Shown here piece after piece: positions 1-64,000 of a stretch of DNA of 64,000 bases. Numbering within the stretch: position 1 is the first letter of the stretch; the number at the start of each line of letters is the position of its first letter. Origin of the DNA: Rhizobium sp. Root708 (GTDB taxonomy: Bacteria > Pseudomonadota > Alphaproteobacteria > Rhizobiales > Rhizobiaceae); NCBI RefSeq assembly GCF_001429725.1, contig NZ_LMHV01000044.1, positions 186,001 through 250,000 of the forward strand, in the 5' to 3' direction. A model generated the notes under the pieces. The model ran no database searches. It saw nothing but the letters and a program-made list of their open reading frames with translations, and was not told the DNA's origin. The position numbers and the translations under genes were made by a program.

Positions 1-2
1 CA

Positions 3-2276
3 CGCCAGATCAACCGTATTCTCTCACGGCTGGGCAGTGGCTGGATGGTGCAGACCGAAGCCATCCGGATCCCAACGATAGACTATCCTTCCGACGAAAC
101 CTGTCACTTTCCAGATCCCGTCACGCGCGCGATCGATGACGAACGTCGCAAGCATTTCAGACAGGACCAGGGACATTTCGAAAGCAAGCATGCACTCGTG
201 CTTACCTATCGGCCAGCAGAAAAAAGGCGGTCGTCTCTGGTCAGGTACGTTTACGCAGATCCGGAAAGCCGCAAGACATCTTATGGCGACAGCGTTCTCT
301 ATGCCTTCAAAACCGTGATCCGCGAGATCGAACAATATCTCGCCAACACGATCTCGATCCAGCGAATGGTCACCCGATCCGTTCGCGACGGCGGAGGCGA
401 GACATCGACGCGCTACGACGAACTCCTGCAATTCGTCCGCTTCTGCGTCACCGGCGAAAGCCATCCGATCAAACTACCGGATATTCCATTCTACCTTGAC
501 TGGATCGCCACGGCTCAACTGGAGCATGGGTTGGCACCCAAAGTCGAGAGCCGTTCGCTTGGCGTCATCGCAATCGACGGCCTGCCCGCAGAAAGCTGGC
601 CGGGTATCCTGAACAGCCTCGACCAGATGCCGCTCAGCTACCGGTGGTCATCACGGTTCATCTTCCTCGATCCGGAGGATGCGCGACAAAGGCTTGAGCG
701 AACCCGGAAGAAATGGCTGCAGAAAGTCAGGCCGTTCCTCGACCAGATGTTACAGACCCAAAGCCGGTCCGTCGACCGGGACGCCATGTCGATGGTAGCC
801 GAGACGGAAGATGCGATAGCCGAGGCAGCATCGCAACTCGTGGCCTATGGATATTATACGCCCGTCATCGTCCTCTTTGACGACGATGCAACGGCACTGG
901 AAGAAAATACCGAAATCGTCCGCCGGCTGGTGCAGGCAGAGGGGTTTGGTGCCAGGATAGAAACGTTGAATGCGACCGATGCTTTCCTTGGGAGCCTTCC
1001 CGGCAACTGGTACTGCAATGTCCGCGAGCCACTGATCAATACCGCCAATCTCGCCGACCTTCTTCCACTCAATTCCGTCTGGTCGGGAAGTTCATTCGCT
1101 CCGTGTCCATTCTATCCGCCGGCGTCACCGCCACTGATGCAGGTCGCAACCGGCTCGACGCCCTTCCGGCTCAACCTTCACTCCGACGATGTAGGTCATA
1201 GCCTGATCTTTGGACCGACCGGATCTGGAAAGTCGACGCTTCTTGCATTGATAGCTGCACAGTTTCGGCGCTATGGGCGAGCTCAAATTTTCGCCTTCGA
1301 CAAGGGTAAATCGCTATTGCCGCTGACACTTGCCGCTGGCGGAAATCACCATGAGATTGGAGGCGACGCGACCGGCGGACAACCGGGTTTCTGCCCACTT
1401 TCGAATCTCGATCACGAGGGCGATCGCGCCTGGGCGTCCGAGTGGATCGAAATGCTGGTTTCCCTGCAGGGCTTGACGATTACCCCGGATCATCGCAACG
1501 CGATTTCCCGCCAGATTTCGTTGATGGCGACTGCCTCGGGACGATCTTTGTCGGATTTCGTCAGTGGCGTGCAGATGCGCGATATAAGGGACGCTCTTCG
1601 TCCCTATACCATCGACGGTCCGATGGGATACCTGCTCGACGCGGAAGTTGACGGTTTGTCGCTCGGTGCGTTTCAAACGTTCGAAGTCGAGCAACTGATG
1701 AACATGGGCGAGCGGACGCTGGTTCCGGTGCTCGCGTATTTGTTCCGCCGTATCGAGAAACGGCTGGACGGCTCGCCAAGTCTTATCCTGCTCGACGAGG
1801 CCTGGCTGATGCTCGGCCATCCGGTCTTCCGCGAGAAGATCCGCGCGTGGTTGAAGACACTCAGGAAGGCCAATTGCGCGGTGGTGATGGCCACGCAATC
1901 GCTATCGGATGCCGAACGCTCAGGCATCATCGATGTCCTGAAGGAATCTTGCCCGACCAAGATCTGTCTCCCGAATGGGGCTGCGCGCGAACCCGGAACT
2001 CGGGACTTCTACGAACGCATCGGCTTCAACAACCGCCAGATCGAGATCGTGGCAAATTCCGTCCCGAAGCGGGAATACTATGTCACCGCACCCGACGGTC
2101 GACGTCTGTTTGAGATGGCACTTGGCCCGCTCACGCTGAGTTTCGTCGGCGCATCCAGCAAGGACGACCTGAAGCGCATTGAAAGCCTGAAAGCGCTGCA
2201 CGGCGACAGCTGGCCAAGTCATTGGCTGGAAGAGAGAGGGGTTGCGGATGCAGGATCCATACTCAACAAAGACTAG
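3..2276 (+). CDS. trbE: TrbE, conjugative transfer ATPase (VirB4 family), 5' end missing
   Basis: This is the ATPase that powers assembly of the mating-pair type IV secretion channel at the inner membrane. The frame is open from the left edge, and the residues before the first ATG at 45 (RQINRILSRLGSGW) read as the usual TrbE/VirB4 N-terminal region, so the true start lies outside the window and 757 codons are seen. The Walker A motif GPTGSGKST is at about nt 1212-1238 and the Walker B segment LILLDEAW at about nt 1783-1806. The gene order E-J-L-F-G-H-I that follows is that of the trb operon of Ti and rhizobial plasmids, which argues for TrbE rather than VirB4. Its 3' end overlaps trbJ. The family call is firm. 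Confidence 0.93.
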   Translation, partial: RQINRILSRLGSGWMVQTEAIRIPTIDYPSDETCHFPDPVTRAIDDERRKHFRQDQGHFESKHALVLTYRPAEKRRSSLVRYVYADPESRKTSYGDSVLYAFKTVIREIEQYLANTISIQRMVTRSVRDGGGETSTRYDELLQFVRFCVTGESHPIKLPDIPFYLDWIATAQLEHGLAPKVESRSLGVIAIDGLPAESWPGILNSLDQMPLSYRWSSRFIFLDPEDARQRLERTRKKWLQKVRPFLDQMLQTQSRSVDRDAMSMVAETEDAIAEAASQLVAYGYYTPVIVLFDDDATALEENTEIVRRLVQAEGFGARIETLNATDAFLGSLPGNWYCNVREPLINTANLADLLPLNSVWSGSSFAPCPFYPPASPPLMQVATGSTPFRLNLHSDDVGHSLIFGPTGSGKSTLLALIAAQFRRYGRAQIFAFDKGKSLLPLTLAAGGNHHEIGGDATGGQPGFCPLSNLDHEGDRAWASEWIEMLVSLQGLTITPDHRNAISRQISLMATASGRSLSDFVSGVQMRDIRDALRPYTIDGPMGYLLDAEVDGLSLGAFQTFEVEQLMNMGERTLVPVLAYLFRRIEKRLDGSPSLILLDEAWLMLGHPVFREKIRAWLKTLRKANCAVVMATQSLSDAERSGIIDVLKESCPTKICLPNGAAREPGTRDFYERIGFNNRQIEIVANSVPKREYYVTAPDGRRLFEMALGPLTLSFVGASSKDDLKRIESLKALHGDSWPSHWLEERGVADAGSILNKD

Positions 2277-3042
2277 AGTGATCCTCGCCATGGCGCTTGC
2301 GATCGCAATTGCTTTCGAGCCGGGTTCGACCGAAGCCGGCGCTGCCACGGGTGCGGCAACCGAATGGACGCAGCTCGCCAACAATGCGCAGCTCGTCGAT
2401 CTCCTGAAAAGCTCAGGCCTACAGGTCGACAATCAGCTCACCCAGATCACCCAGCTCTCAGAGCAGATCTCCAATCAGCTGGAGATCTACGAGAACATGC
2501 TGCAGAACACCGCAAAGCTTCCCAACCAGATTTGGGGAGACGTTGAAGGCGATCTCTCCAGGCTCCGTGACATCGTTGAGCAGGGCCAGGGCATCGCGTT
2601 TTCGATGGGCAATGGCGACGATATTCTTAGGCAGCGGTTCAGAAGCTACGCCGAGTTGAAGACGGACACTGAAAGCTTCTCGTCGACATATCAATCATGG
2701 TCGGACACCAACCGCGACACGATTGGCGGCACGCTTAAAGCAGCAGCACTGACAGCAGAAACCTTCGACACTGAAGAAGGGACAATGGATGCGCTTCGAT
2801 CGATGTCTGAGACGGCAGACGGACAGATGAAGGCACTGCAGGTCGGACACCAGCTCGCGGCTGAGCAAGTCGCACAGATGCAGAAGCTGCGCGGTCTCGT
2901 TTCGCAGCAGATGACGATGATGGGAACCTGGCTGCAGTCGGAACAGACCGCACGGGATCTCGCTCAAAAGCGCCGCGAGGAATTCTTCCATTTCACGGCG
3001 CCGCCGACGTCCGGTGGTGAGAAAATGAAGATCGAGTGGTGA
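2248..3042 (+). CDS. trbJ: TrbJ, conjugal transfer periplasmic protein (VirB5-like)
   Basis: A 264-residue protein with an N-terminal signal peptide (hydrophobic run ILAMALAIAIAF) and a long helical, glutamine-rich body, typical of TrbJ, a minor pilus or mating-pair component in the periplasm. ATG 2248 was chosen because a purine-rich stretch (GAGAGGGG) lies just upstream; an in-frame TTG at 2242 is possible. The gene overlaps the end of trbE by 29 bases and its TGA overlaps the ATG of trbL (TGATG), so translation is probably coupled. In pTiC58 the small entry-exclusion gene trbK sits between trbJ and trbL; here there is no room for it. Confidence 0.9.
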   Translation: MQDPYSTKTRVILAMALAIAIAFEPGSTEAGAATGAATEWTQLANNAQLVDLLKSSGLQVDNQLTQITQLSEQISNQLEIYENMLQNTAKLPNQIWGDVEGDLSRLRDIVEQGQGIAFSMGNGDDILRQRFRSYAELKTDTESFSSTYQSWSDTNRDTIGGTLKAAALTAETFDTEEGTMDALRSMSETADGQMKALQVGHQLAAEQVAQMQKLRGLVSQQMTMMGTWLQSEQTARDLAQKRREEFFHFTAPPTSGGEKMKIEW

Positions 3043-4229
3043 TGGAGATGAGCACAGCAAGCCATCGATCTCTCGTCGCAATTGTCCTGCTCGCACTCCT
3101 GTTCGTCGGATCCCATTCCGCGCTAGCCCAGGAGGGCTCGGTACTGACATCCATCCAGAATCAGATGACGGTAGCCGCAAAGGGGTGGGAAACGACGGTC
3201 ATGGACGCGGCGACGTCTGTCTTCTGGATCCTGGCCGCGATCGAGATCGCAATCGCCGCGGTCTGGCTGGCACTTCAGGCGGCTTCACTCGACAGCTGGT
3301 TTTCCGAGCTGGTCCGGCGGATCATGTTTGTCGGCTTCTTTGCATTCGTCCTCGAGCAGGGACCGACCTTTGCAAGAGCAATCGTCGATAGTCTCTTCCA
3401 GATCGCGGCGGGCAACGGTACCGCATCACCGGCTGACGTCTTCAACGCCGGCATTGCCGTTGCGACCAAGATGTCCGAGAAAATCCAGTTCGGCCTGTTC
3501 GAGGACAATACGCTTGCGATATCGGCCGCGTTCGCGATGGTCGTAACCGTGATCGCGTTCTCGCTGGTCGCCGCGATCTTCGTTTCCGTCATGGTCGAGA
3601 TGTACATCGGCCTGCTCGCCGGAATGATCATGCTTGGCCTTGGAGGTTCTTCCTTCACAAAGGATTTTGCTGTCCGCTACCTCGTTTACGCCTTCTCCGT
3701 CGGCATGAAGCTCATGGCGCTGGTGATGATCTCGCGTATCGGCTCCGAAGTCCTTATCGGACTCGCCAATCAGACAGACATCGGCGACGAGTTTCAGACC
3801 GCACTTGCGATCGCCGGAATAGCGGTCGTCGTCTTTGTCATCGCCATGTACGTCCCGAGCATCATTCAAGGTGTCGTGCAGGGAGCCTCGGTATCGTCCG
3901 GCATGGAAACCATTCGGCATGGTGGTCAGGCAGCCTCTTTCTTCGCCGGCGCGGGCTTCCTCGCAGCCGGTTCAGGCAGCGCCGGACTTGCGGCGGCGCG
4001 GTCAGCGCATGCCGCGGGTTCCTCAGCGACAGGAGCGGCGATCCGAGGGGTCGGCGCTGGCATCGGAGCCGGTATCAAGGCTGCGGGCGCGGCAGCGAAG
4101 GAGAAAGCGATAGGCTCACCTGGCGCCTATGCGGGCTCGTTGTTTGGATTGGCGAACGCAAAACTTGAACAGGAACAAAACGGCTTCAAGACGAACGTGC
4201 CGACCCCGGAACGCGACGACAAAGCCTGA
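3042..4229 (+). CDS. trbL: TrbL, polytopic inner-membrane conjugation protein (VirB6-like)
   Basis: A 395-residue protein with a signal peptide (cleavage likely after SHSALA), then several strongly hydrophobic segments up to about residue 270. The C-terminal tail is alanine/glycine-rich and low in complexity (residues about 290-370), as is usual for TrbL. It forms the inner-membrane pore part of the mating-pair secretion system. ATG 3042 overlaps the trbJ stop; in-frame GTG codons at 3036 and 3039 are less likely. trbF follows after 28 bases. Confidence 0.9.
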   Translation: MEMSTASHRSLVAIVLLALLFVGSHSALAQEGSVLTSIQNQMTVAAKGWETTVMDAATSVFWILAAIEIAIAAVWLALQAASLDSWFSELVRRIMFVGFFAFVLEQGPTFARAIVDSLFQIAAGNGTASPADVFNAGIAVATKMSEKIQFGLFEDNTLAISAAFAMVVTVIAFSLVAAIFVSVMVEMYIGLLAGMIMLGLGGSSFTKDFAVRYLVYAFSVGMKLMALVMISRIGSEVLIGLANQTDIGDEFQTALAIAGIAVVVFVIAMYVPSIIQGVVQGASVSSGMETIRHGGQAASFFAGAGFLAAGSGSAGLAAARSAHAAGSSATGAAIRGVGAGIGAGIKAAGAAAKEKAIGSPGAYAGSLFGLANAKLEQEQNGFKTNVPTPERDDKA

Positions 4230-4257
4230 ACCGCGACCCGCGTAAGAGGAAACACCG

Positions 4258-4914
4258 ATGAAAAACGTCCCTGAGAACCCCTATCTGGCCGCCCGCCAGG
4301 AGTGGACCGAGCGCTACGGATCCTATGTGAAAGCAGCAGCGGCCTGGCGCCTTGTGGGTATCCTCAGCCTTTCCATTGCCCTCATCGGGTTTGGCTACGC
4401 CCTTTATATCAGCACGCAAGTCAAGCTCGTCCCCTACATCGTCGAGGTCGATCGATTGGGGACAGCTGTCATGTCAGGGTTTCCCGAGCAGATCGAATAT
4501 GCCGACGTGCGCGTCGTACGGGCAACGCTCGGCAATTTCGTCGCAAGCTTCCGCTCGATCACACCGGACGCCGTCGTCCAGAAGCAATACATCGACCGGA
4601 CATATGCGCTCCTGCGCATGCCGGATCCGGCGACGGAGAAAATCAATGCTTGGTTCAGGAGCAGTTCGCCATTCGAAAAGGCAAGACTCGCAACCGTCTC
4701 CGTGGAGGTGAACAATGTCGTCGCGTTGTCGAACCATTCCTACCAGGTTGATTGGACGGAGTACGAGCGCGACAGGAAAGGCAAGGAAACAGCGACGAGA
4801 CGCTTCCGCGGCATCGCCACGGTTTCCCTGACGACACCGCAGGACGAAGCAACCATCCGGCTCAATCCGATTGGACTCTACGTCAGGGATTTCGACTGGA
4901 CCGCGCAACTCTAG
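4258..4914 (+). CDS. trbF: TrbF, mating-pair formation protein (VirB8-like)
   Basis: A 218-residue bitopic protein with a cytoplasmic N-terminus ([10 protein letters not shown], a hallmark of TrbF), one membrane segment at about residues 37-60, and a periplasmic VirB8-fold domain that starts with the segment [10 protein letters not shown]. It links the inner-membrane complex to the core channel. A purine-rich site (AAGAGGAAA) precedes the ATG. Part of the trb operon, with trbG starting about 20 bases downstream. Confidence 0.92.
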
Positions 4915-4933
4915 GGCTGGAGACCCATTCGTG

Positions 4934-5740
4934 ATGAAACAATTTTACTCGACCGCCGCCTTCGCGACGGCACTCACCTTCGCAGGTCTTGCGTTCGGGC
5001 AGACATTGTCCAGCAACGAGATGCGCGGCGCCGACCTCTCGGAGAAATGGCGCATGTCGCCTGGTCTCGTCACCAACGGCAGCGACGGCAAGGTGGTGTT
5101 CCTCTTCGGCGAAACCCAACCTTCGGTCGTCTGCTCGCCCTTGCAGGTGTGCGATATCGAACTCCAGGGTGGGGAAATCGTTCGCGACGTGCTCGTCGGC
5201 GATACGGTTCGCTGGAAGGTCGAACCCGCAACATCGGGCGCGACAGCGGGCCAGGCGATCCATCTCGTCGTCAAGCCTGCGGAGACTGGCCTGTCTACCT
5301 CCATGGTCGTCACGACGTCGCGCCGCACCTATCACATTCAACTCAAGTCTCATCAGAGCCAGTACATGGCACGTGTCGGCTTCTCGTATCCCGAGGACGT
5401 ATCGACGAAGCTGGCAGACATGAATGCGCGCCTCGAAGCGGGTGGCGTCTCTGGTCCTGCCCCGGAGAAACTATCTTTTTCCTACAGCATGCGCGGCAGC
5501 GCGCCATGGAAACCCAAACGGGTCTATTCCGACGGATCAAAAACCTACATCCAGTTTCCAAAGTCGGTTTCGAGCCAGGACGCACCTGTTCTTTTCGTCA
5601 TCAGCGAAGGGAAGAACAGGATCGTCAACTACCGCATGAAAAGCGACGTGATGATCGTCGACTACGCGCTCGACACCGCCGTTCTGATCTCGGGAGCGGG
5701 GTGGCATCAGCAAAAGGTGACGATCCGGAGGGGAGGCTAA
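4934..5740 (+). CDS. trbG: TrbG, conjugal transfer outer-core protein (VirB9-like)
   Basis: A 268-residue protein with a signal peptide ([22 protein letters not shown]) and the VirB9/TrbG/CagX fold. The C-terminal segment [22 protein letters not shown] is typical of the family. It forms the periplasmic/outer-membrane core ring with TrbH and TrbI. A GGAG box lies upstream of both GTG 4931 and ATG 4934; the ATG is preferred but the GTG is possible. Only three bases separate it from trbH. Confidence 0.92.
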
Positions 5741-5743
5741 GAC

Positions 5744-6181
5744 ATGCGTACACCCGTCCTCCTTGGTTTGACAACCATTGTCCTCTCGGGATGCCAGACA
5801 CCTGATGCGGCTTTGACGACAAACGCGACCGCGGCAAGTCTCTCCGCTCCGGCGGCGGGCGCGATCGCCGGCGACATGGCGGCCCGGCTCGCGGAACAGG
5901 CGGACCCAATGACTGTCAGAACAATCACGATGAAGAACGACAGATCGTCCTATGCGGTTTCGCTCGAGGCTGCCTTGAAAGGCTGGGGTTACACTGTCGT
6001 TGCGGATGGGGTGGCGGTTAATGGGGCGAAGCCGACGGTGCTTGCCTGGTCGGTGGGAGACATCGATGGTCAGGTATTCGCACAGCTATCGACACCGACG
6101 ACTGCTCTTGGCCGCGCGTACACGCCAACTGCCAGTGGCGCGGATCCGGTCAGCCCGCTTTCAGTATTGAAAAGCGATTGA
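5744..6181 (+). CDS. trbH: TrbH, conjugal transfer lipoprotein
   Basis: A 145-residue lipoprotein. The lipobox VLSGC places the lipidated cysteine at residue 17. The position between trbG and trbI and the size match TrbH, which stabilises the outer-membrane core in the way VirB7 does. A strong ribosome site (GGGGAGG) lies in the last codons of trbG. The body has low sequence conservation, so the call rests on lipobox, length and context. Confidence 0.85.
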   Translation: MRTPVLLGLTTIVLSGCQTPDAALTTNATAASLSAPAAGAIAGDMAARLAEQADPMTVRTITMKNDRSSYAVSLEAALKGWGYTVVADGVAVNGAKPTVLAWSVGDIDGQVFAQLSTPTTALGRAYTPTASGADPVSPLSVLKSD

Positions 6182-6191
6182 GGAGACGACC

Positions 6192-7472
6192 ATGGTGCAA
6201 TCCTTGCAACTCGGCCCGCCGGCCTCGTCACAGGCAAGCATGCGCAGGCTCAATCGGTTGCCGATCGCGTTTGTGATTGGCGTCGTCGTGGTGTTCCTCG
6301 GCGTCGTCATAGTGGGTCTCTCGTGGCGCGGGCTGTCGTTTCATCACGGCGACGATCTCAACGGCATTTCCGACGCATCCGCAAGGAGCTTCGGCGATCA
6401 GCTTAAACGCGGTGTTTCAGACGGGATCATCGGCGAGCCACCCGATCGCGAGACCGTCCCTGCGCCAACAATCGCCGCTCCGAAGATTGAAAAACCGGTT
6501 GCGGTTCGCGACGCAGGACCGCTCAGTCCCGAACCAAGGGAGAGCAGATTCGAGACAGAAGCGGATTGGGAGGCGCGGCTCAGACGAGAGCAGAAGGAGC
6601 AGTATCTGCGCGAAAACCAGCGTCAGCGCATGGCGCGCCTACAAGCAAGGTCCACGGCGCTCGATTCACCGCTCAAGGTGGATATTTCGGAGATCGGTAA
6701 GCAGGCGGAAGCTCCGCTTGCCGGCCCGAGCTCGACCGGTTCCGCACCCGACCTTTACATGGCAGCGATGAAAGCTGGCGTCCTGTCGCAGGCCACCGAT
6801 CCAACCGGACAGGTATCGAAGGAGGACTTCTTCAATCAGGACATCAGGGATCTCGGATACCTTCCGAACCAGGTCGTGCCACCACTATCGCAAAACGAGC
6901 TCAAGCGAGGATCCGTGATCCCGGCTACCTTGATCACCGGGATCAACTCCGATCTCCCCGGCCGGATCACCGCCCAAGTCAGCCAGAACGTCTACGACAG
7001 CGCAACCGGCCACCGCTTGCTGATCCCGCAAGGCGCCAAACTCTTCGGCCGCTACGATTCCAAGCTGTCCTTTGGCCAGGAGCGGGTGCTCGTCGTATGG
7101 ACCGACCTGATCTTTCCTAATGGGTCGACCCTCCAGATTGGAGGAATGGCCGGCACGGATGCAGAAGGTTATGGCGGGTTTCGAGACAAGGTGGATCGTC
7201 ATCTTTGGCGCACCTTTGGTTCGGCGGCCCTTGTTGCACTCATCGGCACTGGGATCGACATGGCGATCCCGGAGAGTTCGACCTTGGCGACGCAGGATAC
7301 TGCCTCGGACGCGGCGCGGCGAAATTTCGCGGAGAGTTTCGGGCGGGTCACGGAGCAGACGATTTCGAAAAATCTCAACACCCAACCGACGATCCGGGTA
7401 CAACCCGGATACCGGTTCAACGTGCTGGTCGACCAGGACATCGCATTTCCTTCGATATACCCTAAAAGTTGA
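6192..7472 (+). CDS. trbI: TrbI, conjugation channel scaffold (VirB10-like)
   Basis: A 426-residue bitopic protein with a cytoplasmic N-terminus, one membrane helix at about residues 24-43, a charged proline-rich periplasmic linker (about 60-170), then a VirB10/TrbI beta-barrel domain. The barrel is marked by the segment RLLIPQGAKLFGRYDS and the closing RPGYRFNVLVDQDI-type motif (here VQPGYRFNVLVDQDI). It spans both membranes and passes the ATPase signal to the channel. It is the last gene of the trb operon, which matches the Ti-plasmid order in which traR follows. Confidence 0.93.
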   Translation: MVQSLQLGPPASSQASMRRLNRLPIAFVIGVVVVFLGVVIVGLSWRGLSFHHGDDLNGISDASARSFGDQLKRGVSDGIIGEPPDRETVPAPTIAAPKIEKPVAVRDAGPLSPEPRESRFETEADWEARLRREQKEQYLRENQRQRMARLQARSTALDSPLKVDISEIGKQAEAPLAGPSSTGSAPDLYMAAMKAGVLSQATDPTGQVSKEDFFNQDIRDLGYLPNQVVPPLSQNELKRGSVIPATLITGINSDLPGRITAQVSQNVYDSATGHRLLIPQGAKLFGRYDSKLSFGQERVLVVWTDLIFPNGSTLQIGGMAGTDAEGYGGFRDKVDRHLWRTFGSAALVALIGTGIDMAIPESSTLATQDTASDAARRNFAESFGRVTEQTISKNLNTQPTIRVQPGYRFNVLVDQDIAFPSIYPKS

Positions 7473-7864
7473 AGGGAAAATGAACGGGCTTGTCTCTGGA
7501 CTGACCACCGATAGCCTTATTCCTTGCCGCGAATCATCGGAGCGCGGCGGATGGACACGCCATACTGCGCAGGGGATCCAGTAAGTTTTGATGGTCATTG
7601 CGACAGTTTTGTTGCACTACTGCAACGATACAGGAAATGATGAAAACACAACTTCCGTTTGATCGCTACAAGACCTGTACGCATCCGCAGACGCTCCCTA
7701 AATACAACCTGAGGCCGCACTTAAAGGCGGCGGGGAACAGTGGCCCAGCTTGAAAAAATCGCAGCGCCGACATTCGTGAATGCCGCAGACGCCCGCCGTG
7801 GGTAAATCTGCACGGAAGCCAGACAAGGACAAGTAGACGGGCCACACCACATCAGGAGGGACTC
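7473..7864. other. Intergenic region between trbI and traR
   Basis: A 392-base stretch with no supported gene. It should carry the traR promoter. A single half-site resembling part of a Ti-type tra box (ATCTGCAC, within 7804-7813) is seen but the second arm is not, so no operator is claimed. No clear terminator for the trb operon was found. Confidence 0.5.
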
Positions 7865-8569
7865 GTGAAAGGAAGCCTTATTACACTTCTCGAAATGATC
7901 GAAGCAGCCCGCAATGAACGCATGATCAAATGCGTCCTGAAGAACTTTGCCAACGACCATGGGTTCGAGCGCTTTGCCTATCTGCGTGCCATCGGAAAAG
8001 ACGTGAAGACGGTCAACAATTATCCTGCGTCCTGGCAGAGTGTTTACATCGACGGTCACTATTCGATCATCGACCCGGTCGTGACAGAGGCTGGCCGGCG
8101 GGAAACGGTCTTTTCATGGACTGCCGACAACTGGCCGGCACATGGATTTTCCGCCGCACGACGCTTCCGTGACGAGGCAATTGACCACGGCATTCGTTCC
8201 GGCGTGACAATTCCGGCAGTGGGCACGTTTGGTGCAAGACTGATGCTGACATTCGCCTCCTCGAGGGACAGCGCCAATGTTGCCGCTCTATTTACCCCGC
8301 AAGATGCAATCCAGGCGCTTCTCGCGATACACTACCGTCTCGGGAGTTTGCCCGCCAGGGCGGCGCCGAAACACAAGCGCCATTTATCGCCGCGTGAATC
8401 GATCTGTATCAGATGGATCGCCGAGGGCATGTGGTGTCACGAGATTGCCGATCTCACGCACATCAATCCACGGACAGTACAGCATCACCTCGACAGCGCA
8501 CGAAAGAAGCTTGAAGCAAGGACGCTTCCGCAACTTGTCTCGATCGCAAAAGACGAGGGCTTGCTCTAG
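7865..8569 (+). CDS. traR: TraR-type LuxR quorum-sensing activator of conjugation
   Basis: A 234-residue regulator, the same length as TraR of Ti plasmids. The N-terminal autoinducer domain keeps Trp57, Tyr61, Asp70 and Trp85 at the numbering used in TraR for contacts to N-acyl-homoserine lactone. The C-terminal LuxR helix-turn-helix runs from about residue 168 (LSPRESICIRWIAEG) to the end. The start is GTG, chosen because AGGAGGG precedes it by five bases. By family knowledge it would activate tra/trb transcription when signal accumulates. No traM antiactivator gene lies beside it in this window, and traI, if present, would be upstream of the left edge. Confidence 0.88.
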   Translation: MKGSLITLLEMIEAARNERMIKCVLKNFANDHGFERFAYLRAIGKDVKTVNNYPASWQSVYIDGHYSIIDPVVTEAGRRETVFSWTADNWPAHGFSAARRFRDEAIDHGIRSGVTIPAVGTFGARLMLTFASSRDSANVAALFTPQDAIQALLAIHYRLGSLPARAAPKHKRHLSPRESICIRWIAEGMWCHEIADLTHINPRTVQHHLDSARKKLEARTLPQLVSIAKDEGLL

Positions 8570-8612
8570 GCAGAGGCGACCAACCACCCTTGACCAGGTC
8601 GTTTGAAATAGG

Positions 8613-8632
8613 AGCCCCGCGGTTGCGGGGCT
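8613..8632. terminator. Intrinsic terminator-like hairpin between convergent genes
   Basis: A perfect 8-bp stem (AGCCCCGC / GCGGGGCT) with a 4-base loop lies 43 bases after the traR stop and just before the end of the convergent outer-membrane gene. There is no strong T-run on either side, so termination efficiency is uncertain. Confidence 0.55.
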
Positions 8633-8656
8633 GTCGGAATCAATGAGACACTGGTT

Positions 8657-9261
8657 TCAGAACTTCACGCCGAGCCCGAACTTGACCACGTTCTGCTCGA
8701 AGTCGACGTCAACACCCAGGACGTCCTTGCTGCCAAAATCATTGTAGCGGTATTCGCCACGAAGAAAGACATTGTCCGTCAGCAAATAGTCGATGCCTGC
8801 CCGACCGTATAACCGTTGAACGTCTTGCCTTCCTCGTCGCCGCCCGGAAGATGGACGAAACCACGCGTGGCCGTCCATCCAGCGGCACCGTAGATCAGGG
8901 CGCTGTCGAAGGCGTAACCCACACGTGCGCGAACGGCCCCCGCCACGTCCGTGCCGACATTGGCAGCCGAAAAACCCTTATCGTTCCAATTGTATTCGAG
9001 ATTACCTTCGACACCGAGGACGACATTGTCGAACTGGAAATTGTAGCCGAGGAAGCCGCCGACCAACCCGCCGTTAAAGTCTTCAGACGCCGTCGCGCCG
9101 GTTCCCGACGCGAAGTCACCGTTCAGCGAGGAAGCACCCCCATCGACGCCGAGATAGGGACCGGACCAGGTAAATGCTGGAGTGGCAGTTTCAGTGAGAA
9201 CCGCAGAATAGGAAGCTGTAGCTTCCAGCACCACGAAAACCGTGACAACGAACGTCTTCAT
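8657..9261 (-). pseudogene. Omp25/Omp31-like outer-membrane porin, frameshifted
   Basis: The gene reads as a small outer-membrane beta-barrel of the Omp25/Omp31/RopB type common in Rhizobiales. It has a signal peptide (start ATG 9261, with AGGTG upstream), the segment WSGPYLGVDGG, the internal strand VRARVGYAFDSALIYGAAG and a C-terminal strand ending VKFGLGVKF with the terminal Phe. The frame breaks near 8797-8806: the first frame ends in ASTIC, while the next frame continues with AGIDYLLTDNVFLRGEY. Restoring one G would give a continuous protein of about 201 residues. It is either inactivated or affected by a sequencing error. Confidence 0.8.
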
Positions 9262-9522
9262 CGCACACCTCGCACAAACCGAACTAGCGCCAGTTAAAGT
9301 ATATTCAACCTTATCACTGAAGCGTGGACGCAACAGGAAACAGAGTTGATCTCGATTCACCCGGTCGTCCAAAAATGCGGACATTGGACGGTGAGGGCCC
9401 TGTTGCTCGCTCAGTCGTGAGAGTAGCAGGACGTCGACGAGGGTCAATTCCACCTTTCAGGGATAGCCTTGCGATTGCCCGAAGCTCCCCGTGCAAGCGA
9501 TCGCACGCAGCGGCTCAAATTC

Positions 9523-9969
9523 CTAGCTGTCCGCTCCACCGAACGTGGCAAGCAACGCGATGAACCTGGAGCGCATCTTCGCCGGTAAAGCGGTGAACGC
9601 GTCGACGAGCCGCTGCCCCTCGCTTGTCGCCACGAACTCCTGGCGGCGATCCGCCTTGATGACGAAGGCTCCCGTGTTGCCTTTTCCCGGACGAGGCAGT
9701 GTTTCGAAGAAGTAGGCAACAGGCACGTCGAGAACGTTTGCAATTTCGTAGAGCGCAGAGGAACTGACGCGATTGACGCCACGCTCATACTTCTGAACCT
9801 GTTGGAAGGAAATGCCCACACCTGTTCCAAGGGCGGTCTGCGATAACCGCAATTGCAGCCGTCGAACCCTAATCCTGCGGCCTACCTCGACGTCGACGGG
9901 ATGAAGCTTGGTCTCCTCGCTCTCGTCGTTGGGTATCGTTAGTGCTTGAACAGTCGCGTGCTGTGCCAT
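9523..9969 (-). CDS. Cro/C1-type helix-turn-helix transcriptional regulator
   Basis: A 148-residue regulator. The helix-turn-helix is at about residues 28-82: VGRRIRVRRLQLRLSQTALG, then ISFQQVQKYERGVNRVS. A 60-residue C-terminal part of unknown role follows. ATG 9969 was chosen because AGGAGG precedes it; longer upstream frames lack such a site. Many rhizobial replicons carry several paralogues of this type. The target is unknown; the neighbours (porin remnant, small hypothetical gene) give no hint. Confidence 0.85.
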   Translation of the reverse strand: MAQHATVQALTIPNDESEETKLHPVDVEVGRRIRVRRLQLRLSQTALGTGVGISFQQVQKYERGVNRVSSSALYEIANVLDVPVAYFFETLPRPGKGNTGAFVIKADRRQEFVATSEGQRLVDAFTALPAKMRSRFIALLATFGGADS

Positions 9970-10285
9970 CCCATCCTCCTGCGCATCGCCACACGTATGA
10001 TCGAATGGCGATGATCCAACAGCCGGGGAATTGGAAAACCGGATGAAACAACGGTCCCCGCGACCTTTAGCCTTTCGGCCTCTTGCATACGTCGCAGGTT
10101 CCCCGACCCGGATGGATCGAGCTAGCATGCGCGTCTTGGCGCATGAGAGATTTTCATCGGAGTTTCCACACCCCAAGGCGGCATCTTGCCAGCCTCGCGT
10201 CGCAGATTACAAAATCAACCAGTACTTGTAAATGGTATTCGTTTGGTATTCTCGAAAAGCGGCGTGGCGTGTCGCGATGGTCGGC

Positions 10286-10495
10286 TCATCCGCGATCGAG
10301 AGCCGATGGATCGCGCGTCAGTCGCACGACGAGGCCAAGAAGGTAGCCAAGCAGCTCAAGGTCGTCGCTTCCCGGATAGCGCTGCGCGATCTCGCGGACG
10401 ATATGTCTCAAGGCATCGGCCTCCTCGTGGACCATCGCCTTCACGAGTTGCTCGGCCTCCGGCGCATCCACCAATGATCCTCTGCGACGTGTCAT
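10286..10495 (-). CDS. Small hypothetical protein (69 aa)
   Basis: Reads MTRRRGSLVDAPEAEQLVKA at the start, then a helical segment (EEADALRHIVREIAQRYPG, LLGYLLGLVVRLTRDP). There is no signal peptide. ATG 10495 is preceded by GGGGAG about 8 bases upstream. The composition is protein-like, but no family is recognised. It stands alone between the regulator and the catabolic island. Confidence 0.5.
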   Translation of the reverse strand: MTRRRGSLVDAPEAEQLVKAMVHEEADALRHIVREIAQRYPGSDDLELLGYLLGLVVRLTRDPSALDRG

Positions 10496-10887
10496 GACAC
10501 GATCAACTCCCCGGCCTGCAACATGGCCCGCCGGTCGCCACGCAAGCCGAACGGGGTCCATATCCATTTGTTTTATCTACGATTAGTCTTTCGCTTCCCA
10601 TTAGAAGCGGCAGAGACATGATCGAGATAATCCTCCAGTCTGCACGAAAAAGCGAGATCGGTACATACTGCGAATCCTACAGATTAGTCGCCCCTGCGGA
10701 TCACCCAGATTCCCCCGGTTGCTCGCTGACCGGCCATCGTCACGTCCACCCGGGACCGGTTTACAGACGAGAGTTCCACGCTCCGACTTGTCGACTTTCC
10801 TGGCGCGGTCCCGTCAGATCGCCAGCTGGTAGTGAGGATCTTTCGAACATCGTAGGCTTGCACCCCGGTAGACCCACTGCCACTGAG

Positions 10888-10904
10888 AATCCATATTATG
10901 GATT
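10888..10904. promoter_or_regulatory. Palindromic operator site 1 (AATCCATATTATGGATT)
   Basis: A perfect 17-base inverted repeat with a single central base, 23 bases before the ATG of the C45 hydrolase gene. The 17 bases ATCCATATTATGGATTA (10889-10905) recur exactly at 18435-18451, in the divergent promoter region of the oxidase operon. A TATTAT hexamer lies in the centre and could be a -10 element covered by the regulator. The nearest candidate binder is the IclR-family protein encoded at 16115-16945; that link is inference. Confidence 0.75.
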
Positions 10905-10927
10905 AACGACAGCATGGAAGCCGTAAT

Positions 10928-11962
10928 ATGAGTTCATCCGCAATCCCGATCCTCCATCTGCGGGGAGATCCATTCACTCGCGGTAAGCAACATGGAGTTG
11001 CATTGTCTTCCGCGATCCACGACGCGAACCGGCGCCAGAGGCAGACCTGCAATGACAGCGACTTGCGACATGCAGCCCAACGAGCCGCGAGCTCCTGGCA
11101 CCAGCTCGAAGCAGGGTTTCCAAAGGTCGCGGCCGAGATCAGGGGCATTGCCGAAGGCAGCGGACTGGCGCCTCTGGATGTCTACCTCCTTTCTGGCTTT
11201 GATTTCTTTGAAGGCGCGCCATCAAGCGGTTGCACGACGGCAGCCTGCACGATTGGCGATGGCGCAATCGTTGCGCAAAACTGGGACGCTCCACCCGGCA
11301 CGGATCGGAATCTCGTCTTGATGATCCACGAGGCGGGAGACGACAGTCTGATGATGGTCACCTCACCTGGAACGCTTGGTTGGGTTGGCATGAACAGGAC
11401 AGGCCTCGCGCTCGTGACAAACGATCTGATGCTCGATGTCCAGGGTCATGGACTACCGACGCTCGCCGTCCGGCGCATCTTGCTCAGTCATGGTCGCGCG
11501 TGCGACGCAATGAATGCGGTCCGCCAGTTAGACCATCGGGCCGGGCGCTGTTATTTGTTGGGCGACGCTCACGGCGATATCGCCGGCGTCGAGATTTCAC
11601 CCATGATCGGGGCGTGGCCACTATCCGGACATTCCATCGTCCACACCAATCATCCGATCGTGCCGGCCACCGCGTTGATGGAAGACATAGAGGCGGTCGC
11701 CCACGTCTATCCGTCCAGCCGAGAACGCCTACGCGCGGCTCGCGCGCACACTGTGGCGTGCGGCGAAGACATGCGCCGGCTTTTGGCCGACACGAACGGT
11801 AGCCCCGATGCCATCTGCAAGACGGCCTCACGTAGAGAGCCGACCCAAACTGCGTTCTCAATCATCTTTGACTGCGCTAAGCGGCAGGCCTCGGTTTGTC
11901 TCGGGCGACCGGATCGTAGCCGCTATCACGCCTTCACCCTCGACGTCGCGACCGCGGTCTAG
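10928..11962 (+). CDS. C45-family N-acyltransferase/amidohydrolase (acyl-CoA:6-APA acyltransferase-like)
   Basis: A 344-residue protein of the peptidase C45 / isopenicillin N acyltransferase family, N-terminal-nucleophile enzymes that process themselves and cleave or form an amide with a new N-terminal Cys. The expected nucleophile is Cys102 in SSGCTTAA, followed by the family pattern GDGAIVAQNWD and GWVGMNRTGLALVTND. No signal peptide is seen, so it is probably cytoplasmic. It is preceded by palindromic site 1, and its stop overlaps the stop of the convergent reductase gene (shared CTAG). Within the island it could remove an acyl or amino-acyl group from the imported compound. The substrate is not known. 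Confidence 0.82.
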   Translation: MSSSAIPILHLRGDPFTRGKQHGVALSSAIHDANRRQRQTCNDSDLRHAAQRAASSWHQLEAGFPKVAAEIRGIAEGSGLAPLDVYLLSGFDFFEGAPSSGCTTAACTIGDGAIVAQNWDAPPGTDRNLVLMIHEAGDDSLMMVTSPGTLGWVGMNRTGLALVTNDLMLDVQGHGLPTLAVRRILLSHGRACDAMNAVRQLDHRAGRCYLLGDAHGDIAGVEISPMIGAWPLSGHSIVHTNHPIVPATALMEDIEAVAHVYPSSRERLRAARAHTVACGEDMRRLLADTNGSPDAICKTASRREPTQTAFSIIFDCAKRQASVCLGRPDRSRYHAFTLDVATAV

Positions 11963-13122
11963 GCGATAGACAGATCGCTGCCGCCGGATCGTCGGGCGTA
12001 GTCGGCGAAACGCGCCGCGAGTTCATCAGCACGCTCTTCGCACTCATCCGGGCGATAGGGACGGCAGTCATAGCCGAGCAGGTCGCGCATGATCTCTGCA
12101 GATGCGTCGGTCGTGCGGACCGTACCGTCGTCATCGACGCTCTCGATCCCATCATAACGCTGACAGCGCCGGTTGATGTCGATCGCCTCTTCCAACGTCA
12201 GCCCCGCGGGGAGATCAACGAGGAACCCAGCCGGTGATACCCGAACCGGATAACCGCCAACCAGCCCGAGCGGACCCGGACCATGGACGACGTGACCCGC
12301 ACGGGCTGCCACTGCCCGCAACATCGCGGTCGCCGATGATGCGGTGACCGACTGCCCGGCCCGGCCCTTCACGCGCCGGTAGCGACCGGCGACGTGCGAG
12401 AAGAGGACTGCGTGATCGATCTCGTCGGGAGGAACTTCCATTCCATCGGCATAGATCGTCAGATGGTAGGGCGCGCCATCGGTGCCACCGGTGCTCGGCA
12501 TCCGGTAGCTCAGGTAATGATGAGCGAAGAAACGAACATCGATTGCCGCCGGTTCGCGTTTGAGCATGTGCGCCGCGGCCAGACGGATTCCAGGGACCGC
12601 ATTGGCAATATTGCCGATACCGACGGCCGGCGCCAACCCCTCCGCCGCGAGCGACGCATTGACGACATCCGGATAGGAAGCATTGACGACAACCGCGTGG
12701 CTGTCGGCAAGACGCACCGCCTTCATCAATCTGCGAACGAGAACCTGGTGCATGGGCGTCCAGACACCGCCACGTGCCATGTCAATGCGCTTGTAGGCTT
12801 CTGGCGGAAGCTTGGTAATGACCCACCAACTGTGTAGCGTGCTGGCGTTGAAGATGATGTCCGGCTTAAGCTTGTCGAGCCGCTCAGCTGTCTGCTCGAT
12901 GTCCATCAGGTCGATGCGCGTAACGTCGACCCGCGGTTCCTGGCCGAGATTCATGGCCGTATAGCGCGCGAGGTTTACCCGCAGGAGCGCCGCGTCCGGA
13001 TCGCGTGCCCCAAGGGTCAATGCATAGTCTTTTCCGCTTTGCAGGAGGAAGTCGAGGACATCGCCCCCGAGCACTCCGCTGCCGATAATGAGAATTCGAG
13101 GGGCCTTCCGATCCTTTTTCAT
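11959..13122 (-). CDS. Saccharopine-dehydrogenase-like NAD(P)-binding oxidoreductase
   Basis: A 387-residue protein with an N-terminal Rossmann motif (ILIIGSGVLGGDVLDFLL) and a layout like saccharopine dehydrogenase and related opine-type reductases. ATG 13122 was chosen for the AAGGA box seven bases upstream. Enzymes of this superfamily make or break secondary amines between an amino acid and a keto compound, which fits the opine-oxidase-like genes further along the island. The substrate is unknown. It is transcribed divergently from the racemase operon across about 120 bases. Confidence 0.75.
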   Translation of the reverse strand: MKKDRKAPRILIIGSGVLGGDVLDFLLQSGKDYALTLGARDPDAALLRVNLARYTAMNLGQEPRVDVTRIDLMDIEQTAERLDKLKPDIIFNASTLHSWWVITKLPPEAYKRIDMARGGVWTPMHQVLVRRLMKAVRLADSHAVVVNASYPDVVNASLAAEGLAPAVGIGNIANAVPGIRLAAAHMLKREPAAIDVRFFAHHYLSYRMPSTGGTDGAPYHLTIYADGMEVPPDEIDHAVLFSHVAGRYRRVKGRAGQSVTASSATAMLRAVAARAGHVVHGPGPLGLVGGYPVRVSPAGFLVDLPAGLTLEEAIDINRRCQRYDGIESVDDDGTVRTTDASAEIMRDLLGYDCRPYRPDECEERADELAARFADYARRSGGSDLSIA

Positions 13123-13245
13123 GGCATGATCCTTCACTACTTTAGCGAGCTTTTGTTTAATTCATACATTTCCCGGTAGCAATGTGACTTAGTTTATCTT
13201 AGATTGCAACAATCGAACTTAGCTATCCTCTTGGTTGCGTCTCCG

Positions 13246-14349
13246 ATGTCCTCTTTCTATCCAACCGCGCCCCAACTCCAGATCGATCTGTCTGCGATCG
13301 CCGCGAATTACACCTATATGAAATCGCTGGCCGCGCACGGCGCCGAAATTGCTGCGGTGGTCAAGAGCGATGCCTATGGTCTCGGCCTCGATCTCGTCGT
13401 CCCGGCGCTCCTGGACGCCGGCTGCAATCGCGTCTTCGTTAAAGACCTGCGCGAGGGGCTTCACGTGCGCAAGCGCCTCTCGAGCTCCGCAATGATCCAT
13501 GTGCTGTCAGGTTTTGAGCCCCGCGATATCGATGACTACATCGGCTCGCGACTCGATCCCGTCTGTCGCACCCTTTCGCAAGCGCTGGCATCCCTCGACC
13601 GGCTTCCGCAGTTCCTTCTCGCTGTCGACACCGGCTTTTCCAGGTTTGGGTTGCCTCTTTCGGAGCTTGCGCTCCTCGTTCACCGGACGTCCCGCCGGCC
13701 AGATCTGCTGGTCAGTCATCTGGCCTGCGCCGACGCGCGCGCAAACGAGACAAACGCGCTTCAACGCGATCGCTTCGCCGCTGCCTGCGAAATCCTGCAA
13801 CCGTGCAAACGGAGCCTCGCCGCCTCAGCAGCGATCTGGCTCGGTCCTCGTTTTCACTTTGACGTTGTGCGCGTCGGATCCGCACTCTTCGGCCTGAACA
13901 ACGCGGCAATTGAACCATGTCCGCTTCAGCCTGTCGTACGGCTGACGGCGCGAATTGTCGATGTTAGAACGGTTCACCGGGGCGAGAGCGTCGGATATGC
14001 AGCGAGCTTCCGGGCAAGCCGGCAAATGTGCATCGGCATCATCGCACTCGGTTACGTACAGGGTCTCCCATGGTCGGCTGGCAACGCCATCTCCGCGGCG
14101 ATTGGCTCCCACATCGCTCCGATTGTCGGCCGCATTGCGATGGAATACACAGCGATCGACCTCACCGAATTACCCCGATCGATCTGTGTGCCGGGAACGG
14201 CTGTCGAACTGCTCGGACCGCGCATGTCCGTCGACGCAATGGCAACGGCAACCGGCACGATCCCACAGGAGCTGCTGGTTCGTCTCGGATCGGGCTGCCG
14301 GCGGCAGTACGCTTGCTCTCCGAGCGCAACCGCAGGGGAACCGCATTGA
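13246..14349 (+). CDS. Alanine racemase family, PLP-dependent
   Basis: A 367-residue fold-type III PLP enzyme. The PLP lysine is Lys40 in AAVVKSDAYGLG, the catalytic tyrosine lies in VGYAASF, and the active-site segment PIVGRIAMEYTAIDLT matches alanine racemases. The start is uncertain: ATG 13246 fits the usual N-terminus, while TTG 13204 would add 14 residues, and neither has a strong ribosome site. The stop overlaps the next gene (TGATG). In this context it may interconvert D- and L-forms of an amino acid released in the pathway rather than serve cell-wall synthesis. Confidence 0.85.
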   Translation: MSSFYPTAPQLQIDLSAIAANYTYMKSLAAHGAEIAAVVKSDAYGLGLDLVVPALLDAGCNRVFVKDLREGLHVRKRLSSSAMIHVLSGFEPRDIDDYIGSRLDPVCRTLSQALASLDRLPQFLLAVDTGFSRFGLPLSELALLVHRTSRRPDLLVSHLACADARANETNALQRDRFAAACEILQPCKRSLAASAAIWLGPRFHFDVVRVGSALFGLNNAAIEPCPLQPVVRLTARIVDVRTVHRGESVGYAASFRASRQMCIGIIALGYVQGLPWSAGNAISAAIGSHIAPIVGRIAMEYTAIDLTELPRSICVPGTAVELLGPRMSVDAMATATGTIPQELLVRLGSGCRRQYACSPSATAGEPH

Positions 14350-15242
14350 TGGACGACCGGCGAGCAGGAGCCCTCTGCGTTCTTTCGGCAGCCTTGCTGT
14401 GGAGCACGGCCGGACTGTTCATGGGCCTGCTCGCCGAACTTGATGCATGGACCATTCTCTTCTGGCGAAGCCTGTTTGGGGCATTCATGGCGACTGCTCT
14501 ATATTTTCCGGGCGCCGGCCGGCGCCGTGGTGCAGCGGTGTCGATGAAATGGTGGTGGATCGCGGTCGCGGCTTCCGCGGTCGGGATGGTTGCCTTTATC
14601 CCGGCGCTGCGACTGACCTCGGTCGCCAATGTCGCGATGATCCACGCTGCGTTGCCGGTCTTTGCTGCCTTGGCCTCCATTCTCATTCTCGGAGAGACAC
14701 CGTCGCGCGCAACGGTGCTGTTGTCCTGCGTGGCGCTAGCTGGTGCGCTTGTGATCCTTAGCGGCTCGCCCGCTGGGAGCTCCGACCGGGCCGGCGACCT
14801 CCTGGCATTGCTCATGACCATGTCGATCGCACTGATGACGGTTGCGCTTCGATTGCGCGGCGGGTCCAACCTTTCAATGGTGGCGGCCTCCAACGCCATC
14901 GCGGCAGGCGTCGCCTACTGCCTGTCGCCCGACATTGCCGTCGACGTTGCTCAGACCGGCCTCCTAGCAGCCTTTGGTCTGATCCAGATGGTGTTTGGCC
15001 TCCTTCTCTATGGCAAGGGGGCCCAGTTGCTTGCAAGCGCGGAAACCGCGTTGTTGTCGCTTGCCGAGGTTCCGCTTTCTCCTCTCTGGGTCTGGCTGGC
15101 GTTCAGCCAGCAGCCGACACCTCCCGGGATGGTCGGTGGCCTGATCATCCTTGCCGCAGCCGCCGCCCATGGCGTTCTGCACCTTCGCCGTAGTTCGGCT
15201 GAATCATTGCGGCTGCGTCAATCGTCGGAGGGACCATCATGA
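14349..15242 (+). CDS. EamA/DMT-family transporter
   Basis: A 297-residue, very hydrophobic protein with about ten predicted membrane helices in two EamA repeats (about residues 7-140 and 150-285). Members usually export or import amino acids and other small metabolites. It is coupled to the racemase upstream (1-base overlap) and to the HAD gene downstream (ATGA overlap), so all three are likely one operon. Likely role: export of a product or excess amino acid; the substrate cannot be read from the sequence. Confidence 0.85.
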   Translation: MDDRRAGALCVLSAALLWSTAGLFMGLLAELDAWTILFWRSLFGAFMATALYFPGAGRRRGAAVSMKWWWIAVAASAVGMVAFIPALRLTSVANVAMIHAALPVFAALASILILGETPSRATVLLSCVALAGALVILSGSPAGSSDRAGDLLALLMTMSIALMTVALRLRGGSNLSMVAASNAIAAGVAYCLSPDIAVDVAQTGLLAAFGLIQMVFGLLLYGKGAQLLASAETALLSLAEVPLSPLWVWLAFSQQPTPPGMVGGLIILAAAAAHGVLHLRRSSAESLRLRQSSEGPS

Positions 15243-16093
15243 AACATGGACCGGCCTTCCTGCACGGTATTGTCGAAGTCGCGGATCGGTATGACGGATT
15301 GATCCTTGATCTCTTCGGAACCGTCCATGATGGCATCGATCTCCTTCCAGGGGTTCTTGACGCACTCCGGGCAATCAGACAACGACGCATTCGCGTTTGC
15401 CTTCTTTCGAACGCTCCGCGCCGATCTCGTGATGTCGCAAACCGGATCTCGGAGATGGGGCTCGAACCGGAATTCTATTGCGGCCTGGTAACGTCAGGCG
15501 AGATGGCGTTCGATGCCCTGTCGACCGGTGGCGGAGATTTTGGCGATCGCTATTTTCACATCGGACCGAGCGAACTTTCGGGGCTTCTCGACGGAAGCGG
15601 GCGCACAGCGGTAACGGAGCCCGACGAGGCGGATTTTCTTCTCTGCACAGGGATTGGCGATGCGACATCTCTCACGCGAGATCTGTTCTCTCGGGCGATC
15701 GACCGGAAGCTCACCATGGTCTGCGCCAATCCCGATCGCAGCGTCATCATCGGCCAGGAACTTATCAGCTGTGCAGGCGCGGTTGCGCAATACTATGAAG
15801 CCATGGGAGGAACCATCCTCCATTTCGGGAAACCTTATCGCGCAGCGTATGATCAAGCGCTCTCGCGGCTCGACCTGACCGGCGATCGGGTTTTGGCGGT
15901 CGGCGATGCCCTCGACACAGATATTCGAGGCGCCCGCGCGGTCGGCATCGACGCAGCGCTTGTGCTGACTGGCATTCACCGCGATGAACTTGTTGATCGG
16001 CGAACGGGGAGGGCTTCCCTGGCAAAGATCAAACGTATGCGGGAGCGAGAGCACCAACCGATATTCGTCATGCACGCATTGGCGTGGAGTTGA
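15239..16093 (+). CDS. HAD-superfamily class IIA hydrolase (TIGR01459-like)
   Basis: A 284-residue HAD protein. Motif I is DLFGTVHDG, motif II LLSNAPR, the lysine region GKPYRAAYD and motif IV AVGDALDTDIRGA. Motif I lacks the usual second Asp (DxD reads DLF), as in the TIGR01459 subgroup, which typically shows DVWG. So a standard phosphatase activity is not certain. The ATG overlaps the transporter stop. It could dephosphorylate a sugar- or glycerol-type intermediate in the island; this is inference. Confidence 0.8.
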   Translation: MKHGPAFLHGIVEVADRYDGLILDLFGTVHDGIDLLPGVLDALRAIRQRRIRVCLLSNAPRRSRDVANRISEMGLEPEFYCGLVTSGEMAFDALSTGGGDFGDRYFHIGPSELSGLLDGSGRTAVTEPDEADFLLCTGIGDATSLTRDLFSRAIDRKLTMVCANPDRSVIIGQELISCAGAVAQYYEAMGGTILHFGKPYRAAYDQALSRLDLTGDRVLAVGDALDTDIRGARAVGIDAALVLTGIHRDELVDRRTGRASLAKIKRMREREHQPIFVMHALAWS

Positions 16094-16114
16094 TCAATTG
16101 CTGGCGTGCGGGCG

Positions 16115-16945
16115 CTATCGACGCGCCTGAACCATGGCCGCCGCCGCAGATCCAAGGTGCGCGTCCTCAAGCGGATTGAGGCTCGCCTCCAAGGTACGAA
16201 CCTCCGCCTTGATCAAGTCGACGAGCGTAGGCAGGCGTTCTTCGGAGAGCCTCGCACTCGTCAGGTTGATGGCGATCGAAGCGACAGCGTCGCGGCCGGG
16301 AGGCAGGATCGGAACCGCGATCGCCGATATGCCGGCGACAAGCTCGCCATGGTCGACCGCATAGCCATTCTGCCTGATCCCATCGAGTGCACTCTTGACC
16401 TTCCCCTCCGTCAGCGAGCCGTAATGCCTATAGAGCGGTGCGTTCGTGGAAGTGATGACCGTGGCTTCGGCGGACGGCAGAAATGCCAGGATAGCCTGGC
16501 TTGCAGGACCGACCCCCATCGGGATCTGCCCGCCAATGTGGCCCGTCAGGCTATCGATCATATAGGATCCCTGTTGGCGGTCGACGCAGACGGTATTGAA
16601 ACCGGCACGCGCCATCAGGAAGACGGAATCGCCCGTCGCAGCCGACAGGCGCATCAGCGCCGGACGTGCCAGTACCCGCAGCCCCGTTCCATCCGCTGCG
16701 GTCGCCCCCATTGCAAAAAGAGCCAAGCCCAGCCGATACCGCCTGGTCTCTCGCTCGCGATCGACGAGACCGTGGCGCTCGAGCGCGGTGATGATCCGGT
16801 GCGCCGTCGGCTGCGTCAGGCCAAGCGTTTCCCTGATCATCACCATCGTCGCGCCGCCGTGTCCTGCCTCGCCAAGGAATCTCAGGACGGAGACCGCTCT
16901 ATCGAGAAGCTGCGTTCCGGTTCCCCCGGTCTCATCGCTTGCCAT
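16115..16945 (-). CDS. IclR-family transcriptional regulator
   Basis: A 276-residue regulator with an N-terminal winged helix (LLDRAVSVLRFLGEAGHGG, then LGLTQPTAHRIITALERHG) and a C-terminal effector-binding IclR domain (about 90-255). ATG 16945 gives the usual spacing before the helix-turn-helix; in-frame upstream starts at 16963 and 16975 are possible. It is encoded on the minus strand next to the MmgE/PrpD gene and inside the catabolic island, so it is the best candidate to bind the two identical palindromes at 10888 and 18435. Confidence 0.88.
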   Translation of the reverse strand: MASDETGGTGTQLLDRAVSVLRFLGEAGHGGATMVMIRETLGLTQPTAHRIITALERHGLVDRERETRRYRLGLALFAMGATAADGTGLRVLARPALMRLSAATGDSVFLMARAGFNTVCVDRQQGSYMIDSLTGHIGGQIPMGVGPASQAILAFLPSAEATVITSTNAPLYRHYGSLTEGKVKSALDGIRQNGYAVDHGELVAGISAIAVPILPPGRDAVASIAINLTSARLSEERLPTLVDLIKAEVRTLEASLNPLEDAHLGSAAAAMVQARR

Positions 16946-17008
16946 TTTAAATCCATTCCTCATCCGGTTCGGCAATTCCTAGTGCCAGATCGTGGCTTTG
17001 TAAAATGC

Positions 17009-18340
17009 CTAGAAGGGCTCGCAAAGGGCGTGGAGAAGAGTGGCCGGCGTCGCACCGGTGCCAAAATGCATGATCGCATCATGGATCGATTGCGTTCGGT
17101 GTGGCGGCAATGGCAGTCGTTCAGAGAGCCGCCCGAACTTTGCCGCGCGCTCCTCGGCACTCAAGGGATTGTTCGGCTCACCTTTCGGGAAGGCGATTTC
17201 CTGAGAGAACTGTTGCCCGTTCGCGGTTATGATGACGGTGGCAGGCGTCGCGGCTGGAAACGCGCCGGCATATCGCGGATCCGCTTTCAGTTTGACCCGC
17301 CCCGCAAGCGCGACAACATCTTGGTCGGAAAGATGGTGATCCTCGAGCGGCAACAATGCCGGCTCGCCGTGGCACAGGGCGACGGCAACACAGAATGGAA
17401 TGCTGTACTGCGCGGCCTCGTTGGAAGCCGGCGATGCCTGGTTCGGCAAGGTCAGGGCGCGCTCGAATGTTTCGACCACGATTTCATCGATTGCCTGCGC
17501 TACCAGGCCATGGCGCTCCCGCAGCTCCAATACCGCGTCGATCGCCGCATGCGCCCATCGGCAGCAGCTGTAGCGTTTGAAGTAGGCCTCCCCGATACGC
17601 CAACTGTTACCCAAGCCGTCAAGAAGCCGCGCCCTGTCGAAGGTAGATGGATCGTCGAGGAGGTCGAGCGGACCCGTGTGCCCGGCCACCGCCAGAAAGG
17701 CGGCCTGAACACCGTTTGCCGCCGCCCATGGGATCCCTTCCTTCACAGAGTGGCCGAGCCGTGTCCATCCGGTCGCAAATTGGCTGGTCGCGGTCTGTCC
17801 GGCGATTGCCATGGCGTGGGCGATGACCGAAGCCGGGTGCCCGAGTAGATAGCCCGTCGCGGCAGCCGTCCCGTATCCGCACCACAGCCCGGAATCCGTC
17901 GTGCGAAGAGCGTTGATGTCACGCGATGCGGCAACCCGCACTGCGATCTCGTAGCCAAGCGCGATTGCGGTCAACAGCCTCGCTGCGGAGATCGAAGCAA
18001 GAGAGGAAAAGGCGAGCACCGCAGGGACGATGGCTGCTGCGGGATGCCCGGCAGCACCGCGATGGCCATCGTCGAGGTCAAGGCTTGCAGCATAGGTAGC
18101 GTTGACGAAGGCTGCGCCGGGCGGGGTGAGCTGGCTTGCCGAGAACCACACCTTCGATTGGCCGTGCCCCCAGATCGAGCGGGCAGCGTCGAATGAGGCC
18201 CGACCCGCAGGAGTGGCCGCGCCACTGGCTGCAGCACCGATCGTATCTTGAAGCGTCCTGCGGACCGCCTCGTGCAGTGGTGTGTCAACGGTCGCGATTG
18301 ACCGGCAGAAGGCAGCCAGTTCGGAAATGGCAGATGACAT
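17009..18340 (-). CDS. MmgE/PrpD family protein
   Basis: A 443-residue member of the MmgE/PrpD superfamily, which includes 2-methylcitrate dehydratase, cis-aconitate decarboxylase and iminodisuccinate epimerase. The segment DLDDGHRGAAGHPAAAIVPA holds the conserved Asp/His residues of the N-terminal helical domain. ATG 18340 was chosen because GGGGGAAA precedes it. It is transcribed away from the oxidase operon, with palindromic site 2 between them. Because a superfamily member epimerises an amino-linked dicarboxylate (iminodisuccinate), a role on an imino or opine-like substrate is plausible but unproven. Confidence 0.85.
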   Translation of the reverse strand: MSSAISELAAFCRSIATVDTPLHEAVRRTLQDTIGAAASGAATPAGRASFDAARSIWGHGQSKVWFSASQLTPPGAAFVNATYAASLDLDDGHRGAAGHPAAAIVPAVLAFSSLASISAARLLTAIALGYEIAVRVAASRDINALRTTDSGLWCGYGTAAATGYLLGHPASVIAHAMAIAGQTATSQFATGWTRLGHSVKEGIPWAAANGVQAAFLAVAGHTGPLDLLDDPSTFDRARLLDGLGNSWRIGEAYFKRYSCCRWAHAAIDAVLELRERHGLVAQAIDEIVVETFERALTLPNQASPASNEAAQYSIPFCVAVALCHGEPALLPLEDHHLSDQDVVALAGRVKLKADPRYAGAFPAATPATVIITANGQQFSQEIAFPKGEPNNPLSAEERAAKFGRLSERLPLPPHRTQSIHDAIMHFGTGATPATLLHALCEPF

Positions 18341-18434
18341 GAGCTGGTTTCCCCCAGATGCTACCTCCGGTGGCTTCAATGTTTCGAACAGCCGAGGCGA
18401 GAGGTAGATTTTTTGAATTTGATTCCCACTAAAC

Positions 18435-18451
18435 ATCCATATTATGGATTA
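18435..18451. promoter_or_regulatory. Palindromic operator site 2, identical to site 1
   Basis: ATCCATATTATGGATTA, an exact 17-base copy of the site at 10889-10905, lies in the 145-base divergent region between the MmgE/PrpD gene and the oxidase operon. A TATTAT hexamer in the centre with TTTGAT 16 bases upstream (18418-18423) could form a weak promoter for the plus-strand operon, so a bound regulator would block it. The first in-frame ATG of the plus-strand frame falls inside the palindrome and is not the start. Confidence 0.75.
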
Positions 18452-18485
18452 TCCGAGCTCGAGGAGCAATGGGAGGAACGCCAGG

Positions 18486-18800
18486 ATGACCACGATAAAT
18501 ACTACACTTAAGGGCGTTAAGAGGCTTGAAACGCCCGAAACTCTTGAACTCTCCATGCAGGTCGATGGCCTTCGCGTGGCTGCCCGCCGCGGTGAGACGA
18601 TCCTTTTGGCGGTGAACGCTGCCCTCGGCCATGTGCGCAACTTTGAGTTTTGCAAAGAACGAAGGGCTGGCTTCTGCTTTATGGGCGCTTGCCAGGATTG
18701 CTGGATGTGGACTGCTGGCGGTGAACGCATCCGTGCATGCACGAGCCTTGTTGAGCCGGGCATGACGTTGTCCACCTCCGCACCGGGACCGAGAGCATGA
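18486..18800 (+). CDS. (2Fe-2S)-binding small subunit of an opine-oxidase/HcnA-like dehydrogenase
   Basis: A 104-residue plant-type ferredoxin-like subunit. Cysteines in CxxxxxxxFCFMGACQDC and a final RACTSLVEPG form the [2Fe-2S] binding pattern seen in HcnA and in the small subunit of opine and hydroxyproline dehydrogenases. ATG 18486 was chosen for GGGAGGAA upstream. It is the first gene of a nine-gene operon and overlaps the next gene (ATGA). It carries electrons between the two flavin subunits. Confidence 0.85.
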   Translation: MTTINTTLKGVKRLETPETLELSMQVDGLRVAARRGETILLAVNAALGHVRNFEFCKERRAGFCFMGACQDCWMWTAGGERIRACTSLVEPGMTLSTSAPGPRA

Positions 18801-20182
18801 GCCGCCCCGACCTAATCGTCATTGTTGGCGCGGGGCCGGCAGGCGTCAGCGCCGCCAGCATCCTGGTGGAAGCCGGCCACCGCCCGGTGCTCATCGACGA
18901 AGGCATGTCGCAGGGCGGCCAGGTCTTTCGCCGCCCTCCTGACACCCTTCAAAGGACCGATAGGCAGCTATACGGCTTCGACGCCGCGCGGGCGCGCTCC
19001 ATGCGCGACAGCTTCGCCCGCATCCAGCCATCACTGACCTATCTTCCGGAGACGCTGATCTGGAACGTGGAGCCCGGCATGCTTCATCTTTCCGGAACAG
19101 CCGGGATTACCCGGCAACCCTGGCACCGACTGATCGTTGCGCCGGGCGCGATGGATCGGATCGTGCCCGTGAAGGGATGGACGGCCCCTGGCGTGTTCAC
19201 CCTGGGTGGCGCGCAGATTGCCTTGAAGGCCCAAGCATCCCTGATCGGCCACGAGACCGCTTTCCTGGGGAGCGGTCCGCTCTTGTACCTGGTCGCTTAT
19301 CAGTACGCCCGGGCCGGAGGAAGGGTCGCAGCCGTGCTGGAAACCGGCGCTCCGTTTCACCGACTGCCGCCTATTGCAGGCCTTGCCGCCGGCGGCCGGA
19401 TACTGGCGAAGGGCCTCTACTACATCGCCTGGCTGAAAGCCCGCGGTGTTCCCCTCCATGCGGGTGTGGAGCCCCTGGAGATCATGCGGGCCGAAAGCGG
19501 CAGGGTCTCCGGCCTGCGCTATCGCGTTGGCAAGCGCGAAGCCTCGCTTGCCTGTGACGCCGTTGGCATGGGCCAGGGCCTCAAATCAGAAACCCAGCTG
19601 GCCGACCTTCTTGGTGTCGACTTTCATTTCAGCGAGCAGCACCGCCAGTGGCTTCCAACTGTGGATCAAGACGGCCGGAGTTCTATCGACGGCGTCTATC
19701 TTGCCGGAGACGGGCTCGCAATCCGTGGAAGCGAAGTTGCGGAAATGACCGGGGAACTCGCGGCACTGGCGCTCCTTGCAGATTGCGGAAAGCCAGACAC
19801 GGCACGCTCGGCAAAATTGCGACGTCGCATCGCGCGCATGGATCGGTTTCGACGCGCGCTGGACAAACTGTTTCCGTTTCCACGTCGAATGCCATCCGAC
19901 CTGTCCGACGACACGCTCATTTGTCGATGTGAGGGCCTGACCGCGCGTTCCGTACGCGAGGCCGTGGCCGTGTCGGGCGAAACCGATATCAACCGCATCA
20001 AGGCCTTCAGCCGCCTTGGAATGGGGCGTTGCCAGGGACGCGTCTGCGCGCCGGCAGCCGCCGAACTCGTCGCGGCGCAGGCCGCTGTCGACGTTCGCGC
20101 CGTTGGACGGATGCGCGGTCAGGCACCGGTGAAACCCATACCGCTTTGCATGCTGGCTGGAGGCGTCGATGACAGTCTATGA
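18797..20182 (+). CDS. FAD/NAD-binding subunit, opine oxidase subunit A (OoxA/NoxA/HcnB)-like
   Basis: A 461-residue pyridine-nucleotide-disulfide-type flavoprotein. The first dinucleotide motif is VIVGAGPAGVSAA (about residue 5-17) and the second AFLGSGPLLYLVAYQYA (about 155-171). A C-terminal BFD-like [2Fe-2S] domain carries CRCEG and GRCQGRVC. This domain order matches the A subunit of octopine/nopaline oxidases and HcnB. It overlaps the small subunit (4 bases) and the B subunit (14 bases). The substrate may differ from known opines. Confidence 0.85.
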   Translation: MSRPDLIVIVGAGPAGVSAASILVEAGHRPVLIDEGMSQGGQVFRRPPDTLQRTDRQLYGFDAARARSMRDSFARIQPSLTYLPETLIWNVEPGMLHLSGTAGITRQPWHRLIVAPGAMDRIVPVKGWTAPGVFTLGGAQIALKAQASLIGHETAFLGSGPLLYLVAYQYARAGGRVAAVLETGAPFHRLPPIAGLAAGGRILAKGLYYIAWLKARGVPLHAGVEPLEIMRAESGRVSGLRYRVGKREASLACDAVGMGQGLKSETQLADLLGVDFHFSEQHRQWLPTVDQDGRSSIDGVYLAGDGLAIRGSEVAEMTGELAALALLADCGKPDTARSAKLRRRIARMDRFRRALDKLFPFPRRMPSDLSDDTLICRCEGLTARSVREAVAVSGETDINRIKAFSRLGMGRCQGRVCAPAAAELVAAQAAVDVRAVGRMRGQAPVKPIPLCMLAGGVDDSL

Positions 20183-21323
20183 TGTCGCCATCATTGGCGG
20201 CGGCCTTGCCGGCTGTTCGGCAGCGCTTCATGCTCGTCAGATGGGTGCCTCCGTCGCGCTCTTCGAGCGCGGACGATGCGGCGCGCAGGCAAGCGGGGTC
20301 AATTATGGAGGCGTCCGCCAGCAGGGTCGTCACGTTGCCGAACTGCCGCTCGCGCGACGCAGCCGCTCGATCTGGGCAAGGCTCGCCGATCTCGTCGGTG
20401 ACGATTGCGAGTTTGCGGTCACCGGCCACCTGAAGCTGGCACGCAACGACGGCGACATGTGGGAACTCGTTGCCCACCAAGCGCTCGCGAAGAGCATCGA
20501 CCTATCGCTTGAAATCCTTGACCGGTCCGATTTGCGGCGACGCTATCCATATCTCGGGGATCGGTTTTCAGGCGGCTCGCTCTGCGCCGAGGATGGCCAG
20601 GCCAACCCGAGACTTGTCGCGCCGGCATTCGCGCGCACCGCGCGGTCGATGGGCGCCGTCGTCCGCGAGAACTGCGCAATCGAACGCGCGGTAGTTTCAG
20701 ACATTGGTTTCGATCTCTTCGTGGTCGGAGAACTGGTCCCGTTCCGGGCGAGGCGGCTGATCAACACCGCCGGCGCATGGGGAGCGCGCGTCGCGGCATG
20801 GTTCGGCGACGTCGTTCGCGAAGACGTGATGGCACCCAACATGTGCGTCACGGAACCGATCCCGCCGCTGATAGGTCCCAATCTCGGCATCTGCGGCGGC
20901 GGGATCTATATCAGGCAGACCAGGGACCATGGGAGCGTGATCTTCGGATCGGGGCTCGGCATTGCCGACCGCGACGCCCTGCGTACCCGGCCGCTTGCGG
21001 ATGTCACAATGGAGTCAGCTAGAGCGGCGATCGAGATGGTTCCCGCTCTGGCGAACGTCCTTTTGGTCCGCAGCTGGACCGGCATCGAGGGACGCATGCC
21101 TGATGGGCTGCCTGTCGTCGGTGCTAGTCCTGGTCTGTCCAACCTCTTTCACGCTTTCGGCTTCTCCGGGCATGGGTTCCAGCTTGGCCCGGCCGTTGGC
21201 GCCGTTCTCGCGGAACTTAGCCTCAGAGGTGAAACCGAGACGCCGATCAACGGCCTCTCGATGACGCGCTTTGACCCGCCGACCACCCATCCGGCAGCGG
21301 CTGACGCTGCCGGCCAGACCTGA
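20169..21323 (+). CDS. FAD-dependent amine dehydrogenase, opine oxidase subunit B (OoxB/HcnC)-like
   Basis: A 384-residue DAO-family flavoprotein (glycine oxidase/D-amino acid dehydrogenase fold). The FAD motif is VAIIGGGLAGCSAALHA at the N-terminus, and GIEGRMPDGLPVVG with FGFSGHGFQLGP near the C-terminus are typical of this family. It is the catalytic subunit that would oxidise the C-N bond of an amino-linked substrate to an imine, which hydrolyses to an amine and a carbonyl compound. With the two preceding genes it forms a complete three-subunit membrane-associated dehydrogenase. Direct hydrogen-cyanide synthesis is unlikely given the ABC importer and kinase downstream. Confidence 0.85.
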   Translation: MTVYDVAIIGGGLAGCSAALHARQMGASVALFERGRCGAQASGVNYGGVRQQGRHVAELPLARRSRSIWARLADLVGDDCEFAVTGHLKLARNDGDMWELVAHQALAKSIDLSLEILDRSDLRRRYPYLGDRFSGGSLCAEDGQANPRLVAPAFARTARSMGAVVRENCAIERAVVSDIGFDLFVVGELVPFRARRLINTAGAWGARVAAWFGDVVREDVMAPNMCVTEPIPPLIGPNLGICGGGIYIRQTRDHGSVIFGSGLGIADRDALRTRPLADVTMESARAAIEMVPALANVLLVRSWTGIEGRMPDGLPVVGASPGLSNLFHAFGFSGHGFQLGPAVGAVLAELSLRGETETPINGLSMTRFDPPTTHPAAADAAGQT

Positions 21324-21355
21324 TCGACTTCACAACAACAAAGGGAACAACGATC

Positions 21356-22231
21356 ATGAAGACCACGACACTGACTGGGATGATGGCCATCACAATCGCG
21401 CTGCTTGCCGGGCCCTTATCCGCAGCAGACAACGCCGCCTACAAGCTAGTCGAACCGGGAACGCTATCGGTCGCCATTACCGGCGATATGCCAGGCCTCG
21501 TCGCGCGCGATGGAAAGCTTGTCGGTTACGACGGAGAGATCCTTCAGCTTGCAGCGGAGCATCTCGGATTGGCAATCAAGCCTGTTCCAATGGAATGGTC
21601 GGGCGCCATCGCGGCCGTTCAGACGGGCCGCGTCGACATTATCGGCGGCAACGTCGCCTGGACCGAACAGCGAGCCGCTACGCTCTCGCTGACCGACCCG
21701 AGCGGCTATTTCCAGAACGGCATCACGTCGCTGACGGCAACCGGATGGCATAGCCTTGCAAATCTCGAAGACATGAAGGTTGGCTCCATGACAGGGTTTT
21801 CCTTTCTGCCCGAGCTGAGGCGGATTAAGGGGCTTGAACTGTCACTCTATGACAGCTCGGATGCTGCCTTGCGCGACCTCGTTGCCGGACGAATCCAGGC
21901 GCTGGTCGGCGACCCGCCGGTCATCGACTATGCGATCTCGAAGAACCCGGATTGGGGACTCGCGAACTTGCCCTTCACCGACAACAATCCCCACTTCCCG
22001 CTTTTGACAGGGATCGGCCGCCAGTACGTCTTCGGTCTATCCAAGGATAACAAGGCACTTTCGGACGCCATCAGCGGAGAAATTCGCAAACTGTGGGAGA
22101 GCTGCGAGGTCAAGGCAATCGGCAAGAAATACGGCAATGTCAGCGAGGCGAACTACAAGCCGTCGCCGCAAAACTTCCGTACAGGCGTCGACCGCCCCGA
22201 CGAGTGGGCACCACCCGTTTGCGCTCGATAA
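21356..22231 (+). CDS. ABC transporter periplasmic substrate-binding protein, polar amino acid type
   Basis: A 291-residue family 3 solute-binding protein with a signal peptide ending near GPLSAAD. The mature part has the typical opening LVEPGTLSVAITGDMPG and the segment DIIGGNVAWTEQRAATLSLTDPS. It binds the compound in the periplasm and delivers it to the two permeases encoded downstream. It starts 32 bases after the oxidase subunit B gene, in the same operon. Confidence 0.9.
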   Translation: MKTTTLTGMMAITIALLAGPLSAADNAAYKLVEPGTLSVAITGDMPGLVARDGKLVGYDGEILQLAAEHLGLAIKPVPMEWSGAIAAVQTGRVDIIGGNVAWTEQRAATLSLTDPSGYFQNGITSLTATGWHSLANLEDMKVGSMTGFSFLPELRRIKGLELSLYDSSDAALRDLVAGRIQALVGDPPVIDYAISKNPDWGLANLPFTDNNPHFPLLTGIGRQYVFGLSKDNKALSDAISGEIRKLWESCEVKAIGKKYGNVSEANYKPSPQNFRTGVDRPDEWAPPVCAR

Positions 22232-22285
22232 CGACTACATCGGCGACCGGCTCGCCCGGTCGCATACCGTTCCCTGGAGGCTCCC

Positions 22286-23065
22286 ATGCCCGACGCCGAC
22301 ATTCTCCTGACCGTCGACAATCTCAACAAGTCCTTCGGCCCTATTTCCGTACTCAAAGATGTTTCGTTTTCTCTGCGGCGGGGCGAACGCATCGCATTGA
22401 TCGGCCCGAGCGGATCGGGCAAGTCGACCTGCCTTCGGGCAATCAATTTCCTGGAGCCGCCGACCAGTGGCGACATCAGGATAGACGGCAAGCTCATCGG
22501 CCGTCATGCCAACGGCCGTCGCATGACCGATGCCGAACTCGCGCCGCAACGCGCTGAAATCGGCATGGTTTTTCAGCATTTTCATCTTTGGCCCCATCTT
22601 TCCGTGGAGGCGAATGTCGCGCTGCAACCCCGCAAGGTGCGCGGTTTCGCGGCTGCCCGGGCCACGGCACTGGCCGCCGACCTGCTCGCCAAGGTCCACC
22701 TTTCTCACAAGGCAGGCGAGATGCCGTCGCGCCTTTCGGGCGGCCAACAACAACGGGTAGCGATTGCCCGCGCTCTCGCGCAGCAGCCGAAGCTCCTGCT
22801 CTTCGACGAACCAACCTCGGCCCTTGATCCGGAGTTGGTCGGAGAGGTTTTGACGGTCATCAAGGAGCTCGCCGGCGAAGGGCGTTCAATGGTGCTCGTC
22901 ACGCATGAGATCGCCTTTGCCCGAGAAGTCGCCGACCGCATCATCTTCATGGACGGCGGTCGCATCGTCGAGGAAGGCCCAGCGCGTCACGTCCTCGATC
23001 ACCCGCGGGCGCCGCGCCTAAGACAATTCCTCTCCAGCCTGTCGAATGAGGGGGGCGACTCATGA
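22286..23065 (+). CDS. ABC transporter ATP-binding protein, amino acid type
   Basis: A 259-residue ATPase with Walker A GPSGSGKST, the signature LSGGQQQRVAIARAL and Walker B LLLFDEPTSALDP, in the GlnQ/HisP layout. GGAGG precedes the ATG. It overlaps the first permease by 4 bases. Confidence 0.93.
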   Translation: MPDADILLTVDNLNKSFGPISVLKDVSFSLRRGERIALIGPSGSGKSTCLRAINFLEPPTSGDIRIDGKLIGRHANGRRMTDAELAPQRAEIGMVFQHFHLWPHLSVEANVALQPRKVRGFAAARATALAADLLAKVHLSHKAGEMPSRLSGGQQQRVAIARALAQQPKLLLFDEPTSALDPELVGEVLTVIKELAGEGRSMVLVTHEIAFAREVADRIIFMDGGRIVEEGPARHVLDHPRAPRLRQFLSSLSNEGGDS

Positions 23066-23709
23066 GCGAGGATCTGTTGGGCAGAATAGCCGATGCGCTC
23101 CTGCACGGATCGGTCGTCACGATAGAGGTAAGCCTGGGTGCCTTGGCGATTGCGATGCTGATCGGACTTGTGCTGGCAACCACCGAACATCTTTCCGACA
23201 ATAGAGCGGCAGCATTTCTCATCAGGGCCTATGTTGAAGCCCTCAGGAACGTCCCGAGCCTGACCTTCCTCTTCCTGTTGTATTTCGGACTGGCGTCGGC
23301 AGGCTTGCGGATGTCGTCGATGGTAGCCGCCATCCTCGGGCTCGGCATGATTGGCGGTGCGGTTGTCGTCGACATCCTTCGCGCCGGCTTCCAGTCGGTG
23401 CCGACGGGCCAGAACGAAGCGGCTGCCGCCATCGGTCTCAGGCCCCTTCCTGCGTTTCGCCTGGTCGTCCTTCCGCAGGGACTTCGCCTCGCTCTGCCAT
23501 CCCTCGGCAATTATGCGGTTGGCCTGGTGAAAGACACCTCGCTCGTTGCTGCTATCGCGGCCCCCGAGGTGATGTTCAACGCGCGCCAGATCGTCAACGA
23601 GACCTTCGCCACCGCCACGATCTACGGAGCAGCTGCCCTTCTCTATCTCCTGCTCACCTTCGTTGTCGGACAGGCGTTCGTTCTGGCTGAACGCCGACTG
23701 GAGTATTGA
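23062..23709 (+). CDS. ABC transporter permease, amino acid type (first)
   Basis: A 215-residue permease of the HisM/GlnP type with about five membrane helices. The coupling loop is NEAAAAIGLRPLPAFRLVVLPQGLR, the EAA motif contacting the ATPase. The ATGA overlap with the ATPase gene and the single base before the second permease show a tight operon. Confidence 0.9.
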   Translation: MSEDLLGRIADALLHGSVVTIEVSLGALAIAMLIGLVLATTEHLSDNRAAAFLIRAYVEALRNVPSLTFLFLLYFGLASAGLRMSSMVAAILGLGMIGGAVVVDILRAGFQSVPTGQNEAAAAIGLRPLPAFRLVVLPQGLRLALPSLGNYAVGLVKDTSLVAAIAAPEVMFNARQIVNETFATATIYGAAALLYLLLTFVVGQAFVLAERRLEY

Positions 23710-23710
23710 C

Positions 23711-24427
23711 ATGACCTTCATCGAAACTGTCATCGCCAACCTTTCCGACTGGGGGCCCCGGCTTGCCGCAGGCCTCGTCATGAGTCTCGCCGTGACATCC
23801 GCGGGCTTTACCTTGGCCTTCCTTCTCGGGCTTTCGCTCGAATATCTCAGAACCCGTTCGTCCTTTGCAATCAGGGCGGCAGCGACAACCTATGTGGTCA
23901 TCGCACGTGGCGTTCCAATCCTTGTGATCCTTTACCTGATCTATTTCGGGCTTCCGGGCAGTGGCATCGTGCTGTCCGCGTTTGCAGCCGGGAGCATAGG
24001 TCTGGGCGTTGTATACGGCGCCTATTTGTCCGAGGTCTTTCGTGCCGGGCTAGGGGCCATTCCCCCCGGTCAAAGAGAAGCAGCCCTGGCGGCGGGCCTG
24101 ACACCTGCCCAGGCATTCCGTCTCGTGCTGCTGCCGCAGGCCATCCGCCACATGCTCGCTCCCTTGCTGGTCAATCTCGTCTCGCTTCTGAAGGACAGTT
24201 CGATCTGCGCGCTGATTGCCGTTCCAGAGCTGACGCTAACGTCGCGCGCGATCATGTCCGAGAGCTTCCTGCCGCTGCATGTCTTTGCCCTGACCGCCGT
24301 GCTCTACTTCGCATTGGCATGGCCGGCTTCGCTCACCGTCAGGATGATTGAGAAACACCTTGCGCACGGTAGTGGCGCATCGCGTCAGCGCAGCACCGCG
24401 AAGAAATTAACGGCACAGCCCATTTGA
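23711..24427 (+). CDS. ABC transporter permease, amino acid type (second)
   Basis: A 238-residue permease, paralogous in layout to the preceding one, with the EAA loop REAALAAGLTPAQAFRLVLL and about five membrane helices. ATG 23711 lies one base after the first permease's stop; an in-frame start further upstream at 23663 would overlap the first permease heavily and is not preferred. The two permeases form a heterodimeric channel. Confidence 0.9.
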   Translation: MTFIETVIANLSDWGPRLAAGLVMSLAVTSAGFTLAFLLGLSLEYLRTRSSFAIRAAATTYVVIARGVPILVILYLIYFGLPGSGIVLSAFAAGSIGLGVVYGAYLSEVFRAGLGAIPPGQREAALAAGLTPAQAFRLVLLPQAIRHMLAPLLVNLVSLLKDSSICALIAVPELTLTSRAIMSESFLPLHVFALTAVLYFALAWPASLTVRMIEKHLAHGSGASRQRSTAKKLTAQPI

Positions 24428-24446
24428 GCGCGAAAAGGAGGATATC

Positions 24447-25439
24447 TTGAAGAAACTGATGAACAGCCCGTCAGGCTATGTAGACGAAAGCCTTTCCGGA
24501 CTGGTGCTTGCCTACCCGGACCTGATCCGTGCCGGAAATACGGGTCGCACGATCCTCAGGCGCAATGGCGTCAGGCAGGGCAAGGTGGCAATCGTCACAG
24601 GAGGAGGATCGGGGCACCTTCCGCTCTTCTGCGGCTATCTCGGGGAGGGCCTGCTCGATGCTTGCGCCGTCGGCAATGTCTTCGAAGGCCCCGCCCTCCA
24701 GTCCTGCATCGATGCCGTAGACGCGGCCGACAGCGGTGCCGGTGTGCTGCTTCTTTTTGGAAACTATGGCGGTGACCGAATGAATTTCGAAATGGCATCA
24801 AAAATGTCGCGGGCCGATGTCCGCATGGTGCTTGGAACCGACGACATCGCAAGTGCCGACCGCCTCGAGCGCCAGAAGCGGCGTGGCGTGGCGGGCCTCG
24901 TTCTTGCCTTCAAGACAGCTGGAGCCGCTGCGGAAGCAGGCCTTCCTCTGGACGAGGTCGCGCGGATTGCACAAAAAACTGTCGACCAAACAGCCTCGAT
25001 CGGCATCGCCTGGGGCGGCTGCAGGCTGCCGTCGGAAGATGTGCCGATTGTCGAGATGCAAGACAGCGATGTTGAGATGGGGATCGGCATTCATGGAGAG
25101 CCCGGAATCTGGCGAAAGCCGATAACGTCCGCCAATGCGCTGGTCGACGAGATGATCGAACGCATCCTCGCTGATCGCGGCGAGAACGTCGGCTCCAATC
25201 GCGTCATCCTGATGCTGAACAACCTTGGCGGCACGCCGGTCGATGAACTCTTCATAGCATTCGACCGCGCCCACCGGGCGCTTTCCGAAAAGGGGTTTGC
25301 GATTGCTCGATCCTTCGTTGGCACCTTCGCCACATCGATGGAGATGGCCGGAATTTCTATCAGCCTCAGCTTTATCGACGATGAACTCGATGCATTCTTC
25401 CAAGCGCCTGCGCAATCACCGTTCTGGAGCGTTCAATGA
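24447..25439 (+). CDS. dhaK: Dihydroxyacetone kinase subunit DhaK
   Basis: A 330-residue DhaK protein. The opening KKLMNSPSGYVDESLSGLVL is typical, and the substrate-binding histidine is His216 in GIGIHGEPG; family members bind dihydroxyacetone or another short ketose there as a hemiaminal. The start codon is TTG at 24447, supported by AGGAGG at 24436-24441 and by the conserved N-terminus. It is followed by dhaL with an ATGA overlap. No dhaM (PTS donor) gene is present, so phosphoryl transfer from ATP bound to DhaL is more likely. The substrate could also be a tetrulose. Confidence 0.88.
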   Translation: MKKLMNSPSGYVDESLSGLVLAYPDLIRAGNTGRTILRRNGVRQGKVAIVTGGGSGHLPLFCGYLGEGLLDACAVGNVFEGPALQSCIDAVDAADSGAGVLLLFGNYGGDRMNFEMASKMSRADVRMVLGTDDIASADRLERQKRRGVAGLVLAFKTAGAAAEAGLPLDEVARIAQKTVDQTASIGIAWGGCRLPSEDVPIVEMQDSDVEMGIGIHGEPGIWRKPITSANALVDEMIERILADRGENVGSNRVILMLNNLGGTPVDELFIAFDRAHRALSEKGFAIARSFVGTFATSMEMAGISISLSFIDDELDAFFQAPAQSPFWSVQ

Positions 25440-26038
25440 CCTGCTTCACCTCAACGGACATGCTTGCCGCGGCGAAGCGCGCCGCTCTTACGGCCAAAAC
25501 GATGGAAGCGACCCTGAATGCCGCTGACAGCCGCCTGGGGGACGGTGATACGGGTACGATGTTGGCGCGGTTATTGACTGCCATCGAACAAGCGGAGCCT
25601 GTCCAGGACGACATCGGCGCCACTTTCAAGGTGATGGCCATGAAAGCGGCCCAGAGCACCGGCTCTAGTTTGGGAACGCTTATCAGCGCATCATTGCTGT
25701 CGGCGGGCTCGCGATTTTCCAGCAGTCCTGCGCTTTCGGTCGCGGACATCGGAACGATCGTGAAGGTCGCCCGGGATGAAATGCTGTCGCTCGGACGCTC
25801 GCAACTCGGCGACAAGACGATCGTGGATGGTCTGGACGCCTTGGCCTGCGCGCTCGAGAACGGGTCCAACCCCTGCAAGGCAGTGGACGAAGCCCTCAGT
25901 CGCTTCAGGGGGAAGCCCTGCAAGGTTGGCCGTGCACGCATGTGGCCCGAGCAAAGCATGGATCTCGATGATCCCGGAATGCTTGCGTTGGCCGGGATCG
26001 TCAAAGCCATCTACATTCCATCGTCGCAACGGGGATAG
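25436..26038 (+). CDS. dhaL: Dihydroxyacetone kinase subunit DhaL
   Basis: A 200-residue helical-barrel protein with the Mg-ADP binding motif LGDGDTGTML near residue 33 and MKAAQSTGSSLGTL, as in DhaL. It would pair with DhaK to phosphorylate a short ketose to a glycolytic intermediate. It is the last gene of the nine-gene operon that starts at 18486. No clear terminator follows in the 47 bases before the convergent small gene. Confidence 0.88.
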   Translation: MTCFTSTDMLAAAKRAALTAKTMEATLNAADSRLGDGDTGTMLARLLTAIEQAEPVQDDIGATFKVMAMKAAQSTGSSLGTLISASLLSAGSRFSSSPALSVADIGTIVKVARDEMLSLGRSQLGDKTIVDGLDALACALENGSNPCKAVDEALSRFRGKPCKVGRARMWPEQSMDLDDPGMLALAGIVKAIYIPSSQRG

Positions 26039-26085
26039 AAGCGAGGAGGCTGGATTGTTGCTGATGGTATTGACGGCGGGAAGGA

Positions 26086-26322
26086 TTAGCCGTGCCGTCG
26101 GGCCGACAACATCCCCCAGACACGGCGAAGCGTTTGCAGTCGAGCCGATACTCGATCCTTTGGTAGGGGGATTGCAATGCCGTTGCGAAAATCCGCAAGG
26201 GCTTGCGCCTCCAGCCGGCTTGGTTTGCTGCATCCGGAAGGGTCATTGACCGGCTTGCCATTCCTGCAATCGATGACGGCCCACGTTCCGTTCTCAAGAA
26301 GCTGTATCTCGTAGCGTTGCAT
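26086..26322 (-). CDS. Small hypothetical protein (78 aa)
   Basis: The sequence opens MQRYEIQLLENGTWAVIDCR and looks like a compact domain with a charged tail. No family is recognised and there is no signal peptide. It lies on the minus strand, convergent with dhaL, and shares orientation with the two small genes further upstream. Confidence 0.5.
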   Translation of the reverse strand: MQRYEIQLLENGTWAVIDCRNGKPVNDPSGCSKPSRLEAQALADFRNGIAIPLPKDRVSARLQTLRRVWGMLSARRHG

Positions 26323-26473
26323 TCTGGCCTGCCAACAGTCGGGCTCTTAGCACAGCCTCAAATCCCAGTGAGAATCAATCCTACTACCGGATCGAGCCGC
26401 CTATACTTACGGCGGATGGTGAACCCGCCGTTACTATCCCTTCGGCGCGCCACATACCCTTCGACAGTGTCGA

Positions 26474-26749
26474 TCAATCGCCAGCGTAACGGCCGCTGGG
26501 TTCAACGAGGATGACCTGGATCAATCCGCCCTTTGATCCCGGCATCAGGTCCTGGACAGCGATCACCGAAACGATCCTCGCCCCGCATGACATGACGCCC
26601 TCAAGCACCCCGTCGATCCATGCAGCATTGTCATCCTCATCGACAAAGTCGCGAGCATGGCGCTGAACCTCTCCGCCACGCCTACCTGCGCGCGAACCTT
26701 GTTGTTTGCCGATCTCGTACCAGCTTTGATTCGTTCGACGTTCTCGCAT
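26474..26749 (-). CDS. Small hypothetical protein (91 aa)
   Basis: N-terminal basic part (MRERRTNQSWYEIGKQQGSR), then ARDFVDEDDNAAWIDGVLEG and a hydrophobic beta-rich end (IVSVIAVQDLMPG). Codon use and composition suggest a real gene, but no family is recognised. It starts 35 bases after the end of the small gene at 26785-26967 and may be cotranscribed with it. Confidence 0.5.
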   Translation of the reverse strand: MRERRTNQSWYEIGKQQGSRAGRRGGEVQRHARDFVDEDDNAAWIDGVLEGVMSCGARIVSVIAVQDLMPGSKGGLIQVILVEPSGRYAGD

Positions 26750-26784
26750 GGCAATCGCCTCAGGGGCCCAAGTCGTCTTTCCCG

Positions 26785-26967
26785 TTACTGCATTCCCGCG
26801 GTCGGCTTCGGCGTTACCGCCTGGCCGCGACGCCTTGCCTCGGAAATGGCCTCACCAATCGCCTGCTGAATAAGGAAGGAGAGTACCTCCCCATCCTCTT
26901 CCTTTTCCGCCATCTGGAGGGCGAGCCGCAAGGTTTCAATGAGTTTCGGGATCTCGTTTTCCGACAT
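26785..26967 (-). CDS. Small hypothetical helical protein (60 aa)
   Basis: MSENEIPKLIETLRLALQMA followed by a charged helix and FLIQQAIGEAISEARRRG. Predicted soluble and mostly helical. It is likely the first gene of a two- or three-gene minus-strand set with 26474-26749 and 26086-26322. Function unknown. Confidence 0.5.
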   Translation of the reverse strand: MSENEIPKLIETLRLALQMAEKEEDGEVLSFLIQQAIGEAISEARRRGQAVTPKPTAGMQ

Positions 26968-27413
26968 ATCCGATCTAACCTTCGATCCTAAAAATCGAAC
27001 AGGAACGCGATATCCGTCCCCATTCGATCTCGTATGCCCATTCGTCGCCGATTGGCAGCTTCTCCTTGCGAAGCGCCTAGACAGGTTTCGATACCAACGT
27101 GTATCTGACCGAAGGGAAGGCGTGATTGTGATGGATCACGAGCCTTTCGGACGGAGCCGCGAAGCGGCTCCTCGGATGTGATTAACGGCTGGGAACGCGG
27201 AGACTTTGCCATTGCCGCATTACGCCACACAGGGAGAAAGGAATCCACTCCATCTTTGGTGGGACGATCTCCGTAAATCACGGCAAGCCGTCGGCAGTCG
27301 TCGGAATTAAGCACGAAGCCCACCGAGATCACTGTCCGCGTAGTGAAAAATTGCCGATATCTGATCGCGGTTTCGATGTCGGCAGGACATCCCAGCCTTC
27401 GAACAGAGTTTTC
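26968..27413. other. Intergenic region with a GC hairpin
   Basis: No convincing gene in about 445 bases. A perfect 8-bp stem with a GAA loop (GGAGCCGC / GCGGCTCC) lies at 27153-27171 without a T-run. A minus-strand open frame of 114 codons (26988-27332) has poor protein character and is not called. Confidence 0.4.
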
Positions 27414-29294
27414 TCACGGACTGGAAGATGGGCAACTCCGCGTCAGGCTGCATAAGAGGCTTTGTTGATATGGCACCCACGCCTTCTCTGGCTCATACGT
27501 TGGGGCCACGGGGTCAGATGACAAAGACAGCAACGACGAACGGTCCCAAGACTCCCTGGAATAGAAGGTGAGGTACACCGCTTCACCAATATCGTTGGCA
27601 AGCAGCACGTCCTCGTTCGAAAGGTTCGCCCTCATTCGCAGGATTCCGCTTCCGATTTTCCAGTCGATAAAGAGGCACTTGTCTGGCGCGTCAACCACGG
27701 TGCCCGCGTGTCCGTTTGTGCTCATCAACATTGGAATGATGTGGTCCCTACGAACCTTAAGAAGATGGCGTACGTGCTCTGCCCATGCCAGACCGCCAAT
27801 TGACTGGGAATCGTGCCAATCGATCTTGCTTTTGACAAAAGTATCCACGCTGTTCGGATCGGGGATGTCTGCTTCAGTCTTTCCGGCAGGGATACCCCCG
27901 AAATTCTCGGCCTCCGCGGGACGGTTCCGGCGTATCGCTTCCGCGATATCGCCGCGGTAGTCCGCGAAGAAATGGAAAGGCTTTGCCGACAGGTGCTCGT
28001 CTCCCATGAACAACAGCGGAATCTGCGGAGAAAGTAGCAAGACTTCAGTGAGGGCACGGTAGAGCTTGCGGTTCATGCCGATCGGAAGGCGATCGCCAAG
28101 AGCACGGTTGCCAACCTGGTCGTGATTTTGCAGAAAATGAATGAAGGCAGTTGGCGGAAGTGCCTCCGTTGGGGGAGGGGTATCACTGATGATTGATTTG
28201 CCCGGCCTAAGGTAGCCCCTTGCCATCGTTTGTCTGATTTTGCCCCACGGGTCGTCCCTGAATGGCGCATAATAGCCGCTTGCTTCACCCGTTACGGCTA
28301 CATGAACCGCATGATGGAAATCATCATTCCAGTCGGCCTTGTAGAGGCATCCTCCCGGCACGTTCGCCATTAGGTCGGTGCTGTTGGCCGGGTTTTCGGT
28401 TATCAGATGGACATGGCGACCCTTGATTTCATCTCTTACGCGATATGCAATTTCCTCTAGGACATGGACCTCACTGCGATCCTCGATCTGATCGATCGCG
28501 TCGAACCGAAGGCCGTCCAGTCGAAATTCCTCGAGCCAGTAAAGGACGTTCTCGATAAAGAACGCTCGAACCTCGGGTCTTTCGTAGGCAATCGCCGCAC
28601 CCCAGGGCGTCGGACTGTCCGCTCTGAAGAAGTCCGGAGCGTACTGGCCGAGATAGTTCCCTTCCGGACCAAAGTGATTGTATACGACGTCGAGGAAGAC
28701 CATCATCCCGTGGCCGTGCGCCGCGTCGATAAGTGCTTTCAAATCGTCTGGAGTGCCGTAGGCGTTGTGTGGTGCGAACTGAAGTACGCCGTCGTAGCCC
28801 CAGCCACGGGTTCCCGGAAAATGCGCGAGCGGCATGATCTCCAATGCAGTTATGCCCAGGTCGGCCAGGATCGGAAGCTTCGCCACCGCCGCTCTGAAGG
28901 TGCCTTCCCGAGCGAAGGCTCCCACGTGGATCTCGTAGATGACCGCCTGTTGCCAGGGACGGCCGCGCCAGCTTGAGTTCTCCCACGCGTAGCTGTCGCT
29001 ATCGGTCACGACTGATGGCCCGTCCAATTCGCCGAGTTGAAGGCGCGATGCTGGATCGCAGACCGCTCGCCCATCGGACAACACGAATTGATAGGCCATG
29101 CCAGGATCCGTCGCGATATCGATGACGTGCCAGCCACCTGTTGATGTCGCCATGGGATGACTCGTTTGCCCAAGTTTTAGGCTCACCATGGGCTCCGTCG
29201 GTGCCCAAAGTTGGAAACGCATGTTTCCGTTCGGCAGGGACGTGGGGCCCCATCTGCGATTGCGGGAAAGAGTTTTCTGACTTGGCACGCTCAT
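27414..29294 (-). CDS. treZ: Malto-oligosyltrehalose trehalohydrolase
   Basis: A 626-residue GH13 enzyme that releases trehalose from maltooligosyl trehalose in the cytoplasm. An N-terminal carbohydrate-binding module (about 17-105) precedes the catalytic barrel. Visible residues are the nucleophile Asp265 in GLRFDAIDQI, the acid Glu300 in LITENPA and Asp392 in FLQNHDQVGNRALG. The partner treY, usually next to treZ, is not in the window. The start overlaps the stop of the SDR gene (ATGA), so both are cotranscribed. Trehalose fits the stress theme of the following region. Confidence 0.9.
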   Translation of the reverse strand: MSVPSQKTLSRNRRWGPTSLPNGNMRFQLWAPTEPMVSLKLGQTSHPMATSTGGWHVIDIATDPGMAYQFVLSDGRAVCDPASRLQLGELDGPSVVTDSDSYAWENSSWRGRPWQQAVIYEIHVGAFAREGTFRAAVAKLPILADLGITALEIMPLAHFPGTRGWGYDGVLQFAPHNAYGTPDDLKALIDAAHGHGMMVFLDVVYNHFGPEGNYLGQYAPDFFRADSPTPWGAAIAYERPEVRAFFIENVLYWLEEFRLDGLRFDAIDQIEDRSEVHVLEEIAYRVRDEIKGRHVHLITENPANSTDLMANVPGGCLYKADWNDDFHHAVHVAVTGEASGYYAPFRDDPWGKIRQTMARGYLRPGKSIISDTPPPTEALPPTAFIHFLQNHDQVGNRALGDRLPIGMNRKLYRALTEVLLLSPQIPLLFMGDEHLSAKPFHFFADYRGDIAEAIRRNRPAEAENFGGIPAGKTEADIPDPNSVDTFVKSKIDWHDSQSIGGLAWAEHVRHLLKVRRDHIIPMLMSTNGHAGTVVDAPDKCLFIDWKIGSGILRMRANLSNEDVLLANDIGEAVYLTFYSRESWDRSSLLSLSSDPVAPTYEPEKAWVPYQQSLLCSLTRSCPSSSP

Positions 29295-30067
29295 CTCAGA
29301 AGCCCTTGGCCACCGTCGACCCAGACCGGAGATCCCGTCATGTGCCGTGATTTCTCCGATGCCAAAAACGCAATCACTTCAGCAACATCCTCGCTGCGCC
29401 CCGGTCGACCTCCGGTGATGGGCACTTGTCCCTCCGGCCAGATGACCGGGATGGCCGTCTGGTTTTCTCCACGAAGGTCGGTGTTAGCGTCGATGTTCGT
29501 CTCAATCTCGCCGGGACACACGGCATTAATCCGAATGTGGTGACGGGCAAGTTCCAGCGAAAGTTGCTGCACCATGGCAAGCTGGGCGGCCTTGGTGGCG
29601 GTATAAGCCGTCGCGCCTGGGGTGGTGAATGTTCGGGTCCCGTTTATCGAGGAGACGACGACGATCGAACCGCCTCCTGACGACTTCAGATGCGGTACCG
29701 CCGCGCGGATAGTCAAGAACGTCCCGGTGAGATTTACGGATATGGTTCTTGTCCACTCGGCAAGCGTTATGTCGTCAATCGGTGCCCAGACCCCGTTGAT
29801 GCCCGCATTGGCAACAACGACATCAAGGCGGCCAAAACGACCCATCAGTGAAGAAAGAGCGGAAGCCATTAGATCTTCACTTGAGACATCGGCATCCAGC
29901 GCCATCGCTACCCCCCCAACTGCCTCAATCTCGCGGACCGTGACGTCCAGTTCTTCTCGGCTGTGGCCCAGGGCTCCAATAGCGTAGCCGTCCCTGGCGA
30001 GAACTTTTGATGAGGCTTTGCCGATTCCGGATCCTGCCCCGGTTACCAGTGCCACGCGGTCGCTCAT
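29291..30067 (-). CDS. Short-chain dehydrogenase/reductase
   Basis: A 258-residue SDR with the cofactor motif TGAGSGIG, NAG in VVANAGINGVW, and the catalytic Ser-Tyr-Lys set in VVVSSINGTRTF and TAYTATKAAQ. The C-terminal SRHMTGSPVWVDGGQGLL is typical. ATG 30067 is preceded by TTGGAGG; an upstream in-frame start at 30142 lacks a ribosome site. The substrate is unknown. It is translationally coupled to treZ. Confidence 0.88.
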   Translation of the reverse strand: MSDRVALVTGAGSGIGKASSKVLARDGYAIGALGHSREELDVTVREIEAVGGVAMALDADVSSEDLMASALSSLMGRFGRLDVVVANAGINGVWAPIDDITLAEWTRTISVNLTGTFLTIRAAVPHLKSSGGGSIVVVSSINGTRTFTTPGATAYTATKAAQLAMVQQLSLELARHHIRINAVCPGEIETNIDANTDLRGENQTAIPVIWPEGQVPITGGRPGRSEDVAEVIAFLASEKSRHMTGSPVWVDGGQGLLR

Positions 30068-30303
30068 CGTGCCTCCAAGGTTAGAGCCTTTGAACTCATG
30101 AACGCTCGAACTGCGTATTTGATGCGGTACGGGATCAGACAATTCGGATCGCGGTCGAACCCGGCATTAAAACGCGCGTGCTTCCACTCGCCCGCCGTTT
30201 TTTGGCGAATTCGCAATGGGCTCAATGGGGCAAACGACCGGACTTCGTAAGGTCGCGCTAGAGGGTCGCGACCAGGCAGACAATAACGAAGTGCCGTAAA
30301 ATG

Positions 30304-30732
30304 GTGCCGCCCGGTTTCGACCGGAATACGGTCGTCTCAGCAGGAGGGCTCCCGAGACCGGGCGGCAGGTCTTAAACCTCTAGTGAACGTTAAGGTTCCC
30401 GGTCCATGCGGGGAGAAGTTGCGCGATTCCAGCCATCCGGTCCTGGGACCCAACGGTTGGCAAGGCGAGTATTCTGGGTACCTGCTAACGCTGCGAGCCT
30501 CAGCGCTCCAGGTGTGATAGGCGCTGCCGTGGGTCGATGGCCTATGAGACAGACGTGTCGTCAGGGACGGCTCCTCCACCCTGCAACTCATGACGCTATA
30601 CAAGCCGGCAGGTGAGAGCGGTCGCGCCGGAAGAAGAGGGCGGGAAGATGCTAACGGATGTGCCCAAAAAGCTGCGACTGCCCCATGATACATGAGATGA
30701 AAGCCGAAAAGAAACCAACTGATCGACCTTAG
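30304..30732 (+). mobile_element. Truncated group II intron (5' domains only)
   Basis: The segment begins GTGCCGCCCGG and continues as a GC-rich, gene-free stretch with the layout of domains I-III of a bacterial group II intron (for example GGCAAGGCGAGTATTCTGGG and a run of inner hairpins). At 30697 a frame opens with MKAEKKPTDRP and stops at once, as expected for the beginning of an intron reverse-transcriptase ORF lost by deletion. No reverse transcriptase domain and no domain V/VI are seen downstream. The call rests on recalled resemblance to rhizobial introns and should be checked by covariance search. Confidence 0.55.
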
Positions 30733-30896
30733 CCTTCGTCTTTGGCCGCGTCCGCCTGAAGCGTCTGGTGTTTCCATTCTCCGGGAAGGCGGAGTGAACC
30801 GCCGACATACCTCGACGAGCGCACAGGCCGCCGACGCCGCTACAGATTTGCGCCGCCTCGAACGAGGCAGATTGCCCTCCTCGGCTCCATGGCTTT

Positions 30897-31367
30897 TTAC
30901 GTCAACCGTCTAAAGTCAGGGTCTGCGTGAACCATCGCCGCAACTTCGAGCCCACGTTTGTATTTGCCGGCATCGGATCCCGAGGCGTTTGCCTGCCGAA
31001 GGTTATCCTCGAGATCGGCAACCTTTACTGGACAGGCAAGTTTGTTTGCTATCGCTCGAATGACGAACTGATCGTCGGCTTCTCCTCGACGACGTGTCAG
31101 GGCGTCAACTGCGTCCACAACGTCGTTGCTAAAACCGAGTTGCCTGAGGCGGTCGATATCCCAGCCGTGACATTTTTCGAGAAGATCGTGGAGAAAGGCG
31201 ACTGTCTTCTCCTTGGTATCTTGAACCCGGCTCGCCACTCTTTCGCAATGCTCGATGTAAGGATGGCCCGCTTTGTCGCTCTGTCCCAAATGAGCTTGCA
31301 ACGCGATTGTCCGGGCGAGTTCGAGTTCCGAGGCTTCGGCTGCGGAAATTTCGCTGTGGTCCGACAT
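30897..31367 (-). CDS. HD-domain phosphohydrolase, (p)ppGpp-hydrolase-like
   Basis: A 156-residue protein with the HD pattern YIEHCERVA, then FLHDLLEKC and VKVADLEDNL, as in small SpoT/MESH1-like hydrolases. It lacks a synthetase domain. ATG 31367 is preceded by GGAGGAA. It may hydrolyse (p)ppGpp or a related nucleotide, which would fit a stress setting, but substrate specificity cannot be read from the sequence. Confidence 0.7.
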   Translation of the reverse strand: MSDHSEISAAEASELELARTIALQAHLGQSDKAGHPYIEHCERVASRVQDTKEKTVAFLHDLLEKCHGWDIDRLRQLGFSNDVVDAVDALTRRRGEADDQFVIRAIANKLACPVKVADLEDNLRQANASGSDAGKYKRGLEVAAMVHADPDFRRLT

Positions 31368-32004
31368 CAACAGTTCCTCCGTTGCCGAGAACGTGAAGCA
31401 GCCCTCTCTGTTCCGAAAAACAGGATGCCGTATCGGCTATCCGCAAACCGGCGCTCACTCGTATGATCATTTGCAGACCAAGTTCTACCGCTCTCCCGCA
31501 TGCCGAAGTAGTCGGTCCGCTGCCTGCGTTCTGTGCGAGTGCGATAACAGGCGATCCTGCCCAAAAGGGATCCCGCCTTTTCTGATCGAACTTCAGCCCG
31601 AGCCTGTGAACCAGAACAAGGCGCGGGGGTATTGGGCGTTTCCATGTAACCGAATGTGACCAGTCGGCTGGCAGACATCAGCCGTCGTCCTGACATCAGT
31701 GTCAGCATGATGAGGCTCATAGTGCTTGCGAGAGGAACCGGGACCGACGCAGCCTTCCTCCGAATCTGTTTCAGGTCGCTGCTGATGATATGCTCGAACG
31801 CTCGGACGTCCGATCGTTACGATTGGTTCGAATAGCGGAACTCGTGAGCCCGACGTAACCTGCTGCAGTGCAATCGGACGCACTGGTGCGGGCAGTTTCG
31901 ATCGATCATCGGCGGATCGCCAATGGCCGAACGCAAGAAGATGGCTTCGACGGAACTCCACGCCGAGCTGGACATTTTCCTTCCTACAATGGAAGGAGCC
32001 GAAA
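31368..32004. other. Intergenic region without supported genes
   Basis: About 640 bases. Open frames on both strands lack protein character and ribosome sites. It holds the 5' sides of the HD hydrolase and of the small gene at 32005. A GGAAC-N16-CATT sequence lies near 31952, which is one mismatch from an EcfG promoter and is not called. Confidence 0.4.
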
Positions 32005-32304
32005 ATGCAGATTACCGACACCAATGTCACCAAAGGAAATGACGGCAAGGTTACAGTTGAATTCAACGGCGAGGGCGGCGAATTCATTTCTGTTCGAATG
32101 GCCGCCCCGCTCGACCTGCAGGACGAAGCCTCAGTCCACCACGCCAAAGAACTGATGGTGCAGGTCGCCACTTTTGGCATTCCGGATGAAGCATTTGTGC
32201 TAGCTCAGGCTTCGGCGGAAGAGAACAAGGAAGGCATCATCGAGGACGTTCCGGAAGCTACTCCCACAACGGGATCGTTCTCATCTCCCAACACCGTCGG
32301 GTGA
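32005..32304 (+). CDS. Small acidic hypothetical protein (99 aa)
   Basis: Opens MQITDTNVTKGNDGKVTVEF and continues as a compact beta/alpha domain (VRMAAPLDLQDEASVHHAKE) with an acidic tail. ATG is preceded by AAGGAG at good spacing. No signal peptide or membrane segment. No family recognised. It ends 11 bases before a bidirectional terminator. Confidence 0.65.
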   Translation: MQITDTNVTKGNDGKVTVEFNGEGGEFISVRMAAPLDLQDEASVHHAKELMVQVATFGIPDEAFVLAQASAEENKEGIIEDVPEATPTTGSFSSPNTVG

Positions 32305-32315
32305 ACCAAAAAACA

Positions 32316-32347
32316 AGCCCGCTGTCGAGACCCCGCAGCGGGCTTTC
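32316..32347. terminator. Bidirectional intrinsic terminator
   Basis: A 9-bp stem AGCCCGCTG / CAGCGGGCT with an 11-base loop. On the minus strand it is followed by TGTTTTTT, a strong U-tract; on the plus strand by a weaker TTC. It separates the convergent genes at 32005-32304 and 32350-32505, and the strong minus-strand tail implies a real minus-strand transcript ending here. Confidence 0.8.
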
Positions 32348-32349
32348 AC

Positions 32350-32505
32350 TCACGCGCGAAGGACGGTGATTTCCCGTTTGGCAGAATCCTGTGCCGGAGC
32401 GGATCGGGTGTGCGTGCAGCTCTTCTGGCCGAAGGCCACTCCGACCCGCAATACCTCTTCAAAGTCGAGCATGACAGCAACCACTTCGCGATGCGCATTG
32501 AGCAC
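32350..32505 (-). CDS. Possible small protein (51 aa)
   Basis: A short frame starting at GTG 32505 (VLNAHREVVAVMLDFEEVL then VGVAFGQKSC) and ending just before the minus-strand terminator. An internal ATG at 32472 is an alternative start. The ribosome site is weak. It lies 61 bases after the secreted-protein gene, so it would be the second gene of the EcfG-type transcript that starts near 32916. Support is from position and composition only. Confidence 0.35.
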   Translation of the reverse strand: MLNAHREVVAVMLDFEEVLRVGVAFGQKSCTHTRSAPAQDSAKREITVLRA

Positions 32506-32566
32506 TAAACAAACGGCTCAACGCTGCCGCCTACGAAATCGGATAAACGTCGCCGGACGACGCCGT

Positions 32567-32890
32567 TCAAAGCGAATTGTCCGGGATGATGAAATCGCCG
32601 TCCAGCCGATTGAGGTTTTCGCAAAAGAGCACTAGACATGCGCGATTATCACGCGTTGGGATCCGCTTCCACTCCGCGTATTCGTTCGGATCGCAGTAGC
32701 GGCCGTTGCGCACAAAGCGGTCGTAGAGCGGCAACCCGCGCGGTGACGTCCACCGAAAGATTACCGCACCTTGATTGTGGACAGTGGCCCGCGCTTGATC
32801 GCAGGTCATCTTAAGCGGGCTTAGGCGTGAGATCGCCAAGGCAGGCGAGCCCGCCAGCACGATTGCAACGAGGACTGCGAGCTTTTTCAT
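32567..32890 (-). CDS. Small secreted hypothetical protein (107 aa)
   Basis: A signal peptide (MKKLAVLVAIVLAGSPALA) is followed by a short periplasmic domain with four cysteines (in MTCDQA, RYCDP, RACLVLFC), which could form disulfides. GGAGGT lies seven bases before the ATG. A perfect EcfG-type promoter sits about 25 bases upstream of the start. Similar short secreted proteins are common in rhizobial stress regulons; no function is known. Confidence 0.72.
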   Translation of the reverse strand: MKKLAVLVAIVLAGSPALAISRLSPLKMTCDQARATVHNQGAVIFRWTSPRGLPLYDRFVRNGRYCDPNEYAEWKRIPTRDNRACLVLFCENLNRLDGDFIIPDNSL

Positions 32891-32915
32891 GATCGACCTC
32901 CAGGGTTTTGCGGTT

Positions 32916-32941
32916 AACGAGGACGCCGAACTATGGGTTCC
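32916..32941 (-). promoter_or_regulatory. EcfG-type (general stress) promoter, GGAAC-N17-CGTT
   Basis: On the minus strand GGAAC (32941-32937) is followed after 17 bases by CGTT (32919-32916). This is the consensus of the alphaproteobacterial general stress sigma factor EcfG. It lies 26 bases upstream of the ATG of the secreted small protein. Confidence 0.7.
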
Positions 32942-33131
32942 AACCAGAAGAAAGCGACGCCGAGGTTGTCTGACGAATTCTGGAATACTATCGTGAAACT
33001 CAGCTAGGTTCCGACAGGCGTGGACCTTCCTTCACGGAGGATTTTTATCGAGCACGCATCGCGATGCGGCCCCGTTGCTCGCATGGGCGGCCTTCAGAAC
33101 AAGCTCACGACATTGCGGACAATCAGGTGGC

Positions 33132-33944
33132 TCAAAGAGCCACCGCCCGTTTTATATCGCTGACGCTTGGCCCGCGAACAATCCGATAACGTGCTTCGAC
33201 AAGATTATAAAATCCAAACGCCGCCAGCCCGATCGCGACTGCGGTGTAAAGGAAGGCTCCGAAAGGGAGCTGCCCCAACCATGCCAGAGCATCTGAAATG
33301 CTTCCAGCCTGCCCAGGATCGACGGTGAAGCCTGCGTAGGCAAACAGGATGCCTGTAATCGCGAAGACGACACCCCGGGCCAACAGCCCATAGATGCAGA
33401 GTGCGACCACGACACCTTTGGCATCGGGGAAGCGGAGATATCGCTCGAATTTCCTCGTCAGGCCCTTTGCCGACGTTACAACGCCCCCGATAATAAAGCC
33501 TGTACCAATCATGATGGCGAGGTAGGGACCAAAGGGCTGCGACATCACCCAACTAGCGAGGCCCTTTTCGCCGGATCCCTTGACGCCGCCGGCGGCGGAA
33601 ACCGCGTGTCCAAGCGCATACCCTGCTAGACCGAGGTAGGTAATCGCGCTTGCGAGCAACGCAGCCCTGATAACTACGGCCTTCCAATCGGAGCCATGTC
33701 CGTCGCTATCGGCCAGCGACTGCGCAAGGCGCCAAGCCGCGAAGCCCACAAGTCCGAGGCCAATGAGCCCGACCCATACGCGACCAAAGGGCTGCACCAG
33801 CAGTGTCGAGACCGCAGATTTCGTGTCGGCCTTTCCTCCAGTCACTCCGGAGAGAAGTGCGAGCCCCGCGACAAGCAAAAATACGATGCCGCGTGCGGCG
33901 TAGCCAGATCTGGCCAGAAGTTCGAAATTAGGTTTGCGAGGCAT
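33132..33944 (-). CDS. DUF1206 family membrane protein
   Basis: A 270-residue protein with about six membrane helices in three repeated pairs. The opening ARSGYAARGIVFLLVAG recurs in altered form as ALCIYGLLARGVVFAITGI, the internal repeat that defines DUF1206. Function unknown; members are often in stress-related neighbourhoods. An 8-bp hairpin with a 3-base loop (33126-33144) overlaps its stop codon. Confidence 0.85.
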   Translation of the reverse strand: MPRKPNFELLARSGYAARGIVFLLVAGLALLSGVTGGKADTKSAVSTLLVQPFGRVWVGLIGLGLVGFAAWRLAQSLADSDGHGSDWKAVVIRAALLASAITYLGLAGYALGHAVSAAGGVKGSGEKGLASWVMSQPFGPYLAIMIGTGFIIGGVVTSAKGLTRKFERYLRFPDAKGVVVALCIYGLLARGVVFAITGILFAYAGFTVDPGQAGSISDALAWLGQLPFGAFLYTAVAIGLAAFGFYNLVEARYRIVRGPSVSDIKRAVAL

Positions 33945-34198
33945 GGAAGGCGTCCTGTAAAGTTTTCCTCATCGGAAACGCGCCATGTAGCAAAAGGTTT
34001 ATGCTGCCTGCTTCAGGCCACATTGCTACCGAAGCAGCCCATCAAGATCGAATTCTTCCCATCCCCGAAGCGCAGCCGCTGCCTCGTCCGGCCTCTTCTT
34101 ACTTCCCTTCTTCGCTTTGGCAGTTTTCTTCAGTGAGCGCGTAAGCTTTTGTTATATGCCGCCTGCCTGCGCTTTTCGGCTGCCGCCACCAGGTCATC

Positions 34199-34654
34199 CT
34201 ATCGCCATTCGTCAACGACGCCGCGGTCAAGGATATCCTCCACGAACTTCGGATCGAAGACGTGGAACGTGATCCTGCGGGCGCGGCCGTTCAGCCGGAC
34301 CGTGCGCGTTCCCGCGCTGGGCAGGCGACCATCGGCCAGCCAGCGGTGTCGCTCGCTGGCCTTCATCGTCAGGATGTCCTGAATCTCGCGCGGGATCACA
34401 GGAAGACTTTCAACAATCTTCATCGCCTCGGCGACAACGGCCGATGCGGCTTGGAACTCCGACTTCGCACTGGCCGGCATGGCGAGCCTCAGCTCGCTCC
34501 CTTCAAGATCGAGCGACTTCCTCACGGCGGCCGGAAGTCGTGCCCGGAGTTCGAGGAGAATGCCTTTCGCACGCACCGCTGAGCCCAGCGTGGCTGTCGG
34601 CGTGAGCGTCCAGCTTCTGAGGAGTTCGACATCGTTCTTTTCTTGCTTTGGCAT
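34199..34654 (-). CDS. Conserved-looking hypothetical protein (151 aa)
   Basis: ATG 34654 opens MPKQEKNDVELLRSWTLTPT. The middle is helical with RAKGILLELRARLPAAVRKS, and the end is beta-rich (RTVRLNGRARRITFHVFDPK). Longer in-frame starts (to 34933) run into the divergent gene and lack ribosome sites. No family is recognised. It is divergent from the DUF2934 gene. Confidence 0.6.
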   Translation of the reverse strand: MPKQEKNDVELLRSWTLTPTATLGSAVRAKGILLELRARLPAAVRKSLDLEGSELRLAMPASAKSEFQAASAVVAEAMKIVESLPVIPREIQDILTMKASERHRWLADGRLPSAGTRTVRLNGRARRITFHVFDPKFVEDILDRGVVDEWR

Positions 34655-34703
34655 GCGGCCTAAATGGGTTTTCAGGGCATTCGCGTCAACGCTTCCCTTT
34701 TTG

Positions 34704-34728
34704 GGAACCGTGCCTCGACAGCAGCGTT
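34704..34728 (+). promoter_or_regulatory. EcfG-type promoter, GGAAC-N16-CGTT
   Basis: GGAAC at 34704-34708 and CGTT at 34725-34728, exactly the EcfG consensus, 31 bases before the TTG start of the DUF2934 gene and in the correct orientation. Confidence 0.7.
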
Positions 34729-34759
34729 TCAGGATTGGTTTCGAACAAGGAGCACGATC

Positions 34760-35113
34760 TTGGCCAAGCAACGGATGAACAATGAAAACGAGAGCGTCAC
34801 CAACGAGACGGGCATTCCAGCCCAGGCCGAGATCAGCGCGGTAAGTGACGAAGATATTCTCGACCGGATCCGGTCCCGCGCATATCATATCTGGGAAGCG
34901 GACGGCGGCCCCCATGGCCGCCATGATGATCATTGGCTACAAGCAGAGAAAGAGATCCTGCGCGAGAATGACGAAATAGACAGCGACGACGTTCCCAATC
35001 TTGCCGCTGCGCGCGAAGCCGCCCGTCAACATACAGACACCTTCATCGTGGCTAGCGATCTTGAGGATGCAGATCAGCGCGAAGCCACTCCAGGCGTCCG
35101 CGAGCAGCCGTGA
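34760..35113 (+). CDS. DUF2934 family protein
   Basis: A 117-residue soluble protein containing the short DUF2934 helix pair (ILDRIRSRAYHIWEADGGP then HWLQAEKEIL) at about residues 35-70, and an acidic C-terminus. TTG 34760 was chosen because AAGGAG precedes it; ATG 34775 is an alternative. DUF2934 proteins are frequent in stress clusters of Rhizobiales; no function is known. It is driven by an EcfG-type promoter. Confidence 0.72.
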   Translation: MAKQRMNNENESVTNETGIPAQAEISAVSDEDILDRIRSRAYHIWEADGGPHGRHDDHWLQAEKEILRENDEIDSDDVPNLAAAREAARQHTDTFIVASDLEDADQREATPGVREQP

Positions 35114-35606
35114 TCGGCAATCCGCGAGCGAATACTCACATACGGAACAGTAATGGTCTTGCCCGGGCAGGACCGAGCAAACGCACAAACCAGGTAGGCG
35201 TCACCTCTCGGGTCAAAACTTGGTGACTCTGGTTTTCGACCTTGCAGCATCAAAAGGCGGACCGTGTCTCCCAGCGTACGAACCACGCGGGGGCCGGAAC
35301 GTCTTTGGGTCCCGCACATTCCTTCTCTGAGGCCGTGAGCGTGTCAACTGGACGCGACAGGGATGGTGAACATGGCGATTTTTCCAGTTTCTCGTCATGG
35401 CCAACGAAACGGCAGCCGAGCGCCCCACCTGTCCGCCGCGGTCTCGTCAGTCAGCGTCTTGGCCACACGCGGACGAGGCGAAGCTCGCTTCGGGCCTCGT
35501 CTATGTGCCATGACTGGCGACGGGCATCACCCGCAAAATGGGAGCGAAGGCAGCGTGCTGGCGGCACAATGCAGTGCGAGGGCGAATGTTCCCCGATCCG
35601 CGCTCA
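35114..35606. other. Intergenic region with a long hairpin
   Basis: About 490 bases without a supported gene. At 35473-35500 the sequence folds into a 12-bp stem (ACGAGGC and GAAGC paired with GCTTC and GCCTCGT), with a two-base bulge and a 2-base tip. There is no T-run. It could be part of an RNA or a remnant; strand is not clear. Confidence 0.35.
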
Positions 35607-35930
35607 TTACTCCGTTGGCCGTTCAAACCAGTTGGCGTAAGGCGTCGACCTCGCCATTTGCCTGTTAAGATCTGGCGATCCGTCGGTCCACCACGCAGGC
35701 CCTCTCTCACCAAGTCCGATCTTAGCGGCGTCTACAGCTTTCCGTGCCTCACGCAGTCGCTCATCGTTACCGACGGCGTCCTTGACAGCCCTTCGAGCTG
35801 CCATCAATTCTCTAACGAGACGCTTTCGTTCTCCCTCGGGGAGATTTGGATTTGTGCGCCTCCAGAGACGACCCCGAACCACAATGTAGCGGCCATCTGG
35901 CGTTTCGAGGAATGGTCTTTGCGATGCCAC
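35607..35930 (-). CDS. Hypothetical protein (107 aa)
   Basis: Opens MASQRPFLETPDGRYIVVRG, with the segment RLWRRTNPNLPEGERKRLV, a helix rich in Arg and Ala (ELMAARRAVKDAV), and an end rich in Trp/Asp. Protein-like composition and codon use. It starts four bases after the stop of a 46-codon frame on the same strand, suggesting a two-gene transcript. No family recognised by name. Confidence 0.6.
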   Translation of the reverse strand: MASQRPFLETPDGRYIVVRGRLWRRTNPNLPEGERKRLVRELMAARRAVKDAVGNDERLREARKAVDAAKIGLGERGPAWWTDGSPDLNRQMARSTPYANWFERPTE

Positions 35931-35934
35931 TATA

Positions 35935-36075
35935 TCACCCCCTCGCCACAGTGACGATTAGGCTCTTTTCAAACGATCGGAACCAGGAGCCGCCATCATA
36001 TTCGACGTCCCGGTTGTTGCTGATCGAGCAGGTGAAAATCTTCCCCGCACCTCCATTGGTCGAAAGCATGCACAT
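35935..36075 (-). CDS. Possible small protein (46 aa) upstream-coupled
   Basis: A short frame opening MCMLSTNGGAGKIFTCSISN and ending EKSLIVTVARG. An internal ATG at 36069 is also possible. The composition is protein-like, and its stop is only four bases before the next start, which suggests translational coupling. A weak AGAGA lies upstream. It is too short for a firm call. Confidence 0.4.
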   Translation of the reverse strand: MCMLSTNGGAGKIFTCSISNNRDVEYDGGSWFRSFEKSLIVTVARG

Positions 36076-36166
36076 CGCTGATCTCTTTGGTGACCGGCAC
36101 CGACGCCCCGACTGAATCGCGGGGCGCCCCTGTCTTTCGCAAACAGGTAGAAGGCGTCGCCCAATC

Positions 36167-38317
36167 TCAAGCGATGGGCGGTGACGCTTTGCCCAGCTTG
36201 ACCGATGGCTCGCGGCCCCAGACGCGAAGCTTGCCAAGTTCTTCGACGAAGCCGGCGATATCCTTCGCTTCAGACAGTTCGACCGTTCCCTCGTCCAACG
36301 CGGATGCGATCCCCGCCTTGTCAAGAAGCGGCAACGCCGATTGGTCGTACCCGATAAACTTGCAATGCTGGAACGCGTCAGCAACGAAGTCCCTCGCGGC
36401 CGCCTCCTTGACCAAGTCCTCGATTGCCTGGTGGGAAGCCAAAAGCGCCACTGCGTCGAACAGAACCGACGGCCCACCATCGATCATATGATGGGCCACG
36501 ATCAAGCTACCATCCGATGCTGTCACGCCACCCACCTTGGGGGCTACGATTTCGACAACCGCCTTGGCTTTCGTGATCGCGGATGTCAGGCTCTTCAACA
36601 GCTTGGCATCGACGCCGTCTGTCACCAGAATGCCGAGCTTTCGGCCCTCGAAGCGTTTGGGACCGCGTTCGACGATGCTGAGAGCGGGCGACGGTTCGAG
36701 GTCCTGTCTGGTGGGCATGGCGGCATCGGCAGGCTTCGGCATCGACTTGAAACCGAGCTTCTGCGCGACGGTCGTCGCGAGCGTCTCGTCGATGTTCATG
36801 AGATGAGACACCATTCGTTCGCGAATTGCCGGAGTTTCGACCTTGCTCAGCTCGAATGTGAGCGCCATGGCGATGTGGCGTTGTTCCGCTCCAGTCTGGC
36901 TGATGTAGAACTGCCGTGCCTGGCTATAGTGGTCGGCGAAGCTCTCCGGACGTAAACGGCTTTTGGTGCCCTGTTCTTCGGCCGGGAAATGGCGATAGCC
37001 CCTGGACGGCGACTCCCGTGGGCCTTCACCGAACGAGTTCGGCTGGTAGTTGACGCGTCCAACAGGGTTACGCATCGCCATGTGCCCATCCTGCTGAAAA
37101 TGCTGGAAGGGACACTTCGGCGCGTTTATCGGTAAATGCGTGAAGTTTGGTCCACCGAGACGCTTCAACTGGGTATCGAGGTAGGAAAAGTTGCGGCCCT
37201 GAAGCAGTGGGTCGTTACTGAAGTCGATACCGGGGGGCACATTCTGTGTCATGAACGCGACCTGCTCGGTTTCGGCGAAGAAGTTGTCGGGCATGCGGTC
37301 GAGCACCAGTCGCCCGATCGGCCGCACTGGCAGCACTTCCTCCGGGATTATCTTCGTCGGATCGAGGACGTCGAAGTCGAAGCTGTCGGCGAAGCCCTGG
37401 TCGAAGAGCTGCACCGAGAGTTCCCACTCGGGGAAGTTTCCTGACTGAATCGACTGCCAGAGGTCTCGCCGATGATAATCCGGATCGGCGCCGTTGATCT
37501 TGACCGCCTCGTTCCATGCGACGGACTGGAGGCCAAGCTTCGGCTTCCAGTGGAATTTCACGAATGTCGACTTGTCTTCGGCATTGACGAAACGGAAGGT
37601 GTGGACGCCGAAACCTTCCATGAAACGGAATGAACGCGGGATCGCGCGGTCCGACATGACCCACATGATCATGTGCATGCTCTCGGGTGTCAGGCTGATA
37701 AAGTCCCAGAAATTATCGTGCGCCGACTGCGCTTGAGGGAATCCGCGGTCGGGCTCCGGCTTGACCGCATGGACCATGTCGGGAAACCGGATCGCGTCCT
37801 GGATGAAGAACACGGGAATATTGTTTCCCACGAGATCCCAGTTGCCTTCCTTGGTGTACATTTTGACGGCAAAGCCCCGAACGTCGCGGGCGAGGTCAAA
37901 GGACCCCTTGCTGCCGGCTACCGTTGAAAAGCGGACGAACACCGGGGTCTTTTCCCCTGCGCGTTGGAATACGTCGGCCCGCGTGATGTCGGACAAGGAC
38001 TCGTAGGTCTCGAAGAAGCCGTGGGCACCATAGCCCCTGGCATGCACGACGCGCTCGGGAATGCGCTCGTGATCGAAATGAAAGATCTTTTCCCGAAAAT
38101 GGAAGTCGTCGACGACGAGCGGCCCGCGCGGTCCAATCCGTAACGAATTCTGATCATCGGCCACCGGGCCGCCTTGCGCCGTTGTCAGGACATCGTGACC
38201 ATCCCCCGCGAACTGGTGGAGCTCGCCTCCAGTGCCGCGATGGAGCTTCTGGTCATGGATACCTACTGAATTTGTATCCGAGGCGCCGGATACAGCCTTC
38301 GTCGTGCGTTTGGCCAT
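36167..38317 (-). CDS. katE: Large-subunit monofunctional catalase (HPII type)
   Basis: A 716-residue clade 2 catalase that degrades hydrogen peroxide in the cytoplasm. The distal histidine lies in [12 protein letters not shown], the distal Asn in [11 protein letters not shown], and the haem-ligand tyrosine in [15 protein letters not shown]. The C-terminal 150 residues form a DJ-1/PfpI-like flavodoxin domain ([16 protein letters not shown]), as in E. coli HPII. Upstream lie an intrinsic terminator-like hairpin (38351-38377) and, beyond it, an EcfG-like promoter (38441-38465), an unusual leader arrangement. Function is firm. Confidence 0.95.
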
Positions 38318-38350
38318 TGCAGTTTCCCCTTGGCAACATTGTCTGACATC

Positions 38351-38377
38351 AAAAAAGGGGCCGTCTTTCTGACGGCC
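38351..38377 (-). terminator. Intrinsic terminator in the katE leader
   Basis: On the minus strand GGCCGTC, AGAAA loop, GACGGCC, then CC and TTTTTT: a textbook Rho-independent terminator, 33 bases before the katE ATG. It may end the upstream transcript. If katE is transcribed from the EcfG-like promoter at 38441-38465, the hairpin lies in its 5' leader and could act as an attenuator. Confidence 0.75.
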
Positions 38378-38440
38378 TTCGCTTTTGGCTGGAAGGCTTA
38401 GGCGCTCGTCACGCGTTTACAGTCGCCATTGTCTCGGCTT

Positions 38441-38465
38441 AACTGTGAGTGCGTTGCAAAGTTCC
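38441..38465 (-). promoter_or_regulatory. EcfG-like promoter, GGAAC-N16-AGTT
   Basis: On the minus strand GGAAC (38465-38461) and AGTT (38444-38441), 16 bases apart. The first base of the -10 differs from the most common C. It lies 124 bases upstream of katE and after the end of the preceding gene, so it most likely serves katE, a typical general stress target. Confidence 0.5.
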
Positions 38466-38590
38466 CTCCTCTTTAGGGAATTCGCGAGAAGAAAGACCGC
38501 CTCCGACGGCAAGTTCCGAACCTGGGAATGATCCGTTCCTGCTGATGTTCGAAGGGCGCCCGGCGGCCGGCTAAAGTGTTCAAAACCACC

Positions 38591-39079
38591 CTATCTCGTG
38601 GCGCCCCACAGGAAGGCAAGCGCGGCAACGATGCCCATGGCAGTAAGGGGCCTCGCCCGGATTTCCAACTCGACGTCGCTCCACAGGCTCTGGACCTCGG
38701 CCTTTGCGAGGTGCGCGCCGCCTTCCGCTAGTTCGGAAACGGAACCTGAAAGTCTCCTGGCATCGTGGCGTAGCGCAGCAAGTTCGTCTCGCGACGGTGT
38801 CTGCACTCCGCCGCCAGCCTCGTGGCGAGTCGCTGCGAGCGCGGAATCGACGAGGGGAGACTCACTGAGGTCTACCACGCTTGCGGTGTCGGCGAGACGG
38901 GAAGCTTCGTCCGCGTCTACTCGACCTGAGGGGATTGACGTGGTTGTCGCCGATACCGGATCCGACGCCGGAAAGCTTTCCTCGAGACCCCGGTCGAGCT
39001 GGTCTTTCGAACGGCTGCGCTGTTTGGCCTGCTCGTTCAGCATCGATCGGACGGCTGGAGAATCTTTTGGATTTGGCAT
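38591..39079 (-). CDS. Hypothetical protein with C-terminal membrane helix (162 aa)
   Basis: ATG 39079 (MPNPKDSPAVRSML, AGGAG upstream). The first half resembles small rhizobial stress proteins (QLDRGLEESFPASDPVS), followed by a long helix and a C-terminal hydrophobic segment (AMGIVAALAFLWGATR) like DUF883/ElaB-type ribosome- or membrane-anchored proteins. It probably shares an operon with the DUF3597 gene and the membrane protein upstream. Function unknown. Confidence 0.65.
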   Translation of the reverse strand: MPNPKDSPAVRSMLNEQAKQRSRSKDQLDRGLEESFPASDPVSATTTSIPSGRVDADEASRLADTASVVDLSESPLVDSALAATRHEAGGGVQTPSRDELAALRHDARRLSGSVSELAEGGAHLAKAEVQSLWSDVELEIRARPLTAMGIVAALAFLWGATR

Positions 39080-39138
39080 TGCCTTTGGCTCCTGGTGGAG
39101 AGAGTACGGACAGCGTTCGCGCTCAAGACTGAAGCTGC

Positions 39139-39653
39139 TCAATCGAGGAGATCGGCCGGGACTTTTCCGCCGTTATCCGAAAGCTTCTTCATGAGCGCCT
39201 TGTGAAGGAAGTTGTTCATTTTGGCGCTGTCATGAGCGTCGGCCGTATAGCCAAGTTCCTGCGCCAGTTCTTTCCGCTCCTCAAGGCTGGCATCCATCCC
39301 AACAGCCTTCATGAGGTCGACGATCGAATGCCGCCAGTCGAGTTTCTGGCCCGACTTCTTGACTGCCTCGTCGAGGAGCGGCTCGATGTCGACGGCCTGG
39401 CCTGGAGCACTGATGGCAGTGGGATTGGTTGCCGACTCTTGCGAAGGCGATGTCTGTCTGGCTGACGGCGTCGCGTTTCCAGCTGGCGCGGAGGTCGGTG
39501 CTGGGCTTGCCGCCGAAGACGGGGCGCGGATTGTGCCGGCGATGAAGCTCCTCCCGTTGACGTCGTGGTCCCGGCGCCCGCCGAAGGCTTTTGAACGGGG
39601 GCCGCGTGGGCCTCGCCGAAAATGGCGTGCTTGATGCGGTCGAAAATGCTCAT
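39139..39653 (-). pseudogene. DUF3597 family protein, frameshifted
   Basis: The N-terminus MSIFDRIKHAIFGEAHA and the C-terminal segment LDWRHSIVDLMKAVGMDASL through ADLLD are typical of DUF3597, but they lie in different frames. The break is in the Ala/Ser/Pro-rich linker near the G-run at 39521-39524, where one base appears to be missing; as read, the first frame stops at 39309. If corrected, the protein would have about 172 residues. It starts 20 bases after the end of the gene upstream, in the same operon. Confidence 0.75.
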
Positions 39654-39673
39654 TTCGGATCTCCTTGGTATTC

Positions 39674-40579
39674 TTAGCGGTTCAGGTAGACTTCTTCGTC
39701 TCGATCGACATGCGTGGTTCCGACCGCGCCGCCGATCCAGGCCGCTATGCCGCCGATGGCGAGCGCGATGAAGGCGAGGATTGCGCCTGCCGAAAATGCG
39801 GTCGTCGCGACCTGTGCTGTTTCCGTTGCCTGCTGTTTTGCCTGCGCGACTGCATCCTTGTACTGCTGCTCGTACTGAGCGACCTGCTGCCTGGCCTGGT
39901 CCACTGGAATGCTCTGCGCCTTGGCAATCGCGTCCGCAGCCCGGTTACGTGCTTCCTCGGCCTTCGCCTGGTCACCAGTCAATGCCGCGCGAACGGATGC
40001 CACCGCTGCGTCGCGAAGAGCTGCCGGGTCGTTGCCGCCGCTGGCGTCACGAACGCTGCGCTCGATGCCGGCCATCGGATCGCTCGCTGTCGCAAGGGCA
40101 GGGGCGGCCGTCGAAGCTGCCGTGGCCACAGTCGAACCCGCACCGGATACGATCCCGCCCAGGCCGGAGAATACGCCGCCGACCAGCGCGCCGACGGACG
40201 TGGTCAGCATGTAGACGATCACAAGGGTTGTCACCGCCCAGGAAGCTACACCATGAAGAGCGCCTGTCGAGCGAATCGGGCGGCCGGACAGACGGCTCGC
40301 GATATAGCCTCCGACGAACGAGGCAATAAGACCGCTGACGACAAACCAGACGGCAGTTCCAACCGACATCGCCGTTGCACTGGGATTGTCGTTCGAGGCC
40401 GGATCGATGACTGCCGCGCCGATGCCCGCTCCCAGCAGGTTTAGCAGAAGCTGCACGACGAGCGCGACGGCGACGCCAGCAAAAATGGATCCCCATGACA
40501 CTTTGTTCAGGGCCGCGTTGAGATATGGATTGTCGTCACGGGTGTGGATGTGGGCGACTGTGGAAACCGGCTCTGTCAT
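39674..40579 (-). CDS. Membrane protein of the rhizobial 'PhnA-like' type (301 aa)
   Basis: ATG 40579 (AGGAG upstream) opens MTEPVSTVAHIHTRDDNPYL. Membrane helices are near residues 30-50, 75-95 and 115-140 (VALVVQLLLNLLGAGIGAA, AVWFVVSGLIASFVGGYIA) and near the C-terminus (AGAILAFIALAIGGIAAWIG), with an Ala/Gln-rich coiled region between. Proteins like this are often annotated 'PhnA-like', but no phosphonate role is evident. An EcfG-like promoter lies 41 bases upstream. Confidence 0.72.
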   Translation of the reverse strand: MTEPVSTVAHIHTRDDNPYLNAALNKVSWGSIFAGVAVALVVQLLLNLLGAGIGAAVIDPASNDNPSATAMSVGTAVWFVVSGLIASFVGGYIASRLSGRPIRSTGALHGVASWAVTTLVIVYMLTTSVGALVGGVFSGLGGIVSGAGSTVATAASTAAPALATASDPMAGIERSVRDASGGNDPAALRDAAVASVRAALTGDQAKAEEARNRAADAIAKAQSIPVDQARQQVAQYEQQYKDAVAQAKQQATETAQVATTAFSAGAILAFIALAIGGIAAWIGGAVGTTHVDRDEEVYLNR

Positions 40580-40619
40580 GTGGGTGTCTCCTGGATCACG
40601 GGTTCGTGAGTGCCGGAAT

Positions 40620-40644
40620 AACCTTAGTCGCGCCAAGTTGTTCC
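40620..40644 (-). promoter_or_regulatory. EcfG-like promoter, GGAAC-N16-GGTT
   Basis: On the minus strand GGAAC (40644-40640) and GGTT (40623-40620). It is correctly placed 41 bases before the ATG of the three-gene set 40579-38591. Confidence 0.55.
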
Positions 40645-40673
40645 AGCTCACCGAAGTCGTGACAAGAACAGGA

Positions 40674-41129
40674 TCAGCGCAGTGCCACCGTCTCGTCGCC
40701 AAAGGGGATCTCCACGAGGCGGGAAGCCCGGGTGGTAAGACGAGCTCGGAAAAGGTTCGGCTCGGTCCTGATCGAGCGCGCTTTACCGAGCAAGGCACGA
40801 ACCATCCACGCCTTCCACTTCGAACCCGGCCATCTGATCGGAAGGTGGCGCTTGCCGGTTTCGAACGATCGCCATGGAAGACGTAGCCCGTGAGGCCGTC
40901 CTTCCTCGTCGCCGTCTTCTGTCGCGGATCGATGCACTCGACGGACTAGGTTTCGAAGAGCGGCCGTCTGTGAGGGCCAATCTTCCGCCGCTGGAGCGAA
41001 CGTTACCTTAAGATCGTCCGGTGCGTTCCAGCGTGTTATGGCGTGGTAGTCGACCAAGCCCCTCTCCGAGGTAACCAGCGTTTGCGACAGGTAGCCGCCG
41101 CGGTCGAAAGCGCCAAACAGGCATCTCAC
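40674..41129 (-). CDS. Doubtful hypothetical protein (151 aa)
   Basis: An open frame with some protein-like stretches (VDYHAITRWNAPDDLKVTFA and RASRLVEIPFGDETVALR) but no ribosome site and no recognised family. It might be a degraded gene. It ends 30 bases before the EcfG-like promoter at 40620-40644. Confidence 0.3.
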   Translation of the reverse strand: MRCLFGAFDRGGYLSQTLVTSERGLVDYHAITRWNAPDDLKVTFAPAAEDWPSQTAALRNLVRRVHRSATEDGDEEGRPHGLRLPWRSFETGKRHLPIRWPGSKWKAWMVRALLGKARSIRTEPNLFRARLTTRASRLVEIPFGDETVALR

Positions 41130-41246
41130 CAGGAACAGCGCGGAGACAATTCAGGCCACACGCTGCACCGCCCAAAATATTTTTTGGAAACGGCCGAGAT
41201 CCTTCACACCCTCTGGCAGGGCGTCGTTGCGCGGAGGCCATATCCT

Positions 41247-41498
41247 TCAACGCCGGAACATGCGCCCGATCGCGATCAGGATGCAGGCGCCGATAAAGCC
41301 CGCGATGAGATAGGCAAGCCAGCCACCCAACTCGATGCCGAAAAGGGACAGGATCGCGTTGGCGACGATCGCACCGACGATGCCGAGAATGATGGTCATG
41401 AGGACGCCCATGTCGGACCTCATGAACTGTTCGGCGAGCCACCCCGCGATGGCGCCGATGATGATTGCTGCGATCCAGCCGACACTCGCCTGTTCCAT
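41247..41498 (-). CDS. GlsB/YeaQ/YmgE family stress-associated membrane protein
   Basis: An 83-residue, three-helix membrane protein with the transglycosylase-associated/GlsB pattern (GWIAAIIIGAIAGWLAEQ, GIVGAIVANAIL, YLIAGFIGACILIAIGRMF). GGAGGG precedes the ATG. Members are often induced by stress in Gram-negative bacteria; no molecular function is known. Confidence 0.88.
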   Translation of the reverse strand: MEQASVGWIAAIIIGAIAGWLAEQFMRSDMGVLMTIILGIVGAIVANAILSLFGIELGGWLAYLIAGFIGACILIAIGRMFRR

Positions 41499-42105
41499 AC
41501 GATCCCTCCGGTTCAGATTATCGAGCGATGAGGTGAGTTAGCGCTCGCCGCGAGCCCCTCAATCCGCCGCACGATTGTCCGATGTTTCTGCTCTGCGCTC
41601 CGAGCCGCCACGGCTGGACGGTAGGGCTTGAACTTCGAAGTAAGTGGCTCGTTGATGGCGCGTCTCTCATAGCCACTCGATCATCGCCGAACGGATGCCC
41701 GATTTCGTCCTCGTCGAGGCGCGCCTCCAGTTCCTCTCTGTCAGAGACCCAATATTCCCGGTTGAGTTGGTTCGTTATCCCTCGGCAACACCAGTGCTGT
41801 CGCGCTCGACATCGCCGTCATAACCCGTGTGGTGTGGGGTTGTTGATGTGCAGCGTTGCCCCCCAAAAATGCTCCGCCAGTTCGTCACGAACGAGTTCGA
41901 GCGCCTTGCAGGCCTCGCCAGTGACTTCACCCACCTTATCCTGAAGCGCGGTTATTTCCCGATTTGGGCAAAGTTGCCCTTATCCGGAGCGGACGACTTC
42001 AAATTCAAGCCATCGGGAATTCTTCCACCAGGCGGTCTATTCCGACCGCCAAAGTGAACTAATATTCTTTGATAACTCGTACTGCTGGAGCGAGAAACCG
42101 ACGTT
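41499..42105. other. Intergenic region, possible gene remnant
   Basis: About 600 bases without a supported gene. On the minus strand near 41700-41770 a stretch reads REYWVSDREELEARLDEDE, which looks protein-like but has no start or continuation, so it may be a remnant. The region also carries the 5' side of the HWE kinase gene. Confidence 0.35.
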
Positions 42106-45074
42106 ATGAATCCATCCAAAACCATAAAGCTGCTGGAGGAGCGCCTGGCCCGGGCCGAGGCCAAGCTGGCCGAGAAAGCCGAACTTGAGGGATTTGCGCG
42201 AGAAAGCGAGACGCGGCATCGGTTGCTCATCGGCACCTGGGCTCAGGCAGTTTGGGAAACAGATGCCGCAGGCGTTGTAACGGCCGACAGCCCGAGCTGG
42301 CGCGCCTATACAGGTCAAACCCTGGAGGAATGGCTGGGAGACGGGTGGCTCAATGCCATACATCTGGACGATCGCGCGTATGCGGAGCGCCAGTGGCGAG
42401 AAGCGATGGCGGCTCGTCACCTCGTCAATGCCGAATTTCGTCTTCGTGCCCCAGATGGCGGTTGGCGCTGGACCAATGTGTGCGCTGCCCCGGTTTTCGA
42501 CGCCAGTGGTAACATCGAAAAATGGGCCGGAATAAATATCGACATCGATGCCCGCAAGCGCGCCGAGGAGGCGCTGCGCGAGAGCGAGGCGCGCTACCGC
42601 AATTTATTTGAAACGATGCGGCAGGGTTATCTCGAAAACGAGTTGATCCGCGACGCCAGCGCGCGCGGTCGATTACCGCACCGAATTGGTCAATCCACAA
42701 TTCGAACGGCTAACCGGCATCCCGGCGGGCGAAGCGGTCGGCCGCACCGCGCGCGAGCTTGTCAAGGAACTCGATCCTGTGTGGATCGAGACCTATGACC
42801 GCGTGGTCCGTACCGGCGAGCCCATGCGGTTCGAGCGCGAGGAACCCGCGTTTGGGAGGTGGTTCGAAGTCCAGGCTTATCCCCTCGCTGGCGACCGATT
42901 CGCGATCCTCTACGACGATATCACCGAGCGTAAGCGCGCCGAAGCGGCGCTGCGAGATAGTGAGGCGCGACTGCGCGGCGTGCTCGACGCGATGGCCGAG
43001 GGCTTTGCCATCTTCGATGCCGAATTTACGATCCGGGATGTCAATCAAGAGACGCTAAGGCTCGACGGTCGTACACGCGAAGAACTCATTGGCCGATCGC
43101 ATTGGGACGCGTTCCCAGGGACCGAGTACTCTCCACTCGGCTCGCTCTATCGGCGCGTGGCGCAGGAGCGCGTTCCCAGAGCAACTGAGTATCTTTATGA
43201 TTGGCCAGATGGGCGCACCATGTGGATCGACGTGCGCGCCTATCCCACACCGGATGGGGGTGTTGCGGTATTCTGGCGCGACATCACCGATCGTAAGACG
43301 GCCGAAGACGCGATGCGCGACAGCGAGGAACGCTACCGCGCGCTGTTCGAGTCCATGGACGAGGCCTACGCAGTCGTCGACGTTCTGAAGGACAAGGCAG
43401 GAGCTTGGATCGATTTCCGCTTCGTCGAGGTGAACCCGGCGTTTCTCGCCCACACCAGCATGCCTTGGCCGGTCGGCCAAACGGCGACCGAGTTGCTTGG
43501 TGCGCCGAATCCACGCTGGACCCAGCTCTACGGGCAGGCGCTGGACACCGGGAAGGCGATTCGCGTCCAAGAAGCTGAGCCGACGCTGGATCGTGTTTTC
43601 GACCTGAACATCTTCACACTGGATCGTGAACGCAATCGGGTGGCGGTCCTCTTTACCAACATAACCGAGCGCAAGCGCGCCGAGGCGGCGCTGCGTGACA
43701 GCGAGGAACGCTTCCGGCAGTTCGCCAACGCCTCCGCGTCCGGTCTCTGGATCAGGAACCCCGAAACACTGAGCATGGAGTTCGTCAGCCCGGCTATCGC
43801 CACGATCTATGGCACTGCGCGCGATGCGCATTGAACGCTGGGCCGCGACGATCGTACCTGAGGATCGGGATGCCGCGCTTGGTCACATCGAGCAAGCTCG
43901 TCGCGGTGAGCCTGCCATCCATGAATTTCGCATCCGGCGGAACGATGGCTCATTTCGCTGGATCAGGAACACAGACTTCCCGCTTTATGATGAGAAGGAC
44001 AATGTGGAACGCATTGGCGGTATCGCGGAAGATGTCACCGAGACGAAAATCGCCGTCGAGCATCAAGGCGTGCTGGTAGCCGAACTGCAGCATCGCGTTA
44101 GAAACATCCTGGCAATGATCCGTCCCACCGTGGTGAGGTCTGCCGACGGAGCGGTTGATGTCGAAGACTACAAGACATCGCTCGCTGGTCGGCTCCTGGC
44201 TTTGGCCAGGGTTCAGACATTGCTCACGCGTCAAGCCAATGCCGGCGGGTCGCTACGCCGCATCCTTGAAAGCGAAATCGGAGCGCAGGCGCATTCCGAA
44301 AACCAATATGAACTCACCGGTCCCGACCTTATGCTGTCCCCCAAGGCCGTCGAAGTCCTGACACTTGCGTTCCACGAGCTTTCCACCAATGCTCTGAAGT
44401 ATGGTGCATTGTCGGTCGATTCAGGCAAGGTATCGGTCACCTGGACCGCCCTAGAGAAGCGGGGAAAGCCGTGGCTCGCCATTGACTGGGTGGAACAAGG
44501 CGCGCCGTGGCGGCCGCCACCGACACGCCGCGGTTTCGGCTCTGAGCTGATCGAGGCGAAAATCCCTTACGAGCTACGTGGTACAGGAACAAACTCGGTC
44601 GAGGCGGGCGGTGCTCACTGCCATATCGAGTTTCCGTTTCGCGAAGCGGAAAGCATTCTGGAAACCGACGCACCCGCGAAGACCCGACTATATGGAGGAA
44701 CTGTCGACATAACCGGAGCGCCTGACCTGACCGGGAAGATCGTCCTCGTGGTCGAGGACGATTACTACGTCGCGTCCGACACGGTGGCAGCGTTGCGAGG
44801 AGCAGGTGCGCAGGTCCTCGGGCCCTGTCCAACCGAGGAGGACGCGTTGCGCCTGCTCGAGGAAGAAACGCCGACTTGCGTTGTGCTCGATTTGAGCCTT
44901 GGCGGCGGAGGTCCGCGGTTCGAGGTCGCTCACAAGCTTGTCAAGCGTGGTACGCCGTTCGTTTTCTTGACGGGATACGATCCAGATGTAATTCCGGACG
45001 AACTGGCCGGTGTGGTCAGGCTCCAAAAGCCGATCGCATTGCGTGATATCATTGAGGCCGTGAGCAGACTCTAG
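42106..45074 (+). pseudogene. Multi-PAS HWE histidine kinase with receiver domain, two frameshifts
   Basis: A gene of about 989 codons lies in three frames. It has an N-terminal coiled coil, at least five PAS/PAC modules (each ends in a segment like ITERKRAEAALRDSEER), an HWE histidine-kinase core and a C-terminal receiver. The core shows ELQHRVRNILAMIR, HELSTNALKYG and IDWVEQG; the receiver phosphoacceptor is in CVVLDLSLGG. The frame shifts near 42660, in a GCGCGCG run, and near 43831, just after IATIYGTARDA. Kinases of this class feed the general stress PhyR/EcfG pathway in Rhizobiales. As read, no full product can be made; the last frame alone (from 43809) would still give one PAS domain, kinase core and receiver. 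Confidence 0.82.
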
Positions 45075-45233
45075 CAGGAGCGAGTTCCGCGTAAAACTGC
45101 TTCTGACGCATAGCCGCCAAAGGGAGCGGCAACGGCAAGATGTAGGTTTCAAGCCGTTCAAGTAGCGCTTAACTCGTCTGAATTAGGCGTCGCCGGCCCA
45201 GCCCTTCAAAACAACTTTTTTTAGCGAGCCCGC

Positions 45234-47600
45234 TTAACGGTTGCTGGCTGCTGTCAGCATTTCTTTCACCTTCTGAGCAAGATCGTCCATTGCGAACGGC
45301 TTCGTGATCATCTCCATCCCAGGCGCCAGGAACTCGGCACGCGCGGCTGCGGCTGCGGCATAGCCTGTAATGAACAGAACATTCAGGTCGGGACGAGCAA
45401 CAATGGCAATTTCCGCGAGCTGCCGACCGTTTATTCCGGGAAGACCGACATCGGAGACGAGCAGATCGATACGCTCCTCGCCCTCAATGACAGGCAAAGC
45501 TTGGGTGCTATCGATCGCTTCGATCACGCGGTAACCTAGCTCGGTCAAGACGTCTACGACGAGCATACGTACGGAATCGTCATCCTCGACGACGAGAACC
45601 GTCTCTCCCTCGCCCCGAGGCAGTGCGGGTTCCGTATCTACCGCAACTGTTGCGGGCCCGTCGTGTGCCAGGTCCCCAGGAAGATAGAGCTTGATCGTCG
45701 TTCCAATCCCCACCTGGCTATAAATTCGGGCATGCCCTCCCGATTGCTGCGCGAAACCATAAATCATGGACAGTCCGAGCCCCGTTCCCTGGCCGATGGG
45801 TTTCGTCGTAAAAAACGGATCGAAAGCCTTATCGATAGTGGTCTGCGACATTCCCGTGCCGGTATCGCTGACAGCAAGAACGACGTAACTTCCCGGCTTC
45901 AACGTCTCGCCACGGGCGAGGTCGCCGTTGGCGAAAACGATGTTGGTGGTTTCGATCGTCAGCTGGCCCCCATTCGGCATGGCGTCGCGTGCATTGATAA
46001 CGAGGTTAAGGATCGCACTTTCAAGTTGATTGGCATCGGTGACGGCTTTCCACGTCTCGGGAGCAAGATTGATCAAAAGCTCGACCTGTTCGCCGAGCGT
46101 ACGTTGGAACAGTTCCTGCATGGACCCGACCAGTTGCTTTACGTCGACCGGCTTTCGATCCAAGGACTGGCGGCGTGAAAATGCCAAAAGGCGATGGGTC
46201 AAGGCCGCGGCGCGATGGGCAGAGGATGTGGCTGCATCGATGAACCTGTCGAGATCATCCGTCCTGCCGGCCGCTATTCTCCGCTTGATGATGGAAAGCG
46301 CGCCGATCACGCCGGTAAGCATATTATTGAAATCGTGCGCAATGCCGCCGGTCAGTTGGCCGACCGCCTCCATCTTCTGTGCCTGTCGCAGCTGGGCTTC
46401 GGTGTCCTCGAGGACGACCTTTTGCTGTTTTTCGGCCGTCACATCACGGCCATACGCATAGACGCGGTCATCTTCGCGGGACGTCATCCATGAAATGATC
46501 CGGGGGGATCCGTCATGGTGTGTCATCCTCACCTCTAGCTCCGTGTGGGTGTTCTCCGACGCCCTCTGCAGATCGGGCCTTGTCCGATCGCGGTCCTCAG
46601 GCCAGACGGTGTCCAGTACTCTTTTGCCTACCACATCGTCAGGCGCGTGACCGAGAATGTCGAACCACGACGGACTGACATCGCGAAATACACCGTCGGT
46701 ATCGACCACGACCAGAAGATCACGCGAATTCTTCCAGACGCGGTCTCGCTGACGCAGGCTTTCACGCGCGATCTCGGCAAGCGTCTCATTCGCCTCGCGC
46801 AAGCTTTCCTGGGTCCGTTTGGCTTCCGTGATATCGAAAATGACGCCGACATAGCGGCTCCCACTGGTTTGGATGTCATCGACATACTCTCCGCGGCGCG
46901 CGAGCCAGCGCTCTTCTCCGTCGTTTGCGCGCGTGACCCGGAACTCGATATTCCGCTCATTCTGAAGGTCATCAGGAGTGTTGAGATCTATGATCTGCTC
47001 GTCGTCAGGATGGATAAGACCGTTGAGCGTCCTGACCGGTAGGATTTTGGTAGGGTGCAGGCCGAACAACCGGCAGAGCTGCTGAGATACACTTATGGTT
47101 CCATATCCGACGATGTACTCGAACGTACCGATACCGCCTGCAGACTGCGCTATTCGAAGTTGTTCATCGACGCGCTTCTGTGCGGTAATGTCGATCAATG
47201 ACCCAATGAATTTTGCCGGCTCGCCGTCCGCCCCGCGGACAGCGCGGCCATTGGCGCGCACCCAACGATAGCCACCGTCGGGGCGCAGCAGCCGGTATTC
47301 CTTGAAGAAGACTTCAGAGCCAGCAAGAATTCCTGCCACTGCGATCTTAACCCGCTTGAGATCGTCGGGATGGATGGAGGCAAAAAAACGATCGGGCGAG
47401 ACGCCATCGGCCAGCTCGACTGGATCTTGATTGGTTATGGCTGCAAACTGCGCATCCGCAACCAGGCGTTTCTCAGCGATGTCCCATTCCCACCCACAGG
47501 TCGCCCCGGCCGCATCAAGCACCAATTGAAGACGTCGCTGTGCTGCGTCTATTTCTGCACGCAGATGTTCAAGTCTCGGACCGTCGGCACTATCAATCAT
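45234..47600 (-). CDS. PAS-containing hybrid sensor histidine kinase
   Basis: A 788-residue cytoplasmic hybrid kinase with no membrane segment. Three PAS/PAC modules (about 20-145, 145-270, 290-400) are followed by a HisKA core with the phospho-His in TGGIAHDFNNML, an HATPase with DTGTGMSQ and GTGLGLSMIYGF, and a C-terminal receiver (about 665-780) with LLVSDVGLPGING. It starts 29 bases after the cheC stop, on the same strand, so it is probably the last gene of the chemosensory operon and could pass signals to or from it. Confidence 0.88.
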   Translation of the reverse strand: MIDSADGPRLEHLRAEIDAAQRRLQLVLDAAGATCGWEWDIAEKRLVADAQFAAITNQDPVELADGVSPDRFFASIHPDDLKRVKIAVAGILAGSEVFFKEYRLLRPDGGYRWVRANGRAVRGADGEPAKFIGSLIDITAQKRVDEQLRIAQSAGGIGTFEYIVGYGTISVSQQLCRLFGLHPTKILPVRTLNGLIHPDDEQIIDLNTPDDLQNERNIEFRVTRANDGEERWLARRGEYVDDIQTSGSRYVGVIFDITEAKRTQESLREANETLAEIARESLRQRDRVWKNSRDLLVVVDTDGVFRDVSPSWFDILGHAPDDVVGKRVLDTVWPEDRDRTRPDLQRASENTHTELEVRMTHHDGSPRIISWMTSREDDRVYAYGRDVTAEKQQKVVLEDTEAQLRQAQKMEAVGQLTGGIAHDFNNMLTGVIGALSIIKRRIAAGRTDDLDRFIDAATSSAHRAAALTHRLLAFSRRQSLDRKPVDVKQLVGSMQELFQRTLGEQVELLINLAPETWKAVTDANQLESAILNLVINARDAMPNGGQLTIETTNIVFANGDLARGETLKPGSYVVLAVSDTGTGMSQTTIDKAFDPFFTTKPIGQGTGLGLSMIYGFAQQSGGHARIYSQVGIGTTIKLYLPGDLAHDGPATVAVDTEPALPRGEGETVLVVEDDDSVRMLVVDVLTELGYRVIEAIDSTQALPVIEGEERIDLLVSDVGLPGINGRQLAEIAIVARPDLNVLFITGYAAAAAARAEFLAPGMEMITKPFAMDDLAQKVKEMLTAASNR

Positions 47601-47629
47601 TTAGTCAGCCTATTTTCACCGAGCTTATG

Positions 47630-48268
47630 CTAGTCGGTTTCAGTCATCACCCGTTCGATGAAGTCGCCAATGAGTTGCTTCAACTTCACCAGGGATGGAA
47701 GATCCATGATCATAGCGATATAACCCCGTATATCGCGCTCTCTTACCGAGAAGTTGATGTAGAGGAATAGTACAAAACTTCCTTCGCCGCTGATATCGTA
47801 ATCCTCAAACAGCAACGCGCTGTCCCCGCGCCGTACATCGGGCAAAGACATCTTCAGGCTGTGTTGCAACATGTTTGCCATGGAGCCAAGACAGCCGTTC
47901 AGTATCACATTGCCGGTCTCGGCCAGCGCCTCGTCTTCCATGTCCAGAAGTTCGGCCTCGTCCATTTCGTCGCCGACAATAGCGCGCACGAGCGAAAGCC
48001 CATTGCTCTGAGGGAAAATCAGCAACGCACGGCCAGAAAAGGGACCCTCAAACTGCTGCTGAACAGCGATCAGGGACTCGCTTTCCCGTTGCCCAATCAG
48101 TGACGCTGCCGACTTCCGAGTGACAATCTCGACCGATGGCACGGAAAGGAGGACTTCCCTCTTGACCATCTTGCGCAGGCTCGCTGCGGCGCGGCTGACA
48201 CCTATATTGACGAGCTCGGTGAGCGCGTCCCGCTCGAGTTCGTCGAGGTCGATGGTATCCTCTGTCAT
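47630..48268 (-). CDS. cheC: CheC-family phosphatase
   Basis: A 212-residue CheC protein. Both half-sites of the CheC/CheX/FliY phosphatase pattern (E-x-x-N) are visible: LTELVNIGVSRAAASL near residue 16 and LAETGNVILNGCLGSM near residue 113. It would dephosphorylate a receiver such as the one encoded just upstream, whose stop it overlaps by four bases. No cheD partner is present in the window. Confidence 0.85.
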   Translation of the reverse strand: MTEDTIDLDELERDALTELVNIGVSRAAASLRKMVKREVLLSVPSVEIVTRKSAASLIGQRESESLIAVQQQFEGPFSGRALLIFPQSNGLSLVRAIVGDEMDEAELLDMEDEALAETGNVILNGCLGSMANMLQHSLKMSLPDVRRGDSALLFEDYDISGEGSFVLFLYINFSVRERDIRGYIAMIMDLPSLVKLKQLIGDFIERVMTETD

Positions 48269-48648
48269 GCGCCTGACTTTTTAAGCCGAAGGGCGGCTCC
48301 GGAGATGAACGAACTGAGGGCGTCCTGAGTGACCGGCTTGGCGACAAAAGTGGCGTTCAGGGCACGAACCCTGGCGACAATCTCATCCTGAACATTGGCG
48401 GTGATGACCGCGATCGGCATGTGGGGATGCGCGGAGCGGAGCTCCGACGCTAGCTCGAGACCGTCTTTTTCAGGCATGTTGAAATCCAGGATGGCGACAT
48501 CGACCTGCTGGGAGCCAACAAGGGTCAACGCATCCGCAGCACTACCGGCTTCAACGCGTGTCCATTCGGGCTGCAAGGCTGCGATTGCTTTGCCCGCTAC
48601 TATTCGAGCCAATTTACTATCATCCACGACCAGAACGGTTACCGTCAT
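48265..48648 (-). CDS. Single-domain response regulator (CheY-like)
   Basis: A 127-residue receiver. The acidic pair is in VLVVDDSKLAR, the phosphoacceptor Asp in VAILDFNMPEKDG, Thr in AVITANVQDE and the Lys in FVAKPVTQ. ATG 48648 has GAGGG upstream. It ends in an ATGA overlap with cheC, so it is the likely phospho-acceptor for CheA and the likely target of CheC. Confidence 0.9.
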   Translation of the reverse strand: MTVTVLVVDDSKLARIVAGKAIAALQPEWTRVEAGSAADALTLVGSQQVDVAILDFNMPEKDGLELASELRSAHPHMPIAVITANVQDEIVARVRALNATFVAKPVTQDALSSFISGAALRLKKSGA

Positions 48649-48739
48649 TTTACCCTCGAAAATTTCTGCGACCAAAGAGATCGCTCCTATGCTGCACTTA
48701 TTTGTCCGAACATGCCTTCGCAAGTTGAACAGACCGCTC

Positions 48740-48994
48740 TTAGCGGCTTTCTCCAAGGTTTGCGGTTAGTTCAGCAAAGACCTTGTCTGATATCGATGAC
48801 GAGGCAGGGGTGCCCCTGATACTTGGCCGGAAAACCATCATTGCCTGCCAGAGGGCGGTGTGGATCGTCGTCGCGGCGCTAAGATCGATATATAGGTCCG
48901 GATGGAGATCCATGTAGCCCACCAGCGTTTCAACTTCCTCGACGCCACATGGACCGGTCAACCGAATTGAGTTGTCGACTACGCTAACAGTCAT
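48740..48994 (-). CDS. STAS-like protein in chemosensory operon (84 aa)
   Basis: A short domain MTVSVVDNSIRLTGPCGVEE followed by YIDLSAATTIHTALWQAMM, which resembles a STAS fold (anti-anti-sigma type) but is not certain. It overlaps the cheA stop by four bases. Such proteins in non-flagellar chemosensory sets may provide an alternative output. Confidence 0.6.
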   Translation of the reverse strand: MTVSVVDNSIRLTGPCGVEEVETLVGYMDLHPDLYIDLSAATTIHTALWQAMMVFRPSIRGTPASSSISDKVFAELTANLGESR

Positions 48995-50949
48995 CGTATC
49001 AGCTCCGCGAGATCCAGGACGAGGAGGACCCTGCCGTCGCCGAGCAACGTAGTACCAGCTACACCCGTGACGCCCTGGAGAAGGCCCGAGAGCGGCCGCG
49101 TCAAGGTTTCGGCTCTTTCGGCGATTGCGTCGACCGCCACTCCGATTTGATCATCGCCGACCTGAACGACCAAGATTTTGAAATCTTGGACGGCGGCTCT
49201 GGTACGCGGGACCTGCAGCAGTTCGGCCAGATCAAGCAAAGGGATGGTACGATTGCGCAGGATGAATGCGCGACCTTCCTTGATCGGCTGGACGGCCGCC
49301 GCTGGCAGCTTCTGCGTCTCGAGGATTTCCGAAATCGGGATGCCATATCGCTCGCCGCCGACCTCGACGACCATGAGCTGCGTCATTGAAAAGCTGATCG
49401 GGAGCCGGAGCGTAAAGGTGGTTCCCGATCCCGGGGTGCTTTGCATGTCTAGCGTCCCTCCAAGCCGCCGGATGGCTCGCTGGACCGCATCCAGGCCGAC
49501 CCCGCGGCCAGAAAGTTTGGACACCTCCGAGGTCGTCGAAAAGCCCGGTGCAAAGACAAGGAGGAGGGCTTCGCTCTCGGGCAACGCTGCCGCGTGGTGT
49601 GAGGTCAACAGACCACGGTCAACGGCGGCCTTGCGAATGACCTCCGCGTCCATGCCACGGCCATCGTCGGTGACTTCAATCTCGATCTGGTCGCCACGTC
49701 GCCGTGCACGAAGAAGGATACGTCCTCTCGCCGGTTTCGCCAACCGCAGCCTTTCGCCTTCAAGCTCAATGCCGTGATCGAGCCCGTTTCGAACAAGGTG
49801 GAGCAGCGGCTCGAACAGATTTTCGACGATTTCCCGATCGGCTTCGACCGTCTCTCCTTCGATCACAAGATCAAGCGCCTTGCCAAGCTTAACCGACGTT
49901 TCGCGGACGAGCCGCGGAAACCGGCGAAAGGTCTGCTCAAGGGGAACCATCCGAGCCTGGGTGACGGCGTTATAGAGCGATGCCACAAGCCTTTCGATTT
50001 CCGCGTGGCTGGAGCCAATGCGCCTGGACAGAGCGCCGTCACCCCGGCTTCGGGCATCCTCGGCCAGTGGCGCAAGGCCGTTTTTGGCCGTTACCAGTTC
50101 GCCGGCGATCTCGATCAGCTTGTCGATCCGCGCCGTATCCACCCGCATTGTCGTCTGGCGATCAGCGAGGCGTGCCGGCGGGTCATCGGTTGCCATGGAT
50201 GCAGGCTGATCGTCGGGCCGCGGCAACTCAATAAGCGAAACCTGGTCGGGGATAAGCCGGAACACGGCCTCCAGATCCGACAGCGGCCCATCGGTGACAG
50301 CCTCAATCACCAGACTGCAGCGGAAGGGATCGTAATCGTTCTTTGAGGGAAACGGCTCCTTGAGGGAAAGTGTCACGTGTCGAAGGTTGGGCAGGCGCGA
50401 GATCGTCGCCAGAGGGTCGTCGCCGTTGAAGAAGCACTCCGGATGCGGCTCATAGCGAATGGCGATCGTGGATCCCGAAGTGTCGGAAGGAGAAAATCGC
50501 TCGGCAAGCGAAAACGCCCAATCCGGTATAGCGGTCAGGGGTAGGGTCGCTTCGTCTGATTCACGCTCCGTCATCTCGCTGGCCAAAAGCCCGAGAAGCC
50601 GCAGGGCCTGTTTGTCCTGCGCATCAGACAGATGCCCAGTCTCAACGATCGCTTCGATGCTGTCGTCAACCCATTCTATTACCGACAATAACGGATCGAT
50701 CAGTGTCGCGTCCACAGCGATGGTGCCCGCACGTGCCTGGGACAGAAGATCTTCGGCGTGGTGCAGCACGTCTTGCATCGGTACCAGATCGAATAGGGCG
50801 ACCGAGCCTTTCAGTGTATGGATTGCCCGAAAAGCGCTTTCGAGGTGTTCGCGATTGCCGGCGTCTGTCTCGAGCGCCATCAGGTCGTCAGAGGCCCGCT
50901 GAACCAGCTCGCGCGCCTCGATGGCGAATTGTTCGATCAATTCGTCCAT
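48991..50949 (-). CDS. cheA: Chemotaxis-type histidine kinase CheA
   Basis: A 652-residue CheA. The N-terminal HPt domain carries His44 in AIHTLKGSVALFD. A linker domain follows (about 140-250), then dimerisation and ATPase domains (LVRNGLDHGIE, DDGRGMDAEVIRKA) and a C-terminal CheW-like domain (about 515-650). It is immediately adjacent to cheR (no gap). It would phosphorylate CheB and the single-domain receiver. Confidence 0.93.
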   Translation of the reverse strand: MDELIEQFAIEARELVQRASDDLMALETDAGNREHLESAFRAIHTLKGSVALFDLVPMQDVLHHAEDLLSQARAGTIAVDATLIDPLLSVIEWVDDSIEAIVETGHLSDAQDKQALRLLGLLASEMTERESDEATLPLTAIPDWAFSLAERFSPSDTSGSTIAIRYEPHPECFFNGDDPLATISRLPNLRHVTLSLKEPFPSKNDYDPFRCSLVIEAVTDGPLSDLEAVFRLIPDQVSLIELPRPDDQPASMATDDPPARLADRQTTMRVDTARIDKLIEIAGELVTAKNGLAPLAEDARSRGDGALSRRIGSSHAEIERLVASLYNAVTQARMVPLEQTFRRFPRLVRETSVKLGKALDLVIEGETVEADREIVENLFEPLLHLVRNGLDHGIELEGERLRLAKPARGRILLRARRRGDQIEIEVTDDGRGMDAEVIRKAAVDRGLLTSHHAAALPESEALLLVFAPGFSTTSEVSKLSGRGVGLDAVQRAIRRLGGTLDMQSTPGSGTTFTLRLPISFSMTQLMVVEVGGERYGIPISEILETQKLPAAAVQPIKEGRAFILRNRTIPLLDLAELLQVPRTRAAVQDFKILVVQVGDDQIGVAVDAIAERAETLTRPLSGLLQGVTGVAGTTLLGDGRVLLVLDLAELIR

Positions 50950-51816
50950 CTATAACTCTCTCGTCTCGCGATATACGATGGCATCGGGGAAACGGACGGG
51001 TTCGAAGGTCTCGGATATCCTCGACATGGACTCGGTGTGGCCAAGGCATACATAGCCGCCCGGATGAAGCATTTCATGAATGTTCCGCGCCGCAACCTCG
51101 CGCGCATCCTCGTCGAAATAGATAAGCAGATTGCGGCAGAATATCACATCAAAACCACCAAGCGCGGTCAGGCTGTGGCGATCGACGATATTGCCCTTGG
51201 TGAAGGTGACGGATTCCCTCAGATCACCGATCAACCGGCGTTGCTGATCCTGCTCAGGCTCGAAATAGCGATCAAGAAGATTCCGGGGGAGCCTAGAAAG
51301 CGACCGCCGGCCGAAATAACCTTCGACGGCGCGCTGCAGGATCTCGGTATCTATATCAGAACCGACGATTTCGATATTGTAGGAATCGACCAAAGGCCAG
51401 CTCTCAAGCAGCCAGATCGCAATGGAATAGGGTTCTTCGCCGCTGGAGCATGGCATCGACCAGATACGAATGCGGTCACCTGGTCCTTTCGAACGAATGA
51501 GGTCGGGAAGGATTGAGTTGCTCAAGCATTCGAGCTGGTGCAGTTCGCGATAGAAATAGGTCTCGTTGACCGTAAAGCTGTTGATCAGTAGTTCAGATTC
51601 AACAAGATCGCCGCGCAGGATCAAGATGTAATCCCTGACCGACTGCGCCCGTCGCTGGCGGATGAGATCGGAGACGCGTCGCTCGATGTAATAGCGCTTG
51701 GCTTCACCGAAAACCATACCGCTTCGTTTGTATATGAGGGCGCAAATCTCCTCGAGGTCGCCCGACGACAGCGGCTGCGCCCAGTGGTCCTGGAAGGCGA
51801 ACGGAGGTACGGCCAT
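50950..51816 (-). CDS. cheR: Chemoreceptor methyltransferase CheR
   Basis: A 288-residue SAM-dependent methyltransferase with the N-terminal helical domain and the pattern LLINSFTVNETYFYRE, then IWSMPCSSGEEPYSIAIWLL (SAM binding) and FDVIFCRNLLIYFD. It methylates receptor glutamates. ATG 51816 overlaps the cheB stop by one base (TGATG). Confidence 0.92.
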   Translation of the reverse strand: MAVPPFAFQDHWAQPLSSGDLEEICALIYKRSGMVFGEAKRYYIERRVSDLIRQRRAQSVRDYILILRGDLVESELLINSFTVNETYFYRELHQLECLSNSILPDLIRSKGPGDRIRIWSMPCSSGEEPYSIAIWLLESWPLVDSYNIEIVGSDIDTEILQRAVEGYFGRRSLSRLPRNLLDRYFEPEQDQQRRLIGDLRESVTFTKGNIVDRHSLTALGGFDVIFCRNLLIYFDEDAREVAARNIHEMLHPGGYVCLGHTESMSRISETFEPVRFPDAIVYRETREL

Positions 51817-52895
51817 CAGCAGACCCGATCCAGAAGATGCTGCCCGATCCGGCCCAGCCGCTTCACTTCGGTTGCCCCGCCGCGCTGCACCAACTCGCCC
51901 GGCATTCCCCACACCACAGCGGTCTCCTGTGCCTCCGCAATCGTATGACCGCCCGCCGACCTAAGGTCGGCCATGGCCGCAGCACCATCGTTTCCCATGC
52001 CGGTCATCAGAACACCGATCAAACTTTCGGCCGGTACGTGCTTCATCGCCGAGCGTACCATCCGATCGACGCTTGGGTGCCACCGAAACTCGGGATCGCT
52101 GGGTGCCGCCATCGCCACCAGAGCTCCTGCGCGCGAAGAGATCAGGATGTCGGCATCGCCTTTGGCGATGTAGACGTTACCCGGTTCAAGCCTCGCCGGC
52201 CGAAGGACCTCTGAAACCGTCATCGCGCATATCTTGTCGAGACGCCGGGCGAGGGCACCTGTGAAGGAAGCAGGCATATGCTGCGCGACTACGACTGGCC
52301 ATTTGAAATCAGACGGCAAGCAGGCAAGCACCGCATCCAACGCTGGCGGTCCGCCGGTCGACGTGCCGATCAGCACCAGACCATGCTCAGTGGCCTCTTT
52401 CGGAGGAGGGAACGCGGTATCTCGCGGCTTTGGGGAGGATATGGGTCGGGCCCGCGAAAGGCGGAGGCGCTCGGCCAGCCGGCGGCTGCGCCGGATGTGT
52501 ACGGAGGCCGCGATGCGAACCTTTTCCACAAGGCGCGGCGCCAGCTCCTCGATTCCGAGGGAAATGGCGCCAGCCGGTTTGGCAATGAAGTCGACCGCGC
52601 CGATCTCCAGCGCCCTCAAAGTCTCGTCCGCCCCCTCATTTGTGAGCGAGGACACCATCACCACGGGACAAGGATACTCGAGCATGATGCGGTCGAGACA
52701 AGCTAGACCGTTCATCCGTGGCATATGAATATCCAAGGTCACCACGTCAGGCCTAAAGGTCGAGATGATCTTCAACGCCTCCTCGCCGTCGCTAGCAAAC
52801 CCGACCTCGAAATCGGCTTCGGCGCCGAAGATCTGGCCGAGCAACTTCCGCATCAAAGCGGAATCTTCAACGATCAGGAGACGGATCATAGTCAA
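51816..52895 (-). CDS. cheB: Chemoreceptor methylesterase CheB
   Basis: A 359-residue protein with an N-terminal receiver (Asp in VVTLDIHMPRMNG) and a C-terminal methylesterase domain. The catalytic triad is Ser in LIGTSTGGPPAL, His in VVAQHMPASFTGALA and Asp in GMGNDGAAAM. With CheR it sets receptor methylation, so adaptation is intact in this system. It overlaps the triple-CheW stop (ATGA). Confidence 0.93.
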   Translation of the reverse strand: MTMIRLLIVEDSALMRKLLGQIFGAEADFEVGFASDGEEALKIISTFRPDVVTLDIHMPRMNGLACLDRIMLEYPCPVVMVSSLTNEGADETLRALEIGAVDFIAKPAGAISLGIEELAPRLVEKVRIAASVHIRRSRRLAERLRLSRARPISSPKPRDTAFPPPKEATEHGLVLIGTSTGGPPALDAVLACLPSDFKWPVVVAQHMPASFTGALARRLDKICAMTVSEVLRPARLEPGNVYIAKGDADILISSRAGALVAMAAPSDPEFRWHPSVDRMVRSAMKHVPAESLIGVLMTGMGNDGAAAMADLRSAGGHTIAEAQETAVVWGMPGELVQRGGATEVKRLGRIGQHLLDRVC

Positions 52896-54322
52896 ATGCT
52901 GCCCGTCTTTTCCTCAATGTCGGCTTTGCCTTCAGTGATCGCGGCGACCACGTCCCGCTCTGCGTTGGTCAGAAGCTCCTGTGGGTCGACCAAAAGAACC
53001 ATCCGGCCATCCGCCTCGATATGCGCGATCCGATCGAAAACATCTGTTTGGTCGGAAGAAAACTCGGGCGCTGCGGAGAGTGCCGAAGCAGGGAGGGCCT
53101 TGATCTCCGACACCGCGTCGACCACGAAGCCCGCCTGAAGTCGCCCGATTGTCACCACGATCGCGCGGGCTGCGCTAATTTGCGTTGAAACCGGGCTATC
53201 AAAGCGGCTTCGCTGATCGATCAATGGAATGGCTCTGCCGCGCAGGTTGATGACGCCTGCGACAAAGGAAGGCGCACCGGGCATCCGCGTGACATCGGTA
53301 GGCACTCTGATAACTTCGTCCACCGAGACGATGGGAAGACCGTAGGTTTCCTCGCCAAGCTGGAAGATGAGGAAATGCTCGACTGCATCGTCCGCGTCAG
53401 GCGCTGTTTCCATTGGTACGGCTCCTGTTTTCTCTTCGATGACCTTTGCGACTTCGTCGTGACCGAAAAGCTTTTCCGGCGACAGTATCGAGATCAGACG
53501 TCCGCCTTCCGCGACCCTGCCGATCGCCGCGATTTGCGCGTCGCCGCGGCCGCGCTGCAATATGGCGGGCACGGTATCGATGTCTTGCTCGGGCAGTCGA
53601 AGGATCACGTCCATCTCGCCGACGACAAGACCGATCAGGTCGCCCCCGTGTTCGACAACCACGATCCGTGTTTCAGCTGTCGATCTGTTGCTTTCCAGGC
53701 CCATTAACGACGCTAAAGAGATCAAAGGCCGGACACTGCCGCGCAATGATATAAGCCCTATCACTGATTCCTGTCCATTCGCCAAAACAGCGACCGCGTC
53801 CTGCATCATTGCGATTTCGCGCACACGCTCAAGAGGCAGCCCGCAGAGTTGCTCTGCGACGCGAAACGTTAAAAATGGTCGCAGCGTCACGTTCGTTCGG
53901 CTGCTCCTGTCACGTACCTCGGATGCCACCCGCCCGAGAGGCGTACGCCGCGCCGTCTTGAATGCGGCATCGACAAGACCATCCAAGCCATCGAGCGGTA
54001 TGGCGGTTGTTTCGTCCGATAACTTGAGCACGTCATCGACAAGCAGACCGACCGCTCCACCCTGATCATAGACGATGACCTTGCCGTCGGAAGGAGAGGC
54101 GACCTCATCGCCGCTGATCAGCCGCCCCATCGACAGGATTGGCATCGGCCGGCCCCGTAGATTGGCGATGCCTATCAGAGCCGCGGGACCATTCGGGACC
54201 CGGGTGATGTGGCCAATTCTGACTACCTCCAGGACCCTGTCGGCGTCGATCTCGTGCTGCCGCTGCCCAACCTTGAACACGAGCCGACGTCGCAAGTCCG
54301 CCTTCAAGGGGGAGATTTCCAT
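52892..54322 (-). CDS. Triple-domain CheW adaptor
   Basis: A 476-residue protein of three consecutive CheW domains: about 8-150 (LVFKVGQRQHEIDADRVLEV, then GIANLRGRPMPILSMG), 160-300 (FLTFRVAEQLCGLPLERVRE, then GLISLRGSVRPLISLA) and 325-470 (FLIFQLGEETYGLPIVSVDE, then GVINLRGRAIPLIDQR). Classical CheW has one such domain. It would bridge several receptor or CheA contacts at once. It lies between the receptor gene (4-base gap) and cheB. Confidence 0.9.
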   Translation of the reverse strand: MEISPLKADLRRRLVFKVGQRQHEIDADRVLEVVRIGHITRVPNGPAALIGIANLRGRPMPILSMGRLISGDEVASPSDGKVIVYDQGGAVGLLVDDVLKLSDETTAIPLDGLDGLVDAAFKTARRTPLGRVASEVRDRSSRTNVTLRPFLTFRVAEQLCGLPLERVREIAMMQDAVAVLANGQESVIGLISLRGSVRPLISLASLMGLESNRSTAETRIVVVEHGGDLIGLVVGEMDVILRLPEQDIDTVPAILQRGRGDAQIAAIGRVAEGGRLISILSPEKLFGHDEVAKVIEEKTGAVPMETAPDADDAVEHFLIFQLGEETYGLPIVSVDEVIRVPTDVTRMPGAPSFVAGVINLRGRAIPLIDQRSRFDSPVSTQISAARAIVVTIGRLQAGFVVDAVSEIKALPASALSAAPEFSSDQTDVFDRIAHIEADGRMVLLVDPQELLTNAERDVVAAITEGKADIEEKTGSI

Positions 54323-54326
54323 CGTG

Positions 54327-56297
54327 TCAGATTCCTGACACTTGGAGTTCGTCCGCCAAGGATGCGATTTCCTCTACCGCGGCTGCCAGGTCTTCCGCTC
54401 CACGAGACTGTTGTCGCGCCGCGGTGGCTGCTTGATCGGACGCGCTGCTCGCTTCCTGAGCGACAGAAGCGATTTGCTGCGTGCCTGCCTGGACCTGAGT
54501 GGCGGCAATGAGAATCGCCCGCGCAGCTTCCAGGATGGATGAACTTCCGCGAACCATCGCTTCTATGTCGGTTTCCGCCACGGAAAGAAGATCAACAATG
54601 AGCCTGCTCTTGGCTATCTCTGCCTCGGATGCGGCAATGGTTGTTTCCAGTTCGCGCTGGACGGCGGCGATCTGGATCTGGATCGCCCGCACGATATCCT
54701 TCACGCCATCGATATTTTCGGCCGCATCCTGGGCGAGTTTGCGGATATCGCTGGAGACGACGGAAAACCCGCGCCCCGCATCCCCGGCTCTGGCGGCTTC
54801 CACCGAACCGCTGACGGCCAACATGTTGGTTTGCACGGAGACAAGCACGATCCGGTCGACGGTCCGCTCAATCTTGAAGCCAATTTCGCCGAGAGAATTG
54901 AGGTCCGCCAACGCATCGCGGGTTTCCATCAGAGCGTCAGAAATGCCGGTCGCAATGCCCGTCAAAACCGCCTTGTTCTTCGCGAGCAGGGTCTTGACTT
55001 CTCGGGCGCGCTCGCTCGCATGTTCGGCACTTGATTGAGACTGAGAGGCGCTTTTTTCGATTTGCGCCATCGCCGCGTTGGCCTGCTGCGTGGCCGCGGC
55101 CTGGGCCTCAGCGCCCCGGCTTATCTGCTCGATGGCAATCAGGATTTCGCCGGCGGCGCCGGAAAGTTCCTGGACGGTCGCAGACAACTCCTCGGCGGCG
55201 GAACTCAACTCTTCCGCCCGCGAACCCCGGCTTCCCTCATTGATCAGATCGTCGGCAAGAGCAGCCAGCGCCTGAGCGGTCTTTTGGCTTTCCTCCAAAG
55301 CCGTACTCTGTTGCAGCACGGCGCGTTGCGCCTCGGTCGCCGCGGCGGACTGTTCTTCTGCGGCAGACGCAACAGTTTCGGCGCCCTTCTGCGCCTCCCG
55401 GGTCGCCACTTCCGCTTCGACAGCAGCGATGAGGATTGTCTGGGCGCTCTGCGAAAGCGCGGTCAGACCCGAACGGATCGCCTGCAGCTCTTGGGCGACC
55501 GCGCGTCCGGAAGCCGCTTGCTCGCGCGACTTAGCAGCCGAGGAGTTCATGCTGTCGGCGATCCGGCGCACGCCCTGAACGATCGTTTCTGCGTGCTGGT
55601 TGACATCACGCGAGCTGCGCTCGGCAATTTCGGCCAGCGAACGGACTTCGTCGGCGACAACGGCAAATCCTCGACCGTCGTCGCCCGCGCGGGCGGCCTC
55701 GATCGCCGCATTCAAGGCCAGCAAGTTAGTGCGATCGGATATATCAGCAACCGCAACCGTCGTCGCACCGATCGTCTCGGCCTGCGACTGCAGTTTTTCA
55801 ACGACGGCAATCGAGGCGATCTGCCGCAAAGCATTGGTGTCGACGGCGGTGACTGACGTATCGATCTGGGCCGCGGCCTCAAATACCGACCCCTGAAGCT
55901 CCTCAGCGCGTGCGCGCGCGGCCTCGGCTTCGGAGCGGGCATCGCTAAACCTCGAAGACAAGTGCGTGGTCGCTGCGAGTGATTCATGCGCGGCACCCGC
56001 CGCTTCTTCCGCGCCGCTGGCGATCTGCTCGAGCGCGCGACGAAGTTCTTCGGCGGCCGCAGCCGCCTGGCCAACACCAGTCGACAACTCCTCTGTCGCC
56101 GCCCCGATCCGCTCGGCTGCCTTCTGCCGGCGAAGGCGCGAACGATCCTGAGAACGGCGCGACCCTAAAGAGGCGCCGACATCGCCATCTGCTGATGGTC
56201 CTGAAGCCGCCAGTTTATTCGTGGCCGGCTGTACGCCCAGTCGGGAGGTTTTTACCAGTGCCATGGATTGTCCGTTGTCTCTAGGCCGCAGATGCAT
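54327..56297 (-). CDS. Soluble methyl-accepting protein with two signalling tips
   Basis: A 656-residue chemoreceptor with no membrane segment and no sensor domain. It consists of long Ala/Glu/Gln-rich coiled coils with two hairpin tips: one at about 186-223 ([20 protein letters not shown]) and a second, altered one at about 487-523 ([20 protein letters not shown]), exactly 300 residues apart. This suggests an internal duplication. It is the first gene of the minus-strand chemosensory operon. ATG 56297 is taken as start; ATG 56264 is also possible, and neither has a clear ribosome site. Confidence 0.85.
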
Positions 56298-56496
56298 GCT
56301 TGCAAAGGAGAGCGCAAGTACGCACAGGGCAGCTAACTCATTTGATTTTTATGACTTAAAAGGAAGAGCAAAGCAATGTCTCGTGCCCCGATTGGGTGTG
56401 AGTTGGCGTCTGTGATGAAGGCTTTTACTCCCGCGAATGAGCGGAAGTGAAAGCCTGCCAGTAAGCGGGAGTTTCGTAACGAAATGTCGGGTCCAT

Positions 56497-56856
56497 TCAG
56501 CCGGCGGCAATGAGACGGCCCAGCATTTCCTCGAGCATCTCGGGCATGGTTGGCTTCGCCAGCCATGCCCCTTTCTCGAAGGCATACCTTACGGTCTCAT
56601 CGACCTCCGCCCCGGAATATACAATGAAGGGCACACTCGCTTCCGCGAGCGCTTCGACGACATCGGTGCAGACTCCATCGTTTAGCCTCGGATCCACGAC
56701 TGCGATCCGGGGTCGGTTGGACGCCAGCCATATCAATGCCTCGGCCCGCGTATCAAAAGAGATGACGGAGCAGGCTCCGTAGCCCTTAAGCATATCTTCC
56801 ATGTCAAGCGCAATGAAAGGCTCATCTTCAAGGACAAGAACGGTTCCAAGGTTCAT
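56497..56856 (-). CDS. Single-domain response regulator
   Basis: A 119-residue receiver with LVLEDEPFIALDMEDML (acidic pair), the phosphoacceptor in IAVVDPRLNDG, Ser in FIVYSGAEVDE and Lys in WLAKPTMPEML. ATG 56856 has GGAGAA upstream. It belongs to the FrxR/Rec type often encoded near HWE kinases. Divergent from the receivers at 57 kb. Confidence 0.85.
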   Translation of the reverse strand: MNLGTVLVLEDEPFIALDMEDMLKGYGACSVISFDTRAEALIWLASNRPRIAVVDPRLNDGVCTDVVEALAEASVPFIVYSGAEVDETVRYAFEKGAWLAKPTMPEMLEEMLGRLIAAG

Positions 56857-57324
56857 CGCGGCTGTTCTCCCTTCGATAACGCAAATCACGGCCTGCCTTA
56901 GCAAGGTACGTTATCGCGTCGGAAGCCGTTGCGTTTTTTAGTACGCTATCGAACGGAGACATTGGGCGCCGCCGCTCGGGAGGACCGCGGTTCAGGGAAA
57001 GAAAGTTGCTTGCGAGCGTGGCTTCGCGAGCATCTCTCGACCAAATACACCTCGCCAACGTGGTTGTCGAAAGCGTTAGGATATCGGAGAATTTGAGCCG
57101 CTCCGGCACAGGCCGAACCATACTAACGCACTCGGCAGAAATCAGAGCGTGTGGAGACCTTCAATTAGCTTGGCAGGGCCACCGGGACTGTCCTCACATA
57201 CATGTATGGCCGGAAGACGATCGAGATGACACGACAATTCTCTCTTGGTCTTGAAATTGCTTGAAGGCACGCGAGATAGATTTGGAAGATTTATGGACCT
57301 CGGTGCCAACCTGGCGAGGATTGT
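56857..57324. other. Divergent intergenic region between two receiver genes
   Basis: About 470 bases holding the 5' sides of the receivers at 56497 and 57325. No gene, strong hairpin or EcfG-type motif was found. Confidence 0.4.
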
Positions 57325-57702
57325 ATGCTTTTCACCAGTTTGCGAAAGCGGCGCGTTCTCGTGGTCGAAGACGACTACCTACAGGCAAGCGACATGGCTG
57401 CGGCCCTCGAGGTTCACGGCAGTTCGGTCGTGGGACCTTTCCCAAGTGTTGAAGACGGCATTCGCGCTGTGGACGACGGTATCGAAGCCGCCATACTCGA
57501 TATTCGTCTTGATAACGATCTGGTCTACGCAGTCGCCGACGTTCTCAGGTCGCGTAACCTGCCGTTCATTTTCGTCACCGGGTATGACGACGTCGTACCA
57601 GATCGATTCCAACGTGTTAGGAGAGTCATGAAGCCATGCCGGCCGGATGCGGCCGTGTTGACGCTGGCGGTCGCCATTGCCGAGCATAGAACCTCCCATT
57701 AG
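57325..57702 (+). CDS. Single-domain response regulator
   Basis: A 125-residue receiver with VLVVEDDYLQASDMAAALE, the phosphoacceptor in AAILDIRLDND, Thr in FIFVTGYDD and Lys in VRRVMKPCRPD. It closely resembles the C-terminal receiver of the HWE kinase at 42-45 kb (DDYYVASD, FLTGYDPDVIPD), so a role as its partner or a derived copy is possible. Ribosome site weak. Confidence 0.82.
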   Translation: MLFTSLRKRRVLVVEDDYLQASDMAAALEVHGSSVVGPFPSVEDGIRAVDDGIEAAILDIRLDNDLVYAVADVLRSRNLPFIFVTGYDDVVPDRFQRVRRVMKPCRPDAAVLTLAVAIAEHRTSH

Positions 57703-57718
57703 AGAGGTATTTTGTCTT

Positions 57719-57743
57719 GGAACCGTATGGCCCCACGAATGTT
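57719..57743 (+). promoter_or_regulatory. EcfG-like promoter, GGAAC-N16-TGTT
   Basis: GGAAC at 57719-57723 and TGTT at 57740-57743, 31 bases before the ATG of the next receiver gene and after the stop of the previous one. Confidence 0.5.
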
Positions 57744-57774
57744 CTCGCTGACGGGAACCAGGAAGTACATTGAT

Positions 57775-58134
57775 ATGAAAGCCAAGATACTTATCGTGGA
57801 GGACGAACCGCTGGTCCGTATGTTCGCCGTGGACTTGGCGCAGGATGCCGGGTTCGAGACGCTGGAAGCAGAGGATGCGGACAGCGCGCTCAAAATACTG
57901 GTAGCCGTTATCGACATCTGCATTGTCATGACCGATATCGACATGCCCGGCAGTATGAACGGCCTGAAGCTGGCAGAAGTAGTTCACGACCGATGGCCAA
58001 ATGTCTCGATAGTCGTTGTCTCAGGCAAACAGCGTCCCGATGAAGCTGATCTCCCGCGTGATGCGGTTTTTTTCTCCAAGCCATACAGTGCGACGAGACT
58101 TGCCGACCAACTCATCAAGATGGCCCCGGCTTGA
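57775..58134 (+). CDS. Single-domain response regulator
   Basis: A 119-residue receiver: ILIVEDEPLVRMFAVDLAQD, phosphoacceptor in IVMTDIDMPGSMNG, Ser in VVVSGKQRPDE, Lys in FFSKPYSATRLA. ATG 57775 was chosen for AGGAAG upstream. The layout is that of CpdR/FixJ-like receivers that act with hybrid kinases. It is preceded by an EcfG-like motif. Confidence 0.87.
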   Translation: MKAKILIVEDEPLVRMFAVDLAQDAGFETLEAEDADSALKILVAVIDICIVMTDIDMPGSMNGLKLAEVVHDRWPNVSIVVVSGKQRPDEADLPRDAVFFSKPYSATRLADQLIKMAPA

Positions 58135-58741
58135 ACCCTGGCCGCGGGGCCGTTTTGGGAAGGCCGGTAGCACCTCAACAATCGAAATGACCAACGGGTC
58201 GTGACGGAGTCACGCCGCGAATGCCGGCTCTTCAAACGCTTGTATAGCTGCGGCGGTTCGGAAATTTTCTCCCGGTTGATGTGGTTTGAGAAGTCCCAGG
58301 CACCCGTTTCTACGACGGCGTCTTCCTAATAAGAGACTCGTGAAACATCGCAGCCCCGGGCCAACAAGCGGCGCCAGTTTCACTGCTATCAACCAAGCAT
58401 GTACACGAGGATGCATTCACATGAACTTGGGTGGCCGACCGACCGGCTTCCGTTAAAGGCGCTCGGGGAGCGATTCCTTGCAATCAGGCAGGGGTAAATT
58501 CCTCGTTTCCATCAAATCGCAGAGCGACAGCAAGGAGGAGTCTTCTCAAATCCGGCTCCTTGACAAGGATTTCTTCTTTGTTGGAAGCCAGCAAACCTGA
58601 TGAGCCTTCAATGTTTCCGGCAGACGGTGACCAATTTTCGGTCTTCCGCGATCCAGCGGCCTCCGGTCGTGAGGCAGTCTACGCAACCCCGAAAGGGAAC
58701 AAACTGTCGCCCACCCTGTTCGTGCAGAGAAGGAGTGTCCA
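58135..58741. other. Intergenic region before the hydrolase gene
   Basis: About 600 bases without a supported gene; open frames lack protein character. Its right end holds an EcfG-like promoter at 58696-58720. Confidence 0.4.
58696..58720 (+). promoter_or_regulatory. EcfG-like promoter, GGAAC-N16-TGTT
   Basis: GGAAC at 58696-58700 and TGTT at 58717-58720, 21 bases before the TTG start of the alpha/beta hydrolase gene, in the right orientation. Confidence 0.5.
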
Positions 58742-59615
58742 TTGCCTCATCTCGACACAGAAAGCCTCCGTATCGCATTCATCGAAACGGGTGCACAGCA
58801 TGGTAACCCGGTGCTCTTTCTGCACGGATGGCCGGACGATGCGTCGACATGGGAGGCCGTTGTCTCCCGGCTGGCTAGCAACCGTCTAAGGATGGTCATC
58901 CCGACATTGCGGGGCTTCGGAGCGACAACGTTCAAATCTGAGGATTTGCCTCGCACGGCAAACAGCGCCGTTCTTGCAATGGATGCGATTGCTTTAATGG
59001 ACGGCCTCGGCATCGAAAGATTTTCCGCGGTGGGTCATGATTGGGGATCGAACATCGCAGAAGCGCTGGCGATCGGCTGGCCTGAGCGTGTCGACAGAAT
59101 TGCCCTCCTGTCCTCAATGCCACGCATGGGCGGTTTGCAGCTGCCGCCGTTCTCGCAGGCACAACGCTATTGGTATCATTGGTTCATGGCGACTAAGCGG
59201 GGGGCCGAAGCGATTGCGAAAGATCGCAATGGTTTTGCCCATTTGCACTGGCAAAACTGGGCACCGGACGGATGGTTCGACGAGGCGACCTTTGAGCGCG
59301 TGTCGCATCCTTGATAATCCGGACTGGGTCGCAGTCACGCTTCAGAGCTGTCGGGCACGCTGGGGCGAGGCCGAGTTCGATCCACGCAGTGCCTGGCTCG
59401 AGAACAGGGTGAGGGAAACGAAAAGCCTTTCGTTGCCCGCAATTTATTTCCAGGGCAGGGAGGATGGGGTCAACCCTCCCGAGATATCGGAGGACCTCCA
59501 TGAGAAGTTTTCGGGACCGTTCGAGCGCATCCTACTTCAAAATGTGGGCCACTTTCCGCAGCGCGAGGATCCCGATGCGGTCGCCAGAGAACTTTCGGTC
59601 TTTCTGAAAGCATAG
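58742..59615 (+). pseudogene. Alpha/beta hydrolase (epoxide hydrolase/haloalkane dehalogenase-like), frameshifted
   Basis: An alpha/beta hydrolase with the oxyanion motif FLHGWPDD and the nucleophile elbow AVGHDWGSNIA, where Asp replaces Ser as in epoxide hydrolases and dehalogenases. The C-terminal part has PAIYFQGREDGVNPP and the likely catalytic His in QNVGHFPQREDP. Start TTG 58742 with AAGGAG upstream. The frame breaks near 59305-59312: the first frame ends ERVSHP, and the next continues DNPDWVAVTLQSC. As read, the product lacks the catalytic His and would be inactive. Confidence 0.78.
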
Positions 59616-59649
59616 TGCCGGGAACATTTCGCGAGGATCGAGCTTTGAT

Positions 59650-60758
59650 GTGGATCACTCGCCGAAAGGATTTCTCGTGGCCCAAGCATTTCCAGTCCAC
59701 TACTCAGCCGATGTCGAAGAGCATCAACCAGACGAGCAGAAGACGATCCGCGAACTGAACGAAACGTTCGACGTCATCCTCGGGAAAACTTCCACGGACT
59801 ACGGTCACGCTGTCCGCGCGGTGCATGCGAAAGCCCATGGGATCCTGAAAACTACTTTTACGGTGCATGCCGGCCTTGCTCTGGAACTCGCGCTGGGTGT
59901 TTTTGCTCAGCCAGGCGCATACGACGCCCATCTCAGGATTTCGACCAATGCCGGCGACATTTTGCCGGACGCCGTGTCGCTTCCGCGCGGGGTCGCTCTC
60001 AAGGTTGTTGGCGTTGCGGGTGAGCGCCTGCCGGGCGCCCAGGGAGACACGCAGGACTTCATAATGGTCAACGGGCCGATTTTCCAGGCGAAAACGGCGG
60101 AGAAATTTCTGGGCAGCCTTAAAATGCTTGCCAAAACAACGGACAGGATGGAGGGAACGAAGAAGGCAATGTCCACCGTCCCGCAAGGTGTCAATACCGC
60201 ACTCGAAACCGTGGGAGTGTCAAGCACAACGGTTCAGTCCATGGGCGGCGCACCAATGTCGATCCGCTCGGCGAAACCTATTTCAGCGTCACGCCGTTTC
60301 GATACGGCGACTATATCGCCAAGTTCAGGTTGAGGCCAGTTTCGGCAGACCTGACACAGCTGACCGGCAAACAGATTGACGCCGGCGACCGCGAGGATGC
60401 GATCCGCGAAGCGCTCCAAGCTGGGATGTCGCATCTAACCTGCGAGTGGGAGTTTCAAGTTCAGCTTTGTCGTGATCTCGACAAGCAGCCCGTTGAGGAT
60501 CCGACTGTCGAGTGGAAGGAAGTCGACGCGCCATTCGTACCAGTGGCGACCCTCCGTGCCGAACCTCAGAATAGCTGGGATCCAGAACAGGTCCAAAGGG
60601 TCGACGAAGAGATGCGTTTCAGCATATGGACAGGGATTGAAGCGCACCGTCCGCTCGGAAACATCAATCGCGCCCGCAAGGCAACCTACGAGCACTCGGC
60701 GGCATTTCGCGAGCAATTCAATGGCTGTCCGATTCACGAGCCGTGCGCCACCGTCTAG
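59650..60758 (+). pseudogene. Catalase-family (SrpA-like) haem protein, frameshifted
   Basis: The gene resembles the short catalase-like family. The distal region TDYGHAVRAVHAKAHGILKT, HLRISTNAGDILPDAVSLPR and the haem-side FMVNGPIF-type motif (here DFIMVNGPIF) lie in the first frame. The second frame carries TWEF-type (here CEWEFQVQLC) and FSIWTGIEAHRPLGNINRAR. The break is near 60253-60258 (CACCAATGTC), where one base seems missing; the restored bridge reads VDPLGETYFSVTPFRYGDYI. The start is GTG 59650, with weak support. Confidence 0.75.
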
Positions 60759-60954
60759 CTCGGCCCCTCTTGCGCATCAGGAAGAGGCGCCGGAAGTGAG
60801 TTTAGGCCTGCTCCGTCGCAACGGGCGCCGCGATGGCTGAACTCTCGCTACCGTCTGAAACCCGCGAGGAAACCTATCCGACGGCTCGCGCGGGCGTGCC
60901 CTCAAATCGACTAACTGGCGCAATGTTCTGGGAGTGTCTCGATGTTGGTACGCG

Positions 60955-61459
60955 ATGACTGGTACCGACGTCACGCTCTCGCCCAAGGTATGCGGAGCGC
61001 AGTCATATCGAGTTCCCTCTTCGAGACGCACAAAGCACTAGGAGACGGATGCGCCCGCACTCATCCGCCTATATGGAGGAACCGTAGACATGACCAGAGC
61101 GCCGGACCTGACTGGAAAAACGATCCTGGTGGTGGAGGACGACTACTACGTCGCGTCGGATACGGCCGCCGCCCTTCGGGCGCGGGAGCAGTCGTCCTCG
61201 GGCCGTCTCCGACTGCAGAGGACGCATTCCGTCTTCTTGAGGATGAGACGCCGACAGCCGCCGTACTTGACCTTAATCTGGGAGCTGGCGGCCCGCAGTT
61301 CGGATTGCGCACCGTCTCGTCGAGCTCGGGATACCGTTTCTTTTCTTCACCGGATATGATCCGGATGTCATCCCGGAGGAGCTGGAAAATATCGAACGCC
61401 TTCAAAAGCCGGTCGCGCTGCGAGAAGTGGTGGAGGCGGTCAGCAGACTTCAATCTTAG
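60955..61459 (+). pseudogene. Remnant of a second HWE kinase/receiver gene
   Basis: The stretch matches the 42-45 kb kinase in pieces. MTGTDVTLSPK at 60955 corresponds to TGPDLMLSPK there. About 85 codons of the ATPase domain are then missing, and the sequence resumes with a HIEFPF-like segment and ETDAPA-RLYGGTVD. The receiver (PDLTGKTILVVEDDYYVASD) follows, ending VSRLQS. The receiver has two single-base losses, near 61178 and 61302, and a stop lies just before ETDAPA. It is a decayed paralogue, and the large deletion shows that decay is real and not only a sequencing artefact. Confidence 0.75.
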
Positions 61460-62101
61460 AAATGACCTCTGTAGGCACCTAACCCCTCCTGAACCGATCG
61501 GCGAGCTAAGCGACGATCTCGCTCATCTGCAGGTCGAGCGCGGCGCTGCATCCGCGCACGCGTATAGGCTATTTCATGTTCGAGGGATCCGCATCACAGG
61601 CCGGTAATCGATTTCCGCCGTCCCCTGGCTTGGCCGTCCTTCGCGGCTCCCGGCGTTAAGGTCGTCTCTTCCGTCGTCTCCGGCGCGGTAAAGCCAGCCG
61701 ACATAGAGGCGAATGTGGCCATTTCAACGCTGCCATACCTGCGACCTTCTGGTCAGACCTACGGGAGCAGGGATTGGTTCACGTTGAAGTTCTCCTGCCA
61801 AAGTGCCGCCGGGACGCAGTTCCTAGGCGGGGGCTCTAGCCTTGTCGCGGCTGGCACGTGCCGACATTGAGTTGCTTCGTGCCAGTTATCCGAAATGGAC
61901 GGCGGCTCGCGATAACAATGTATACCGAGAGCGCGATCGAGAGTGTGGGCACTCGCCGCGGGGGCTCGTAGATTTCGCCCAAACACCCAGAAGCTTCTGT
62001 CGGAAACCGTACAAACCAAACAGCCGCTTATGCATCGCTGTATTTAGCCTATCCTAATATGCCTAAATGGGTATGTTGATATACCGAACTGGAGGAGCGC
62101 T
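61460..62101. other. Intergenic region without supported genes
   Basis: About 640 bases; no convincing frame, repeat or terminator. It contains the 5' side of the small gene at 62102. Confidence 0.35.
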
Positions 62102-62287
62102 ATGACAGAGCACGTGGAGCCGGCAGTTGCCAAGGAGGCGTCGATACGGGTTTGGGGAGTCCGAGATTTCTGTAAACGAAACCATGTCGAGAAGGCAGAG
62201 GAAGTTCGGCTTCTGAAGCTTTTTAGGCGCTTCGCGACGCCGGCGGAGCTCATTCACAATGTTAGCCGCAAGCCGCGATGGAGATAG
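62102..62287 (+). CDS. Small hypothetical protein (61 aa)
   Basis: MTEHVEPAVAKEASIRVWGV then a basic helix (RDFCKRNHVEKAEEVRLLKL) and a polar end. GGAGGAG lies six bases before the ATG, a strong site that supports translation. No family is named with certainty; the RNA- or DNA-binding look of the basic end is inference. Confidence 0.55.
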   Translation: MTEHVEPAVAKEASIRVWGVRDFCKRNHVEKAEEVRLLKLFRRFATPAELIHNVSRKPRWR

Positions 62288-62430
62288 AAAATGGACACCG
62301 CGCGCCAATTGCCGACGACCTGCGATAACGTCCGAGGACACCAAAACGGTCAACACCTTGCGGATGTCGCCTGCGGCCGCCGTTGTGGATACTGTGGGCG
62401 AAACGGCCGACTGACCCGATCGCCGATCAC

Positions 62431-63240
62431 CTACTTGAGAGCGATGCCCTTAGCAGACAGCCCATCCTTCAACCTGTCGATCATATCGTAACGTGTCTCG
62501 GACCATTGTGTGGTTCGCGCCCAATATTGCAACGTGAGAACTGTCTTGTCTGCAGTCAGGTCATTTGAGAAAACGCGCGGCTGGGGTTGTTTTTGCACGC
62601 GTTCATCAGCCGCTACGATTGAGAGTATTTCCTTCTTGACCGCATTGGCATCCGTATCGTTGCCAATGGCGACAGAAAGTTCCTGCCGGCGATTGGACTC
62701 GCGGCTGTGATTGGTAATTGGCGTGTTCCAAAGGGTGGAGTTTGGTGCCATGAGATACAAGCCGTCGGCAGTCTTCATCTCCGTGGCAAACAGGCCGATC
62801 TCTACGATGAAGCCTTTCACGCTGCCCGTCTCGATATATTCGCCGACCCTCAGCGGCCGCAGGACGAGAAGCATGATGCCGGCCGCGATATTTTGGAGCG
62901 TGCCTTGGAGTGCCAATCCAACCGCCAGGCCAGCGGCACCGAGCGCGGCGATAATGGATGCGGTCTGGACGCCAAACTGCCCAAGTACGGTGACAAAGAC
63001 CAGAACAAGGAGTCCGTAGTGCAGTACGTTTTCGAAAAACCTCGCCAACGTTTCATCGATTCCGTGGATACGGGATATGCCCTGATAAGCCCATCTGCTG
63101 ATGATTCCAGATAGCATCCAACCGCCAACAAGCAGAAGAAGGGCTCCAACGATGGAGAAACCGTACTGAACGGCAAGAGCAGTGGCTTGAGTAAACGCCG
63201 TGCGGGTGGCGACAATGATGTTGGCGGCGGGTGTTTCCAT
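62431..63240 (-). CDS. Small-conductance mechanosensitive channel (MscS family)
   Basis: A 269-residue channel with three membrane helices, the third (pore) being AALGAAGLAVGLALQGTLQN with the Gly/Ala pattern of MscS, followed by the beta domain GEYIETGSVKGFIVEIGLF and a C-terminal vestibule. It opens under turgor to release solutes. An EcfG-like promoter lies 37 bases upstream, in keeping with an osmotic stress role. Confidence 0.92.
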   Translation of the reverse strand: METPAANIIVATRTAFTQATALAVQYGFSIVGALLLLVGGWMLSGIISRWAYQGISRIHGIDETLARFFENVLHYGLLVLVFVTVLGQFGVQTASIIAALGAAGLAVGLALQGTLQNIAAGIMLLVLRPLRVGEYIETGSVKGFIVEIGLFATEMKTADGLYLMAPNSTLWNTPITNHSRESNRRQELSVAIGNDTDANAVKKEILSIVAADERVQKQPQPRVFSNDLTADKTVLTLQYWARTTQWSETRYDMIDRLKDGLSAKGIALK

Positions 63241-63276
63241 GAACCTGGCCCTCAGTGTTTGTAAATTGTGGAAGGG

Positions 63277-63302
63277 AACCCACTAAGACGCGACCCGGTT
63301 CC
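63277..63302 (-). promoter_or_regulatory. EcfG-like promoter, GGAAC-N17-GGTT
   Basis: On the minus strand GGAAC (63302-63298) and GGTT (63280-63277), 17 bases apart, 37 bases upstream of the MscS ATG. Confidence 0.55.
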
Positions 63303-63536
63303 ACTGTTTCCGCTGTACCCCAAAACCGCATCGATCAGATGGACGGGAGCGATGATTTCGAAGTCTTGAATGATGTGATGGCCCGGCGGTTCCGGGAACC
63401 GCAGGCGCCTAGTGGACTCTATGAACGAACCGGAGCAACGGTCGCCACTCCCTTCGCATCCTTTTTTTGCCGCGCGCAGTGCAACCCGCCTGAGCTCGTC
63501 ATCGTCACAGGCTCCCCTTCGCCAGGAGTTATCCGT

Positions 63537-64000
63537 TCATTGGGCAGCTATCCGCCATATCGTATTGCCGACATCATCGGCAACCAACAGCGCCCCCTTG
63601 CTATCAACGCCCACACCAACTGGGCGGCCTCGCGCTTGGCTTTGATCGTCGAGAAAGCCGGTCACCACGTCTTGCGGCGATCCGTTCGGCTTTCCATCGG
63701 TAAATGGCACGAACACGACCTTGTAGCCATTGAAGGAATGCCTGTTCCAGCTTCCATGCTCACCTACGAACGCGCCGCCTCGATAGGGCTGGGGCAGATT
63801 GTCGGCGTTGTAGAACGTCATGCCAAGCGGCGCCACGTGCGAACTCAGCGCATAATCGGGAACGATCGCTTTTTCGACCAGATCTGGACGCTGCGGCATC
63901 ACTCGCGGATCGAGATTTTGCCCGTAATAACTGTAGGGCCAGCCATAGAAGCCACCCTCCTTTACCGATGTAATGTAATCGGGCACCAGGTTCGGGCCCA
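63537..64000 (-). CDS. Sorbosone/glucose dehydrogenase-like beta-propeller, 5' part outside window
   Basis: The 3' part of a PQQ-dependent sugar dehydrogenase-like protein (glucose/sorbosone dehydrogenase family). The frame is open to the right edge; visible residues include [49 protein letters not shown] and [19 protein letters not shown] near the end. It probably acts in the periplasm; the signal peptide is not visible. The start lies beyond 64000. Confidence 0.85.

Follow-up and report, generated by a model that had tools for sequence, protein, structure and literature searches.

The window analysed here, a stretch of 64,000 nucleotides from Rhizobium sp. Root708, contains nine genes in one tight operon (positions 18486-26038), arranged as OxA-OxB-OxC-SBP-ATPase-two permeases-DhaK-DhaL. 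Neighbouring genes overlap or are separated by gaps of at most about 55 bp. A preliminary description had placed DhaK and DhaL at the end of this amine-oxidase/importer operon, and all nine genes are found where it had put them.

18486..18800, plus strand: OxA, [2Fe-2S] subunit (PF13510)
18797..20182, plus strand: OxB, FAD/NAD-type subunit with BFD domain (PF07992, PF04324, PF17806)
20169..21323, plus strand: OxC, DAO-type catalytic amine oxidase subunit (PF01266, 3.4e-65)
21356..22231, plus strand: SBP, family-3 substrate-binding protein (PF00497)
22286..23065, plus strand: ABC ATPase (PF00005)
23062..23709, plus strand: ABC permease 1 (PF00528)
23711..24427, plus strand: ABC permease 2 (PF00528; ATG at 23711)
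24447..25439, plus strand: DhaK, ketose-binding kinase subunit (PF02733, Dak1, E 3.3e-106; TTG start with AGGAGG in front)
25436..26038, plus strand: DhaL, nucleotide-binding kinase subunit (PF02734, Dak2, E 3.2e-23)

Outside the scope of the preliminary description, the window also carries a divergent MmgE/PrpD-IclR pair, a C45 hydrolase with the same operator sequence, and an upstream block of SDH-like, Alr, EamA, and HAD genes.

10889..10903: palindrome ATCCATATTATGGAT, putative IclR operator before the C45 hydrolase, one of two genome sites
10928..11962, plus strand: C45 autoproteolytic acyltransferase/hydrolase, an amide-bond enzyme (NF040521, 186.7 bits, cut-off 85; PF03417)
11959..13137, minus strand: SDH-like Rossmann dehydrogenase (no Pfam family above cut-off; weak Epimerase and Sacchrp_dh_NADP matches)
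13177..13209: conserved inverted repeat TAGCAAT-N19-ATTGCAA between the SDH-like and Alr genes
13246..14349, plus strand: Alr-type PLP racemase (PF01168/PF00842; TIGR00492 above cut-off; open frame from 13204)
14349..15242, plus strand: EamA/DMT transporter, probable exporter (PF00892)
15239..16093, plus strand: HAD phosphatase (TIGR01459, 153.4 bits, cut-off 103.75)
16115..16975, minus strand: IclR regulator (PF01614, PF09339)
17009..18340, minus strand: MmgE/PrpD protein (PF03972, PF19305; start from orthologue comparison, open frame to 18436)
18435..18449: palindrome, second site, within the divergent promoter of MmgE and OxA

OxABC has the opine-oxidase (Oox/Nox) layout of DAO, FAD/BFD, and [2Fe-2S] subunits, and OxC matches PDB entry 1y56_B, "sarcosine oxidase" (1.1e-32). 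The SBP has the two residues of family-3 amino-acid binders, an Arg that we take to be the carboxylate contact and an Asp that we take to be the amine contact; both align in its best PDB match, the ancestral reconstruction 4zv1. In the alignment with NocT, the Arg is aligned and the Asp lies opposite a Ser.

DhaK and DhaL are Dak-family proteins: their Dak1 and Dak2 matches are far above the Pfam cut-offs, and the covalent-His and Mg-Asp residues are present. His216, previously pointed out in GIGIHGEPG, is the His of that motif; His57 and Asp110 of DhaK align with E. coli His56 and Asp109, and DhaL keeps its three Asp residues (31, 36, and 38). The earlier use of His216 as a mark of ketose binding holds as far as the residue itself is concerned, but dihydroxyacetone (DHA) specificity is not readable from the His alone because the window DhaK has lost Glu57, Ser80, and Lys104 of E. 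coli DhaK. These are presumably pocket contact positions, and Leu, Gly, and Gly take their places (E57L, S80G, K104G), so the window DhaK does not keep the pocket positions expected of a DHA-specific kinase.

The preliminary description also noted that DhaM is absent, which is true of the whole genome (given as 99.98% complete): the TIGR02364 profile, positive in E. coli, L. lactis, and Haloferax as controls, had 0 matches. Membership in the PTS-dependent DhaKLM class is ruled out by the absence of DhaM, the phosphoryl donor subunit. The missing DhaM and the T136 cluster, where DhaK and DhaL form a single open frame, suggest that DhaKL is an ATP-dependent Dak kinase. It shares with E. coli DhaKLM the DhaK residues His56/Asp109/His218 and the Asp residues of DhaL, whereas the window genome has no DhaM, three more pocket positions are changed, and identity is 38%. 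Like the ATP-dependent fused Dak enzymes (Citrobacter DHA kinase and human triokinase), which T136 resembles in its fused frame, it combines a K and an L part and has no PTS protein; it differs in having two genes, and its use of ATP is predicted.

The MmgE/PrpD protein has iminodisuccinate (IDS) epimerase as its best solved relative (PDB 2hp0, 5.9e-20), whose catalytic bases are H99 and Y145 (PMC7347537). The GHP histidine, common to both and placed as H99 by residue counting, is present in all 12 MmgE rows of the alignment, but the place of Y145, in a loosely aligned loop, has a residue other than Tyr in the window protein. With one of the two proposed bases kept and Tyr145 missing, membership of the IDS epimerases was rejected. 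The C45 hydrolase matches PDB entry 2x1d, labelled ACYL-COENZYME (7e-29).

The 15-bp palindrome has only two sites in the 6.29-Mb genome (reversed-pattern control, 0). The C45 hydrolase is tied to the operon because both are preceded by this genome-rare sequence, and it belongs to the same putative regulon. Within 2 mismatches, the palindrome precedes C45 in 10 of 14 loci scanned and lies in the MmgE/OxA promoter in 13 of 18 clusters scanned. The catabolic genes are probably a regulon under the IclR protein; its pairing with the palindrome as operator is inferred from position only. TAGCAAT-N19-ATTGCAA, present with at most 2 mismatches in 9 of the 14 loci, is presumably the site of a regulator other than that of the palindrome. 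A consensus scan for promoters and terminators returned nothing beyond chance level.

Related clusters were defined by an MmgE/PrpD gene of window type together with an amine oxidase (n = 19). Fifteen of the 19 have a Dak-family kinase inside the operon; in three of these (pMLa, MesoLj131b2, and G186) a different FAD oxidase replaces OxABC. Plasmid pMLa, with its variant cluster, belongs to the laboratory symbiont Mesorhizobium japonicum MAFF 303099. In a sixteenth cluster, from S. fredii, the distance from the kinase pair is about 7 kb to MmgE and 11 kb to OxA; the pair follows another importer, and no operator site was found in front of it. The stretches read of the remaining three (B11 and two R. 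tumorigenes strains) contained no kinase. A single origin of the cluster kinases is rejected (p-AU 7.7e-53): they occupy separate tree positions, and parsimony counts five changes, so the cluster slot was taken by a kinase on several occasions. In BG4 and G128 it is occupied by a fused Dak kinase; these are the only 2 of 14 cluster kinases that keep Glu57, Ser80, and Lys104 together. The hydrolases differ in family among clusters while a kinase is kept; M24 genes, and in three clusters amidase genes as well, lie within variant operons beside DhaK. RidA-type genes in two variant clusters fit an imine product of the oxidase.

Among OxC matches on plasmids at 42-51% (rows H10-H40), three loci were opened and screened with the window queries; L076, L078, and L079 (OxC 47-51%) have neither a window-type MmgE nor a Dak gene. 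Sixteen family genomes have an MmgE match at 1e-60, and three of them are among the 19 clusters (the window genome, G128, and G186). Six others, L147-L152 (MmgE 42-43%; L147 read gene by gene), have no member of the Ox/SBP/Dak set by window queries, except for a 24% OxC-like match in L149; the other seven stand outside the count, as do MmgE matches of 44-45% on four Sinorhizobium plasmids. MmgE matches on Ti plasmids are at 42-44%, and those on pTiQ15/94 and pTiBo542 are in different surroundings.

The kinase belongs to the pathway because 15 of 19 clusters have it in the operon and because it was recruited repeatedly, and a pathway that produces a Dak-type substrate would account best for its presence. 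The repeated recruitment fits release of a short sugar. The earlier proposal that a ketose is passed to DhaKL is upheld in part: the place of the kinase in the pathway, the canonical DHA-kinase pocket residues in BG4 and G128 (though not in the window DhaK), the nopaline-oxidase layout of OxABC, and the amino-acid-binder residues of the SBP speak for it, while DHA or a tetrulose as the product and the new class of opine are conjectural. The genes, common operator sequence, catalytic residues, co-inheritance, and repeated kinase recruitment, all read from the sequence, suggest to us, with about even confidence for and against, a catabolic regulon for an amino acid joined through a secondary amine to a short polyol-type carbon, which OxABC would oxidise to a carbonyl phosphorylated by DhaKL. 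The chemistry, the sequence of its steps, and the triose product are inferred as follows. The ABC importer would take up the compound. Should the compound come in a closed or acylated form, an amide-type bond in it would be opened by a hydrolase, which is C45 in the window and M24, in some cases with an amidase, in the variant clusters. MmgE/PrpD might rearrange it, for example by epimerisation of an acidic carbon. OxABC would convert the C-N bond to an imine, which would then hydrolyse to the amino acid plus a short hydroxy-carbonyl, most probably a triose. DhaK would bind this carbonyl covalently on His216, DhaL would phosphorylate it from ATP, and the product could enter central metabolism with no further dedicated enzymes. 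The annotated cluster stretches read, where plasmid gene tables are incomplete, list no sugar-phosphate isomerase; this counts for a triose because a triose needs one least.

Several observations speak against this pathway, including the three of 19 clusters without a kinase, the pocket changes in the window DhaK, the carboxylate-type transporters and GlcD-like oxidases near some of its nearest relatives outside the clusters, and the S. fredii pair behind another importer. The altered pocket would suit a different carbonyl, hydroxypyruvate or a similar hydroxy-oxoacid, from serine N-linked to another acid, which DhaKL would convert to 3-phosphohydroxypyruvate for serine metabolism. Some of the nearest non-cluster DhaK relatives agree with it: family search places a TRAP transporter, GlcD-like oxidases, and aldehyde dehydrogenase in L042 and L045, and TTT-type transporter genes were recognised by eye in L039 and L053. 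In addition, the substrate of the best solved MmgE relative is an iminodicarboxylate. However, a kinase with the canonical pocket fills the same slot in BG4 and G128, and we know of no hydroxypyruvate kinase in the Dak family, so we regard hydroxypyruvate as unlikely.

Hydrolases rather than the oxidase could also free the kinase substrate. If C45, M24, amidase, or MmgE/PrpD did so, the oxidase would handle the amino part; the shared operator before C45 and the hydrolase genes beside DhaK in variant operons are consistent with this. The change of hydrolase family between clusters while the kinase stays argues against it, as does the fact that a ketose is not the normal product of an amide hydrolase, and we consider such a release distinctly unlikely. 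Dak-family erythrulose kinases exist, and a transaldolase gene adjoins the S. fredii cluster, as might be expected for a four-carbon ketose of the erythrulose type. This product is quite improbable, since the transaldolase is in one cluster only and no tetrulose-phosphate isomerase or epimerase is listed in the annotated stretches read. That DhaKL is an unrelated passenger of the plasmid region would account for the three clusters without a kinase, but the overlapping operon ends, its presence in 15 of 19 operons, and its repeated recruitment make this highly improbable; with three Dak genes in 6.29 Mb, the chance of one in a given 20-kb stretch is about 1%.

The upstream block may be the maker of the compound. 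All 11 plasmids with the SDH-like dehydrogenase at 60% or more also carry window-type MmgE, and the two occur together in 7 of 7 genomes or records. On all 11, the catabolic genes are accompanied by the dehydrogenase/racemase/exporter/phosphatase block, which in most cases has a different operator; several relatives have LuxR/LuxI genes next to it. The Alr-type racemase matches PDB 3kw3 (8.9e-54), and the HAD phosphatase matches 6nq4 (1.9e-38) and glycerol 3-phosphate phosphatase 4i9f (1.4e-15). The SDH-like protein is disfavoured as a classical opine synthase because BLASTP against the pTiC58 opine dehydrogenases (nos, odh) gave no match at E 1e-3 and its PDB search gave chance antibody matches only; its AlphaFold2 model, made without an alignment, has a mean pLDDT of 39.6. 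In an unlikely extension of the triose pathway, a plasmid-borne cycle would use the block to build and secrete a triose-amino-acid conjugate from phosphorylated triose, and the IclR regulon (C45, MmgE, OxABC, and the Dak kinase restoring the phosphate) would reclaim it. If true, this make-and-reclaim cycle would give the plasmid's carriers a carbon currency or signal of their own, in parallel with Ti-plasmid opines and without a plant tumour. With a dehydrogenase and an exporter in the block, the carriers' own synthesis of the compound becomes testable.

Rhizopine mos/moc systems are presumably a parallel for the possible presence of synthesis and utilisation genes on the same plasmid. No nifH was found above cut-off in the window genome, so the host is probably not a nodule nitrogen fixer, and this search disfavours a nodule-rhizopine setting. 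In open-licence literature, nothing was found joining opine (looked for with Rhizobium or amino acid) or rhizopine with dihydroxyacetone kinase.

The succinamopine/leucinopine regions (sac/lec; pTiEU6 and pTiBo542) share a Nox-like triad, possible ring-opening hydrolases, and mmgE at the end of the opine region, connected by the authors with propionate; they differ in having another importer and a LysR regulator, and the parts of the description consulted name no Dak kinase (PMC6733357). The nopaline and octopine systems of Ti plasmids (noc/nox, occ/oox) resemble the window in having a three-part FAD/[2Fe-2S] oxidase and an amino-acid-type ABC importer beside conjugation genes. For pTiC58 we take the nox names from gene place, as the record prints none. 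Identities to its proteins are 35% over 79 aa for OxA, 33% for OxB (NoxA place), 25% for OxC (NoxB place), and 25% over 213 aa for SBP with NocT, so OxABC, at 25-35%, is not closely related to the nopaline oxidase subunits. Genes listed for the pTiC58 stretch include LysR, arginase, and ornithine cyclodeaminase but, unlike those of the window, no Dak kinase, IclR, or MmgE. To our knowledge, the products released by known opine pathways are keto acids or aldoses, for which no dedicated triose kinase is required. Repeated acquisition of a ketose kinase behind an amine oxidase would point to amine-linked nutrients, in plants or soil, of a class not yet described.

The nine genes at 18486-26038 are co-directional, with neighbours overlapping or no more than about 55 bp apart, and their order and location agree with the preliminary description. 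The features of the region are the following.

10928-11962 (+), autoproteolytic hydrolase of the C45 type
11959-13137 (-), SDH-like gene of a partner block that also holds Alr, EamA and HAD genes
16115-16975 (-), IclR regulator
17009-18340 (-), MmgE/PrpD
18486-26038, diverging from the previous two, in order: OxA ([2Fe-2S]), OxB (FAD/BFD) and OxC (DAO oxidase) of a three-part amine oxidase; family-3 substrate-binding protein (SBP), ATPase and two permeases of an importer; DhaK and DhaL

Window DhaK carries His216 within GIGIHGEPG, as first described, and its His57 and Asp110 are the counterparts of E. coli His56 and Asp109. Three aspartates are kept in DhaL. The genome has three Dak1 genes, window DhaK among them, and the reported lack of DhaM extends to the whole genome (0 matches). 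A study of Dak kinases supports a covalent histidine mechanism and describes ATP- and PTS-dependent kinases as similar (PMC6429413).

Operons of the same order were found by genome scan at four related loci (L034-L037), and further ones are on plasmids. Clusters were defined by a window-type MmgE/PrpD (at least 45% to the window protein) together with an amine oxidase in an opened locus. At least 19 such clusters occur in the opened loci, which are not a census: the window, L034, L035, L036, L037, L041, R. sullae, T1473, T1470, T136, BG4, G128, B11, R. tumorigenes 932 and 1078, S. fredii 83666, pMLa (M. japonicum), MesoLj131b2, and G186. A Dak kinase lies inside the operon in 15 of the 19. In S. 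fredii the DhaK-DhaL pair follows a different importer, at distances of about 7 kb to MmgE and 11 kb to OxA, and no Dak kinase was found in the stretches read of B11 and both R. tumorigenes strains. All clusters have the family-3 amino-acid-type importer except L041, S. fredii, pMLa, MesoLj131b2, and G186, where it is PotD/PotF-like; in the last three, a different FAD oxidase replaces OxABC. Plasmid loci of Burkholderia, Azospirillum, and Ensifer (L076, L078, L079) encode OxC homologues (47-51%), and both a window-type MmgE and a Dak gene are absent from these stretches. On pMLa (L137), a second MmgE/PrpD, another M24 peptidase, and a PotD-type importer (19952-29097) adjoin the partner block. 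MmgE/PrpD is annotated as two pieces on pTiBo542 (L139, 11328-12661) and on four more Agrobacterium plasmids among the matches listed; on pTiQ15/94 it is a single gene.

In a DhaK tree of 58 rows (T1470 and MesoLj131b2 left out), the 14 cluster-linked rows fall at separate positions. The window kinase group has eight rows (support 100/99), the pMLa and G186 kinases group together and join another group at 88/86, the S. fredii kinase has its own place, and the fused BG4/G128 pair (100/100) lies outside a 100/99 fork; L041 is on a long branch of unsure placement. Parsimony gives five changes, and three kinase origins remain when S. fredii is dropped and L041 is merged into the window group. A single clade of cluster kinases was rejected (p-AU 7.7e-53), a value driven largely by the very distant fused pair. 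DhaK and DhaL form one 532-residue frame in T136, which may be genuinely fused or reflect an error in the sequence, and are two genes in T1473 and T1470.

The preliminary description proposed that the oxidase releases a short ketose for DhaK/DhaL. Its core, that the pathway would yield a Dak-kinase substrate, is well backed because the kinase was recruited repeatedly and a canonical-pocket kinase occupies the same slot in two relatives. His56 and His218 are kept in all 14 cluster kinases and Asp109 in 13 (Glu in L041); Glu57 and Lys104 are each kept in two and Ser80 in three. The pocket changes in window DhaK and the carboxylate-type surroundings of some DhaK relatives are real evidence for a carbonyl product other than dihydroxyacetone (DHA), such as hydroxypyruvate. 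DHA as the kinase substrate, its release by the oxidase rather than a hydrolase, and an amino acid-triose conjugate as a new opine class are unproven.

The palindrome ATCCATATTATGGAT has exactly two sites in 6.29 Mb with one mismatch allowed, one in the MmgE-OxA intergenic region (18435) and the other ahead of the C45 gene (10889); a reversed-pattern control gave none. In counts that take in closely related strains, 13 of 18 clusters (all but T1470) have it with up to two mismatches in the promoter divergent from MmgE, and at 10 of 14 loci it precedes C45 (misses L121, L123, L137, and L140). The MmgE promoters of R. sullae, pMLa, and MesoLj131b2 have it with three mismatches, and the same scan found no site in L037 and G186. 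By its place, the palindrome is a putative IclR operator. By eye, a TTTCGNACA-like element lies about 50 bp from it in both promoters (18340-18450 and 10830-10903).

The partner block lies between C45 and IclR. SDH-like matches occur on 20 of 72,556 plasmids, and the 11 with at least 60% identity each have an MmgE match of at least 48%; among the best 25 of 569 MmgE rows, that level is reached only in those 11. The next-best values are 45% for MmgE (same 25 rows) and 31% for SDH-like. SDH-like is present in seven of seven genomes or records checked by handle; in the L037 genome it lies about 7 kb away, in R. sullae about 19 kb, and in G128 35-50 kb on the same contig. Its relatives of any strength occur in 17 of 294 sampled family genomes. 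The block's own inverted repeat is found with up to two mismatches in 9 of 14 loci and with three in three more, and is absent in pMLa and S. fredii; genome-wide there are one perfect site and one 1-mismatch site elsewhere (control, one match). The exporter, phosphatase, and separate operator lead us to guess that the block is biosynthetic. No Pfam family reaches its cut-off with the SDH-like protein, and similarity to the pTiC58 opine dehydrogenases is undetectable. By eye, distant members have EamA/MFS-type exporters nearby (L102, L103) or, in L101, follow a protein that joins an aminotransferase-like part to a HAD part. The SDH-like gene of T1473 and T1470 is split in two pieces, and in both strains (L071, L160) the annotated SBP is short and its leader is a piece of its own, hinting at decay.

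Upstream of window C45 are a VirB/Trb-type conjugation cluster (45-8569; Pfam CagE_TrbE_VirB, TrbL/VirB6, VirB8, CagX, TrbI) and a LuxR-type regulator. Conjugation genes of this kind are also near the B11 and R. tumorigenes 932 clusters. By similarity, LuxR- and LuxI-type genes are near the C45/SDH-like block in six relatives (L099, L121, L122, L123, L141, L142; LuxI of three checked with Pfam), which suggests a quorum-sensing link; L118, L120, and L140 have only a 27-29% LuxR match.

The SBP retains the Arg and Asp that hold the amino-acid head in its best solved match; the Asp has no counterpart in NocT. The closest PDB matches of OxC are an archaeal "sarcosine oxidase" and glycine oxidases, and OxABC shares its triad layout with nopaline oxidase at only 25-35% identity. 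The closest solved relative of window MmgE/PrpD is IDS epimerase, whose substrate is a secondary-amine diacid and whose catalytic bases are described in PMC7347537. Its base Tyr145 aligns with a residue other than Tyr in the window protein, which may act as an epimerase, dehydratase, or lyase. According to PMC6733357, the succinamopine region of pTiEU6 ends with an mmgE gene and contains hydrolases that could open lactam rings, a useful precedent.
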